Shown here: positions 1-64,000 of the stretch, in pieces | How the letters are laid out: each line of letters starts with the position of its first letter | Numbering within the stretch: the first letter of the stretch is position 1 | Assembly: GCA_963971425.1 (NCBI GenBank) | Contig: OZ020515.1 | Span: forward strand, 6,898,291-6,962,290 | Source: Bryoerythrophyllum caledonicum | Taxonomy: Eukaryota > Streptophyta > Bryopsida > Pottiales > Pottiaceae | Reading direction: 5' to 3' | DNA length: 64,000 nt | Made by a program: the position numbers and the translations under genes | Notes under the pieces: generated by a model | Told to the model about the DNA's origin: nothing | Database searches by the model: none | Seen by the model: only the letters and a program-made list of their open reading frames with translations

Positions 1-237
1 AAGGAAGCAACAAGTCAGTCTACTCTTGATGGCTTGTGAAAATGCATCACTTGCATAGAAGTGAACTCCGTATTTGGTCATAAAGAAGGTGCGTTAACTG
101 GACATATCCGGTTCTATGCTTTTGTGCTTCGACAGCTTCTGTGCTATTGGACAAACCCTGTCTGCATCAACGCCATACATGCCTAAAAGTTAATGCTGGT
201 AGATCTGCTGGGTATCTAGTTCAATGGTAAGCTTTCA

Positions 238-519
238 AGGCCAGGAAGAATTGACCCCCTTGCTCGTTCTTACTTGAGGAGGCCACGAGGTGGTGGGGCC
301 AAGCCTAGCCCCTATTTTGTTTTTGGATGGGGCCCTATTTATAGCAAGAGAGGATCCTCAAGGATAAACAATGACCGTTGGCCCCAAATTTGTCCCAAAA
401 AATCCAAAAAAAGCCTCTGGACCCCCCAAAATAAGAGGGCTAGAAAAATGACCCCACGAAATGAAGATGGGGCCCACCTTGGATAAGGACGAGTGAGGGG
501 GTCAATTCTCCCTGGCCAA
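238..519. mobile_element. MITE, G-rich family (282 bp)
   Basis: Short non-coding element with terminal inverted repeats. The left end reads GGCCAGGAAGAATTGACCCC, and the reverse complement of the right end reads GGCCAGGGAGAATTGACCCC. The repeat continues about 10 bp further inward. It is flanked by CTTTCA at 232-237 and 520-525, the likely target duplication. The interior is rich in GGGGCC and GGCCCC blocks and resembles the MITE at 48435-48816. No coding capacity is visible. The superfamily is not determined; a longer imperfect duplication cannot be excluded. Confidence 0.75.
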
Positions 520-525
520 CTTTCA

Positions 526-1435
526 ACCTGCATGGTACGCAGTTTCACCACTGCCATCACAACGTTCCGTGCTTGTTTGTGTGCTTATGTGCTTCTAACT
601 AATGAGAACTACACTATCTTGCAGGAATAATCTCGAGTGTGGAGATTTTTCAAAAAATACTTTTGAGGTGCTGTGGAGATTCTTCAATAAAAAACACTTC
701 TGAGGTGTTGGAGTGTGGAGATTCTTCAGCAACAAGTATTTGTGAGCTTCTAGAGTGTGTGGATTCTTCTGCAACAAGGTAAATTAAAAGAGATGTTTCA
801 AAAGCTGCTTGAGCGACTTTTTTTACAAAAGAAGTACAAGCTAGTAGAGAACTTACCTTGGGAGTTGCTTGTCGCAGACTTGAATTGGAGCTAGCCATCT
901 TGGAAGGATTTTGTTGTAGCAACAACACATATTAAACACAACCAACACAAATATAACACTACCAACACAAAAGAGAGAAAAACAACACAAATGTAATACT
1001 ACCCATACAAGTGAAATCAGATGTGGACACTCTTGTATACAAAGTGTCTTTGTTTTGGTGTAGGATATTTGTAGGAGTTTGGCGGGCATCAATTCTGCCC
1101 ATGCAAAATATTCCATGTACAAGTGGTACTTAATTGCAAAGTCACCTTGCACGTCCAAACCTCCGTTGTCTCCATCATTATGTTTCTATTTCAAGCAGAT
1201 TTTGCACTCCCTATCACACCCAATTGTATCCTATCATTCCTCAAATTGCATGCATTTGTGCATTGATTTTGGGCATTAGGTTAGGCTTGAAGCATCATTT
1301 TTGCAGTCGTGCTTATATTTGTGGCTTGGACTGGTATTGTATGGTATGGCTTCAGTTTGTCAGGGCACCTCAATCTCTGTATGACCTCATTCTGTTTGTA
1401 ATGTTGGTGTGCATGACTTGAAATGCCTAATGCAA
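526..1435. repeat. Intergenic DNA with a short tandem repeat
   Basis: Positions 636-780 hold about three degenerate units of 50-65 bp built on GAGTGTGGAGATTCTTCA followed by an A-rich stretch and TGTGAGGT-like text. The rest is AT-rich with short repeated ACACAA motifs near 925-1000. I see no gene here; the small open frames are uninterrupted by chance and lack any family signature. Confidence 0.5.
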
Positions 1436-1446
1436 GCTAATTTTTA

Positions 1447-2620
1447 ACAAACACATGAGACCACTATGAGAGGCCCTTGGATCCAAGGCACACTGGGAGG
1501 GGTCAATGGTACGTTTTCATTCTTTAAAATGCATGCATGTTGAAGTTGTGATTATGGTTTGCAACTTTGCATGAGGTGAAGTTTCTCAAGTTTCATACTA
1601 AAAGTTGATATTTTAAAAACACTTGAGACCCCTTTGAGAGGCCCTCAAAAACGAGGCACACTTGGAGAGGTTAATGGTTCTCTTTCATTCTTTTAAATCC
1701 ATGCATGTTGACGTTGTGATTATGGTTTGCATGACTTGAAGTTGCTGAAGTTTCACATTGTAAGCTGATATACTAAAAACACTTGAGACGCATATGAGAG
1801 GCCCTTGGATCCGAGGCACACCAAGAGGGATCAATGGTACTTTTCCATTCCTCATTATGCATGCATTTGTCCATTTTTTTGAGCATGAGGTCGGGCTTGA
1901 GTTGAAAATGATGTTGCCTTGCTTCCTTAAAAACGTCGTGTTCCTTGTTGAGCCGCCTCGGAATGTGCATCTCCTTGTCTGTGATCATTGCTTACTGATG
2001 GTATTGCATGCTCCAAATTCAATAAGAATTGGCACCTTGTTCGTGCTTGGCACTGGAATACAGCTCCTTGGTGTGGTCACTTTCAATGTCATGATTGTTG
2101 GCGTCAGCTCAAATTGCCCTAATTGACTTCTACTAGTTGAGATTTCAATGCACTTGAGACCCTTGTGAGAGGCCCTCAGATCCGGGGCACACCTAGAGGG
2201 GTCAATGGAACTATGTCATTCTTCATAATGCATGCATGTTGACATCGCAATTATGGTTTGCATGACGTGAAGTTGCTCAAGTTTCACTCTATCAGTTGCT
2301 CAAGTTTCACTCTATCAATTGATATTCTAAAAATACTTGAGTCCCCTTTGCAAGGCCCTCAGAGCCGAGGCACACCTGGAGGGATCAATGTTACCGATGC
2401 AATCTTCAAAATGTATGCATGTTCATGTCATGATGCTTGCTTGTATGAGCTGAAATTGCCCAAATTGCAGTCTACAAGTTGCAATTCAAGTTTAAAAAAT
2501 ACTTGAGACCCTCAATGTGGGAGGCCCTTGTATTGGAGGCACACTTTGAGGGGTGACCTATACTTTTTTGTTCTAAATTTTTATGCATGACCAGTTCGTT
2601 ATGATTGTGAGCATGAGCTG
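1447..2620. repeat. Degenerate tandem array, about 160-370 bp units
   Basis: Six diverged units each start with a core like CACTTGAGACCCCTTTGAGA followed by GGCCCT, GAGGCACAC and GGGGTCAATGG. Units begin near 1452, 1621, 1782, 2150, 2333 and 2498. Between cores are shared strings such as ATGCATGCATGTTGA and GATTATGGTTTGCATGA. Spacing is about 165 bp for adjacent units and longer where a unit carries an insertion (1782-2150). This looks like a small decayed satellite-type or subterminal transposon repeat. No gene is present. Confidence 0.7.
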
Positions 2621-2739
2621 AAATTGCTCAAAATGCCCGGTTGTATGATGGTCTTGATGTCGTGATTTCTCTAATGATCCAGATGAGAGACTTCATTTTA
2701 GATCCAGCCCTAGCACGGGAGGATATGGAGATGTCGTCA

Positions 2740-5700
2740 TCAGATGAGCACAACATCACATGATTTTGACAGGACCGCTGAACACTTGGACGAGGATGGT
2801 AGGATTTTGGGTACGCTCTTTGAGAGCATGCGTTTGCCAGCTGAAAGGTTGGGCATGGCGCTTCACGTGAAGGATCCAACAATCCAAGCCTCGGAGATGG
2901 AGGTGGATTTGAGCTTGGAGGCAACGGAGCAAGCATTGAGGAAGTCCATTCATAGGACATCCTATGATGTTCTACAAAGGTCTATCTTCCCACACATGCC
3001 GGAGCTTCACATCTCCTTGTGCTGGATGTTGTCCATGATGGAGGTCTGTGTTCCAATGAAGCCCAACATTGAGAAGTTGAAGGGTGAGTTTGTGAAAGGA
3101 TACCGCTCGGGATCAACATGTTTCTATGTTGCTTTGAAGAATTTATCTATGGTGGAGAGGGAGGTTCTTCCAAAAGAGCGTGTGGGTTGGTCAGAGCTAT
3201 GGCAGGAGGAGGATAGAAAGTTTGAGGCAATGATTTAAGACCTGGGTCATATTTGCAGGCGCTTTTAAACCAATTCTTTTATGTATGGGATGAAAATCAC
3301 TGTCACCTTGCATGGATGGAGGTAATCTCTACCATGCACAAGAGTGACGTAGCGTTGTACATTCTGGTGCGGGGCGGTGTTGTTGGAGCCAACGGTGTGG
3401 AATGGACACATTCTCCTGAACGCTATGACCGATTAGAATTAGTGAGTTCCTTTTTCCTGAAATTCCATTATTTCTTTCATTGCACCTGTTAGGTAATTTT
3501 TTCTGATTTATTGTCACTAAGAAACTGAACATTATTGAGGTTTATGTTCATTGATTTCTAGGAAGAAGGATTCCAATCACATGACCCAACAGCTTACGCA
3601 CAACCTAAAGAAAATTCAACATTTCGGTCTATTGGACTTTGATCAATTGAAAGGGTTGATCATTGAGGAAGACTACCAGGCTAGTGTGGCGGAGTGGGGG
3701 CAGAAAGGGACAAAGAAATGGTACCATATGACCTTTGATGCATTCCTGAAGTTATTATATGAGGTACACTCACAATGTATGGACTCAGGTTATTTTGAAT
3801 TTCTGAGTGTATCGATTCATGGAAGACTATTCTAAACTCTTTATTGTTGATTATATATATAGCAAGAATTGATTGCCGCACATGAGGATTGCATTTGCTT
3901 GTCACAGGTGTTGGAGCATATTGGAGTGGGAGCTTAGCCAAATTGATTACTCAATGCTCTGAAGCGGTGGCGAAGAAAAAGACTCAGTGCAGTACCTTGC
4001 TCACTCGCTTGCTGGCAATTGCAAACCCGGGTAACTGCGAGGAGTTCTTCTACAAGGTATGTGCATCTCCAAATTTTGTATAAATGTCTATTATTATGAA
4101 TTTTTAGAGGTTAGCGGTGACCAATTTATGCATCAATAATTTTATGTTTACTCCTTGTATGATTCGTTTTGTTTCAGATTTTACACCATCACAACGTATA
4201 CTAGAACAAGCTAGAGATCACGCCGGAGAAGCTCCAGTTGATTTTCACAACCAAGGCCGCAGCCAAGTTTAAAGGCCAGTGGATGCGGTGGTGAAACATG
4301 TATAAGGAAAACAGAGATGAGTACAACTTCCTGAAGGCTCCATGCTTGGACACCAATCTTTGCTCTTGGCTTGACCTGGCTTCTTTTTGGGCAAGAATAC
4401 GTTTTTTTTCTTAGTGTTGTTATTTAACTTCAATGTTTGTGAATGTGGATTTGTTTTCAACAACGATTTTACAATTTACAGCTAGAAGAGGAGGCAGAGA
4501 AGTTGTTCTCAAAGATTTTGAAGGAGGAAAACGTTATCATCAAGAGAGAGGGTCTTTCAAACCCAATCCTTGACATTGTTTCATGGATTGAGTCCAATCC
4601 TCTGACTTTCTGGAATAGGGCATTCAAAAATCACTTGGAGTTGAAGCCCAGTTACTTGAACTTTGAAGAATTCTTGAAGCAGCCCGAGATATTGCAGACC
4701 TTGAAGAGGATGGTTCTTAGGTATTTTTGGAGGGAACTGTTGACAATGGTGTGCTCCAGCTACGGGAGTTGCCCATCCGATTCAAGAAGTGGATTGATGC
4801 TATTGTTTGCAAGGACTGCATCTTCACCAACTCGCAGCTGCGGCGCTTTACTTGCCATCACCTAGCTCAATGCCCCTGAAACTTAGAGCTCCATAGCACT
4901 GCTCCAATTTCGGGGAATAAATAGGAGCACCGAAAGTCTTGCAATGCCCTAGCGTTGCAGCAAGGCACGCGCTGCGGTTAGCTCTTCTATTCTAGTGACA
5001 GAAGAGCGTGAGCTTTCTTAGAAGGCTAAAACAAGGACAATGGAGCGGGCAATAAAAATTGGAGCCAAGACGGGAGAGTAGGCGGCCGCACGGTTGAAGA
5101 AGGAGACAACAAAGAAGGAGTGGAATAATATAATCCTCAGGAGCAAGGAGCTGGCGGCGATGGTAGCGAAGGAAAGGCCCAAAAAGTTGCTTTTGGTGGT
5201 AGGTCTGGGAGAGTTTTTGCAGCCGCTACATGTGTTGACTACATTTGGCGTTTCTCCATCAGCCAACAGTTGCCCTAGAGCTTACGTTGCGAAGCCTTCA
5301 CAGACGGTCTACTCCATTCCCGTGGTGGAGCATGCCAAGTCGAATGTTGGCGTTGAAGTACCGGGCCACAACGCCTTCTCCATCTTTGCTGAGTTTGATA
5401 GTGTTTCATCCTCTGAGGATGTTCCGCCAGTTTGGAGGGACATGGCGCACTGTTTGAAGGCCCACACCGGATTGTGGACGCGAGTCTTGAACAAAAATCT
5501 GTCCAACGACAAGTTGGTGGACTTGTTTGTATTTGACGTCCCAGAGGACTTGTCTGTCTCGAGTATCAAGGTGGTACTATGGTCCCGGTGTCGAACATGC
5601 TTTGAATAGTGCTGACTGCGAACGGCAGGAAGGAATCCCCGTAGATTCAAAAGTGCTTCGAGCTCGCAATGGAATTCTTTCACAATAAACTCGGGGCAAT

Positions 5701-6405
5701 CATTGTGTTTTACCCAGGTTCCAAGTTCATTTCTAATTAATCGGTTTCTTGGGCGTCGTGGGCGGCTTTCCGAGAGGAGGCAAAGTGGGTTGCCATCGAC
5801 GGACTTCTCCTCTTCTCCGACGCAGGCCTTGACCGCACGCACAAGACCTTCATGGTCAAGTGCTCCGTAGGGAAGACCAATCCGCCTGTTCCATTTTCCT
5901 TCAACGATAGAATGGAGCTTCTGGCGAATGGGATTGAGTTATCGACTAACGGTCATTTGACCAACTTCATTATCAATGACGCACTCACGTTGAGGGCCTT
6001 CACCGGGACACCATGGCGGGATTCAAGAAAAATGTCGTAGAATCTCATGGAGGCTCTTATTGATCTTTGTGCAAAGGAGGATGAGACCGTGATGGACCTC
6101 ACCACTTCTACGGGTTTGTATTTTACTTTCTCTATTTTTTTTTATGGTTTTTTAATTCTAATTATAATCTTTGTTGTTTTCCACACTAATTCCAGGCACA
6201 TTTGCAAGACCCTCAAGCACCATATCCTTGCCTTGGAGGCGGACAAGGATTTGATTGACAAGGTGCTCCGATCTCTTATTCCCCTCATGGTGGAGGTGGA
6301 GACGGCAAATGTAGAGCATGTGGAGGAGCCTTCCTGCAAGCGGCCATTGGAGGATGGCAATGACGAGCCTGAGATCAAGACTGCGCCAAAGAGAACTTGT
6401 GAGTA
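2740..6405 (+). pseudogene. Decayed ParB-like/DNA-methyltransferase-like gene
   Basis: A multi-exon gene relic. Coding-like blocks lie at about 2744-3236, 3253-3450, 3553-3762, 3905-4057, 4178-4406, 4483-4720, 5040-5607, 5770-6040 and 6047-6115, ending near 6200-6405. Several are bounded by plausible AG acceptors and GT donors (for example 3762, 4057 and 4482). The second block contains YVWDENHCHLAWMEV, which fits the ParB/sulfiredoxin-type DGxHRxxA motif with substitutions. The block at 5100-5607 has LVDLFVFDVPEDL, positioned like a D-P-P-Y-type catalytic motif. The block at 6047 has LIDLCAKEDETVMDLTTSTG, which resembles the glycine-rich SAM motif I at the C-terminal end of beta-order N6/N4 methyltransferases. 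In-frame stops and frame breaks (for example near 3237, 4203, 4290, 4730 and 6038) make it a pseudogene. It matches the plus-strand gene of the 13.84-kb transposon in architecture rather than closely in sequence. The family assignment is inference from motifs. Confidence 0.5.
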
Positions 6406-6409
6406 AGTT

Positions 6410-7449
6410 CTCTTCCTCTTTAATTGATTGATGTTATTGCGTTCTATCAAGCCGCATCTCTAATCAAAATTGTTTGTAGGCGGTACTTCCCGTCGCTGAT
6501 GGCTAAGTTCTCCATCAACACCTCGAGTCGGAGTGTTGGCTGGCTTTGCAAGCGTATTTGACAGTCCGGAGCAGCCGCATATCTTGCCTAAGTATGCAGA
6601 GGTTGTTGATGTCGCACTCGCAGCGCAGCCGTTGCCTCCACCTTGCCCACTGACCGCTAGACTGTACGCCCGTGTGGAGGTTTTACAGATGTAGACTGTA
6701 GAGGTGGAAGAGGGTAGTTTTAATTATGATTTCATTTATTGATAATATCTCAATTTCGATGCTAGATATAGAATTACTGCATCTGAAATATTGAAATAAC
6801 TATAAATGTTTAAAATAATCATCTCATTTTGACGTTTACATTTACTACCATAAATCTTAAAACCGTATTTTCCATTATTGAATTATGAATTTCCTCCTCC
6901 ACCACACAGTTACAGTCCTTCGGACGAGGTCAATGGAAATCTATGTCCTCAACTCTAGTCCTTCATTCTATTTTTAAAATTGTCCAAATAGTTTAAATAT
7001 AAATGACGGCCATAGACGCCACTTTTATATCTAAGAAATTAGACTGTAGCTCGAGGCCTACATTTTCTTGTCTTTCTATTAAAAAAATTTAAAATTTGTA
7101 TAAATAGCTCGCCTATAGTTATAGTGATAGGCATTCCTTTTATTTTCATAATAAAAACCACACAAAAAACTATCATGAAATCATTGCGCACCGCTTGCTG
7201 CTCATCGCTCACTACTCATTGCTCACTAGATAACATTCTTGGAGATTATAGACACTCCCATTTTTAGCATGCCTTTTTTGTATGATGGCTGTTATGAATG
7301 CTTGAGGCAAGTACACTAGGTGGCAGCTAGTTTGCTAAAAAAAATCTATTGTTGTGTGATCTTACAATATTGTCAAGAATTTTTTGTGGACATGAAAGTA
7401 AACTCTACTCTTTTTCAATGCACTTTAAGGTTTTGGATTTGAAACCTAT
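6410..7449. other. AT-rich intergenic DNA
   Basis: The first 300 bases still contain coding-like text from the preceding pseudogene (for example RYFPSLMAKFSINTSS near 6480). The remainder is AT-rich, with a short GCTCATCGCTCACTACTCA repeat near 7198-7230. No gene or RNA is recognised. Confidence 0.4.
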
Positions 7450-7453
7450 TTAA

Positions 7454-8233
7454 CCCCTAAAGGACCAAGTGTCCTCTAGAGGGACGATTTTGATTTTGGG
7501 TAGGTTCCAAAAATTTGAAAAAAATCTTTTTTTTTAAAATTTCTATTCTAGATTGTCCCTAATGAGAGCTTTGTTGAGGTAGTTTTTTGTATTTTGGATT
7601 CATGGTTTGAAAGTTAGTACCACTCAAAGTTAGAAATGGAGACTCCGCGCACCTCCAAAATTTTGCTAGAAGTTTCTATTGACATTAAGATTTTTCATAC
7701 ATATAGAAAATATTACCTTCTTTGAATATGTCAAAAAAATTATTGTCTTTAGTGTAGATAACATTTTAACTCAAGTCAAACATTTTTACACATTTTGGGC
7801 AAGCAAGAAAAAACTTTATCTTTTCTACGTAAAACCTAGAGGTCTTCATATTTTTCACATTTTTAATTTTTTTCATCAACAATATGTGGTGAACTAATAT
7901 CGTGTGTAGGGATCTAATATCATGCTTACCACAATGGTAAAAGATTTAGACCTTGTATAGTGCAAAAATTTGATACCAAGTGAAGCCAGAGTCTGTTGAT
8001 CCACTCAACACATGAAAGAAAATGAACCATTTTCTTGACTTCAAACACTATAATCTATCGATATGTGAAGTCAAAGATTATGAAATTTTGTGAGTATGTT
8101 ACTTAGTAAGTCTTTATTGAGATCCTAAGGTAAAAAATATAAATATATGGTTTTACTTTCTTCCTTAGTCATTGCACTAGAATCAACAATTTTGAAGTGT
8201 TTTTGGTGTGAAATTGGCACGGTCCTTTAGGGG
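7454..8233. mobile_element. TTAA-flanked MITE, family A (780 bp)
   Basis: The termini are CCCCTAAAGGACCA and, inverted, GGTCCTTTAGGGG. Both sides carry TTAA (7450-7453 and 8234-8237), the duplication typical of piggyBac-like elements, although the parent transposase is not in the window. The interior carries text repeated elsewhere here (15096-16023, 37560-38220 and partial inverted copies), such as TTCAAACACTATAATCT and AAGTCTTTATTGAGATCCTA. It is non-coding. Confidence 0.8.
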
Positions 8234-8520
8234 TTAAGGTTGTACAATCGACCCTCTTTGAATGTTACCTCTTTATATGTTATAATTTGATAAATTTTAT
8301 GAAAAGTTTTGCTCCCTAAAAATTAACGCTACTAAGTCTTATATGTTAAGTGTTATAACATTTTCCGCTCCCTCCTTTCTTAATTTTACCTCTATCAGTG
8401 TTAAAGTTGAAATAACATCATTATACATGCAGTACATTGGAGCTAAAAGTTTTGATGCTCCTTTATCTAACAACCTGTATCTTTTGCACTTAACTTGTTT
8501 GCATTTTCAATTAACATGAA

Positions 8521-8822
8521 GTGGGAGAGGGAATTGAGACACAATTATGTAACTTAGTGGAAGAGGGAGTCGGCCTGGGAGAGTTGAAGAGAAAGAGAGT
8601 TGGGATTGAGAGGGTTAGAGTTGGAATTGAAAGGGGATAGTCAAGGAAGTGGGTCTAAGAGGGGTAGGATTTAGAGTCATGTCGGAAAAGGGGGGAGTCG
8701 GGACAAGAACATGCTGGGGAAGGAGAGGGGAGGGGGAGGAGTAGAAGGTCGAGTCAGAGAGGGGGAGAATAGTAGGGGAGTCAAGGGAGAGGGTTAGGGG
8801 AAGTGAGGGGAGTCGAGGCATG
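8521..8822. repeat. Purine-rich GGGAGAG stretch
   Basis: About 300 bp of strongly purine-biased plus strand made of GGGAGA, GGGGAG and AGTCGGG variants. It sits between the left end of the pogo element and its coding region. No coding is inferred. Confidence 0.6.
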
Positions 8823-8891
8823 GGTTCAGAGGATTTGAATATTTTTTATTCATTTTGAAGTGAATATTTATTTTGTTCTTATTTCTTTAGG

Positions 8892-10203
8892 CAATTTTGA
8901 CGTCATGGAGTGAGAAAAGATCTACCTCAAAATTAAATGTGAGTTTCCATGTTTCAATTGTTGAGCCTTGGTCAAGGATTGCAATGGACAAGGGTCGCGA
9001 ATACACTTTGAAGGTGCAACAAGAATTTATTTCTCATCATGAGGGGGTTTTGGCTGTTGGCCACAAGTTTACCAACAAGGCTTTGTGTGAGTGGGCAAAT
9101 GTTAAATTCAATGTCTTAGCTTCTTAGATGACTATTGGTAGACTGTTGAAACGAAAGGGATTGATTACTACGGTCATTGGTGTGGGCAACTTGGATGATT
9201 TGAAGCGCATGAGAAAGGTTAAAGGTTTAGAAGTGGAGGCAGCTACTTTCACTTGGTTCACTAAAATGCAAGAGAAGGGGGTTTTTTAATGTGATAATCT
9301 TGGGATAATTGCGCCAAAGAGATTACATGCATAGTTATGGAGGAATGCAAGTGAGAAGAAGCTTCAATTTTCAAATGGCTAGGTAGAGAAGTTCAAGAAT
9401 AGGTTTCTAATTAAAGGTTATGTTGGCCAAGGAGAAGATGCATCAACGGATAGTTTAGAAGCGGTTTTGAAGAAAAAAGAGGATATTAAGGCCAAATCAT
9501 CTCAGTACCACATTGGTGATGTTTTTAACATGGATGAGACTAGTCTCTTTTACAAATTAGAACCAAATTGTGCTTTAGCTACAAAACAAATATTTGGGAA
9601 GAAGAAGCAAAAAGAGCGTATTACGATGGCACTTATTGTAAATGGTGATGGAAGCATTTGCCTTCCTCCATTGATTATAAATCAGTATCTAAAGCCTCGA
9701 GCTTTCATCGTAAGGCACATTTAGAAGCCGAAGAATTTGAGGGTAATCTAGGCTGCAAATAAGAAAGCATGGATGACATGAAATTTTGAGAAGTTCATAT
9801 TAGATTTTGAGAGGAGGATGGTGATGGTAGGGAAAGAGAAAGTACTCTTACTTGATGATTTTTCTGGACATCAAGTGCCAAATGTAGATTCACAATTGAG
9901 GGTGACGCAATTATTATTCTGACCTCCAAATACCACCAGTCGCTTTCAACCTATGGATGCAGGCATTATTGCATTATTCAAAATCCATTACCGGAAGTTG
10001 GTGATTCAGCATTAAATAGATTGTATCATGGTAGAGAAAGATTTTGCAATTGATGTATATCAAGCTCTTTAGATCATGATTGAGAGAGCATGGCGTAGTG
10101 GAGTTATTATATCAACAATTCAGAATTGTTGGAGGCATACATGTATTCTTCCATGTCTTGTTGAAAATGAAAGGGATGAAACTAGGCGTTTGATGACGTT
10201 GTA
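8892..10203 (+). pseudogene. pogo/Tigger-like transposase, inactivated
   Basis: Translation in one frame gives a recognisable pogo/Tigger (DDE_1) transposase. The N-terminal CENP-B-type DNA-binding region includes HKFTNKALCEWANVKFNVLAS. It is followed by the catalytic blocks FNMDETSLFYKLEPN (first D), VLLLDDFSGHQ (second D) and PPNTTSRFQPMDAGII (third D). About ten in-frame stops interrupt it, most of them TAG (after LAS, HA, NG, HI, RVI and QAL). This is consistent with C-to-T decay of CAG and TGG codons. An acidic tail appears to continue to 10380 and resume at 24221-24290 on the far side of the inserted element (ECDIDEVTVDDDDMVEEV). It is a transposase relic without activity. The upstream start is not determined. 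Confidence 0.85.
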
Positions 10204-10380
10204 GCTTTACTTTGTTATTAGCATACATTGTTATCATCTTACATTAAGGAAAATGACACTATGGAGGCTCATGAGTTTATCAATTACGAGCTGAAGTTTG
10301 ATTTTGAATGAGCTTTGATTTGAATATTGAACCTACTGATGATGATATGATAATTTTGTTATCCTCTAAATATCAAGAAT

Positions 10381-10431
10381 AACACACAATTAAGCAATTA
10401 TGCACTTGGCCATATAAAAGTGCACTTGGGT
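10381..10431 (+). repeat. Left terminal inverted repeat of the 13.84-kb element
   Basis: AACACACAATTAAGCAATTA and onward to GCACTTGGCC, then ATATAA and GTGCACTTGG. Short copies of TGCACTTGG occur twice here and once near the right end, giving a possible subterminal binding pattern. Confidence 0.85.
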
Positions 10432-10953
10432 ACAATGGCGGCCATTGCAAACAAAAGTGGCAAAATTGCAAAAAAAAAAAAAAAAATCAAAGAAAAAAAA
10501 TGATTTCCAAAGAAATAAAATTGAGCTTCTACAACAAGATTACGTACAATCATGGTTGTTAATATTGGAAGCAATTTTTTGGCATTTTCAACTAATTTGT
10601 GGTGGCCCCTTGTTAATATTAGATAAATATATATTTAATATAGTTTCACAATATTTCAAAGATAGATTTGAAGGATTGTAGTATACAAACAGGCGTAATC
10701 ACAGAAAAACATAGTTTATGCAAGGGTTGGCAGTTGATTAAAAGATATTCAACATAGTATATAATGCATACAATGGTGGAAACTAAATATAGATTCTTCT
10801 ACAAATGGACTTAGCACCAATAGTAAAATTACCTTTACTCTATAGGATTAATGACATAACGTCTTACATCACCCTTAGAATATACTACTCTTACACAAAC
10901 ACTATATATCAATTATCATACACAACTAGTATACTCTCATAAAGGCACACTAT

Positions 10954-13900
10954 CTACTCCACAAAATTTAGGGCTGCTTGCAAACGGTCGTCATCGATAG
11001 CTTCGGTTTGCATTGCAATATATTGTAGGATGTGAGCCTTTGCCGATTGAAGAATGCGAATCCTACTTTCAACCTGCACTCCAAATACATTGCGCTTTCT
11101 GCACCTACTAGCCCCGGACATGGTTCTTTCTGGTGTATCTACCCATGAAAAAATGCATGCATCTTTCTCTACCCAACTATGGCTCTCCCCAGATGGCTCC
11201 CAGAATGAATCCATGCAATTTGCATACCGTTGTGTAGAAGACCCATGTCCATCAGCAACCCCCCTTTGGATGATGGGCCAATACCAACAAACCTTAATCT
11301 TAAGTCTCCATTGGTTTTTTCCTTCCTCAATCACTTTTCCCACATAGAATGGTACACCGCCTTCTATCTCAGCTCGATCAACACTCAAGGCTACAAACTG
11401 TCCACAACGGATATCAGATTGTGGATTAAATGGTGGAAATGGGTCGTGATTACCTTCATACATTGCTCCTTCTTCGGCGCGTTCCTCAACATAGTTGCGC
11501 TCTGTTTGTTGTGCCCTACGCACTGCTTGATTAGAGGGTCTTCCTCTACGAGGACCAAAGTATCCTCGAGACTCGGCATTTGGAAGCATGGCCACTACCT
11601 GCTCTACGACATTTACCTCGCGATTTTCTTCACTTCCACCATCCATTACATCCAAAGATGCGCTCCCTGTAGGTCCAGCGTTGGAGAACTCTGCAGGCCA
11701 AAACGGTGAGGTACGATGCTCATTGCTACGATCTTTGTGTGGAAATTGAGCTAAATAGAGTTTCAATCTTTCAGCCTCTACTTTTGCCTCACGATTCTTG
11801 TCCCCATGCTGCAACCTTTGAATGCACATTTTTTTATATGCAATGAAGTCATCCAACGCCTTCAACTCCCGTTCGTCCGCTGCAAATACTTCCGCAAACG
11901 ATGGTCGTTCATCCCTATTTGGCAACGACCTCAAAGTTTTCGTCCCTGCCTCAGGTCCCCATGGATCCTTGCAATAATGCTTGTGCTATACTCGAACCTC
12001 ACGAGTCCCTTCTCGATTGTCCATATAGAATCGCATGTGGTGCGGAAATGTTATGCCCACCAATGAATCCTGACCTGTCAGTAAGTGAGGAGTTATGAAC
12101 AATTTCCAATCCCATACATTCTCTAGCACCCGGGCGCTAACAAATGCTTCCGTAGGAGATGTTCCTCGTTCTATAAGAGTAATCATTTCCTTCAACGAGT
12201 CCACGTCCGACCTCTTCAACGTATTTGATATACAACTAAAACGTTGATCAATATCTTCGTGTGTATGGCCCACTATAAGAAAAGATAGTTCCACCTCCTG
12301 AAAAAACCCCAATCCCACCAATGTAGCACATAGAGCAAACATGTAAATGTTTTTGTTCTCTCGCGTGCAGTTGTCGGCCTGAATTCGCAGTGTCGGTGGC
12401 AAAAAGCCCCTCCTCCGCAGCACATCTCCAATCACATACAACAATGTACTCACGACTTGGTTGCTATCGTGTTTGTGGTGAGCCCCAAACCACACGTCGC
12501 AATATAAACCAATCCCATGTACAAGAGCACCACACAGATGGATCTTCACAAACCGGTGTTCAATGTTCTTCACAGTCTGACGCATCCTCGGTACCATGGT
12601 CGTATTTTGGTCCATGCCATCCACTATGATGCACATGTACAACTCAGGGCTAATATAACACGACCTCTTGAATATCCAATAATGCCTACGTTCTTCCATC
12701 TGGTTGCGCAGATGCAATATAAACAACTCCTTTATCTTTATCCTTGCATCCGCATCGGTGGTTCCCTCCATGGCACATTTATACTCCCAACAATGATAAC
12801 ACTTTGAAAATCTCGAGAATGGAGGTACCTGAACGTGGGGGTACTTGATGCGCCACATCCTCCGGAACGAACTCATAGAAATTGTTTCTCCATTACAAAT
12901 TCTCTTGACCTCCTCGTTCACGTAATTGAATACATCAAATTTGGCTGTATTCATAGGAAGGAGAATGAGAGGCACCACTTCGTTGTCACTCTTACGGCGA
13001 ATACAACGATGAGGTTGAGGACTACCAGCTTCATCGACAAACGATTTAAAGTAAACGTCTGCTGCAGACATTCTGGTACTCTCTCTTATCGGATCTGAAA
13101 GGGTATTGCCGTGAATCGATGTCACTCTTCCATATATTAGACAGTCCTTCTTCAATTGCTTAAAGCGCCTCTGTGAATATCCAACCCCAAGAGCGTAGCA
13201 AGAATTGCAAACTTCTTTCCCATCTAACTTTGTTACAAATATGTCTCGACGAGTTCCTTCCGTCCTTGTGTAAAAAGAAACCAGCATCTGTCTCATCCAC
13301 GTACTTCGAACTGAAAACTCACTACCCCATGCATTATATCGCATGTCCAATAGATACCTCGCTGGAACGTCCCTCAAACAATTGCGTTTGCATCCTCCTT
13401 GTGCCATTGTAATTTGCACGCTTCTAAGGGATACCTTAGATGGTGCAGCTTCTGTCAATGATGGCTCCCTTGAATCTCTCCTTCTCCTATTTTGCATAGA
13501 ATATGGACGACGTGCTGGTCTAACAGAAGCAAATCCATCTACATGGGGCAAATCTTGGATATTTGAGGGAGTAGATTGGGAAAACGGCGAATTTTCATCT
13601 ATGGCATTTGAAGCATGACTACTGTGTCGAGACCTCTGGGTGGATCCTGGTGTGTTGATGAACTCAGGAAAATCAAATTCTTGGGCCATCACTTCTGCAG
13701 GCGCTATCTGTGATCCAATGTCACCATGGACACCTGTGATATTAGGTTCTACAGCCACTACACGTAGCAAAGATCGATGCCAACGAATGATCAAGCCCAC
13801 ACACATGCCAAGGCGTTCTCCTACAATCTCTCCGGTCCAATGCAATGCATCATCTACCCTAGTGATACGCACCGCCACCTCGAACGGGAACAACTTCGAT

Positions 13901-14145
13901 CCATTCAATTCCATGCCGCTTTTGAATGCATGCTCCCTATTTGCTAAGCCCACCACATCTCCTCTTTCAGGAAGCAATTCTACTGCCCTTCCCAATTCAG
14001 ATGTCATGACCTCAACAGATCTTTGTTGAATTTGCCTTGAACGTGCTGCTCGTACTAATCGGGCCCCCACAGAGCTGTTGGAAACCATATTATCCCTTTG
14101 GATGTGTGGCCGTATCAAAGGAGTCTGAATTGTACAACTCTCCAT
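10954..14145 (-). CDS. DDE/RNase-H-like transposase (DUF7869-type), one in-frame stop
   Basis: About 1,063 codons from ATG at 14145-14143, interrupted only by TAG at 11988-11986. The frame is unchanged across the stop, and the residues after it (HKHYCKDPWGPEAGT) read as normal continuation. Residues about 250-330 hold a Cys-rich N-terminal module (CKRNCL, then EVCNSCYALGVGYSQRRFK). The core has three acidic blocks in RNase-H-fold order: CIIVDGMDQN (D near 507), RIQADNCTRENKN (D near 589) and VGHTHEDIDQRFS (E near 629). I associate the last two motifs with the domain catalogued as DUF7869, found in plants and invertebrates. The C-terminal 320 residues include a basic patch (GPRRGRPSNQAVRRAQQ) and a BAH-like or SH3-like stretch (CGQFVALSVDRAEIEGGVPFYVGKV). 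By position and motifs it is the likely transposase of the element. An intron that removes the TAG is not apparent, so either the stop is a recent nonsense change or it is read through. Confidence 0.75.
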
Positions 14146-14149
14146 TATC

Positions 14150-15091
14150 ACTATTGAAAAAAAAACATTATGGTTGCACATTAGTCAAAATACATGTACA
14201 AATTGTTAGCCTCTAAAGCACCATCCATCTGAAAGAAGATATGTTTCTGATCACATATTTAATGTTCATTTTATAATGATGATATTGAACCGTCTGATAA
14301 AATTCTTTGAAATGAAAAAATTTAACATTTGTAGAGCGTCAACTTCTTGCAAAGTGTCTTTGAATATGCTACACCTCTTCTCCATCCTTAAACATTGGTG
14401 TACAAGAACTATTATCATTCTTGACATAATGGTAATGAATCTAGACCCTATGTAACACAAACTTTTGTAACCAAGTAGATTGAAATTCCAGTAATCGACT
14501 CAATCTAGGGGAAAAATGAACCAATGTTGTCTACTATAAAAACTATAAATTTTCAATCCGTGCGGTCAATTCTAAGAAACTCTGTGAATATGTTCCTTTA
14601 GCCCTAAAAGCCCGTGACCATTTAACACCAAAAAACACTTCAAAATTATTGATTATAGTGTAATGGGTAAGGTAGGAAGTTAAACCCTATATTTATCCTT
14701 TTGACCGTAGGATCTCCATCAAAACTTACAAAGTAACATACTCAGAAAAATTCATATACTTTGACCACACGGATTGAAGGATTCTATTGTCTAAAGTCAA
14801 GAAAATGGTTGATTTTGTTCCCTGCGTAGAGTGAATCAACAGACTTGACTTCACTTGGTATAAAAATTTTGCACTACAGAAGCTCTAAATCTTTTAAACC
14901 ATCGTGTTGAGCATGATGTTAGTTCCGAATACACCAATTTCTAGAGGTAGATAAGGGGTGTAGCATATTCAAAACAAGTGCCACATATTCTAAAGCATAG
15001 TTCACAACGCACGTGGTTTTCTCGCTTATAAATTTTGTATCAATTGCATAGTCCCTTTTGACATACAATGTGGTTTTGGTCCCCATTTGAC
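14150..15091. repeat. Family A MITE fragments, two orientations
   Basis: Positions about 14380-14600 carry family A text in plus orientation (GGTGTACAAGAAC, CAATCCGTGCGGTCAA). Positions about 14605-15060 carry it inverted (ACCACACGGATTGAAGGATT, AAGGGGTGTAGCATATTC). The two lie back to back immediately before the complete copy at 15096. They lie upstream of the minus-strand transposase gene and may contribute to its promoter region. No gene is seen. Confidence 0.6.
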
Positions 15092-15095
15092 TTAA

Positions 15096-16023
15096 TCCCT
15101 AAAGGACCAAACGTCCCCCCAGGGTCATTTTGGATTTTGGGCAAATACCTATAATTTGAATAAAAATCCTTTTTAATTGATTTTTTCTTTCAAGATAGGA
15201 TCTAATAAGAGCTTCGTGGAGATATTTATTTATATATCTTTGGATTTGTGGTTTGAAAGTTAGTACCACTTAAAGCCAAAAGTGGGACTTCGGGCACCTC
15301 CAAAATTTTTTACAACAGTTTCTATTGACATTGAGATTTTTCACACATATAAAGAATATTTCCTTATTTAAAAAATTTCAAAATAAAATCTTGTCTTTAG
15401 TGTAAAAAGGCATTTTATTCCAAGTCAAACATTTTCACACATTGTCGGGCAACGGGAAAAAAACTTCATCTTTTCTACATAAAACCTAGAGATCTTCATA
15501 TTTTTCGCTTTTTATTTTTTCAACAACATGTGGTGAAAACCTTCTTATTGACCGTTTGGATTATCATTTTAATACATTCGTAGTTCACAAAAAAATAAAA
15601 TGTGAAATGGCAATTTTTGAACCTCCACTCCTTGCACACTTGTTTAGAATATGCTACACCCCTTTTTTACCTCTAAAAATTGTTGTGTTGGGAAATAACA
15701 TCATGCTTAAGACAATGGTAAAAGATTTAGGCCTTGTACTATACTGTACAATGCAAAAATTTGATACAAAATGAAGTCAAAGTCAGCTGATCTACTCAAC
15801 GCAGGGATAAAAATGAACCATTGTTTTGACTTTAAACACTAAAATCTATCAATCCGTGCGGTGGATTGCAACCTAAATTTGATGGCATGTTTATATGGAA
15901 GTCTATTTTAAGATCTTATGGATGAAAATTAAAAATTCACATGAAAATGTGATTCATATATCTTTTTGACAGTGGCAGTTTTGGACTAGTTTTAGAGCAA
16001 TATAGGTCGTGGTCCTTTAGGGG
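15096..16023. mobile_element. TTAA-flanked MITE, family A (928 bp)
   Basis: The termini are TCCCTAAAGGACCA and, inverted, GGTCCTTTAGGGG. TTAA lies at 15092-15095 and 16024-16027. The interior matches the 7454-8233 element through most of its length (for example TTGACATTGAGATTTTTCACA and CACCTCCAAAATTTT). It is inserted in the spacer between the two divergent genes of the large transposon. Confidence 0.8.
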
Positions 16024-16027
16024 TTAA

Positions 16028-16864
16028 CCCCTAAAGTGGAAAGCTCTCAAAAGTGCCAAAACCCCTCAAAACTGCCCTCTTTCAATGTAAGGTGAAAAAT
16101 TTTAACTTTTGACAAATTTTTGAGTATGTAACCGTAAGATCTAGTACTTAGTACATGTACATACATACCGAATCTTAGATTCAAATTCCTCACCATTTCT
16201 GAGATCATAATGTTCAAAGTTGAAAAAAAAGATTTTTACCTTGTTGTAGAATGGAAAACTAATGTTTTGGGGGCCAAAAAAACCATTTTTGAAAGGAAAT
16301 TTGACATGAGGCTCTTCAAATTCTTGTTCCTATGTGAGTAAGGAATATGTCCATATAATTTTTACCCTCATAGGACCTATAAAACCTAAAGAAATGCTTA
16401 ATTTTTCACATGGAGGTATGCTGAAATACAAATACAAATGCCCATTTTCAACAATTAAAAAGGCATGTAAAAAATTATCTGATTGAAAATCCAAACGGTG
16501 AGATCATGCTTTACTACCTCTTTTACATGTACGAAAAACAAAATTCGAAAAAAAATAAAATCTCAATTTCTGGTGAATTTTTGAAGTTACTGCGATCTAA
16601 TTGATTTTGGGCAGATTTTGAGAATAAATGAGCATTTACCGCAGTTTTGGGCAGATTTCAGCATGCCCCAACAGTGTTTTCAAACTTCGACCGTGAATAT
16701 CTCCTAAAGTACGAGGAATTTTGAAGCATGAATGGTGTCATTTTAAAGGTATGGGAAAACTCTACAACCTTCCAGAAGTTGAACTTTATACGATCTAAAT
16801 TTAGTACCCGAGAGCCTGACCAGAGTTGGATCGACCACATTCAAGTCGATTTCGACTTTAGGGG
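16028..16864. mobile_element. TTAA-flanked MITE, family B (837 bp)
   Basis: The left end is CCCCTAAAGTGGAAAG and the inverted right end is CCCCTAAAGTCGAAAT. TTAA lies at 16024-16027 (shared with the neighbouring MITE) and 16865-16868. The interior is unlike family A. It shares only the terminal CCCCTAAAG and the target preference, so the two families probably used the same transposase. Non-coding. Confidence 0.75.
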
Positions 16865-17499
16865 TTAAGAGAACGATTTTGGGTCACCTTAGCTTACCTC
16901 TAAGATTTTGTAAGCAAGCAACCAAGTCCAAAACTAACATATATCCACATTCCTTAACCTCTTGGTTTTTTTTTTTAGTTTTTAGTTTGGGGGGGCGCTT
17001 ACCTTAATGTAATACGGTACTCTCGAGACCTGTGGAAGCAATTCACTCCAGTACAGTACTGCATATGCAAGGAAAAATGGAACTTATCTCGTAGTTACAA
17101 CTCAACAAGATTACTAGAAATGCGACCCTAGATTGGAGGGCCTACAAACGCAAGCACTGGAGGTAAGATTCAAACACCACGAACTCCCGAACAATGCTAC
17201 AACAGCGTTCATCGCACCTGCGCATTCCAGAGCATTCGCTAGCATTCAGCACAAGTCCATAGAACATCTTCACATGCTAGAGTTATTTATAAAGTCACCT
17301 GAAGTGTGAATAATAGACTTCTGCTTCTGATAACTCTGTTGATAAGAGACTTCTAATTAATCTGTTGATGAGCTGAAGTTTTTTGTCTACGAATATAAGC
17401 AACAAAAGAGGAGGGAAGAGGGTTCACCTTCTTCAGAAGGGACACTCGCAAGGGCAGCAAAACTTGCTCGAGTGGGGTCTGCTGCCAAGGACTCCACCT

Positions 17500-18600
17500 T
17501 GATTGCTTCATTCCAGCGTACTGACTAGCCGCCGAACCTGTAACCCTAGCCGCCGACCGAATACCCTAAACCGCCGACCCTAATCAGGAGACCGACCATG
17601 GGTGTGCGCGCGCACACCCTCCAATAGCTCGACGGCATCAACAACGTTGTTGGAGAACCCTCACGTCGCACAAGGCTCGAATGCGCACATGTCGCATAAG
17701 GCTCGCAGGCTACTGTTGGAGAACTCGACGCGCACAAGGCTGCTGGAGGGTGTGAGCGCGCGTGAGACTGTCTACGCTCGTGAGGCTCTCTGCGCGCTGC
17801 TGGAGCCTGTCTGTGTGCTGGTGGAGGCTGTCTATGCGTGTCTGCGCGCGTGAGGAGGCTGGCTGCGCGCGTCTGCGCACGTAAGGAGGCTGGCTGCGCG
17901 CGTTAGGAGGAAGGCTGCGCGCGTCTGCGCGCGTGAAGAGGTTGGCTGCGCGCGTGAGGAGGTTGGCTCTGCGCGCGTGAGGAGGTTGGCTCTGCGCGTC
18001 TGCGCGCGTGAGGAGGTTGGCTGCGCGCTTGAGAAGGCTGTCTGCGCGTGTCTTCGGCAAGCACTCTCCACCCACAGGTCGTTGCTCTCGCTTCGCCACC
18101 AACACTGCACATTTGACACACCGTGGTAAATCTCCCGACCCCCCTCTCACTCCCCGACCCACCCTCCTCTCGCTGACCCTCCCTCCTCTCTCTCGTTGAC
18201 CCTCCCTCGTCTCCCTCGCAGACCCTCCTTCCTCCCTCCCAGACCCTCCTTCCTCTCTCTCCGAGACCCTCCCTCCTCTCCCTCCGAGACCCTCCCTCCA
18301 GTCCCTCCCAGATCCTCCCTCCGAGACCCTCACCGATCCATCACCGAAAACCCTCCCGCACCGAAAACCCTCCTCTCCCTGCTGGACTAAAAAAAAAACC
18401 TCCCTCACAGAAAATCCTCACCTCCTCACACAGAAAACCCTCCCTTCTCACACAGCCCACATAGCCTCTCTCTCCCTCACGTAAAACCCTATCTCCTCTC
18501 ACCCTAAATCAAATCCGAGCTCTCACACGGACCCTCTCCTTCACGGCCGCAGGGGTGTGCCGGCAGGGGTGTGCACGCGCACACCCCATGTAAGACTAGC
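17500..18600. repeat. GC-rich minisatellite and pyrimidine tract between the divergent genes
   Basis: Positions 17826-18050 contain repeated units of about 20-30 bp built on GGCTGCGCGCGTGAGGAGG. Positions 18125-18500 are a C/T-rich tract of CTCCGAGACCCTCCCTCC-type repeats. The block is bracketed by palindromes that are inverted copies of each other: CATGGGTGTGCGCGCGCACA at 17597-17616 (extending to 17620) and its near complement at 18565-18590. The bracketed 994 bp could itself be an inserted element, although no target duplication is visible. Base composition is very unlike the AT-rich surroundings. Open frames here are low-complexity by-products. Confidence 0.65.
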
Positions 18601-18609
18601 AAACCCTAA

Positions 18610-18862
18610 ACCCTGTTGATAACCGGTGCTGATACTCGGGTTGTATCAATACCCTGCTACTGTCTTGGCTGATACCCAGTACAGTGGTTGATACCCAATA
18701 CCACTTGAACAACAATGTCTTGATTGATATCCAATACTACTTCAACAACAATGTCTTGGTTGATACCCAATACACTGACTCATACCCATTACCTTGGTTG
18801 ATATTTGATACACTGGTTGATACCCAATACCCTGATTGATACCCGATACCAGGGTATGAAAG
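18610..18862. repeat. Short GATACCCAATACC tandem repeats
   Basis: About ten imperfect copies of TTGATACCCAATACCNTGG spaced at 18-40 bp. Non-coding. It lies in the spacer of the large transposon. Confidence 0.7.
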
Positions 18863-18879
18863 AATTTCTAAAGACATAC

Positions 18880-19650
18880 TCGTTAAAATTGCTCGTTTTA
18901 GTGCAATGAATAAAGTAGTAAAAATATAAAAAAACAAATTGTAGTTTAAACTGTAGGATCTCAATTATGACTTATTAAGATACTCAAAAAAATTCATAAA
19001 TTTTGACCGCACGGATTGAAAGATTATAGTGTTTGAAGTAGAGGAAAGGGTTCATTTTCTTCACTGCATTTACTAAATCAGCAGACTTTGACATCAGTTG
19101 ATGTCCAATTTTTGCGCTTTAAAAGGTCTCAATTAATTTTCATAATGTTAAGCATGATGTTTATTCCTTACACTCCAATTTTTGGACGTAGCGGAGGACT
19201 ATAGCATGTTCAAAAACATTGTGCAATGAGTGCAGGTTCAATAATTCACAATTCATGTTATATTTTTTTGTGACCTTTATATTGTATTAATTAAGAATCC
19301 AAATGGTCAATAAGAAGCTTAACATCACATAATGCCGTAGGAAAAATCAAAAGTGAATCATACAAAGATCTCAAAGTTTTATGTGGAAAGGTAGAAGATG
19401 TTTTGGTACCGTGGCTGAAAATGTGTGACAATGTGCGAAAATAATTGACTTAGATTAGTATGCTATTTAACCAAAGAACTAACAACATGCTTAACACGAT
19501 GGTATTGGATTTATATCTTGTGTAGCGCGAAAGTTTTTAGAGGTGGACAAAAGGTGTAGCATATTCAATAAAATTGTGCAATGAGTGGAGGTTCAAAAAT
19601 TCTTATTCCATACTAATAGTGACTATCTTTTTGTACTGATATATAGGTTT
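18880..19650. repeat. Family A MITE relics next to the plus-strand gene
   Basis: Inverted family A text is recognisable at about 18950-19330 (GACCGCACGGATTGAAAGAT, GTAGCATATTC, AATGGTCAATAAGAAG) and partly again at about 19490-19645 (AAAAGGTGTAGCATATTC). The repeat stops roughly 40 bp before the first credible codons of the plus-strand gene, so the insertions may have replaced its original promoter or first exon. Confidence 0.55.
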
Positions 19651-19689
19651 TTTGAGCGTAGCGTTATAGCACCACCAAAAATTGACAGA

Positions 19690-22600
19690 ATGTGGGAGAG
19701 CCACGGCTGGTGGATCGCGGAAGTGGATGAGTCGAGCGCCTTCTTGTGGGTGACGGATTATCCTTTTGAGCTAGGGAAGCGTACATCGGTGTTGGGGAAG
19801 AGTTTTGGCACAAACGAGGCAATAACTCTTCGACGTGATGATATGGTTTACGTAACTTGCGCAGTGGGTCCAGGTCAATCGAAGGTGAAGACTTCTCTTT
19901 CGAAGAAGTTGCTTCTTGCACCTGTCCCTTTGAATCTTCTTCAAAATCCAGGTGAAGTGAAGTTTCTCAAATCATTGCAGACGTTTTGATTGAACACCTC
20001 TCTTGCGGTACGTACTGCTAGACACAATAACGTCTTAGCCTGTTTAGCGTTATCACCGGAGATGGTGCTAAAGGCTAAGAAGATTATGGAGGAACATATT
20101 AGATATGAGGCATTACGGGAGAGGGACCCATCATGTGCGACAACTCGAGCTCCACCAGCTGAACCAGAAGAAACAGAAGTGTATCGAATTCTTGCTGAGC
20201 CATTGCAATTGGATTGGCGACCAATGGAAGGAGGGAGTGGAAGTCGAGCCCAACACCCCAGCACAACTTCTGAGGTACAAACATTATCCAATCCCCGGTT
20301 ACCGAGAAGGCGTCCTACGAAGAGGCCAAGACGTGTTGAGAGTGATGTAGCTTCTGGTTCAACAGAAGGCCCCTCAAGTTTGGATCCAAGCGGGAGGAGG
20401 TTGATTGGGAGAAGTATAAGATCGAGTGGCAGGGTTTCTAGGTCGGCGCTCAGGACGTCTGATGGTCATCGTAGGGCATCTACATCTACACCGGGAGATT
20501 TAGCTTATTTGTCAGCCATGGCGCCGGAGGAAGAAACAATTCACAACCTATCAGATAGTGTACGAGAGGATTTTGAAGACAATGCGGAGATACCACAGGA
20601 TGTTCCAACTTCAATGTATTTAAAAGCACCAGTGCCTACAGCAGAGGAGATTGCGAAAGGATCAGTGTGGGGGAATTTTGTGTTTAAGGCACACATAGAC
20701 CGCATTGTCTCTGTGGAGAATCCGGAAACAAACCACCGGGTTTTATCACAGAAGAGGGTCAGAGAAGTATTTAACCGCTTAAGAGACCCAGAAGCCGCGA
20801 CTCGGGTGAGTAGATTGGTACTTCGACCAATCAGATACATCGTGCATACTACCTCCAATGATGGTGTCGTTGAGAAGCAGGAATTGCCATTTCCGTTGGT
20901 AGGAACCGCACGAGAGTTTGAGCGCATGTTCATTACACACGGGAGTGCTTCTGCACAGGGTGCCATGGGATCTCAGTATTCTTGGCTTCAAGATCATATC
21001 ATTTGGGAACCGGTGGATGGCCAACACATAGTAGCAGCTTGTAAGTTTGCACAGCAGCAGTGGAAAGATGGTACTATGCCTTTAAATGAGTACCTCGACA
21101 CGTTCGAGCGGCGGGAGGCCTCTTTTGTGGTGTATGATGATCGTCGCTTTTACATCGAGAAGTCTGCGCGGATCAACGTGGCGGAGTTCCAGAGACATTC
21201 ATCTTCTACCATGGAGGAGGATTTGAGGAAGATCCGTCAGATTTGGGATCTATACGAGAGGCCTGATAGCACACTACGTGCGGACGATGCGCGCAGGGCT
21301 GTTGCTTTGGTGAGTGCGGCAAGTGCAGTGCATAAGTTGCCCAAGGGGGATGGAGTTGTCACGGTGAAGAGGTTGGCCAAAAACATGGAGGATCTGACCA
21401 ATCATGCATGGAATCCGAGCAATGACTGCTTCGAAGCTATCATTCAAGTATGCAAGGACTACGAAGATGGCATTCTCTTTTACAGCAAGGAGGAAGGGGA
21501 CAAGTGGAAGGACATGGCGAGGAAGAAAGAGCTGGATCCAAATGTGGACGTACGACCAACAAGGAAGGAGATGACCCAGAATTGGTTGAGGCCGTTAGGT
21601 AGGGTTCCGAATACATATTATCTACGGTTGGCAAAGTCTGTTGCAGCGAAGCCGGTGGGGGAGGATGGAGTAAGACCACGTCAAGCATATTACTTCGACG
21701 GTGTAAAAGACAAGAATCCACATCCTCGTACGATTGCCGGTGTGGTTGACCGATATTCGAGACGAGAAGCTGTGATGAATTCCATCCGTTGGTTGATGGT
21801 GGAGAACAAGGAAAGTACACCTGATTCCATGGAGGAGTTCTTTCGTATCCGTGTAGGAAAGTATTTTCCGAGGAGTAACGCACAACTTGATACGTTTGGG
21901 AAGCTTTTGAATGCTACCACGAAAAAAACTTGGAGTGCTCCTGTGCGGGGGAAGGTGTCTAAACTGGAAGACATAGGCTACCTTATCCCCCCTTCCATCA
22001 GGTTCCATTATGGTGACATTGTAGCAGGGGGCCGTGGATACATTGGACTATCCGTGGATGTGGGAGGACATGCTACTGCTAATTGGGAATGGCAGATGGA
22101 AGTCAAGAGGCCAGGCCAGAGCGACACAGAGAATCTTCTTCCGGTTCGGTGTAGGAGAGGGTTATTCCGCACCAACTACATAGAGTTGGGGAAACCATGT
22201 TTGTGGGTGATTGATTGTCGACGTGGCGGTGGGAGGCATGGAGATGGTCATTGGGGAGACGCCCAGTTATCTGCAGCTTTTGCACAGCTGACATTATGGA
22301 TGGCAAATATTGAACGATGGAACGTCATCTTCTTGTTACCAGCGGCCGTGTATGCCAACGAAGAGTTTTTCACGAAGGTGAAGCTTCCAGAGGGATGTAC
22401 TATGCGACGTGGATGTTGGGCATTTGATCCGAACTCGGTTAATCCCTATGCTCTCGATTTTACAGAGAATGGGCGTCTAGAGCAAGTGGTACAACCGATT
22501 GGCGATGTTGTGATTTGTATGCAACACCCTGTGGGTACATCTCCTGGCCCGAACTATGTTTCTGGGGACGTTCCACTTCCACTTGTTTTCTTGGATCACT

Positions 22601-23631
22601 GGAGTGAGGCACGCCAACCCTCTGAAGTTGATTCACTTGAGAGATCTCCATCAGAGCTAGCAAGACTAGTGGGCTCATACCTTCCCCGTGGTTGGGGTTT
22701 AGTGGCGTGTAACATATCTACGGCCATTTCCACGATCCTTGAAGGAGATTTCCAGGGATCTGAGGTTTTCATCATTGACGATTGTACAGACACAGTTTCA
22801 TTTCTGTACAATGAGTTGTCCGACAATTTTCAAGGACAACTGTTGGTCAACACTGGTGGAACAAGTACTGGTTGCAACATCGTACCTGGGACTGAAGAGG
22901 CGGTTGGTGGAATGAGCAATGAAGACGACAATGAGGATGGAGGTGGTTTAAATGAGAGATTGCCACGTTCAGGTACCACTGAAGATTTCTCATCTCGTAG
23001 TCGTTCAGACGCCGATGAAGATGGAGTGAACCAGTCTCCTCCAAGAGACAGGGTTCCATCAACGCAACGGGCGGTGGGAGATACTTCAGGGCTGACATCT
23101 GCAACACCTACAGAGAGGTTGCAAGATACCGGTGTAGTAGATGTTAGATTGGCGGCACGGACAGGAGGGGGGCGTACATTTGATGGTCGTAGGCTGGAGA
23201 TAGAGGAAGTAGAATTCGATTCTTGTGAATTTTTTTCGGTGCAGAGGAGGATTCCACAGCCTTTGATGCCTTCTCAATCAGAGCCAGTATTGGAGACACA
23301 AGAGACGTTCGGAGGTACTCAGAGTGATATCGGACCAGGTTTGCATTCCGTTCCAAGATCTAGCGTATCGGAGGACATCATTGCATTTCAGGGGGCCTTC
23401 TCGTCAGAGCGAGAGATGTCCTTCAATCCTGAAGATGGCTTTTTCTACAATGATGATAGGGTAAGGCATACGCGGGAGGGTGTACCTGGCAATTACCGAT
23501 TTGTTGAGTGTGCGTCCATTGGCATCGAAGATGTGGGAGATCGTCCAGTGCAGGATCATGAACTGTCCGCTATGGTAGGTAGCGCCATTGGACACGTGGA
23601 GGGAGTCGTTCCGCCAGAAGATGAGCTGTGA
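19690..23631 (+). CDS. ParB-like/DNA-methyltransferase-like fusion protein of the transposon
   Basis: A large protein of about 1,284 residues. I start it at ATG 19690 (MWESHGWW). An intron at 19952-20038 (CAG|GTGAAG to TTAG, 87 nt) is inferred because it removes the only in-frame stop (TGA at 19987) and keeps the frame. Residues about 110-280 are a basic, serine-rich linker with a KRPRR nuclear-signal-like patch. Residues about 320-430 resemble a ParB/Srx-type module: IDRIVSVENPETNHRVLS leads to EPVDGQHIVAACKFA, with D414-G-Q-H417 in the place of DGxHR. The C-terminal half has the order of a beta-class N6/N4 methyltransferase: PCLWVIDCRRGGG (D813, where DPPY is expected), a strand-rich VIFLLP, then GWGLVACNISTAIS (about 973-986, motif-I-like) and VFIIDDCTDTVSF. 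The last 270 residues are acidic and low in complexity. Motifs are diverged, so catalysis is uncertain. The pseudogene at 2740-6405 shares this architecture. It may accompany transposition or alter DNA modification; that is inference. Confidence 0.65.
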
Positions 23632-24175
23632 GTCGTGGAGCTATATACTATTGTAGAGTATGCACGCAGTTTAGGTGGCAAGTACGTTAGTATAATGTAG
23701 TTTGAGATGTGTCTATCGTTCGGTGGGTGGTATATATTTATATATTGGATGGTCCATATGATATGTTTGATTTTAGAATTCCTCAGTGATAGTGTGGAAT
23801 TGCTTGATTATGTATGTTTTTGCATTATAAATTACAGTGAGCTACTTTACACTGTCTTAGGAAATTGCATATATATTTTTGTATCTCTTACACATTGTAT
23901 TTCTAGTGCAGTACTCTAAAATCCTATAACACATTTATAATCTCTTTGGGCACATGATCATAATTTTGTAGCAGGATTTGGAAACTAGATTAGAAATCAT
24001 ATATTTTCTTAAAAAAGGTAGTGAATGTAAAAAATATATTATTGATATTAACATGAAGATGCCAATGTATGACACGACAAACACCCAAAAAAAATTGACG
24101 AAAAACATACTAAACTTTTGCCAAATTTTGATTTAAAAAAAAGTTATGAGCAGATAACTTGCGGCTTTCTACCAG

Positions 24176-24220
24176 GAACCAGTGCACTTGGCTAAGTGCA
24201 TAATTGCTTAATTGCGTGTT
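24176..24220 (-). repeat. Right terminal inverted repeat of the 13.84-kb element
   Basis: Read on the minus strand it starts AACACGCAATTAAGCAATTA and continues TGCACTTAGCCAAGTGCACT. It differs from the left end at two of the first 31 positions and lacks the 6-bp ATATAA spacer. Confidence 0.85.
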
Positions 24221-24449
24221 GAATGTGATATAGATGAGGTTACGGTAGATGATGACGATATGGTAGAAGAAGTTATAGGATTTAATGATGTTATAAAATT
24301 TTTTTTCAAGTCTTATAAATGTTATTTTTTATATAAGTTATAATTTTTTTTGGAGGTCTTACATTGTTATTTTTTATACGTGTTGTGTTCGATAAGTGTT
24401 CTAATTTTTTCCACTCCCAACCATTATCATTTAAAGAGGGTTGATTGTA

Positions 24450-25277
24450 GTGGCAAGTCAAATTTGTAGCTTTCTCATAGTTCTAGCAATTTTTATCATT
24501 ATACTATAGGGGACTGTACAAGAACTTGCATCACCGAAATACAGGACAAGACAAGGTATGACTCATGTCACTATTATTTTATTATTTTGGAAAGTCATCT
24601 CCCTGATATCAATACCATTTTCCCATATCATTTTCACAAGCATCTGCAAACTCACAACATTCTAGAACTATTTTACCTCATGAAACTTTTACCAAATTTC
24701 TAGCCCATTCCGTGGTAGGCAAACATATATTTCTTCTCTTTCATAAGCTACTTGCGAAATTCATATATCATTGAAAATAGCTCCAATTGACTGGCCCTAG
24801 TTCTAGTTCTAGAATGTGACGTTGGTCCAACCTCCCACCTACTGCCATGAAAGCTGGGGTGGGACCAAAACCCACACTCAGACCTCTGCCACCGGTCAAA
24901 GCAGCCCATGAATAATCCATAATTGTTTCACCCTGCGCACCAGCAACTCCACCTAAGTCCTGCCACATCACAAGGTGACAATTTTCTATCATAATCAGCA
25001 TTACTAAGTCCTGAACTCACAATCTTGGCTCCATACAGTCCCCACCATCTTCACACAAAGAAAAGAAAGGAGCCATTTCATCATATGAGTTGGCCTCCAC
25101 CATCTTAATATGTGAATGATACATGCAGCGTCGTATTTACACTGCAGAGGTCACATTACATCTGCTTATAATTGCCACAGGTCGTACATTTGTGTAATGT
25201 GGTGTGAGTGGCAGGTTTGCCTATGATTTGAAAGAGTGGCATTTTGTCTGGAGGGTGGTTTGTGTGTGAGCGCGGCG
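24450..25277. other. Intergenic DNA upstream of the LEA-2 gene
   Basis: Mixed AT-rich DNA becoming more balanced towards the gene. No repeat or gene is recognised. It presumably includes the promoter and 5' UTR of the following gene, but I see no decisive TATA element. Confidence 0.4.
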
Positions 25278-25919
25278 ATGGGGGAGAACCAGGCGGCGAT
25301 GGAGGAGCAGGCGCTGAAGCCGCAGCAGGAGCAGCAGAACGGGGTGCCCTACTACAAGCGGCGCAAGTGCAGGGTGTGCTGCGGCGTGTGCGTGTTGGTG
25401 CTGGTGGCGCTCGCGGTGGTGGCGGTGGCGTTGAGCCAGACGATCTTCAAGTTCCGCGACCCGAAGGTGACGCTGGAGAACGTGAAGCTGCAGAACGTGT
25501 CGTTCAACCTGGACCTGGCGCAGCTCGCCACCGTCCTGAACGTCTCGCTCGCGACTGACGTGCGCGTGGACAACCCCAACCACTACAGCTTCCGCTACAG
25601 CGACAGCCGCGTCGCGATGCTGTACCACAGCGACCAGGTGGGCGTGGTGGAGCTCGGCGCCGGCACCATCCGCTCGCGCAAGACCGTCGACCTCCCGGCG
25701 GTCATCACCATCGAGGCCGTGCGCCTCCTCGCGAACTCGCTGCAGGACCTCACCTCCAACATCATGAGCTTCAAGGTCAACACGGCCATCTCCGGCCGCG
25801 TCAACCTCGCAAACATCTACAAGAAGCACGTCACCGCCGTCCTCAACTGCACCATGGACCTCTTCATCACCAATACCTCCTTGAAGGACTACGATTGCAA
25901 ACAAACCATCAAGATGTGA
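25278..25919 (+). CDS. LEA-2 / NDR1-HIN1-like membrane protein
   Basis: Single-exon gene of 213 residues. I chose ATG 25278 (MGENQAAMEEQ); upstream in-frame codons lack an ATG. The short cytoplasmic N-terminus is Gln/Glu-rich and ends in YYKRRKCRVCC. One hydrophobic segment follows (VLVLVALAVVAVAL, about residues 38-54), typical of a type II signal anchor. The rest is an LEA-2 (LEA_2, PF03168-type) beta-sandwich domain with the family hallmark VDNPNHYSFRYSDS near residue 98. The C-terminal region has several N-x-S/T sites (NCT, NTS) and paired cysteines. Proteins of this family sit at the plasma membrane and take part in stress and defence responses; the specific role here is unknown. The CDS is strikingly GC-rich compared with its flanks, which produces long spurious open frames on both strands. 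The frame is intact. Confidence 0.9.
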   Translation: MGENQAAMEEQALKPQQEQQNGVPYYKRRKCRVCCGVCVLVLVALAVVAVALSQTIFKFRDPKVTLENVKLQNVSFNLDLAQLATVLNVSLATDVRVDNPNHYSFRYSDSRVAMLYHSDQVGVVELGAGTIRSRKTVDLPAVITIEAVRLLANSLQDLTSNIMSFKVNTAISGRVNLANIYKKHVTAVLNCTMDLFITNTSLKDYDCKQTIKM

Positions 25920-27575
25920 AACCCATGGCTGCAACCCCTAAGTTCCGACGCAGTGTCATAGCAGTAGGGTTAACGACTTAGGCCAGGCCATGGCCCCTTG
26001 TAGACATACAGATGTGACCTTGAAACCACCACCTGTGTAAATTTGACTAATTTCTATCTTTTGTGTGCGTTGCTTTGAACCTCGTGTTGTCTTAACCTTA
26101 GATTTCCATGTCGTCTGAAATTGTGAGCAATGATGTACTGCAAGGTTCGCATTGCACCAACTTAATCATTCAACTAATTCTTTCTATTGAGTTTCGTTTC
26201 CTGAACAGGTTTGATGCAGAAACTCAACGGGTTGAGATGGGTCGCTGTGTTGTTTACAGCACCTCATAAGGCAATTCTCAAGACGTAACTTCTCTCGATC
26301 TCAACATCATTGTGAGCTTCTTGTAGAGCTCACCGAGTTTGGAGCAGCCTGCCTCTGTCCCTGAATGCACTTCTGTAATACCTGCCCTTGTATGAGCTCC
26401 TGCCAGATGAAACCTCCAAAAAACGCATGTATGTGGAACTAGGTGATGGATGCACCATCAATCCTTCAGTTTTGTGCCACATGTGAAAACTGCTAGCTGC
26501 GCTTTATCTCGGTGTCGGCAGATCGTCATCGTCGCTGCCCCAGAGCTCCACATCGTACTACTTCTCCACTCCATCAACTGCTTGTGGAGCTCTTCGGCCA
26601 ATGGAAACACCATCCGACCGAATGTAAAGCGCGATCCTCCGGGATACAGGTAAGGGATATCTCTGGCAGTTCATGGAAGCGAATGTCTGGGATTTCCCCT
26701 GTACGCCCTTTGTCGTGGTGGGGTGCCGGAGCTCTCGCTGCTGCTTGTGCTGTTACTCACTTCTCGTCTCCTCGCTGCAGGTCGCCGGCCTCTTCTCGGC
26801 GTGGTCCTCTTCTTCAGTCTCCCCTTCTTCTTCCTCCGGATCGGTGTTCTCCTTCTCCGGGGGCAGTCGTCTGACTCGTAGCTTGTGTCTGAGCTGCAAC
26901 TGCAATCTTCTCCGGGTCGATACCACTTGTAAGAAATTACTTGTAACGATGTATGTGGGAATTTGTTTGCTGATGGCTGATTACCTCGTCTTCATCGCTG
27001 TAATCAGCAGGGCAGGCCAGTTGCCACAAGCCTCACAATGTCTAGTGACCCCACTGCAAAAAGCTGTAGCATCCTGCCCCACATATCTGATAAGAGTCAC
27101 TTGTAAATGCATGGACGAACCTTGCAAAGTCTGAAGATTCAAATTTACTGTTTGGATTAGAAGTAATTATTCATCTCAGCATTGACGTTGTGTTTGAATG
27201 CAGCACCAAGACGAATCTCTAGGCAAGAAGAGAGGAAGAGCGCCTTACGGGAGCACGTTGAGACTTTGGTAAGCTGCTCTCTCTATTCCCCACAGAGCTT
27301 GTGCACATAGGTGTGTTCTGTCACCGCATACGTCATTACGAAAGCAGCGTGAAGGTGTATGCAGCTTCAACTTGATTTCAAGTAGCTTTTGGTGTGTTGT
27401 CACATCTATATCTTTAGTTCTACTAACAGTCGAACCATCATCGTTACAAGTAATTTCTTACAAGGTTACATCGTGTAAGAATGGCGGTTCTAGGGGAGGA
27501 GTAACTCTGACTTGGATGCGTTCGAGCATGCCCCGGATGGATCCACCGTCAGGTTCTTCAGGTTCTAGAATTTAT
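25920..27575. other. 3' flank of the LEA-2 gene with a 26-bp inverted repeat
   Basis: The first few hundred bases are probably 3' UTR. A perfect 26-bp inverted repeat lies at 26926-26951 (CTTGTAAGAAATTACTTGTA...) and 27439-27464, enclosing about 490 bp. No protein-coding gene is recognised. The small frames near 26450-27130 show no family features. Confidence 0.45.
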
Positions 27576-28652
27576 ATTTTTACCTCTTGTTTGGACTAAG
27601 CTAGACTTTCTCACTCCTCCACCGGCTCCCTTGCTCTGCCTCTGATTCAACAAATAGTTTTCATCTCCAATTAGCATGTGTGAAAATACTTGAGAAGACA
27701 CCATGATGAAGCACAGCAACCTCTTGGATTATGCTGTGGCGCAGCTCTTCCTCTAATGCTTTTACCTGCTAATGCCAATTTTTTCTTACTTTAGTGCAAG
27801 GTTTTGAATTTGGGTGATAGTTCTCCATGAACACAATGCGTTTAGCTTGACGTATCTAGGCAATTGAACCTTCGAACTGACTCAGACATGATAAATCTTG
27901 CTGGATTGATAAAAATTACCTAGTGTGACCTGTTTGATTGCTGCCACCTTTGCAAGACGCAGCTTCTCAGAGGAGTTTAACATGAGTATGTGGACCAATG
28001 CAACCACGGCTATTTCTCCTCACGATTTAGTTGATTCATTCTACAGTTCCTGAAAACTCTTGCATCCTTCGGAGCTTGTCTTGCATAGATCCACCAGCAT
28101 CATGCTTGATTAGGAGACACCCAAGTAAAGCTCTTCCCAAGTGATTTGGAACCATTTTCTAGCCACATCAATTTACTGTACCCATGATTTGTCTGAGTCC
28201 TTGATCAAGAGCTGCAGCTTTCTGAACCTTGGACGCCAACTCCTCCAATTTGTACACAGCCGTCTCTTCTGTTCATTCCATCATCATGCATGCATCAATA
28301 TGCTTTGCAGCTCGGCAGCCCTAATTTGTCACACTACAAACCTTGTTTGCCTAGTGATAATAGTCTGTTATAGTTACCAAGAGAGAAAGTACATTGACGA
28401 GATTGTGACATTCATCATGTAAGAAGAGCTCGCATGAAAAAATGTAATGCACTAACTAATGCAGGTTCAGGGACAAACATCATCTTGCATGGATTGTGAC
28501 CGGTCAAGTGTGCAATGTGAGACTCAACAATATTGGTCCCATGTACAAGATACATGTAGGCTAAGTTAGGACTCTCTTCAATCAAAATCAGTACTTTTCT
28601 CATTCAACATCTGCTCTTACAACTTTGCAGTGCCTTGAATACCCCTGATGTA

Positions 28653-30676
28653 CAGTACCCTGTAACAAGTGTTGCAACACACTCTGTTTTTTCACTTAAA
28701 ACATATCCCATGGCCTGATTTAGAATGATGGTGTTGGCATGATAATCATCACATCTCCATGAGATTTTTTGCATCATGGAAGGTGTTCCAGTTACCTTCA
28801 TACACCATGCATTTTCTAAATATAAAGAGGCATCCATTGCCATGTGTCTACCAAAATTGCCATCATGCTTAAAAATCTTGGAAAAGGGTACCATTCTTAA
28901 TGTGATCACTTCTTCTATGGGATATCAGATTTTGAGTATGTTTGAGCTTAGGAAGGTCCAGAGATACACATACATGTTTGCAAGTCATCTTGATGGTACA
29001 CATTTCTTAGAAAATTGTGTGCAACAAGTCCTGTTTGTCAAACATATCGTTTCTGTGTTGTTGTTAGGACCTTTTCTATCAATCTTTTTGTGGATGTAAG
29101 TGTTGTTTGAGGATTGTGCACCATGACAAGGAGTTATGTATCAAATGATATACGACACATGATAGTTGGTATGCAGAAAGCTGGCATGTCAGTGAGTGAA
29201 ATTGGAAACATTGTAGGAAGGCCAAAGTCGACTATTTCAAGGATTCTCAAGCGATTTAGAATTAGTGGCTCTGTATTGCCAGCAAGTAGGTCCGGTAGGC
29301 CGCAAAACATGAGTGATCGAGATAGGAGAAAGCTCCATAGAGATCTTAGTAGTAATCGTCGTGCTCCTCTTGCAGAATTGTGCAGCAATGTGACATCTTC
29401 CGTGGGCATGTCAACTTTACGTAAAGAGCTTCATGAGCTTGGTGTTAACAGTTGCATTGCAGTGAAGAAACCATTCTTGAGTGACATACACAAGGCAAAG
29501 AGGTTGGCTTTTGCAAAGGAGCACTTGCATTGGACGATTGACGATTGGAGTAATGTGATTTGGACCGATGAGTCATCCTTTGAAGTTGGAAAACCATCAC
29601 GCCAAATTCGTGTCTGGCGAAAAGCACATGAACGCTATAGCTACAATTGCTTAGCACCTACATTCAAATCCGGAAGGACTTCAATTATGGTATGGGGTGC
29701 TATCACTGGCTCTTCTAAGTCTTATTTGGTGTTAATTCCTTCTAATAGACGCACTGCCAAAGACTTTGTAGAGATAGTATCTCAAGGAGCATTAGAGCAT
29801 TATTATTGGCACCATGACTACTATGAGCACGTCATTTTAATGGAGGATGGTGCTCCAGTACATGGTAGTAATATACAAAAAGATTGGAGAGAGCAACTTG
29901 GATTGAAAAAGCTTGAATGGCCACCAAATTCTCTTGACCTTAATCCTGTAAAGAATGTCTAGAAGCAAGTTAAAGATCAAGTGCAATAGAGAAATAGACC
30001 ACGAAACAAAGACGAAATGTGGACATCAGTCAATCTGGCTTGGGAGGATATACCTCAATAAAGCATCAAGAAGTTGATTTCAACAATGCCAACCCGGATG
30101 AAAGCTGTAATAGCAGCTCAAGGTGGTAGCACTCGATGGTAGTAGGTGTTCCATTTTACTATAGAATATTTGTTATTGAGTAAGACATATTGTAAACTTC
30201 ATATCATATTAGGCTTCTATACTACTATAGCTTTGTAATGATACCTTATTTGACTTTATTTGATCAAATTTTGATTTAATATATGAGTTTGATTTCCTTA
30301 GCCTAGAATATGAATGAATGGAAACTATGAAAATACTTTAGAGCCACATAGAGGAGAATTTTACCTACATAGTGTGCATCTTTGTAATACCAAGAATGTG
30401 AACAATGATATATCCTATAAGTTGGTGGAATCAATTTTTTAAAAATCATCATATATATTTTTCAGTTAATTTTTTTTGAAATTAAGTGAATAAGATAAAA
30501 TAATTCACCAAAAATAGAGATTTCATTTTTTGACATTGACATTTTATGAACACGTGAAGGGTCCGTAACACAAAAGATTTAATAGGATAAATTTGATAAA
30601 ATCCTCCCATATTGAAAATGAATGAGAGAATTTCAAGAGCTCACAAAATGGTTGCAAGACATGTTGGAGGGTACTG
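28653..30676 (+). mobile_element. Tc1/mariner element (2,024 bp), TA-flanked
   Basis: The left end is CAGTACCCTGTAACAAGTGT and the inverted right end is CAGTACCCTCCAACATGTCT; both continue into TTGCAAC. TA flanks both sides (28651-28652 and 30677-30678). Copy B of the duplication provides the empty site (AATGTACACTATG near 41702), confirming the boundaries. It encodes the dead transposase at 29123-30142. Confidence 0.9.
29123..30142 (+). pseudogene. Tc1-like transposase, inactivated
   Basis: A 339-codon frame from ATG 29123 (MTRSYVSNDIRHMI). The N-terminus is a two-part helix-turn-helix (AGMSVSEIGNIVGRPKSTIS). The catalytic region has WTDESSF (D149) and MEDGAPVH (D242), then SLDLNPVKNV, where the glutamate expected after the 34-residue spacing is lysine (K277). 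Three in-frame stops follow: TAG at 29960, TAG at 29987 and TAA at 30059. Recognisable residues continue to KAVIAAQGGSTRW and a terminal TAG at 30140. The length suits a Tc1 DD34E transposase. It is related to the protein of the element at 57280-60058 (shared SCLAPTFKSG), with which it shares family but not termini. Confidence 0.9.
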
Positions 30677-31699
30677 TACACTATGTTGGCTCTTGTGAAA
30701 CTCTGTGGAGGCAAATTGGTTGTTTAGAGGAAAGGAAAGTAAATACCAAGCCTGAACTGGAAAGGAATAGTACATGTAAAAGAAATGGAATCGCCTAATT
30801 AAGGAGCGAATTGACTGATCCAATTCAAGAAATCTCATTTTTTCATTTTGGTATAGTTATTTGTATTGGGGCCTTGGGTTATTTTTAACCCGGAGCAAAT
30901 TGTTCACATTTCAAAAGCAATTTCTGCCCACTTAGAAGAAGATATGACAATGCATCTACTATTTGGATTATAGATCCAACTATTATTTTTTTATTCAAAG
31001 AATAAACTTGTTATGCTAAGGAAATGGTTGTGTTCTATACCCTTTGTCATAGCAAGACCTTGTTCCGTTACGTTCGGGGAATTCATTGACAAACCATTGG
31101 ATCATTGACAATATTCATCAACTACTTACCGTCCTCTTTGCTACGTAGACAATTTTACCGACATCCAGAGCTAGCAGAGATCTCGCTAATTCACCCCGAC
31201 GAGCGTTGGCCCAAGCCGCACCCTCACCAGGATGGGTGCCTCGGACCCAACCCTCTTTCGCGACCCGCCATCGTGGCCCCCGCCCGCCACTGTGGTGCCC
31301 GCCCGACAACCCGACTTTCCCTGCCCAAGCCCGGTCTTTCCATCGCCCCCCCCAGCAGCCCGGCCTTCCTTGCCCAAGCTCGGTCTTTTTTCTGCACTAG
31401 CCCGTCCTTCCCTGCGTCGGGCAGCCCACCCTTTGTCAACTCTGACCCTGAGTAATGTAGCAGCCTTTTCCGGATCTTGACACGTTGACGTCCACTGCCA
31501 CAACCCCTGTAGGCATTGATGTCGTTTAGGATTTGGGGGTCGAGGTGTGTTTTTTGAAGGCTAGGTAGTGTGCATTGTGCGTTGGGGTTGGGGTTTGCTT
31601 CTTGTTGCCTCCGTTGGGTACGTTGAGATGAGAGTTTAGGGTTTGCAGTTAAGGGTCTTTTGAGAGGAGTGTTGGCGGAAGCGGAAGGGTGCAGGGTTT

Positions 31700-33110
31700 G
31701 AGGTGCGAGCGCCACCGGCCAGCGCATTTAGCTCAGCCACCCTTTGAAAGCTTCACCCCAATTTGAGTGATACGGAGCGCAGGAGCCACTGCGCGACTTG
31801 GGCGAGGGCGAGCGCAACGAGAGCGAGGAAGAGTGCGACTAGGGTGAGGGTGACGGCGACCGCCGGCAGAAGAGCGCCACCGCCACAGCCAGGGCACTTA
31901 GCTCGACGTCAACAACGGCTACACCCCTATTTGAGTGATCCGGAGCGCGGGAGCCACTACATGATTGGCGAGGGCAAGCGCAACTTGGGCGAGTGCGACT
32001 ACGGCGAGGGCGAGCGCGAGCGCGATGAGGGCAAGGAAGAGCGCAACGAGGGTGAGGGTGAGGGTGACGGCGACTGCGGGCAGAGGAGGCGAGCGCCACC
32101 GCCACGGCCAGTGCACTTAGCTCGACCTTAACAACGGCCACACCCCTATTTGAGTGATCCGGAGTGTAGGAGCCACTTTGCGATCGGTGAAGGCGAGCGC
32201 GACTTGGGCAAGGGCGAGGGCGAGCGCGGCTTGGGCGAGGGCAAGCGCGACCAGGGCAAGGGCGAGCGCGATTAGGGCAAAGGTAAGGGCGACTAGGGCG
32301 AGGGCGAGCGTGACTAGGGCGAGGGCGAGCGTGACTAGGGCGAGGGCGAGCATGACTAGGGCGAGGGTGAGCGCGACTAGGGCGAGGGCGAGCACGACGA
32401 GGGCAAGGGCGAGGGCAACGAGGGCGACAAAGAGCGCGACGAGGGCGACGAAGAGCGCGACGAGGGCGACGAAGAGCGCGACGAGGGCGACGAAGAGCGC
32501 GACGAGGGCGACGAAGAGCGCGACGAGGGCGACGAAGAGCGCGACGAAGGCAACGATGAGCGCGACGAGGGCAACGATGAGCGCGACAAGGGCGACAAAG
32601 AGCACGACGAGGGCGACGAAGAGCGCGATGAGGGCAACGAAGAGCGCGACGAGGGCGACAAAGAGCGCGACGAGGGCGACGAAGAGCATGACGAGGGCGA
32701 CGAAGAGCGGGACGAGGGCGACGAAGAGCGCGACGAGGGCGACAAAGAGCGCGACGAGGGCGACGAAGAGCGCGACGAGGGCGACCAAGAGCGCGATGAG
32801 GGCGACCAAGAGCGCGACGAGGGCGACGAAGAGCGCGATGAGGGCGACCAAGAGCGCGACGAGGGCGACGAAGAGCGCGATGAGGGCGACCAAGAGCGCG
32901 ACAAGGGTGAGGGTGACCGCAACCGCGAACAGAGGAGCGCCACCGCCACGGCCAGCATACTTAGCTTGACCTCAACAATGGCCACACCCCTATTTGAGTG
33001 ATCTAGAGCGCGGGAGCCACTGCGCATTCGGCGAGGGCGAGCGCAACTTGGACGAGGGCAAGTGCGACTAGGGCGAGGAAGAGTGTGACGAGGGTCGGGG
33101 TGACGTCAAC
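31700..33110. repeat. GC-rich minisatellite with 21-bp units in a higher-order repeat
   Basis: The dense core at 32380-32910 is about 25 copies of GAGGGCGACGAAGAGCGCGA followed by C (21 bp). Less regular GGGCGAGGGCGAGCGCGACTA-type units lie at 31780-32380. A longer module starting CCCCTATTTGAGTGATCCGG recurs at about 31757, 31921, 32149 and 32986, each followed by GAGCGC-rich text. Because the unit is a multiple of three, all six frames stay open: one plus frame gives EGDEERD repeats, others give ATRATKS, VALFVAL and SPSSRSS. I do not call any of these a gene. The flank at 31100-31450 is also C-rich and non-repetitive. Confidence 0.8.
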
Positions 33111-34002
33111 CGCCAACAAGTCGAGGGCGATGGCTACCTAGGATTAAGATTAGCGCGACCAGGGCGACAAGGACCATGGCGAGCGCGATCAATGAGGGCA
33201 TTCAGGGCGATAAGCAAGGGGGTTTAGGGATCGCGGCTAAGCGGAGGCCGGGAGATCGATAGCAAGTGATCCGAGCAATCTGGCTGGGGGCGTCAACGAC
33301 GTCTGCCACTGCAGACCGCCACACCACTACACACTAGTTTGCGAGTGGAGAGCGCCAGGACTTAGAAGTTCCGTGGCCATCACGTGGAGCTCTCAGCCAT
33401 GGAGGATTAGGCGTGACTAGGTAAGCTTTTGTTCTTTCTTCATGTCACAGTTTTGTGTTTGTTTTTCTTTAGTCTCTTATAGTTTTTTCATACCTTTTCC
33501 ATGTTTTTTTGTCTTTTGATTTTTTCATACTCTGTTGTGATTGATAAGTCTCTATAAACCCTTCTGTGCCCTTAGTAGCAGCAGGCCAGTTTGTGCATCA
33601 CCACCATCTCCACAAGGCGCAGCTCTACCGTGACCAGGCCACACCAAATGATGCAGGCCGAGTACCACCTCCCACGGCCACAATAACATTGCTTCGGTTC
33701 GTTTTTGTTCAGGGTTTAGGGTAGGCCAGGGGATTTTAGGGTGCTACTATGAGTTAGTTCATAGGTAGGGTTTATAGTTTAGGGTGTTCAAAATTCAGAT
33801 TTGGCTCTTGAAGACTATTGCCAACCTCTATAATCATGCCCACTGTGATTGAACGGTTGGTGAGAGTATGTAGCCACGTTACTCTTGTACTGCATGTTTC
33901 ATTTCATCAATTAGTACGTAGACCAATTTGCACATAGACGAATTTATTCCATATTTCTATTGTGTTGTAGTGCCTTATTTATACTTGATTTGTGTACTGG
34001 AC
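33111..34002. other. Intergenic DNA after the minisatellite
   Basis: GC falls gradually. Positions 33419-33650 contain T-rich, intron-like text after a GTAAGC donor-like string. This might be part of the 5' region of the broken gene that follows. Nothing firm is identified. Confidence 0.3.
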
Positions 34003-34668
34003 TTAGGTGAATCACCCAGGTGTTCTAGACCTAGGAAAATTACGAATCCAAGATGTTGTGGAGGTGCTCAGGGCCAGGGCCACCATATTGGAGGAGGCCT
34101 CCCTAAGTGCTTGTTGGCGTCATCATATCAAAATTTGCGAACCTGGCATTGTTCCCCAGGTACGTGACGTCATGCCTTTCATATGTCGTTTGCACAAATA
34201 TTGGCATGCCCTCCTCTGATGCAAACTCTCCCATGTGTAGCTTACGGTAGAGGGAAAATTCGGTAACGAGGAGGTTATAGTATGCCAGAGCCAATGGATA
34301 CGATGTGTTCCAGAGCGAAGCGCATTCACCATCTTCGAATACGACTTGTTGATGGTAGAGATCAACACCCTCTGGCGGCGCAAGAAACCACGGGAGGGCG
34401 GCTCCACTACGCGGGCGAAGGTCCCCTTCTTCTGCGGGTATTGTGGCCACGACTTCATTGACAAATCTTCACTTGGAGATCACTGACAGGAGCGCCTTTG
34501 CAAGGACTACGATTACAAGCAATTTGGGGACTTGAAGATCTATCCTTCTCGTGGGGTTGATGGCAACAAGGAGGCCCGTGAAATTTTCCTAAAGTACTAT
34601 ATCCCGATTCCTTTCGTGATGACGGGAAAGATATCAAAGTGGACAAAGGGCATAGGTACCAGCCCGAC
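34003..34668 (+). pseudogene. Broken gene of unknown family with a zinc-finger-like motif
   Basis: Two exon-like blocks. The first (about 34003-34159) reads LGKLRIQDVVEVLRARATIL to GIVPQ and ends at a CAG|GTACGT donor. The second (about 34241-34668) follows a GTGTAG acceptor and reads LTVEGKFGNEEV onward. It contains PFFCGYCGHDFIDKSSLGDH, a C-x2-C-x12-H-like finger followed by a stop (TGA), then QERLCKDYDYKQFG and FVMTGKISKWTKGI. One nonsense codon and the missing remainder make it a relic. I do not recognise the family. Its style (multi-exon, moderate GC, one stop per few hundred bases) is like the pseudogene at 2740-6405, so a transposon origin is possible. Confidence 0.45.
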
Positions 34669-34689
34669 CCCCCCAGCACTTTCAATTCC

Positions 34690-37555
34690 GATTGAGGTTC
34701 TTTTAATTTTGATTTTTTTTTAAATTTAATTTTGAAAAAGTAAAAATACTCCTTCCTTTTGGACACCCACAAAGAAGGGATTTGGTCAAATAAAGAAAAT
34801 AAAACTCTTTTTTCCAATAGTCAAAATAGGAAGAAGAATTTAAGGTTGCATATATTTAAAAAAAAACTCTCTTTTATTTTAGACCTATCAAAAAAAATAA
34901 AAAATAAAAAATATATATTTATATATATATAATGAAAATAGAAAAAATACTCTCATTTATTTTATTAATTTTAAATGTAGTAAGGAAAGAAAACATATTA
35001 AGTAAATATATGAAACCTATTTTTCTTTAAACTAGGAAAGAAACAAAGACAAAGGCTTGACATATGTGCTTCTATAATTTTTAGTTGAGCCTTATGAAAA
35101 TCTAAGACACTTAAAAATTGGAAATTTGGCCCTAGAACGTTTTACATTGACTAGGGCCAAGATGATGAATTTGAAATCCGGCTCTAGAATCCGGCCTCAA
35201 TGCTTTACATTATTTGGGGCCAGATGGAAGAATTGGGGCCGGATTGAAGGCAAATCCGGCCAGCCTTCCATCCGACCCCAGGCCTAATGTAAACCAGCCC
35301 TAAGGGAAGATTTACTATAGTGGCTTCTAGAACAAACCCTAATCTGCAACATCACTATCACTAAGACTCAATTTTCAAATACATTTGATCCAACTCCACG
35401 TGCCTTTGAAAGCAACGCCTCTTGCGATTTCACTTTTGCATATCCAATCATGATTTCTTTCTCCGAGAGTAAGTTTAAATTAAGCATCTAATTCCATATC
35501 CTTCACCCTCTCTGGAAGAGGTGATGGTTGACAGTGATAACTATCAAGCCTAATACCATTACCTACTTTAGAGGATAGAGACTTCCGACGATACTATATA
35601 GATGCAAACTTAGTCGTCTTGGCTTTACACCCAGTGACTGAGTTTCCAAGTCGTATGAATGTATAGGAGGTTTTCTAACCCCAAAAGCACCTCGAGATCG
35701 AGTAATTTGTAGCCACCTATGCTTAACATGGGGACAAGAAGGCTGGAGGGGCGAAAAAAAAGACAGAATAAGATCAGAAGAATTAAGTTCAACTTCCATC
35801 ACCTGGTTTTGTATTTGTTTTGTCTTTGTTGTTTTATGACTTGTGTTGCACAGTCTTGCACTTGGGACAAGTGAAGGCATGTAGAAGCCATCGTCGTAAA
35901 TTATATAAAATATAAAAAACAGTTCTTCATTGGAAACATCAAGGAAACACCTTGATAGTAAATTGTTGTGTGAGAATAATTTACAATTTAATTAAATTCA
36001 TGAGTGATGTACCATCTTGTGAATTAAATTTTATTTTAATTTAATTGATAGAAATTGTGAGTGGCAAGCATATGTTAATACAATCAATTATGGAAAGTTG
36101 AAATAAAATAAATAAAAATAAAAGATAAAAGTGTGACTTGATCTTTTGCATAAGAGCGGCATTGCATGAATCATTGCATGTAGGCACAATTTAGATCCTT
36201 GTGACCGTTAGGTTGCTTGCCATACTAAATTGCATGCTAGAGAATGTTGTACCAGAATTTGGAAGAGTAAAGAATGGAGTAAAGCTTGAGATTGCATGAG
36301 GTAAATTTGATTTATTGAATGAACATAATCAATGAACCGCAATGAGTGATGCAATGGCTAGTTCCATTGGTGAGTGAACCAGGCAGCACAGTGGGCACTG
36401 GCACTATTTGTAAAGAGAGAGTATCTTAGACACAATAAAATCCTTGGGTTTTGTCTAGACATTCTTTCACAAGTGATACTAACAATCCTAAATAGTGAAT
36501 AAACTTAGGTTTTTAATAGAAATTGGCTTTTGCATTACAATCTACCCCTAAATATGTAACATTAGACGAATTCGACCCTCCCCTAGAATGAACCTGTAAT
36601 TGTGAGTAGCCATGGGTATTTTATTTGAACCTGATTTTTCACCCTACAGCTCTGGAGGGCTATCCACAACACCATCATCGGCCATTTGCTTGGAGAAGTC
36701 CATGATAGTAGAGGTAGCATCATTTGCAGTGCATATAAGGTACGGCTTTGATTGATAGAACTAGGCAATACCTCTATGAAGAGACCCAAAGTACTCAGAA
36801 AACAAGCCAACGTTGAAGGGCAATTTACTACAATCACTCTTGCATGGGGTAGGAGTGATGCTAGCCTCCACGACCTGCAATGAGAATGACATGATAAAGG
36901 AAGCAATGAGAATGACAATATTACATTCAAAGCAATCCAACTTATGGTCGATCAAAGGATAAATAGTATGCTTGACCCAACGATAACTTTTCTACTCAAT
37001 CCACCAATAAATGTTAGGCTCGACCCAACTATAGCTAAGGAGCCCAACGCCACATTAAAAATTATGCTTGATCCAACAATAATAAACATCTCCACAAATG
37101 AATAAAAGCTCATGTGAAATGACAATAGAAGACAATAATAAAACAATAAAAATAAACAAGTCCATTTATTCACCGATGTAAAGATAAATATACCAAATTT
37201 ACAAAGGAATTTTTTACGTCAAAACATAGTGCCTACTCCTGCACTTTAATAAACACTCCTACAACCTAGCAAAATGATGTACAAACATCTGGAATCTCAT
37301 ACACCACACCAAGGTTCTTTGAGGAGAGAACCATTCCATTTGTAATATACTTCATCAAAGGACTATTAGCCGCCAATGGTGGAACACCTATGCGGTTGCT
37401 ATTAACATAATCCTTCAACTGCTCCATAGGGCATTTGGAATCCAAACAACATAGCCATTGAATAAGTTCTTGAATTAGAAACTTATCATCCTTATCCAAA
37501 GCTATTGCTAGGACACTTTTTTAAACATGAGAATTTCAATACTAGCAAGTAACCT
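34690..37555. other. AT-rich intergenic DNA with a possible small MITE
   Basis: Positions 34690-35070 are poly(A/T)-rich. Positions about 35139-35302 may be a short MITE: the inverted right end TTAGGGCTGGTTTACATT resembles left-end text around TAGAACGTTTTACATT, and GGCC blocks fill the interior. Positions 36541-37500 carry weak coding-like frames on minus without family features. No gene is called. Confidence 0.35.
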
Positions 37556-37559
37556 AGTT

Positions 37560-38222
37560 TCCTTTCATTTTGTCAAAAAACAATTCTTGCCGTTAGTGAA
37601 AAATAGCATAATAACTCAAGTCAAACATTTCCACACATTGTCACACATTTCTGGACAAGGTACCAACAAACCTTCTTCTTTTCCACATAAAATGTTGGGA
37701 TCTTCATATTTTTTACTTTTTGTTTTTTCTAAAACAATATGTGGTGTTAACCTTCTTATTGACCCTTTGGATTATCATTCTAAAACATATCAAGTTCACA
37801 TACAAATAAAACGTGAATTGGCAATTTTTGAACCTCTACTACTTGCACAATTTCATTGAAAATGCTACACCCCTTGTCTACCCCTAAAAATTGGTGTACA
37901 AGGAACTAATATCATGCTTGACATGATGGTAATGAATTTAGACCTTGGGTAGTGCAAACATTTGACTCCAAGTGAAGTGAAAGTTTGTTCAACCACTCAA
38001 CGCAGGGAAGAAAATGAAGTCTTTCCTATGCTTCAAACACTATAATCTTTCAATCCGTGCGGTCAAAATTTAGGAAATTGAAAGAGTATGTTACTTGATA
38101 AGTCTTTATTGAGATCCTACAATTAAAATTTGAAAAAAAGTTTTGGTTTCCTTCCTTACTCGTTGCACTAGAATGTCTTGAAGTGTTTTCTAGCGAATTT
38201 GTCAAAGAAATTTAGGGGTTAG
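37560..38222. repeat. Family A MITE, 5'-truncated copy
   Basis: Text from about 37560 matches the interior of the 7454-8233 MITE (AACTCAAGTCAAACATTT, CAATCCGTGCGGTCAAAATT, AAGTCTTTATTGAGATCCTA). It ends in TTTAGGGGTTAG, a one-base variant of the family terminus plus TTAA. The left terminus is not found. It lies about 225 bp upstream of the BAHD start and so may be part of that gene's upstream region. Confidence 0.65.
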
Positions 38223-38376
38223 AAACACCAGAAAGAGCCATTCAAAAACACCACGAAGGGCAGACGAGGACAGACCCGCGCAGGCTGCGGTAAACCCAGG
38301 CAGCCTGGGGGAGGCCTGGGCAGCCGCGGGCAGACACTCGCATTTCGCCACACCGGGAGCTTCTCTAGTTTTGTCA

Positions 38377-38444
38377 ACTCACAACTGGATCACTGCGTTG
38401 CGAGCTCTCGACTCACAACTGGATCACTGCATTGCAAGCTCTCG
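38377..38444 (+). repeat. 34-bp direct duplication just before the BAHD start codon
   Basis: Two adjacent 34-bp copies starting ACTCACAACTGGATCACTGC at 38377 and 38411, differing at two positions. The second ends three bases before the ATG at 38448, so the duplication is in the 5' leader. Confidence 0.8.
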
Positions 38445-38447
38445 AGC

Positions 38448-40088
38448 ATGAAGATCGAGAGAGGAGCAGCGAGGCTAGTGAAGCCGCAAGCGAGCTCTGC
38501 ACGTTGCCCCGGGGGCAACGTGCTCCTGAGCAGCTCCGACCTGGTGGTGCCCATGGTGCACGTCGAGGTGGTGTACGCCTTCCGGGACGCCTCCGCCGCG
38601 GCGGCGGAGGTGCTGGAGGAGGCGCTGGGGAAGGTGCTGGGTGAGTACCGCGAGTGGGCGGGGCGTCTAATTGTCCATACGGCTCGGCCGGCCATTGAGC
38701 TCAGTGACGAGGGGGCGGTGTTTGTTGAAGCTGTCGCGGATGGCGCGTTGTGGGACGTGTTCCCGTTCGATCCGTCGCCAATGCTGCTGGACATGGTGCC
38801 GCCGAACCGAGGCGCGCCAGAGCTTCTCCTGGTGCAGGTAAAGGTCTTTGGGTTCAGTGTGTGTTCTTTGAGATTGAGGAAATGATGAGGTGAAGGTCAG
38901 GTGAAGGTCTTAGAGCTGAACATGTGCTCCTGAGCTCCATTTTGTCCATGTGGTCTTAGAGTTTACTGTGTTTTCCGGAGCTTCTTCTTGTCTAGATGAA
39001 GGTTTCAGAGTTCTCTGGAGCTTCTTCTTGTCGCGGTGAAGGTCTTAAGATTGAATGTGTTTTTTTGGAGCTTCGTCTTGTTCCAGTGGAGGTCTTAGAG
39101 TTTTGGAAGCTTCTCGTCCAGGCGAGGGTCTTAGGGGTTACTCTGTTTTCCAAGGATTTGAGTTTTTGCAGTGGATGAGATTGAAGTGCAATGGCAGGTG
39201 ACAAGGTACGAGTGTGGGGGCGTGACGCTCGGCGTAGCTCGGCATCACAAAGTGGCGGACGGGGAGGCGGCGAGCGCGTTCATGGAGGCGTGGGCGTCAG
39301 CCTGCAACGGGCTCCCCTTCGAGGCTGTGCTCCATGACCGCGGCGCGCTGATGCCTCATGACCCGCCGAGGCCGGTGTTCAGCCACGACGAGTACAGGAA
39401 GCCCGCGCCGACGTCGGACACAGCAGCACCATCCGCGACGCCGCCCCTAGTGCGGAAGAGGTTTCACTTTGATCCCGCAATGCTGCAGCGGCTCAAGGCG
39501 AGGGCACTCGGATTCACGACCTTCGAGAGCCTCACGGCGCACCTGTGGCGATGCGTCACGAGCGCGCGCGGGCTGTCGGGCGATGTCGAGACGCGCAGCC
39601 TTGTGGCCGCGAATGGGAGGCGCCGCCTGCGTCCCCCGCTGCCGCAGAATTTCTTCGGGAATGTGATCTTCCATGGTAATCCTAGCGCAACCGTGCGGGA
39701 ACTTCTCGAGGCGCCTCTCGCGCACGCGGCCGGCATTGTGCACGCCGCCATCGCCAGGATCGATGACGATTACATGCGCTCGGCCATCGACTTCGTGGAG
39801 CGCGAGCGCACCAATCCTAGTGCTGCTGCGAGGAGCACGAGAACTGTGCTGAGCCCCAACCTGAGCGTCACGAGCTGGGTGCAGCTCCCGCTCTACAAGC
39901 TGGATTTCGGATGGGGCACGCCGGTCTTTGCCGGGCCACCCTCCGTGCCGTTTGAAGGACTCTTGATTCTAACGCCCTCCTACACTCAGGATGGCAGCAT
40001 CGATGTGCTCGTCGCGTTGTTCGCGGATGACATGGCCAAGCTCGAGCGCATCTGCTTCGACATCCCTGTAAATGATGAGCACAAATAA
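38448..40088 (+). CDS. BAHD acyltransferase (HCT/hydroxycinnamoyltransferase-like)
   Basis: Two exons, 38448-38837 and 39198-40088, joined in phase 0 at a conserved position (LLVQ|VTRYECGGVTLG). They give 426 residues, normal for the family. BAHD enzymes transfer acyl groups from CoA thioesters to alcohols or amines in the cytosol. The catalytic HxxxD motif is HKVAD at 147-151, and the structural DFGWG motif is at 366-370 (LDFGWGTPVF). The donor is GCAG|GTAAAG and the acceptor ATGGCAG. The N-terminus MKIERGAARLVKP is in the style of hydroxycinnamoyl-CoA shikimate/quinate or spermidine hydroxycinnamoyltransferases, but the acceptor substrate cannot be read from sequence. Both exons are GC-rich (the second strongly so), unlike the flanks. 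The 360-nt intron contains degenerate repeats. No lesion is seen. Confidence 0.9.
38838..39197 (+). repeat. BAHD intron composed of degenerate repeats
   Basis: At least five imperfect units of about 40-60 bp share GGTGAAGGTCTTAGAGTT and GGAGCTTCTTCTTGTC (around 38893, 38945, 38985, 39030 and 39085). The unit resembles the exon-1 end CCAGAGCTTCTCCTGGTGCA plus the intron start GGTAAAGGTCTTTG. The intron may therefore have grown by repeated duplication of the exon/intron junction. Confidence 0.6.
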
Positions 40089-40529
40089 GACATTTACAGT
40101 CACAAACTCAGTTTCGTCGCTCGAGTTAAAAAACATTCAGACCCTGTAGGCCAGTAAATATTATTCGTACATTGAAGCTAAGTTGTTCTGATTGCATTTA
40201 GTTCTCTCGAGATCTTACTGCACAAATTTATCCTCCCTATACCTGTATACATATACCTAGAACTCAGAGCCCTAACCCTACAATTCTGTACCTTACAGAG
40301 TCCCTTGAATATGTACGAGACCTAGAGACAACCCACAGTTGCTACATGATGAGGGTGATATAGGCAGCTGTTGACCCCAGCTCGATATAACTCCAACGCC
40401 TGGCCTAGCAAGATAGGATCGTTTGTAGCTATGCAACGATCTCTAAGTTTTCAAGTGATCAAGCCTCTGCTGCACAGCTACAAGCGGTGATGAGCATTTT
40501 CTTATTGGTACTGAAGCATCTGAACTTAC
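40089..40529. other. 3' flank of the BAHD gene
   Basis: Presumed 3' UTR and short intergenic DNA with no recognised feature. Confidence 0.4.
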
Positions 40530-42134
40530 ATTTTTACCTCTTGTTTGGACTGAGCTAGGCTTTCTCGCTCCTCCACCGGCTCCCTTGCTCTGCCTCTGCT
40601 TCAACAAATAGTTTTCATCTCCAATTAGCATGTGTGAAAATACTTGAGAAGACACCATCACCTGTGGATGAAGCACAGCAACCTCTTGGCTTATGCTGTG
40701 GCACAGCTCTTCCTCTAATGCTTTGACCTGCTAACGCCAATTTTTTCTTATTTTAGTGCAAGGTTTAAATTTGGTGCAGCAGAGGCTTAATACTTTAGTG
40801 CAAGGTTTTTAATTTGGGTGACAATTACTTCAGTGCAAGGTTTTCATACTTTAGAGCAAGGTTTTGAATTTGGGTGACAATTGTCCATGAACACAATACG
40901 TTTAGCTTGAAATATCAAGGCAATGGAACCTTCGAACCGACTCAGACATAATAAAAATTTCCTAGTGTGACCTGTTTGATTGCTGCCACCTCTGCAAGAC
41001 GCAGCTTCTCAGAGGAGTTTAACATGAGAATGTGGACCAATGCAACCACGACTATTTCTCCTCACGATTCAGTTGATTCATTCTACAGTTCCTGAAAACT
41101 CTTGCATCCTTCGGAGCTTGCTTGCATAGATCCACCAGCATCATGTTTGATTAGGAGACACCCAAGTAAAGCCCTTTTTAAATGAATTGGAACCATTTCC
41201 TAGTCATATCAATTTACTGTACACATAGTAAAGAGGATTTCTTGAATTGTGTCAGTCCTTGATCAAGAGCTGCAGCTTTCTGAACCTTGGATGCCAACTC
41301 CTCCAATTTGTACACAGCCGTCTCTTCTGTTCATTCCATCATCATGCATGCATCAATCTGCTTTGCTGGGCAGCCCTAATTTGTCACACTACAAACCTTG
41401 TTTGCCTAGTGATATTAGTCTGTTATAATTACCCAGAGAGAAAGTACATTGACGAGATTGTGACATTCATCATGTAAGAAGAGTTCGCATGAAAAAATGT
41501 AATGCATTAATTATTGCTGATTCAGGGACAAAGATCATCTTGCATGGATTGTGACCGGTCAAGTGTGCAATGTGAGACTCAACAATATTGCTCACATGTA
41601 TGAGATGCATGTAGGCTAAGTTAGGGCTCTCTTCAATCAAAATCAGTACTTTCCTCATTCAACATCTGCTCTTACAACTTTGCAGTGCCTTGAATACCCC
41701 TAATGTACACTATGTTGGCTCTTGTGAAACTCTTTGTAGGCAAAATTGATTGTTTAGAGGAAAGGAAAGTAAACTCCAAGCCTGAACTGGAAAGAAATAG
41801 TACATGTAAAAGAAATGGAATTGCCTAATTAAGGAGCAAATTGACTGATCCCTATCAAGAAATCTCATTTTTTCTTTTTTGGTATAGTTACTTGTATTGG
41901 GGCCTTGGGTTATTTTAAACCCCAAGCAAATTGTTCACATCCTTCATTCAACCTTGAAACAATACTTTGTCGGACCTGATAAACTCCTTATTCTCATAGA
42001 ACAGTGATGTTGTGTTTTGTAAAGAGGTTCATACACCAAACATGCTTGTAGAATTTAATGCATAAAAATTTAGGATTTCATTTTATTCTACAGCAATTTC
42101 TGGCCTATTAGAAGAAGATATGACGATGCATCTA

Positions 42135-45100
42135 TGTTGGAACCTGGTTTTGCAATAACTGCTAATCTAGTATAGTTTCCATGCTAAAAGGATGCTCTTT
42201 TTTGAAAAATGAAAATGTATCCTTTTTATGTGGGTAGTGTTATTAGAACTACCGAAACTCCTTGTTAACCAAAACCTAAAATTATAAAATTGTTAAGAAA
42301 TGATCTGGGTATTGGGAACTAGAACCGGGTCCCAACGGTCGGAATCGGAACCGGAACTGGGTACAATGGTCATAACCGTAACTGGATCGGAGTAATGATT
42401 ACCGGATGACTAATAAATAGTTAGCACGGGAGAGTCTCACCTTATCTTTTCTTAAGCAGAGTTTTATGGAGGTCAGCGGTGAAGGGATAGAGAGCAACGA
42501 GTAGAGATCTGGGACTGATCGTGAGAAATCCGCGGATAGGGTTTCAATTGGGTTTGGATTGGGATTAGGGTTTGATTTCAGGGTTTCGAAAGTGAGTGAG
42601 GAATCTACTTTGGGATCCGGGTGAGTGTTTCCATTTGCAAATGCAGCCATGGGGAAGGCGTTGAGTAGCTTGGCCATTGTGGAGGTTGTCGTCAACCTCA
42701 AGACAATGATTTCTGTGGTGCCGGAATTCGAGAAGGACCGGAAAGCGCTAGATGCAGAATTGAAGCGAATGGGCTGCATGGGATTGAGGGAGCAACCATG
42801 GAGCTTTTGCGACGACGTCATGGTGCGGGAGCTGATGGTGGTGCAATCAAACGAATGGCACCACACCCTACAAGCGGATCCAGAGAAGTAGAGGACGGAG
42901 GTCTGGAGTGTCGTTTACGGATTGTCAACGAGAGGGGAAGGTATGTGTTTGTGCCGAGAGTCGTTCATAGAAGGGAAGTTCACGCGGAAAGCAGATCCTA
43001 AGGATGGGCTGACCGTGGCAGATTGTTAGGATCCGACAGTAAGGAGAGTGATGGAGTTCTTGCTCCCGATTGTGTATCCGGATCGCCCCTCTAAGACCAC
43101 CACTACGCTGGCAAACACCATTTATGGATCCTATACTGGTGAGCAGCCGGTAGCGTGGAGAGAGATAGTAGGGGCATTAGTGCGGAAGCTAATGATCGGG
43201 TTAGGGAAGGCTTGACATACTCTGATCTCTCCCTTTTTGTACCACCTCTACCACCATTACGACCAGCTGCGCGATAACAAAGAAACCACCTACGAGAGCG
43301 CCAAGGTGTTGGTAAGCCATGATTAGGTTGAGGACGAGGAACCGGACAAGGATCAGGATCAGGAACCGGACAAGGATCAGGATCAGGAACCGGATTCTTC
43401 CAAAGACGATGTGAGACCTACGTCGGTCAGTGCAAGGAAGTGGAGGAAGCAGACGGAGCGTTCCGACACTACACCTCCAATCCAAAAGAAGAAAACCAAC
43501 AAGGGGGCAAACGAAGAGGACCCATTCAACACCATCATCGTGGGATACGAGAGGGCAAGAGAGAACTATGAGCACATGGAGGCCATTCTCGCCCAGGCGT
43601 GCCGGATTGCTAAAGAGGTAAGTATCGAGGAGCTTTGCGGCCAGCTAGAGAGAAAGCTCCAATCCCGGAACGTACAAGAGTTATAAGCTCCGCTTATCTA
43701 ACTTCAAAACCGGAATCGGAAACTCCCGGCAATAGCAGAGAAGAACGGAGAGGAGGCCGCCGTATCGGCCACATAAGCTAACGAGTCCGTATTAGCCCTG
43801 GCCCGTGTCATCGAATTCGTGCAACACCCGGGCGATGTATTGATGAAGGCTAGACTTTTCGAGAGATATTTCACGAAGCCCAAAAGCTGTCCAGACCGGT
43901 GGCCAAGAAGTTCGTTGGGGTATTGGTGGAATACCACTCGAAGATGGAGAAGGTGCTGGAGGAGTGCCGGAAGATCAATGCAAGGATCTTCCGGGAGATT
44001 GGTAGAGTTAAGAGGAAGGTTTCTCCCAAAAAGAAGGAGGCTGACGCCCTTCCGAAGTCAGTGAAGAAACAGAAATCGGAAACCAGATTCCAAACCCCAG
44101 GGCCGGTACCAAAGAAGCGGAAAGATGAGTAGCTCCCAAACGCTAAACTAAGGGACAAAGGCAAGAGGAGCAAGGTGAGTAGAGATGAAGATGCCACCCC
44201 GGATTCTAGGGTTTCCAAGAGACGAAACTCAATTGGGCAGAAGAAGACGACGCCTTTGATGCGTCAAACCCAGTTAGTATCAGGCACGGTGACTCGGGAT
44301 TTTGTAGAGAAGACACCTACGAGCAAGAGAGTCCAAGTGCAGCTTGTGGTGAGCAAGGAAGATCATGGCACTGGGATGAGATCACCGCAAGTGGGGACTT
44401 TGGCGGGCGGAGAACCGGACTGTTGGAGGAGGAAGAAGACCGGAGGCATGATGACGAGGATTAGGTGAAGATGTGCTGATTTAGGCATCCCAGGAGGCTA
44501 GCCGTAGAAGTTAGGGTTTGAGGTAGGATTAAGTGATTATATTGAACCGGTAGGTTAGGATTGGTTGCTAGGAACGACTCTGTGATTTGTTGATCTGATC
44601 CATGATTTTCAGATCTGGCCGGTAGAGGCAGCTGTTTACGGCTGGCAAAGAGTTATTTTCGGCCGTTAGGTAGGCATCGTGGGAAGAGAGACCCATGATG
44701 TAAGTCGTGGATTTCCCTGTTTTTGCTCCCCAAGGTAGAGTATTTAGCTCATAGTTGCAAGTTTGTTAGGGTCTCGTGAGTTCATCTAGTCCTAAGGATA
44801 TTGGAAGGAGATTACAGACCTGATTTCCACTTGGATTTCCGCAAATGGGTTAGAAGTTTCAAGTGGGCACAACCGTATCCAGAATCCGGATTGCGTTATC
44901 TCAATGTTAGAAAGGGTTTAGCAAGCACCAACTTCCCGGTGAATTTTCCTATAGCTGTAAAGATGCACTACGATGTTTTATGTCAAGTTTGTGTCCTTAA
45001 TCTTGATACCTTCCAACTTCTGTTTGTACGTGCACCAATGTAACCCCCACACGATAGCCCCCATTAGCTAATAGATGAGTCACCCTTGGATGCCCAAATA

Positions 45101-45719
45101 GTTGTGAAAAAGAGAGATTATGGATCTGGATTTTTTTAGGATTCCGGAAAGAGGGTGAAAGCCTTGACTGGTCATAACCGGACCCGGATTCTCCAGGAAA
45201 GTTGTCGTTGTAGTAAGCGAAGGGTCAAAATACTTCTTGCATGACTGGCTCTCTGGCGGCGTCCCTATAGTTGTGAGGAAGTGGACACTACTTGGATCCA
45301 TGTGTGTTTTGTGTTTAAGAGTGATTAGGGTTGATAGTGGAGGCATTTGCCACTTTAATCTAATGAGGAGAGTTTTGAACACGGTCCCTCTTCTAATAGG
45401 TCAAGTCCTCCGCTAGCTAATATCACAAGGGAAAACTAGAGCTGAATCATTGTGGTTTGATCCCTCCGAATCCGGAATCATTACCGGAAACAGGAAAGGA
45501 AGGAAGTACAATTTGGTTAACTGGAAGAGAGAGGTACAAGATTGTGTTTGATGGTGAGAAAAATAAGAGGAAGAAAAGATAGGAGTGAATAACCGGATTA
45601 TCCTAAAAACCGGCTAACTTCACCTGAATTCCTAGAACGATACACGAGTCACTTCTTGGGAAGAAGTTGGATGTTAAAAACGCCCGAGGGGATGCACCTA
45701 TTACAAACGTGTTCCAACA
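42135..45719. mobile_element. 3,585-bp TG...CA element, 5-bp TSD, class uncertain
   Basis: It starts TGTTGGAAC and ends GTTCCAACA. ATCTA lies on both sides (42130-42134 and 45720-45724), and the empty site is seen in copy A. Past the perfect 9 bp, the ends remain similar for about 18 more bases if a 2-bp gap is allowed (GTTTTGCAATAACTGC versus GTTTGTAATAGGTGC). I find no internal copy of either end, so there are no paired LTRs. TG/CA ends and a 5-bp duplication suit an LTR retrotransposon derivative (including a very long solo LTR). The longer inverted similarity suits a DNA element. CCGGA and CCGGAACC motifs are unusually frequent throughout. The interior holds the degenerate reading frame at 42649-44465. 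Confidence 0.75.
42649..44465 (+). pseudogene. Degenerate frame of unknown function inside the TG...CA element
   Basis: From ATG 42649 (MGKALSSLAIVEVVVNLKTM) coding-like text runs through stops and at least one frame change. It includes a conserved-looking block FLLPIVYPDRPSKTTTT, then LYHHYDQLRDN. A tandem acidic stretch (EEPDKDQDQ, 27-bp units at 43333-43395) follows, then a Lys/Glu-rich coiled-coil-like region (EYHSKMEKVLEECRKINARI) and a basic Ser/Thr-rich tail with PVPKKRKDE. I see no integrase, reverse transcriptase or DDE motif. It could be a gag-like or otherwise structural protein of a non-autonomous element. The function is unknown. Confidence 0.5.
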
Positions 45720-45832
45720 ATCTACCATATGGATTTTAGATCTAACTATTATTTCTTTATTCAAAGAATAAATTTGTTATGCTAAGGAAATGGTTGTGTT
45801 CTATACCCTTTGTCATAGCAAAACCTTTTTCC

Positions 45833-46304
45833 TTAGTCTAAATCACTCCATTCCTTGTGATTTTTTTGGTGTGTAATGGCCCAACACAAGATAAAACATA
45901 GTTTTATAAAATCCATGCAATGTGCAGTGGAAAAATTTGCGATTATCTGGAGTCAAAGTATGCTGACCCTATCCACACAACTATATTGCATTCTTCAAAA
46001 TGCATGAATCTTGGAATCTGCGCACCCATAGTTTACAAAGCTTTTAGGTGTCTTCTTGTAATACTAAACTTCAAAATCGTATGGTTGAAAGTCATTTAGC
46101 TTCATCTTCAATTCCAAAAACAAATTGGTTGTGGAGCCCTCCAAGGCGCCATCTATCCTCTTTTTTGTGTGACTCAATCTCTTTTCTCTCATCTTTTCTA
46201 GGTTGTAACATTATGATAAAAACATCCAATTCATTTAAACCCACCAATTTTTACACTATTTCCCCATTTTTGAGGAGGAATTTATGTTCATGAGTTGGAA
46301 CATA
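45833..46304. other. Intergenic DNA between copy B and a Tc1 element
   Basis: AT-rich, with no recognised feature. Confidence 0.4.
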
Positions 46305-47895
46305 CAGTGACCTCAAGAAATGAGTCTATGTGATTGATTGTATCATAAAAGTGACAATGCTGTGAACATGTATGATCAAAGTAGAAAATATTGAATACAA
46401 AAGTTGTAGAATATGAAGTAATACACAACCTAAAGAGAAATGATTTTTGATTGTCCAATACCTGTCAATATACATAAATTCAAAGTTGACTATGTACATA
46501 GACTCATTTTTTCAGGCCATATGTAAAAAGTAGTCAAAATTTTGTCTACTTGCCATGAGCAGCCAAAACTACTGCAACTCAATCGGGCATTTTAGCATAC
46601 AATCTTTCACACTCATTTGTAGTAATGGTACGGAAACTCTCCTTCACACGCTCCCATAATTGAAGAAGACCGGTAGGAGGAGTTGAATAGGAATTTAGAC
46701 GACATTTGAGAGTAGCCCAAACATGTTCAATGGGATTGAGGTCTAGAGATTGTGCTGGCTACTCTAAAACACTAAATGGTTGCTCCGAAAGCCATTTCTG
46801 AACTATCTTTGTTTTATGTATAGGAGCATTATTATGTTGGAAAATGACTTTGTCAAGATTAAAGTACCCTAATGTCTCCAAACTTAAGTACAAATTCCTA
46901 TGTAAGAGTGCAATATAGTCTTTAGCATTCATACACCCTTCCACTCTTTGTAAATCACCTAAACCTCTTATTGTCATGCAACTCCACAACAATACAGACC
47001 CTCCACCATGCTTCACAGTTTGCTTCTCAACACAATCAAGGACACTTTCCTTGTCATTGACCCAACACCAAGACCTCCCATCAGCATTGAAGCAATTAAA
47101 CTTTGTCTCTTCACTAAACACCACTCTTTTCCAATACTCTAGAGTTCAATCTTCGTGAATCATAGCAAAACAAAGTCTCTCTTGTATATTCATTTGTAAC
47201 AGATAAGGTTTTGAAATCTTCTCACAAGCCCTCAATCCCACATCTCTCAAAGCATTTTGCAGTGTTTGTTACAAAATCCTACTTCTCTTTCCAATCTCAA
47301 CACCTTTGCTACCTCAATTGATGTTTCCAGCCCTCCAACAGTGACCAAGTGCTCTGCAAGTCGTTTCTTTGAAGGAGTAAGAATCTCTTGGAGACCTCGT
47401 TGTGACAATTCTAGGCTACTACAATGTTTCCTCCTCACTCTATTCACTATGGATTGTGAGAAACCTAAAGACTTTGCAACTTCTTTTGTACTTTTGCCTT
47501 TGATCAACTATGCAACAATGTCTACTTCAGCCTCTCTTGAAATTGGCTTCATCTTGTCAATGCTACCTCTACAACTTCACTAAATGTCATGTAAAAATGT
47601 AGGAAAGAGATTCCACAAAAAATTTCAACAAAAAACAAGAATTTGATAGCTCAATTTGCTCATCAGAAGTTACTTGAACCTTGCCTCAACAAATGATTCT
47701 ATGAGGGTGCACTCACTCTTTAAATCCCAACTCAATTTCTAGATATTTTTTGAGAAAAACTGCCATGTCATATGAATCTATAGTTTATTAGGCTTTGTAC
47801 ATGATTTTTATTTTTTAAAATGGTACATTTTTCTTCCATACCTGTCCCTCCAAAGTTGACAGACACATGCATTGGCTCATGTGTTGAAGTCATTG
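46305..47895 (-). mobile_element. Tc1/mariner element (1,591 bp), second lineage
   Basis: The left end is CAGTGACCTCAAGAAATGAG and the inverted right end is CAATGACTTCAACACATGAG, with further similarity to about 30 bp. TA flanks both ends (46303-46304 and 47896-47897). An inverted copy of the left end recurs internally near 46495-46515 (CATAGACTCATTTTTTCAGG), which would give a subterminal hairpin. The transposase relic is on the minus strand. Confidence 0.85.
46547..47552 (-). pseudogene. Tc1-like transposase, inactivated (second lineage)
   Basis: It begins at ATG 47552 (MKPISREAEVDIVA, then a stop). A helix-turn-helix region follows (GKSTKEVAKSLGFSQSIVNR), then the catalytic part: RVVFSEETKFNCF, IFQHNNAPIHKTKIVQKWLS and, after a stop, SLDLNPIEHVW, ending LAAHGK. 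The two aspartates expected at FSDE and HDN are glutamate and asparagine, so catalysis is lost even apart from the stops. The sequence style differs from the other two Tc1 elements here and reminds me of Tc1-type transposases common in fungi; that comparison is from memory. Confidence 0.8.
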
Positions 47896-48434
47896 TAAAT
47901 GGCCCAATAAATCAACAACAAAGTTTGGATGATGAGTGTACATTCTAACCTCTTTAATATGACAAGTTTGGGAAACCGAAAAAGTGTCACAATAGTGAGG
48001 TGTCACATAATCGTCAATATGACATTTTGAACCTAAATGTCATATTATTGAGGTTTATTAAAATGCATCATAATAGTTGTCTAAAGGTTGCCAAAAAGTG
48101 TCTATGAAAAAAAAGGTTGTCAGAAAGTGTCTACGTGAAAGAAGAACCTTAATTTGCCCTACACGCATTCCCAATGTTCACAACTTGTTCCCAACATGAT
48201 ATCATGTTCCATATGCATTAGTTGTCTTAAATTCCTTCTAGAATATGACAAAGTAGGGGTCTCAAAGTGTCACAATATCAAGTGTCATAGTCGTATTATA
48301 GAGGGTATTTCTGACTACAAAGTTTGGTCGCACGAAATGTGTCATATAATCAAGGCTATCGTTGCAATAAAAAGGTTAGACTGTAGATATACCTTTTGAG
48401 TCATGGAGACCAACTAGATGGATTTGCCTAAATA

Positions 48435-48816
48435 CCCCAGTCGAGCGTTGCACCAAGCCTCAGACTTGGAAGGGTAGGGACAAAAATGGTCCCACCCAAG
48501 GCTGAGGTGTGGTGCAAGGCGCGGACAGGACATCCCCACGCTCGGACTTACCCGAGGTGGGCCCCATCTTAATTGCATGGGCTCATTTTTCTGGCCCTCC
48601 CATTTTGGCGGGGTCAGAGGCTTTTTTTGGCTTTTTTTTTACAAAATTGGGGCCTATGGCCCCAATTTAATCTGTGGGTCCCCCTTTGGATAAATTTAGG
48701 GAGTCATTCAAAAACAAAATAGGGGCCAGGTTTTGGCCCCACCACCTTGTCCCCCACCCAGTAAGTCTGAGCGTGGGGGGGTCCTGTCAAATTGGTGGTG
48801 CAACGCTCGACCATGG
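48435..48816. mobile_element. MITE, G-rich family (382 bp)
   Basis: Inverted termini carry GTCGAGCGTTGCACCA on the left and its complement on the right. TAAATA lies at 48429-48434 and 48817-48822, the likely 6-bp duplication. The interior is rich in GGGGCC/GGCCCC with GAGGCTTTTTTTGG, like the MITE at 238-519 (shared arrangement of poly-T/A blocks and GGGGCC). Non-coding. Confidence 0.75.
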
Positions 48817-48822
48817 TAAATA

Positions 48823-50123
48823 GGGAGATCCAACTAGATAAAGAATGATGTGGCATGGCATCTTTCCATGACTACCAATGCAAAAAAGACTTGTTCCGTG
48901 CTTGGATTCCAACAGTGCTCTCTCGTAAGACATTCCACAGTACTGTAGTAGTTCCTACGAGCATCTCCACCCCGAACAGGACTTGACTTGGCACTAACTC
49001 CCTGTCCACTCCTTGTCCGTATGACTTACCTGCCTTGCCTGGCAAATCGCTTGCCTCAATCGCTCCCCACACCTCCATCGAAAACCCAATTCGCGTCGCG
49101 TCTGTGTCGACGTTTGGTACCATTGCTGCGATGTTGGGTACATGCCTGGATTGCTCGCCATGGGTCTTGTCGTGCCCTGGTCAAGGTCATGGTCCTGTTT
49201 GGCTTCTTTACATTGCTGGTTTGAGATGTGTGACGAGGACGCCATCAGATTGGGTTGGTGGCTTGGAGTTTGAAATGTGTTGAATTGGTGGTGTATTCAA
49301 TGCACTGCAAAGTTGTAACATCAGATGCTGAATGGAACAAGTCCCAATTATGATTGGTGGTTGAGTTGCTGGTACGCTTATGATGGTTTAGGGGTTCACC
49401 AGCAGCTGATTAAGAAAGTAGCATTCACTACCCGTGTTGTATTTCAGAGAGTCCTAACTTGGCCTCCATGATCTTTCCTTACTTAGCCTCCATGATCTTT
49501 CCAAGTCCTTGTCTCTTTGACATGCTCTTGATGTCCACCTCTGTTCACCAAGTCCTTGACTGGGTCAGGAATGTGTTGCGTGGGCATTGTTGTTCGTCAA
49601 TTGCGTGTTGGGGGTGTCCATACCTTGGCGTTTCTAATCTCTACCCACCAATAAACTCAGTACGACCAGCTTGCCTCTGGAAGCTTGTTCGGTACTGAGC
49701 AGCAACAAGAAGGGGTCGTTATAGTTGGAGATTCACGTGACCCGGCGTCTGGAGCATAATCGCGGTTTGTATGCTTTCGCATTTGTACTTTGGGAGCCCT
49801 GATGTTGGCACAAATACTGGGTCTGTGTCCCCCAAGCTGCAGGTTACACACTTCCGGGCGGAGGGACGCAGATACTTTTATGGGGCTACTCACATTCGGA
49901 GCTACTGTTGCGCTCCCAGCATAAATACCCACAAGTGGGCAGCTGAAGAGGTTGGGGAGTCGGTTGGGTGTCTTTTTGGTACAGACGGTGGTGGTGAGAT
50001 TGGACACATTATGTGACACATCGTTGGTGCCTCGTTGATTTCGCTTGGTTTTACAGACGGTGGTTGTGAGATTGGACACATTACGTGACACGTCGTTGGT
50101 GCCTTGTGGAGGCATTCAGAATC
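48823..50123. other. Upstream region of the RDR gene with a 72-bp duplication
   Basis: A 72-bp unit starting ACAGACGGTGGT occurs at 49981 and 50053, with few differences (each contains GAGATTGGACACATTA and GTGACAC). The second copy ends about 15 bp before the start codon at 50124. A 22-bp duplication (GCCTCCATGATCTTTCCTTA-like) lies at 49457-49501. The rest shows no feature. The duplication lies in the likely promoter or leader. Confidence 0.6.
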
Positions 50124-53100
50124 ATGGCGAAGGTGCAGGTGCACATTGGCAAGATACCTCGCCTGGCGACAGCCGCGGACCTGGTGGAGCTTCTGGAGAA
50201 GGCGGTGGGCAAGGGTTCGGTGAACAAGGTGGACATCAAGACCGACCCGTACACATGCGAATCCAAGGGGTTCGGGTTCGTATCGTTCAACACCCTGGAA
50301 GCCGGGGAGCGAGCCGCCATGCTTGCGATGAACGGCCACCTGGTGCTGCTCAACAGCCACCTCGAAGTGAACCTCACCGACCGCGACATCGTCAAAAGAC
50401 CTCGGCATTCAGACACCACCTGGGAAGATGTAATCCTCTTCACCACATTCTCTTCCATGCTTCACGAGTATCCGAACGTGATAGGATCTCGTGGTCGTGT
50501 GCAGGGCAAACTGTACTTGTGCTCTCTTGTCTCCGAAACCGAGGCGCACTGGCAGTGGTCCTCGACCCCGAAGGTCACCACGGAGTTCGATTTCAACCGG
50601 AAAATTGTGCAGTTCATGGTGCACGATGCGAAGAAGCAGCGGTACAAAATGGAGAGCGAGTTTGAGGAGATCGAAAGCATCAAGCTCGTTGCTGTCCAGG
50701 GAGCTCGTTGTCGAGGATTGTTGATGCAGGTGGGCATGTACTCTGCCTTTACGGAAGAGTCGTGAGGTTTTGTTTTCATAAGGATCTCTCGTAATGTGCA
50801 GCGTTGGCATCACTCACAGTTTCGATGAGATTCACCTCCTCGTTAGACTACGATTTGTTCACCCTGGATAGTTACTTGATCAACACATCAACTGATGAGG
50901 GTCTCTTGGAATGTGCTCCAGTATGAGAGGTAGTTTAAAGACACCCAAAGTTTCAATAAGGTAACCCCTCTCTTGACAACTATTTGTTCACTGTAACCAA
51001 TTTCTAGATCAATAGAAGAGCTTGGTGGTCTTTCAGTTAGAATGCTTCAATGAATTATGGAAGAACTTGGTGGTCTTTAAAATAGTTCTAGCGTCCTTTG
51101 GGAGCAAGAGAACTATCTAGAGCTGATTTGATTCGAAAGGGGTATCTTGTTCAAAACTTCGGGTGACTTTGCAACTAACTCTATTATGTTCAGTGTCTTA
51201 TCATACAATGCGTTACTGTAGCTATCCAGTTTGTTGTTTGACGCACACCATGTCTTTGTTTCACAGCTGGAAACCCCGCCGCATCTCTACCTGCGAAGAG
51301 TAGGCGCCCCAAAGTCAAGGGACATGATTGCGAGCCTCTTCTCAAGCACTCCTGTAGCAGATCCTCACTACATGAACACGGAGGAGGAGGAGCTCTGGGT
51401 TCGAACCGTAGATTTCACGCCAGAGAGGAGCATTGGCCAGTGTTCCACATATCACCTGGAGCTTTCATGCACCACGACAGGAGACGACCTGAACGACCTG
51501 TTCAAGAAGCTGGCAGATTTCCGCCTGGCGGCTCACCCTCCACTGATCCAGCAGCTGCGGCTCGCGAAGGGCAAGTCGTTCGCCACCGCTCAGGTGCTCG
51601 TACCCATAGTGAATCCGCCTCCGAACGTGAGCGTGTCATTCGAGGTCATGTACAAGGTGAACCATCTCGTGCAGACGTCGAAGCTCGGCGGAGGAGGTCT
51701 GGATTCCGAGTCCTACACTCGACTGGCGGAGTACCCTGATGAAGAAGCGAAGCTCTTGCTGGAGACGTTGGGGAAGGGAGTGGGCCCTTGCTTGGAGCCT
51801 CTACAGGAAATGATCCGGAGCAATGATCCGTCGCCCAAGAGCCTTGCGTCTGTCAAGCTTGCGCCCGGCTTGAGCTGGACTCGCAGACTGTTGGTCACGC
51901 CGACCAAGGTGTACTGCATGGGACCCGAGGTGGACACCACGAACCGCGTCACCAGGCACTTCGCCAGCCACGCGGATCGCTTCATGCGCATGTCGTTCGT
52001 GGATGAGAATTTCGAGCAGATGAATTCGACTTCTCTCTCTGTGCCAACCGGAGGCGGATCTCTTGCTTGGGTAGACGCGGAGCGGTCGCCCCTGTATCAT
52101 AGGATTCTAGCAGTTCTGAAGGAGGGGTTCGTCCTGGGCGGCCACAAGTTTGAGTTTCTGGCGTTTTCGTCCTCCCAGCTGCGGGAGCAGTCCGTGTGGA
52201 TGTTCGCGTCTGACGCGACGCTCACCGCGGCGAGCATCAGGGCATGGATGGGCGACTTCCTCACCATCCGCAACGTGGCCAAGTGCGCCGCGCGCATGGG
52301 GCAGTGCTTCTCCTCGTCGACAGCCACCCTGGAGGTACCTCACCACGAGGTGGACCAGATTCCAGACATCGAGCGAGAGGACGAGTTCGGCTTGTCGACG
52401 TATTGCTTCTCGGATGGCATCGGCAAGATCTCGAGAGAGTTTGCGAGGGAGGTTGCCAAGAAGTACGGGGCGAAGACGAGGCTCCTCACCGGGATTGTGC
52501 CGTCTGCGTTTCAGATCCGGTACGGAGGATACAAGGGCGTGGTGGCTGTGGATCCGCTGTCCAAGTTCAAGCTCTCGCTCCGCCCCAGCATGCGCAAATT
52601 CGCCTCGAAGCATGTGGGGCTCGAAATTCTCAACATCTCGCGGTTCCTTCCGGCGTACTTGAACCGGCAAATCATTATGTTGTTGTCCACACTTGGAGTG
52701 AAGGACTCTGTTTTTGAGCAAATGCAACAACGTGTGGTCTCTCAGCTCGATGACATGTTGGAGGATGCGGATCTTGCACGAGATTTCCTGCAGGTCCGCT
52801 TCTACCTTAAAAGCCTCCATGTCTTGTTGCTTCTTTTAAAGAGTTTAGTACATTCGCTGATTGCTGTTCGTTTGTTTGTTTGTGTACACACCACCTAAAA
52901 AGAGAGTCAGATCTTTGTAGCGAAACATAAGACTGTGCATGTTTTATTCAGTGGAAAAGGAGCTTCTGTCCGGTGTGTTTGTGATGGCTGGACAACAGAA
53001 ATCACGTTCATGTAAACACGACTTCAATAGCCGACAATACTAATGTTGTTTAACATTGTTGGTTTTACCGACACAAGTAAGTACTCCGGCATTCACATGT

Positions 53101-54688
53101 AATGGTAGTCCCGAAACCTAGCAATATTAATTTTGAAGAGTGTTCTGTGTGCGTGGCAGATAAACCATTCGGGAGAGATGCACACAAGATTGATAGAGCT
53201 TCTTGCAGCCGGCGTCCTGCCGGAGAGGGAGCCGTATGTCAAGATGCTGCTGCAAGCGTTCCGAGCATGTCAGCTCTCCGACTTGCAGAAGAGATCTCGT
53301 ATTCTCGAACCGAAAGGACGAGTCCTGATTGGGTGTCTTGACGAGACGAAAGCCCTTTCCTACGGGGAAGTATTCCTGCAGGTCACACCAGCTCCTGGTC
53401 GTAGGAGAAGTCTCATTGACGATGGGCTGGAGGCCTTTGACAAGTATCCAGTGGGGGTTGGGAACGAAGCTCATGTGGTGACTGGATGGGTCGTTGTTGC
53501 CAAAAACCCTTGTTTACATCCAGGTGATATTAGAAAACTCAAGGCCGTCAATGTCCCCGGTCTTCGTCACATGGTCGATTGCTTGGTTTTTCCGCAGAAG
53601 GGTCACAGGTAGTTCAGAACTCTCTCTCTGTGTATTTCAGCTTTGACGTGAGAGGAATGCGAGAAAATTAACGTGAGTGAAACGTGCAGGCCGCATCCTA
53701 ATGAGTGCTCTGGGAGCGATTTGGATGGCGATCTCTACTTCGTGAGTTGGGACGGGGATTTGGTTCCGCCTGTCACAGACGACCCCATGGATTACACTCC
53801 CCCTGGAGCCGTGAAGCTGGACCACCCCGTCACAATCGAGGCAAGTTATTCTCTTCCGAACTGATTGCACCGTTCTCCTGCTGCGAAATATCACTGACAG
53901 GATGAAACAATGTGCAGGAGATACAAGAGTTCTTCGTGAAGTACATGGTGAACGACAGCTTGGGCGTGATCTCCAACGCGCACGTCGTGCACGCCGACAG
54001 CCAAGCAGCGATGGCACGCAGCGTCGAGTGCCAGGAGCTCGCAAAGCTGGTCTCCATCGCGGTCGATTTTCCCAAAACAGGCGTTCCTGCCATCGTCCCC
54101 CGGAACCTTCGGCCGCGGAAGTATCCAGATTTTATGGGGAAGGACGACAAGGACACGTACCGCTCGGAGCGCGTGCTCGGGAGCCTGTTCCGACAAGTGC
54201 GAGGCGCCGCCGTGGAGAAAGTCCCGTGCGAAGTGCCCCGAGAAGTCATCGAACGCGCCTTCGATGCCAACCTGGTCGTCCGAGGGTACGAGGAGTTCCT
54301 AGACCTAGCCAAGTTCCACAAGAACATGTACGATCGGAAGCTCATCGCGCTGATGAACCAGTACGGGATCGAAACGGAGGCGGAGACAGTGAGCGGGAAC
54401 ATCCTGAACCTGGCGCGGCAACACGTCAAACGCCGAGGAGACGTCGTGGAGAGGATCCGGGACGCCGTGAGCTCTCTCATCGACGAGGCGCACCAGTGGT
54501 TCGACAGGAATGCCGATGAGCTCGTCGACGATGATGTTCATGCCAAAGCATCGGCGTGGTATCACGTCACGTACCATCCTGACCACATCAAGGTCTCCAC
54601 GGTTGGCAAGCGTGAAGTGCACTTGTTGAGCTTCCCCTGGGTGGTGTATGATGTCCTTCTCCGAATCAGAAAGCTGTCGGCCTGCTGA
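50124..54688 (+). CDS. RNA-dependent RNA polymerase, RDR1/RDR2-type (alpha clade)
   Basis: Five exons (50124-50729, 51267-52793, 53160-53608, 53690-53840, 53918-54688) give an uninterrupted 1,167-residue protein. It synthesises double-stranded RNA from single-stranded templates for siRNA production. Residues 1-85 are an RRM-like N-terminal domain (MAKVQVHIGKIPRLATAADL). The RdRP core runs from about 410 (LLVTPTKVYCMGPEVD) through YCFSDGIGKISREFA (about 582) and SAFQIRYGGYKG (about 615). The catalytic metal-binding motif DLDGD is at 871-875 (CSGSDLDGDLYFVSWD), the plant alpha-clade form rather than DFDGD. The C-terminal block SAWYHVTYHP and a final hydrophobic FPWVVYDVLLRIRK are family features. 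Introns are 537, 366, 81 and 77 nt; three are in phase 0 and one (53609-53689) splits an arginine codon. A 30-residue insertion (DDGLEAFDKYPVGVG) precedes VVVAKNPCLHPGD. Overall similarity is greatest to RDR1, which in plants acts in antiviral and defence silencing. RDR1 versus RDR2 is not settled from sequence reading alone, so I give no symbol. Confidence 0.93.
53841..53917 (+). other. GC-AG intron in the RDR gene
   Basis: The last intron starts GAG|GCAAGT and ends GTGCAG|GAG. The GC donor with an otherwise perfect consensus joins VTIE to EIQEFFVKYMVND in phase 0. The next GT downstream would break the frame or add residues absent from the family. Confidence 0.85.
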
Positions 54689-56005
54689 GCTTTGGCAGAC
54701 CTGAATCTTCGAGATATCCGCTCTGTGAATGTTTTTTGACACCTCGGATCTATGCATGCTTTGGCGGAGGATGGAGGTAGTGTACACCCAACCCTTTTTT
54801 TTCCCTTCACTTTGGTATTGTGACATGGTAGAGGCATGGTATTGAATATATAAGCAATAGAATTCGTGAGAGGAATCCACTTAAAGAGGAAAAAGGCAGG
54901 CTTAGAGTTATGGTACAACATGACCTCTCTTTCTTTCTTCCTTCTCAAAGGCGGCTAAAACTACTTCTAACTTGAGTTTAGAGACCCTCAACCTCTTCCA
55001 TAGTAAGGATAGGCCACCAAGCTCCTTCGTTGTCAATTGCCGGTAAGAGTGAGGAAAGAGTAGTGTTAAAACCAAAAGAGGGGGTGGCTTTTTGGTTGAC
55101 TTTACAAAATACTAGAATGTATGAAGAATGTCTTGATGTTTTTTTACTAATTGACACTTAAGGACGTCTGATTTAACCCTCTAGTTTAGATGAAGGGGTC
55201 TACAAATAGTTTTTTGGTTAGTTCTTTGGATTGCGTGGTTCTCATTTAGCAAAAGTGGGATTTAAGAGAAAATTGTATACGAGGTACTATAAAGGACCAT
55301 GAGAAGTCTGTTTCCTCGACTAGGCTCACGTTAAGAAGAATTATCAGAGAAAACAGGAAGCTGTCTTGCACCTACTTGTGGAGCCCATCCAACTCTTTTC
55401 TTTGGTATGTGTTCACTCGAACTAATTAGAGGCGTGTGTGTGGCAGTCACCAGCAACTATTGGGAGGACGCTATCCAAGATCAGGAGGGATCGTTTTGTG
55501 TTGCTGTTGGGTAAACCCCTCTTCACAACATCGTGGTAACTCTGTTCCTTTCATTTTGAGGTAGCAAGGGTCGCCATGAAGTATTTACGCACACATTTTG
55601 GGGTTCAAATGCAATTGGGCAAGGACCTTGCACAGAAAGATGTGGACATTGTGGAATCGCGATGGCAAGGCGATCACTTCAGAATTGATTTTCTTCCCTT
55701 GAAAGAATTCTGATGTTAGTGAATGTATGAACAGACAACTCTCAAGCAACTGATGTGGACTGTCCTGACCTGATCTGTGAAGTTGAGAAGAGTGTGGCCC
55801 TTCCCAGCTTGTGGAATTTAGTGTAAACTTCTCTCATGGCCACCGAGTTATTTGTAAAGCCACCTAAAGTTTTGATAGGTCTCTTGCTCTTTCAATTACT
55901 TTAAGCGACTATTTGTTTCCATAGCTATTACATATAGTTATAACATATTTAAAAACTTGTCTTTGGTTTGTAACTCTTATTAAGAATGCAAGAGTTCAAA
56001 TGTAA
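54689..56005. other. 3' flank of the RDR gene and intergenic DNA
   Basis: Presumed 3' UTR, then mixed DNA with no recognised gene, RNA or repeat. Confidence 0.4.
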
Positions 56006-56400
56006 CCCCTAAAGTTCATTGACTATTTCACAACAAAAACACTTAAAGAAGGCCCATTCTAGTGTAAAGAGTGGGAATGGAGATAAAAGAAATTATTTTT
56101 ATTTTGAACCGATCTTAAACTAAGCTGGTAAGATAAAAATTTCATAAACTCTGACTGCATAGATACAAATACTGATAGTGCTTGAAGTAAGGAAAAATGT
56201 GCTTTTCTTTCCTTGTTTTGAGAAGACTTGACTTCGAAGCTTGACTTCCTATGGTGCCAAATTTTTGCACTACATGATTTCACTTGCTTATACACCTGTT
56301 TGTAGAGGTAGAAGATGGGTGTAAGATATTCAAAACAATTGTGGAGGGGATAGTGTTCTGACCTCTTCCAGGCATTCAGTGAGTGAAAAGCGATATATTT
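56006..56400. repeat. Family A MITE, inverted partial copy
   Basis: It begins CCCCTAAAGTTCATTG and continues with inverted family A text (CAAATTTTTGCACTACATGA, GATGGGTGTAAGATATTC). The far terminus and TTAA duplication are not found, so it is truncated. Confidence 0.55.
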
Positions 56401-57277
56401 GGAGTCAAAAAGGGACGCCCTTGTAAGCAAATGACTTAGAATGAGGTTTTAGAACATCCTCGGCCAGCACGTCTTCGAGGACGCTCTTTTCTAGTTCTTC
56501 GAGTTATGGTGAATCAGGTATTGAGTGACTTTATCGACTGCCTCATATAAAAACATCTTTAGCACATCATGACGCATGAACCTGATCATGGACATCTCTT
56601 GGAATTGAAGCGTAATAATAACACACTTCTATACATGTTATTGCAGTTTGTGTAAAACATTACAATTTTCCTACCTCTAAACTACATCTAAGACTATAGA
56701 ACATGTGTAGGAGCCGCAGTTGGTCTAACCTCTTACCACTAATACCGAAGTACTTTACAAAACACGAGGTGAATCTACAAGTTCTCTCGATTGATCTAGT
56801 TTCGACTCTCTAACGAATAATCTGCTCTAATTCCCGGAAACAGTAGTCCAAGTTTTCATTATTGTTAGTCCAAGTACTTATCCAATCAGGTTGAATTTAT
56901 CTGGGATCAACATGGATGGTGATGGTGAAGGAGGTCACTGGTAACAGAGCTTAAATTCTCTGTTGAAGATGCTGATGCCCGACCTCGTTCCTTACCATGC
57001 CATGTCAACTCCGGAATGCTCTTCAATGGCAGCTCCCATTGAGGCAGTCTGGCTTCGTAAGGTTCTTTGATCTAACAAAGCTGGTGAATATTTTTTTGAA
57101 AGTTAGAAGCTTTACGAGATAAACAATTGATAAATTGTAGAAATGTGTGACGTAGCAAGTGACCTTGCCAGGATAGGAGGATCGTAGGAGAAGTGAGAAG
57201 TGACCTTGCATTTCAAGATAGGAAGATCCTACCATCCCCAATGATTGGTAGTAGTAGAAAAAGTGAGAAAAATAATG
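56401..57277. other. Intergenic DNA left of a Tc1 element
   Basis: Positions 57160-57240 carry AAGTGACCTTGC and GGATCGTAGGA-type repeats like those at 60225-60640 and 62685-62725. The region may therefore belong to the element that carries the DUF7869-type pseudogene, split by the Tc1 insertion. No gene is seen. Confidence 0.4.
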
Positions 57278-57279
57278 TA

Positions 57280-60058
57280 CAATAGGGTGACATTCAAATT
57301 GGCCGTTTAGTAGTTCCAGGGATAGTGTCCTACATTGCTGCCAACTTTGACACCCTCCCCAAAGCTGAGAAATTGTTATTTTACCATGAAAATTTGGGAA
57401 CACCATCATCTTTATGTTGAAAACATGCATACCAAATTTCAAGTCCAGGAGACTTATACAAAAAAACTTATGTAAGATCTACCAACATGGGATAGCTCTG
57501 AGAAAAGTGTCACAGCTGCCAACTTTGACACCCTCCCAAGAATTGAGGAAATTTTTTTGCCCATGAAATTTTTGGAGCAAAAACATTTTTATGTTGTTTG
57601 CATGTGTGGAAAATTTCAAGTCCGAAAGACCCATACAAAAAATAATATTCCAAATCTACCAACATGTGTAGTTTTGAGAAACAAAGGGGAAAACCATTTT
57701 ACTACTTCCAACTTTGACGCCCTCCTTAGGATTGAGTTTTTGTTGATACATAATGAAATTTTTGGCACAAGATCATCTCTACGCTGGTAACATGTGGGAT
57801 AAATTTCAAAGCCAAAAGACATACATAAAAAAAGTTATTCCATATCTATCAACATGTGTAACTATGATAAACAATTTGAAGGTCATATTGAAAATGTCAA
57901 AATATCTTTGACACCTCATGCTTTTTCATTGAACTCAATCATGTGAGTAAGCCACCAAACATAAATGCTTCTCAAAAAGATCAATAACATCTAAATGAAG
58001 AAGTGAAGAGGTGTTCCATGCAGAAGAATCCACTTGGCCATAAAGTGTGCATTAGACACATGACAAATTTTTTCTTCTAAATATCTATTGAACACTATGT
58101 AAAGGGAATGGTGTGTGTGATTTGTGATAGACTGAATGTTGAGACAATCCTCAAAACAGAGAGTGTTGTATTGTAGGATGCATGACTGTTGATTCACATT
58201 GGGCATATATGATGAGTGATTAAGAGCAAAACGATTTTTCATGTATGCATATGGGCTTGTGTTTTGGCTACCCTTCTCTCTCCTCTCTGCTCTAGCACCT
58301 TGGCTCCCTTCTCTCCCCCATACTCTGCTCCAGCCCTGTTCTCCTTCCTCTGCCAATTGTCACGTGTCAATCCTGAAACCCCCTTTGCTCTGCTCTAGCC
58401 CCTTGGCCCCCTTCTCTCCCCCTTGTTCTGCTCTAACCCCAACTCTACTGTTGTAGCTAGCATCACGCACTCTATAAGTTTATGATGGCAAATTCAGATG
58501 AAATTCATGCTCGCATCATAGGTTTGAGTGAGGGAGGATTTACAGGAGTTCAAATTGCAGCTACTATTGGAGTTCCTATTAGAACAGTTACAAGGTTAGT
58601 AAAAACATTTAGAGAAGATGGAACCTACAAGCGCAAACCTTGCGGTGGAAGTCACGCTAAAAAGCTTAGTGATAGAGATGTTCGTAGTATTGTGCATTAC
58701 TCAAAAATTCATCGTTGCTCTTCACTCTCAGAGATTACCAATGCATGTCCTACTCAAGTGTGTAGACGTACTATTCAAAGGGTCTTACATAAAAATGGCA
58801 TTTTTAGTCGAATTGCAGTCAAAAAAACTTTTTTGACACCTCGTCACATGTCTCAACGATTAGCTTTTGCTCAGAAGTACCGTGGATGGAGTGCAAAAGA
58901 GTGGGAGCGTGTTGTTTGGACAGATGAATCTACTTTTGAAATTGGAAAAAATTCTCGGCAAATTCATGTTTGGAGAAGTGCATACGAGCGTTATTCATCA
59001 AGTTGTCTAGCTCCTACTTTTAAAAGTGGAGGGACTTCTTTAATGATTTGGGGCGCATTTGCCGGAGGACAAAAGTCAGAACTTGTCTTTATGCCTAAAG
59101 GTCAACGTTCTGCTAAGGATTTTATAGAAGTGGTTTACGATGCCAAATTGATTCATTTCATGGGTCAAATTCCACAATGAGTGCTTATGGAAGATGGGGC
59201 ACCCGTCCATAGGAGCAAAATATGTGAAGAATGGAGACAAAGCCACCTTCTCGAAAAGCTCAACTGGCCTGCAAACTCTCCCGATCTCAATCCAATCGAG
59301 AACATTTGGAGGATGTTAAAAGATGTTGTGCAACATGGCAAACAATGCCCTAGAAGCTTAGATGTGTTGAAGGTAGTTCTTGAAAGAGAGTGGAAATTAG
59401 TCAATGGTACAAAGCTCCTTCAACTTTGTCATTCTATGCCCTCTAGGTTACTAGCAGTGATTGACGCTAAGAAGAGGACATACACGTTGGTAGATATGGA
59501 ATAACTTTTTTGTGTACATCTTTTGGCTTTGAAATTTATCTCACATGGTACGAGCGTAGAGGTGATCTTGTGCCAAAAATTTCACTATGTATCAACAAAA
59601 ATTCAATCCTAAGGAGGGCGTCAAAGTTGGAAGTAGTAAAATGGTTTTCCCCTTTGTTTCTCAAAACTACACATGTTGGTAGATTTGGAATATTATTTTT
59701 TGTATGGGTCTTTCGGACTTGAAATTTTCCACACATGCAAACAACATAAAAATGTTTTTGCTCCAAAAATTTCATGGGCAAAAAAATTTCCTCAATTCTT
59801 GGGAGGGTGTCAAAGTTGGCAGCTGTGACACTTTTCTCAGAGCTATCCCATGTTGGTAGATCTTACATAAGTTTTTTTGTATAAGTCTCCTGGACTTGAA
59901 ATTTGGTATGCATGTTTTCAACATAAAGATGATGGTGTTCCCAAATTTTCATGGTAAAATAACAATTTCTCAGCTTTGGGGAGGGTGTCAAAGTTGGCAG
60001 CAGTGTAGGACACTATCCCTGGAACTACTAAACGGCCAATTTGAATGTCACCCTATTG
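57280..60058 (+). mobile_element. Tc1/mariner element with about 580-bp inverted repeats (2,779 bp)
   Basis: The ends are CAATAGGGTGACATTC and its complement, with TA on both sides (57278-57279 and 60059-60060). The inverted repeats run from 57280 to about 57859 and from about 59482 to 60058, and are nearly identical. Each contains three tandem diverged units of about 180-190 bp beginning near CCAACTTTGACACCCTCC (57338, 57516 and 57704 on the left). The right repeat starts inside the last seven codons of the transposase. Confidence 0.92.
58482..59504 (+). pseudogene. Tc1-like DD34E transposase with a single nonsense codon
   Basis: 340 codons from ATG 58482 (MMANSDEIHARIIGL), interrupted only by TGA at 59178-59180; the frame then resumes as VLMEDGAPVH. 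The N-terminal bipartite helix-turn-helix is visible (GFTGVQIAATIGVPIRTVTR). The catalytic triad is complete: WTDESTF (D148), MEDGAPVH (D238) and PDLNPIENIW (E273), which is DD34E. The single stop falls just before the second catalytic aspartate, so this copy is inactive but young. Its last codons (TLVDME and stop) lie in the right inverted repeat. It is related to the element at 28653-30676. Confidence 0.92.
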
Positions 60059-60610
60059 TACATATTGTATGTATAGTGAGAAACAAACGTAGCATTTATG
60101 CGGTTCCACTAGAAACATAAGTGTTTGCAGAGGGCTAATACATTGTAAACAAATTATAATTTATGACAAGGCCTAGGTTTATGTATAAAAGTTACCAAAC
60201 ATGTGAGCATCTTACAAAGGCAGCTAGAAGAGGCAGGACCGTAGGATTTTGCTATCTTGTGGGAAGAGTTTTTAAAATTACCAGATAAGAGTAATGTATA
60301 AAGTGCATCAAACGGTAGGAAAGTAACATAGTATATAGGCGGTTAAGGGTAGAAACAGAAGTATCGGAAGAGGGCTGATACATTGTCGACAATTAATGAG
60401 GACGCCAAATTGTATGCACTATAATTACAATAAATGTAACAAATATATCATAGACAACGAAAAACATTAGGATTATAGGATTGTATAATCTCGTTGGAAG
60501 AGTTCAAAAAAAAAACCAGAGATGATAAAATCGTGCCATCTTGCTAGAAAACTTTTACAAAATCATAGGTTGGCCGTGTTGTGGAAACTCATAGCCGGGT
60601 TGCGAGGAGA
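60059..60610. repeat. Subterminal-type repeats beside the DUF7869-like relic
   Basis: Two copies of GCGGTT...AGAAACA...AGAGGGCTGATACATTGT-like text lie at about 60095-60150 and 60340-60395. Motifs like GTAGGATTTTGCTATCTTGT occur at about 60241, 60475, 60530 and 60615. They look like subterminal repeats of the element carrying the neighbouring pseudogene. No gene is seen. Confidence 0.45.
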
Positions 60611-63433
60611 TTAAGGTCGCAAGATCCTACAATGTTGTTGGAGAACCCTATTATGGTCAAAGGTCCGCCACGTTTGCAGCTTCAAGGTTAGATAATGCTG
60701 CAATTTGGTCCCTCTTTGGAATTGTCCGAGTTGTAGGATTTGTTCTACATGACGCAAAGGCAAATATGACGGCATTGACATGAACTTGAAGTGGACGTCG
60801 ATCTTACAGAACTCACATTGCTGCCCAACAATCCTCATACTTCTTCTTGTGGTTCTTGAATTGGCTCCCAAAATTGGATAATGAACTTTCCATAGTCGGC
60901 ATGTCCTCTTTGACAATTGACTAATGAACATGCTCTCCCTATCTAAATGGGATATATTTTGGAGTGTAAAGGACAGAGTAGGAGCCATGATCCCGCTCCA
61001 ACATCTCGCCATGGATTCAAGGCGTCTTTTGGTTTCTCTTTCCTTGGGTCACAGTAAAATTTAGGTCCGTCATCTTCAAGTAGGACATCTCCACTAGTAA
61101 TAAGGCATAATGGAGCTGGAACTCTTGCTCTCTAATCATGAATTGGCCAAAAGCCTTCTACCAAGGCCACAAGAGTGGGAGGAAGAGGTTTCTCTAGTTT
61201 TGCAAGTATTCCATTCCAGTATTTGATATAAGGTGTAATTTTTTAACGGAAGCCCAAACTTTCAAGCATCTAGTGTTTCCAAAATTCTATATAACCTTGA
61301 ATTCCACACTTGCTGAACGACCTCTTATTAAGGGCTTTGGAAACCTTCTCTCTTTCCTTCTTTAGATTATGTGTGGAAGACAGAACTTCATGGCCCCACA
61401 ACCGCGTGAAAGATACTGGATTTGAGAGACCGGAAGGTGTTATCGGTTTTTTGTCGCCATCCTCCTTCCAAAGACAAATAAGAGGCTTGTATATGGGTAG
61501 CCAATGCGCATGAATTGCAAGTTCCTTAAATTGCATGACAGACCACCTTTCTTCATCCATGTAGAATTTAAAGAGGTGCATCTCTCCTAAGCCAACAAGT
61601 GTGTCAGCACCATCACGAATATAACCTTGGTCAAAGATTTGAAATTAGCAACCTCCATAAGAAACTTGGGCATGAAACCCAAGTCTTGCGATTGCATGAA
61701 GGACATCATCAAATCGGCAACAATATAAGTATTCTGACTCTTCAAGGTCTTGGACAAGTGGCTAAAGTAAGCATCAATATGCTCATGCGTATGAAACAAT
61801 AATAAGAAACTAACTTTAATTTCTTTGAACACCCTTTGATTAGTCAACATCAATAAGAACGCCATGAAAAACTGGTTCTTATTGTCCTTTGCAGAGTTGT
61901 CCAATTGCAAATGTAACTTTTGTAGAAGGGGGACAGGTACAATTGAGTTATTTATTACCAGATGTAAGAGGTCAATACATCTAGACTTTCCTATGAGCAT
62001 AGCCTGAAAGAAAGAATTGGCCGGTTCGTGAGGAAAAATTCTATCTGATTCACAAATAGGTGGTTCTTCGAGATGTTGAAGCAGTCTTATAAGGTAGGAA
62101 ATAGTATAATTTGAGTCTCTTGGCCACAAGTCAATGGAGTAGTGAGCATAGGCACCATCTCCATGTCCGTGCGTGACCATACCAGTGACGTTCATTAGGA
62201 GCTACCCAGAGATGAAGTGAGTTTTGTGCAACCTTGCATCCAAGGGATAGCGATCTTGGTTGTATCCATTTTATCATCAATAATATAAATAATATTGTCC
62301 TTCTGCCGCTTAGACTCTTCTCCTCAAGTATGGTACATACGCATGACACGCCTACACAAAGCTTGGAGGTTTCTGTGGGTCTGCTTCTACTTCGCAAATG
62401 AATAATATTTGGCGGAACCCTTAACAGAGTTGTCAATGTGTTGCAATAGAGTGTCACAGAGGGTGTACTTTCCAAATGAACTCCCAGCGGATTTAATTGC
62501 AACATTGTTGAAGTGGTTCCTTTTCATTCTACTTACAAGTTACAACAAAATCATTGTAAAACTGTGGGCAACATGTATTGTAGATTCGTTTGTAAAATGA
62601 GTCCAATCATTGAGTGCGTCAGGTGAATGCCTACTAAGTATTAAATGTCATTCATATTTAGGAGAGCCACAGAATGGGAGGACTGTAAGATCCAACCATC
62701 TCCTTAGGAATCGTAAGATCCTACCATGAACTAGGTGTATAAAGCAAAGGTAGAGGTTTTCTTAGTACATTAATTTAACCAGAAGGTGCTCAAAGTACAC
62801 GTGAATGCAAGATAGTGGTTGATGCGGTTTACTATGTAGAATAATAGCTCTGTAGCGTGAGCCTAGATCTTCTTCCAACTATGTCTAGACGGCAGAAACT
62901 TGAGAGTGTCCTTCTGGCCTGGTATTGTCATCCACATTTGATTAGGGATGTGATCAATAGTCTTAATAATAATAGACGTAAAATTACCAAGTGCTTGCAC
63001 GGTTCCAAGGCAAGGTTGTTTGACATCTTTGTTCTTGTGCGTCGAAGAAACGATGCCTTTCTTGTACTGGTCCATGTATTTGTGAAACATTGACTTTGGT
63101 ACACCATGGATTTTGTACCACACTTTAGCGCAAATATCTTGACTTAGTAAAGTGACCTACTTTCGTTTGAAATTATTGCCCAAATAACGTAGTTGTCCAC
63201 CCACAAACCTTGCATAATCCAAACAATTGTCAAAGTCTTTCATCCAAAACTTCTACCGAATGAAGAGGGTATCATGGGGCCTAATTAATTGCACGCATTA
63301 GTCAAAACAACATGATTACAAACTCACCGCTTGAATTTCTTCCGGTAGAGTTTTCTCAACGAACGCATTCTGCTTCTCTTCAGTCCGCTTCTTGCGACAA
63401 ATAAACGAGCATGGTGCTTTCGGGCGGTGTCGT
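60611..63433 (-). pseudogene. DUF7869-type DDE transposase, degenerate
   Basis: Minus-strand relic in several frames. A 5' exon-like block (63433 to about 63330, basic, RKKRTEEKQNAFVEK) ends at a GCG|GTGAGT donor. The next block (63123-62863) has GVPKSMFHKYMDQYKKGIVS, equivalent to the helical region after the Cys module. About 62330-62205 reads, after a frame change, like IIDDKMDTTKI (first acidic block). Positions 62195-61587 contain LHLQLDNSAKDNKNQ and FHTHEHIDAYFSHLSKTL. These align with QADNCTRENKN and VGHTHEDIDQRFS of the gene at 10954-14145. Blocks at 61581-61270 and 61012-60611 continue the C-terminal part. In-frame stops and frame changes make it inactive. It is related to, but clearly a different lineage from, the transposase of the 13.84-kb element. 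Confidence 0.75.
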
Positions 63434-64000
63434 GTAGAGAGTCTTTGCTTTAGAAAAACACAGGGTTCTTGGTTGCACCTGGTTTAGAGAGGAAAAGGGA
63501 GAATATGGAACATATGATTTTGTATTCAAGTCTATATAAACTCATAAGTTTTCATCCAGCTTGTGAAAAAGGCCTCCAATCTTCAACTTGTATAATAAAA
63601 CTCGATATATATTTAATAAAACATGTTGATGTAGATGTCTTGTAGAACTTGTGTCTCAAAAAATTAATTCAAAACATTAGAATCCTTAATCTAGATCAAA
63701 CCTTAATCAAATTATAATAAGACTAGTTAATCTTACTTAAAATAAATAACCTTGATTAAGATAATTAATACCCTAATTACCCTCAATCCCATATACCCTT
63801 ATCCTTACATACCCTAACCGCTTCATATCCTTCTCCTATATACCCTTACTCTCTTTGAAATCATTTCTCTAACCTCCCATTAAGTATAACCGAACCCAAA
63901 CTCTCTTTTAAACTCTTGATTGACCTTCCAATTTAAAACATTACTACGGTTTCATACAAACTTGGAATGAGACGTGCTATGACTACTTGAAAAGCCACTA
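63434..64000. other. AT-rich end of the window
   Basis: AT-rich, with repeated ACCCTTA/TACCCTAA-like text at 63770-63850. No gene or complete repeat is recognised. Confidence 0.4.

Follow-up and report, generated by a model that had tools for sequence, protein, structure and literature searches.

The 64,000 nt of Bryoerythrophyllum caledonicum analysed here (the window; contig OZ020515.1 of assembly GCA_963971425.1, positions 6,898,291 to 6,962,290 of the forward strand) raise the question whether two large divergent genes between matching inverted repeats form a transposon, and if so, of which kind. The left terminus reads AACACACAATTAAGCAATTATGCACTTGGCC (10381-10411), and its reverse complement is found at 24190-24220 with 29/31 identity. 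When a 27-bp core of the terminal inverted repeat (TIR) was used as a pattern with up to 3 mismatches, the two termini were the sole matches within the window (0.00 expected). The 3' ends of both genes point toward the termini (Table 1). The window also holds other inverted repeats of a quality similar to the TIRs.

Table 1. Features of the element and of its insertion site (window positions).
Feature	Position	Strand	Basis and remarks
Complete DNA transposon, most likely Sola1-like, 13,840 bp	10381..24220		TIRs and duplication; other copies end at the same bases (± about 3 bp)
Left TIR	10381..10411	+	TIR core match, genome-wide pattern
Right TIR, 29/31 to left	24190..24220	-	TIR core match, genome-wide pattern
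Target-site duplication GAAT, left	10377..10380		sequence
Target-site duplication GAAT, right	24221..24224		sequence
Gene 1, putative transposase	10954..14145	-	ORFs and other copies; in-frame TAG at 11986-11988 in window copy
DUF7869 (PF25273) domain	12010..12555	-	Pfam, E 6.5e-50 for 732-aa ORF
Central region, variable between subfamilies	14323..19611		copy comparison; a 0.3-0.6 kb module recurs in inverted and direct orientation, upstream of both genes
Minisatellite arrays	17739..18850		repeat analysis and copy comparison
Gene 2, large second protein	19585..23631	+	frame given from stop to stop, without a fixed start codon; window copy interrupted by an in-frame stop (19987-19989)
ParB-like stretch of gene 2	20626..21192	+	motif reading only (PVDGQH); dN/dS 0.21
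Methyltransferase-like stretch of gene 2	21985..22857	+	based on motif reading only, with seemingly degraded catalytic motifs; dN/dS 0.26
Pogo-like/DDE_1 relic (insertion target), left part	8984..10380	+	DDE_1 match, rejoined frame; left limit approximate
Pogo-like/DDE_1 relic, right part	24225..24322	+	frame rejoins once flanks are joined

The initial annotation had delimited the element by its TIRs and the GAAT duplication, and other copies end at the same bases. In the genome of the moss, the TIR pattern has 1,886 matches, versus 0 for reversed controls. All seven other end loci that were examined reach the boundary of the window element with a tolerance of about 3 bp, and the seven two-ended copies are 12.9-13.9 kb long. 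A 4-bp duplication was found for 23/29 end pairs of this family (family 1), namely the window copy, 6/7 two-ended copies, and 14/18 and 2/3 further pairs, and the corresponding comparisons for 3 bp and 5 bp failed in all 18 pairs of the tested set. The duplication is absent from six of the 29 pairs, and from two of the ten pairs of a second family with other TIRs (family 2); in some of these, the two ends may have been paired incorrectly. The 31 duplicated sites of both families display a palindromic target preference, CAC-NNNN-GTG. Of the 38 gene-2 loci listed, the window included, at least 19 have gene 1 as a divergent partner of gene 2. The element was also said to have inserted into a pogo-like frame. 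Joining of the flanks in silico, with the element removed, indeed restored a single open frame, and the left flank (stops typed as X) matches DDE_1 with an E-value of 3.4e-18. Among the listed matches to the joined flanks, all 38 other than the window itself span the junction, and hence empty paralogues of the target exist. A genome search with the ends, suggested initially as a check, has in this way returned many copies with the same ends, 4-bp duplications and empty sites. The stretch 10381-24220 is a real, complete cut-and-paste DNA transposon.

The two divergent genes are confirmed by their ORFs. For gene 1, the minus strand ORF 14184-11986 comprises 732 aa, and beyond a single TAG the same frame continues for another 343 aa (11985-10954). 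The candidate start is Met 14 of the frame, an ATG at 14145; an earlier ATG encodes Met 2. In other copies, the stop-to-stop frame is open over 1,077 aa. DUF7869, initially recognized by its motifs, is confirmed by Pfam. Residues D573, D604, E630 and D646 of the ORF are invariant in 22/22 aligned rows. They are compatible with a DDD triad, and the protein may have DDD catalysis and an RNase H fold. Searches of PHROGs, NCBIfam and PDB sequences returned no significant match; the end of gene 1 has a sub-threshold hit to a PHROG of unknown function (E 0.073). No close relatives of either protein were found in viral contigs; two phage-like contigs matched by the degenerate pattern GHT[HK]ED[IVM]D were taken as chance. 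For gene 2, the plus strand ORF 19990-23631 comprises 1,213 aa, and the in-frame upstream extension to 19585 crosses one stop. The complete frame of 1,348 aa is open in other copies.

Both genes are under purifying selection, with a median dN/dS of 0.33 for gene 1 (55 pairs) and 0.37 for gene 2 (28 pairs). Among recent copies (window, C4 and C6, pooled), the ratio rises to as much as 0.6-0.9. The same three copies carry a CGCG-type array in the central region; of the other eight sequences of the 11 compared, seven have a 200-base run of N in the middle. Relative to a reference copy, the window copy has two gapped codons in gene 1 and one in gene 2, and because each gene carries an in-frame stop, it is not intact. 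Of the original description as autonomous or recently autonomous, the second half stands, and for the family, which is high-copy and probably young. Its genes are open in other copies, and its ends occur at many hundreds of genome sites.

The nature of gene 2 is more difficult to judge. It had been described as ParB/methyltransferase-like, which is plausible by motif, but searches of Pfam, PHROGs, NCBIfam and PDB sequences gave no significant match for the protein. Its ParB-like and methyltransferase-like stretches have no Pfam match up to an E-value of 10, a hit of the 134-aa upstream part is sub-threshold (DUF1846, E 0.047), and a tblastn search of the core against phages gave a single match with an E-value of 4. 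The canonical DPPY motif was not seen in the gene-2 translations examined. The two stretches were also compared by hhalign with 76 aligned ParB-methyltransferases from viral contigs (four of 80 loci, which have no long DPPY-bearing ORF, were dropped). The ParB-like part scored 12.7, compared to a mean of 15.8 and a top score of 25.3 for 40 shuffles. The methyltransferase-like part scored 24.0 (shuffles: mean 17.5, top 24.9, 2/40 above 24.0), and was aligned to the ParB portion of the profile. As these scores do not rise above those of the shuffles, we do not claim the ParB-methyltransferase assignment as established, and regard it as plausible but unproven.

Gene 2 may instead encode an unrelated DNA-binding or anti-silencing factor, as in plant VANDAL elements, which we consider a serious possibility, if on balance a doubtful one. 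It would agree with the lack of significant matches in any library searched, and with the motif reading, according to which DCRR and ACNISTAIST are found where the usual motif order predicts the canonical DPPY/W and glycine-rich motifs. However, PVDGQH and the conserved stretch that follows resemble ParB by eye, and among five segments of gene 2, the ParB-like and methyltransferase-like ones are the most constrained (dN/dS 0.21 and 0.26). Moreover, the length of the protein (1,348 vs 1,104 aa) and its opposite-strand position match those of the Sola1 partner described for Ectocarpus (PMC12477816). An anti-silencing protein of VANDAL (MuDR) elements is mentioned in PMC12730594. These elements have a transposase of a different superfamily, and could provide a functional analogy that is not based on sequence. 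According to a compromise that we consider rather unlikely, gene 2 would have kept ParB-like DNA binding and lost the catalytic methyltransferase motifs. The resulting non-enzymatic protein would bind the repeat-rich divergent promoter region and guard the family from silencing, and the sister family with its related transposase would manage without it.

The TIR of this sister family, family 2, has 136 matches, versus 0 for controls, and a 4-bp duplication is present in 8/10 end pairs. Gene 2 was not seen in the stretches examined, which cover the element in part. Gene 2 is therefore probably an accessory, and the pairing probably not obligatory; the idea of an obligatory partner was set aside on these grounds.

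With respect to classification, the element is most likely Sola1-like, a placement made from described features and not from a comparison of transposase sequences. Sola elements are described as having 4-bp duplications, with moss among their hosts (PMC10741241, PMC9033089), TIRs of 11 to 1,124 bp, and a size of mostly 2-9 kb, with some above 15 kb (PMC10741241). The duplications of both families, TIRs of 31 bp and a length of 13.8 kb are in line with this description. The initial statement that no described superfamily combines such features is not borne out: Sola1-1_Ec32 of the brown alga Ectocarpus, classed as Sola1, is described as a 21.5 kb element with a 1,104-aa protein, reported as ParB plus DNA methyltransferase, encoded on the strand opposite the transposase (PMC12477816). 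By description, the two are alike in being large and in having an accessory protein of comparable size encoded opposite the transposase, as seen here in the divergent loci counted above. They differ in dimensions (21.5 kb and 1,104 aa vs 13.8 kb and 1,348 aa), in the plant host of the moss element, and in that the reported ParB and methyltransferase parts have no significant counterpart in gene 2. The Physcomitrella Sola1 (PMC9033089) is likewise a plant Sola1, with the 4-bp duplications of Sola, and is again likened by description. Sola2 of slime moulds also combines 4-bp duplications with a passenger protein beside the transposase, but the passenger is Fanzor1, the TIRs are 12-21 bp and the duplications A/T-rich (PMC3627910). 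The literature searched contained no closer match than the systems cited here.

Kolobok and other TTAA groups duplicate TTAA, which is not among the 31 duplications. In VANDAL elements, the encoded protein counters silencing of its own element family. Zisupton, with an 8-bp duplication (PMC12730594), does not agree with the 4 bp found here. It would also be conceivable that DUF7869 transposases form an undescribed superfamily separate from Sola1, with the 4-bp duplication and a similar partner acquired by convergence or gene exchange. The word DUF7869 was not found in the literature searched, but the duplication, the size and the DDD-compatible invariant residues all fit Sola1, as do the occurrence of Sola1 in moss and the opposite-strand ParB-methyltransferase of Sola1-1_Ec32 (PMC9033089, PMC12477816). 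We consider this scenario improbable; a new superfamily is not supported, and we do not open one on present evidence. A chance composite of two unrelated genes between a fortuitous inverted repeat, for which the other inverted repeats of like quality in the window could be cited, has negligible probability and is refuted by the recurrence of these ends, of the gene pair and of 4-bp duplications at many sites and by the empty sites.

Taken as a whole, we consider it probable that the element belongs to a Sola1-like family with a DUF7869 transposase of the DDD type and a ParB-like accessory. The gene 1 product, with DUF7869 as its core, would bind the TIRs of about 31 bp and cut the element out. 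The element would then be joined to target sites similar to CAC-NNNN-GTG, where cuts staggered by 4 bp would account for the 4-bp duplication. Gene 2 would be transcribed divergently from the repeat-rich central region common to both genes. Its product most likely binds the DNA of the element itself via the ParB-like part, and may once have methylated it, or may still do so. It would likely serve to shield the element against silencing, or to aid transposition.

The data tie DUF7869, a domain of unknown function, to a plant transposon that has defined ends, a target motif and numerous recent copies. They also make selection on a transposon accessory protein measurable, with gene 2 conserved to nearly the same degree as the transposase. 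Family 2, apparently without gene 2, provides a natural comparison for the role of the accessory.

The initial annotation had proposed a transposon with inverted ends, a flanking GAAT and a host frame that rejoins on its removal, and the element is real on all these grounds. Its inverted 31-bp ends match at 29 positions, GAAT is found on either side, and the 27-bp core of the terminal inverted repeat (TIR), with up to three mismatches allowed, has no further match in the window beyond the two ends. Joining the flanks yields the open frame of the interrupted pogo-like relic, the upstream part of which matches Pfam DDE_1 (E 3.4e-18). When the joined flanks were searched against the own genome (best 40 of 103 candidates scored, two being the window's own halves), the other 38 of 38 matches cross the junction without the element at 71-84% identity, and are therefore paralogous empty sites. 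According to the Pfam search, a LEA_2 gene adjoins the element; this gene and the initial annotation are the grounds for taking the host to be a plant.

The element belongs to a large family (family 1) in the genome (437 Mb, 894 contigs). A 32-bp TIR pattern (up to 3 mismatches) has 1,886 matches (931 + 955), and a right-end-specific 42-mer has 726 (349 + 377), versus none for the reversed and 42-mer controls, respectively. The left 256 bp have 39 matches besides the window's own at 94-98% identity, among the best 40 of 981 first-look candidates, window included. Eight end loci were examined for the boundary, one being the window itself, and in all seven others the alignment reaches this copy's boundary to within ~3 bp. 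In ten copies, a non-random sample taken from the best-matching left-end places, both ends were seen in seven (12.9-13.9 kb), and the second end was not seen in three within the stretch retrieved. The listing of exact TIR matches gives 100, of which 40 fall within the initial 12.8 Mb of the 65.2 Mb contig C1, only 8 in its remaining 52 Mb, and 52 within the first 17.9 Mb of contig C2. The far part of contig C1 is depleted of the element, and may represent a sex chromosome or another kind of special region.

The putative transposase, gene 1, carries DUF7869 (PF25273, E 6.5e-50) on the minus strand, and its frame is broken by one TAG in the window copy. Of the 61 best matches listed from 3,721 candidates, 28 have a frame of 1,076-1,077 aa whose matched part is free of stops. 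At least 150 matches to PF25273 occur in the own genome, compared with zero across 14 control genomes. In an alignment of 20 genome loci picked from the PF25273 listing and two window copies, all 22 domains have D573, D604, E630 and D646 (numbered as in the window ORF), and nine of the 20 genome loci are just 58-77% identical to the window's DUF7869.

In other copies, the plus-strand gene 2 spans 1,348 aa between stops, and in 15 of 38 matches listed a frame of 1,344-1,348 aa is uninterrupted across the matched part. Searches of Pfam, PHROGs, NCBIfam and PDB sequences gave no significant family match. By eye, PVDGQH and its surroundings resemble ParB, and judging from the motif order a later part could be a permuted-type methyltransferase. 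The expected sites of the two main methyltransferase motifs read DCRR and ACNISTAIST in the window, the latter being ACNISTAIPT in copy C15. hhalign comparison with 76 ParB-methyltransferases from viral contigs gave scores not above shuffled controls.

The two divergent genes are separated by a central region, variable among subfamilies, in which a module recurs in direct and inverted orientation; this module is also found just upstream of both genes. A divergent gene 1 lies 6.4-14.8 kb from gene 2 at no fewer than 19 of 38 gene-2 loci, window included; the gene-1 list comprised the 61 listed matches and ten picked from the PF25273 listing, so that misses are not absences. A CGCG-type minisatellite was not seen in eight of ten copies, seven of which have a 200-base N run mid-element. 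The LINE-like element associated with copy C7 has a 1,664-aa ORF with RVT_1, RNase_H and, between them, a match (E 2.4e-10) to PCIF1_WW, a domain from an RNA cap methyltransferase.

Features in the window and in element copies
Location	Strand	Feature
10381-24220		family-1 element
8984-10380, 24225-24322		pogo-like/DDE_1 relic
7450-8239, 37573-38189		module of the element's internal promoter region, here in copies lying outside it (identity 67-87%); these may be remnants of related elements
57275-60063		long inverted repeat; 1,042 31-base windows on one diagonal match at ≥28/31
58461-59180		ORF inside this repeat, presumably Tc1/mariner-like
61549-62201	-	another DUF7869 fragment, degraded and from a different lineage; identity 31% across 149 aligned domain residues, 42% across the best 62 aa; HTH..ID and DN..KN motifs kept
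L025:551-5542	+	LINE-like retrotransposon, either joined onto copy C7 or inserted into it
L220:3862		divergent family-1 left end nested inside a family-2 element; sibling copy in L200 uninterrupted there

A sister lineage (family 2) has a 73%-identical DUF7869 and its own TIR, AACATGGAATTCGCTAAATATGCACTTGGYCA (136 matches in the own genome versus 0 for the control), and thus ends and transposase diverge together; the core TATGCACTTGG is common to both TIRs. Gene 2 was not detected in four family-2 stretches from three copies (L198, L200, L220, L221); taken together, these stretches have gaps at ~4-5.6 and 7.8-9 kb, counted from the left end, and no single copy is covered end-to-end. Gene 2 thus looks dispensable.

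A 4-bp duplication is present at 23 of 29 family-1 end pairs: the window, six of seven two-ended copies, 14 of 18 further pairs chosen from the TIR match listing, and two of three others read from flanks (L040/L041 and L051/L052, none at L043/L044). Comparisons of 3 and 5 letters fail in all 18 further pairs. In family 2, eight of ten pairs are duplicated. Over the 31 duplicated sites (23 family-1, 8 family-2; sites without duplication left out), CAC preceding and GTG following the duplication are preferred, with symmetrised frequencies of 0.42-0.61. This target preference is palindromic, and TTAA is duplicated at none of the 31 sites.

The initial annotation knew of no described superfamily with such a combination, but a new superfamily is not supported and is the less likely reading. 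Sola elements are described as having a transposase of the DDD type, duplications of 4 bp and lengths up to >15 kb, and as occurring in moss (PMC10741241), and a Physcomitrella Sola1 is named in PMC9033089. In the 21.5-kb Sola1-1_Ec32 family, according to PMC12477816, the strand opposite to that of the transposase carries a gene for a 1,104-aa ParB and DNA-methyltransferase protein. Compared by published description, the element agrees with Sola1 in anatomy, duplication and partner gene. Hence it likely works like a Sola1 element, and probably is one.

Between copies, Nei-Gojobori counting puts the median dN/dS at 0.33 in gene 1 (11 sequences compared in 55 pairs) and at 0.37 in gene 2 (8 sequences in 28 pairs; three copies without right end excluded). 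The window/C4/C6 subfamily was also compared with the pooled other copies (gene 1: C10, C12a, C15, C3, C11, C2b; gene 2: C15, C10, C12a, C3; C12b and C7 left out). In gene 1, the ratio is 0.17 for DUF7869 and 0.27-0.39 for the remaining segments; in gene 2, it is 0.21 for the ParB-like stretch, 0.26 for the methyltransferase-like stretch, 0.37 for the N-terminus, 0.41 for the middle and 0.70 for the C-terminus. For the window versus its two closest copies, the pooled ratio is 0.89 in gene 1 and 0.92 in gene 2, and for C6 versus C4 it is 0.62 and 0.81; single window pairs, with few changes each, vary between 0.57 and 2.04. The ratios among the window, C4 and C6 are closer to post-insertion decay. 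From the dN/dS values of both genes, it follows that both proteins mattered during the spread of the family.
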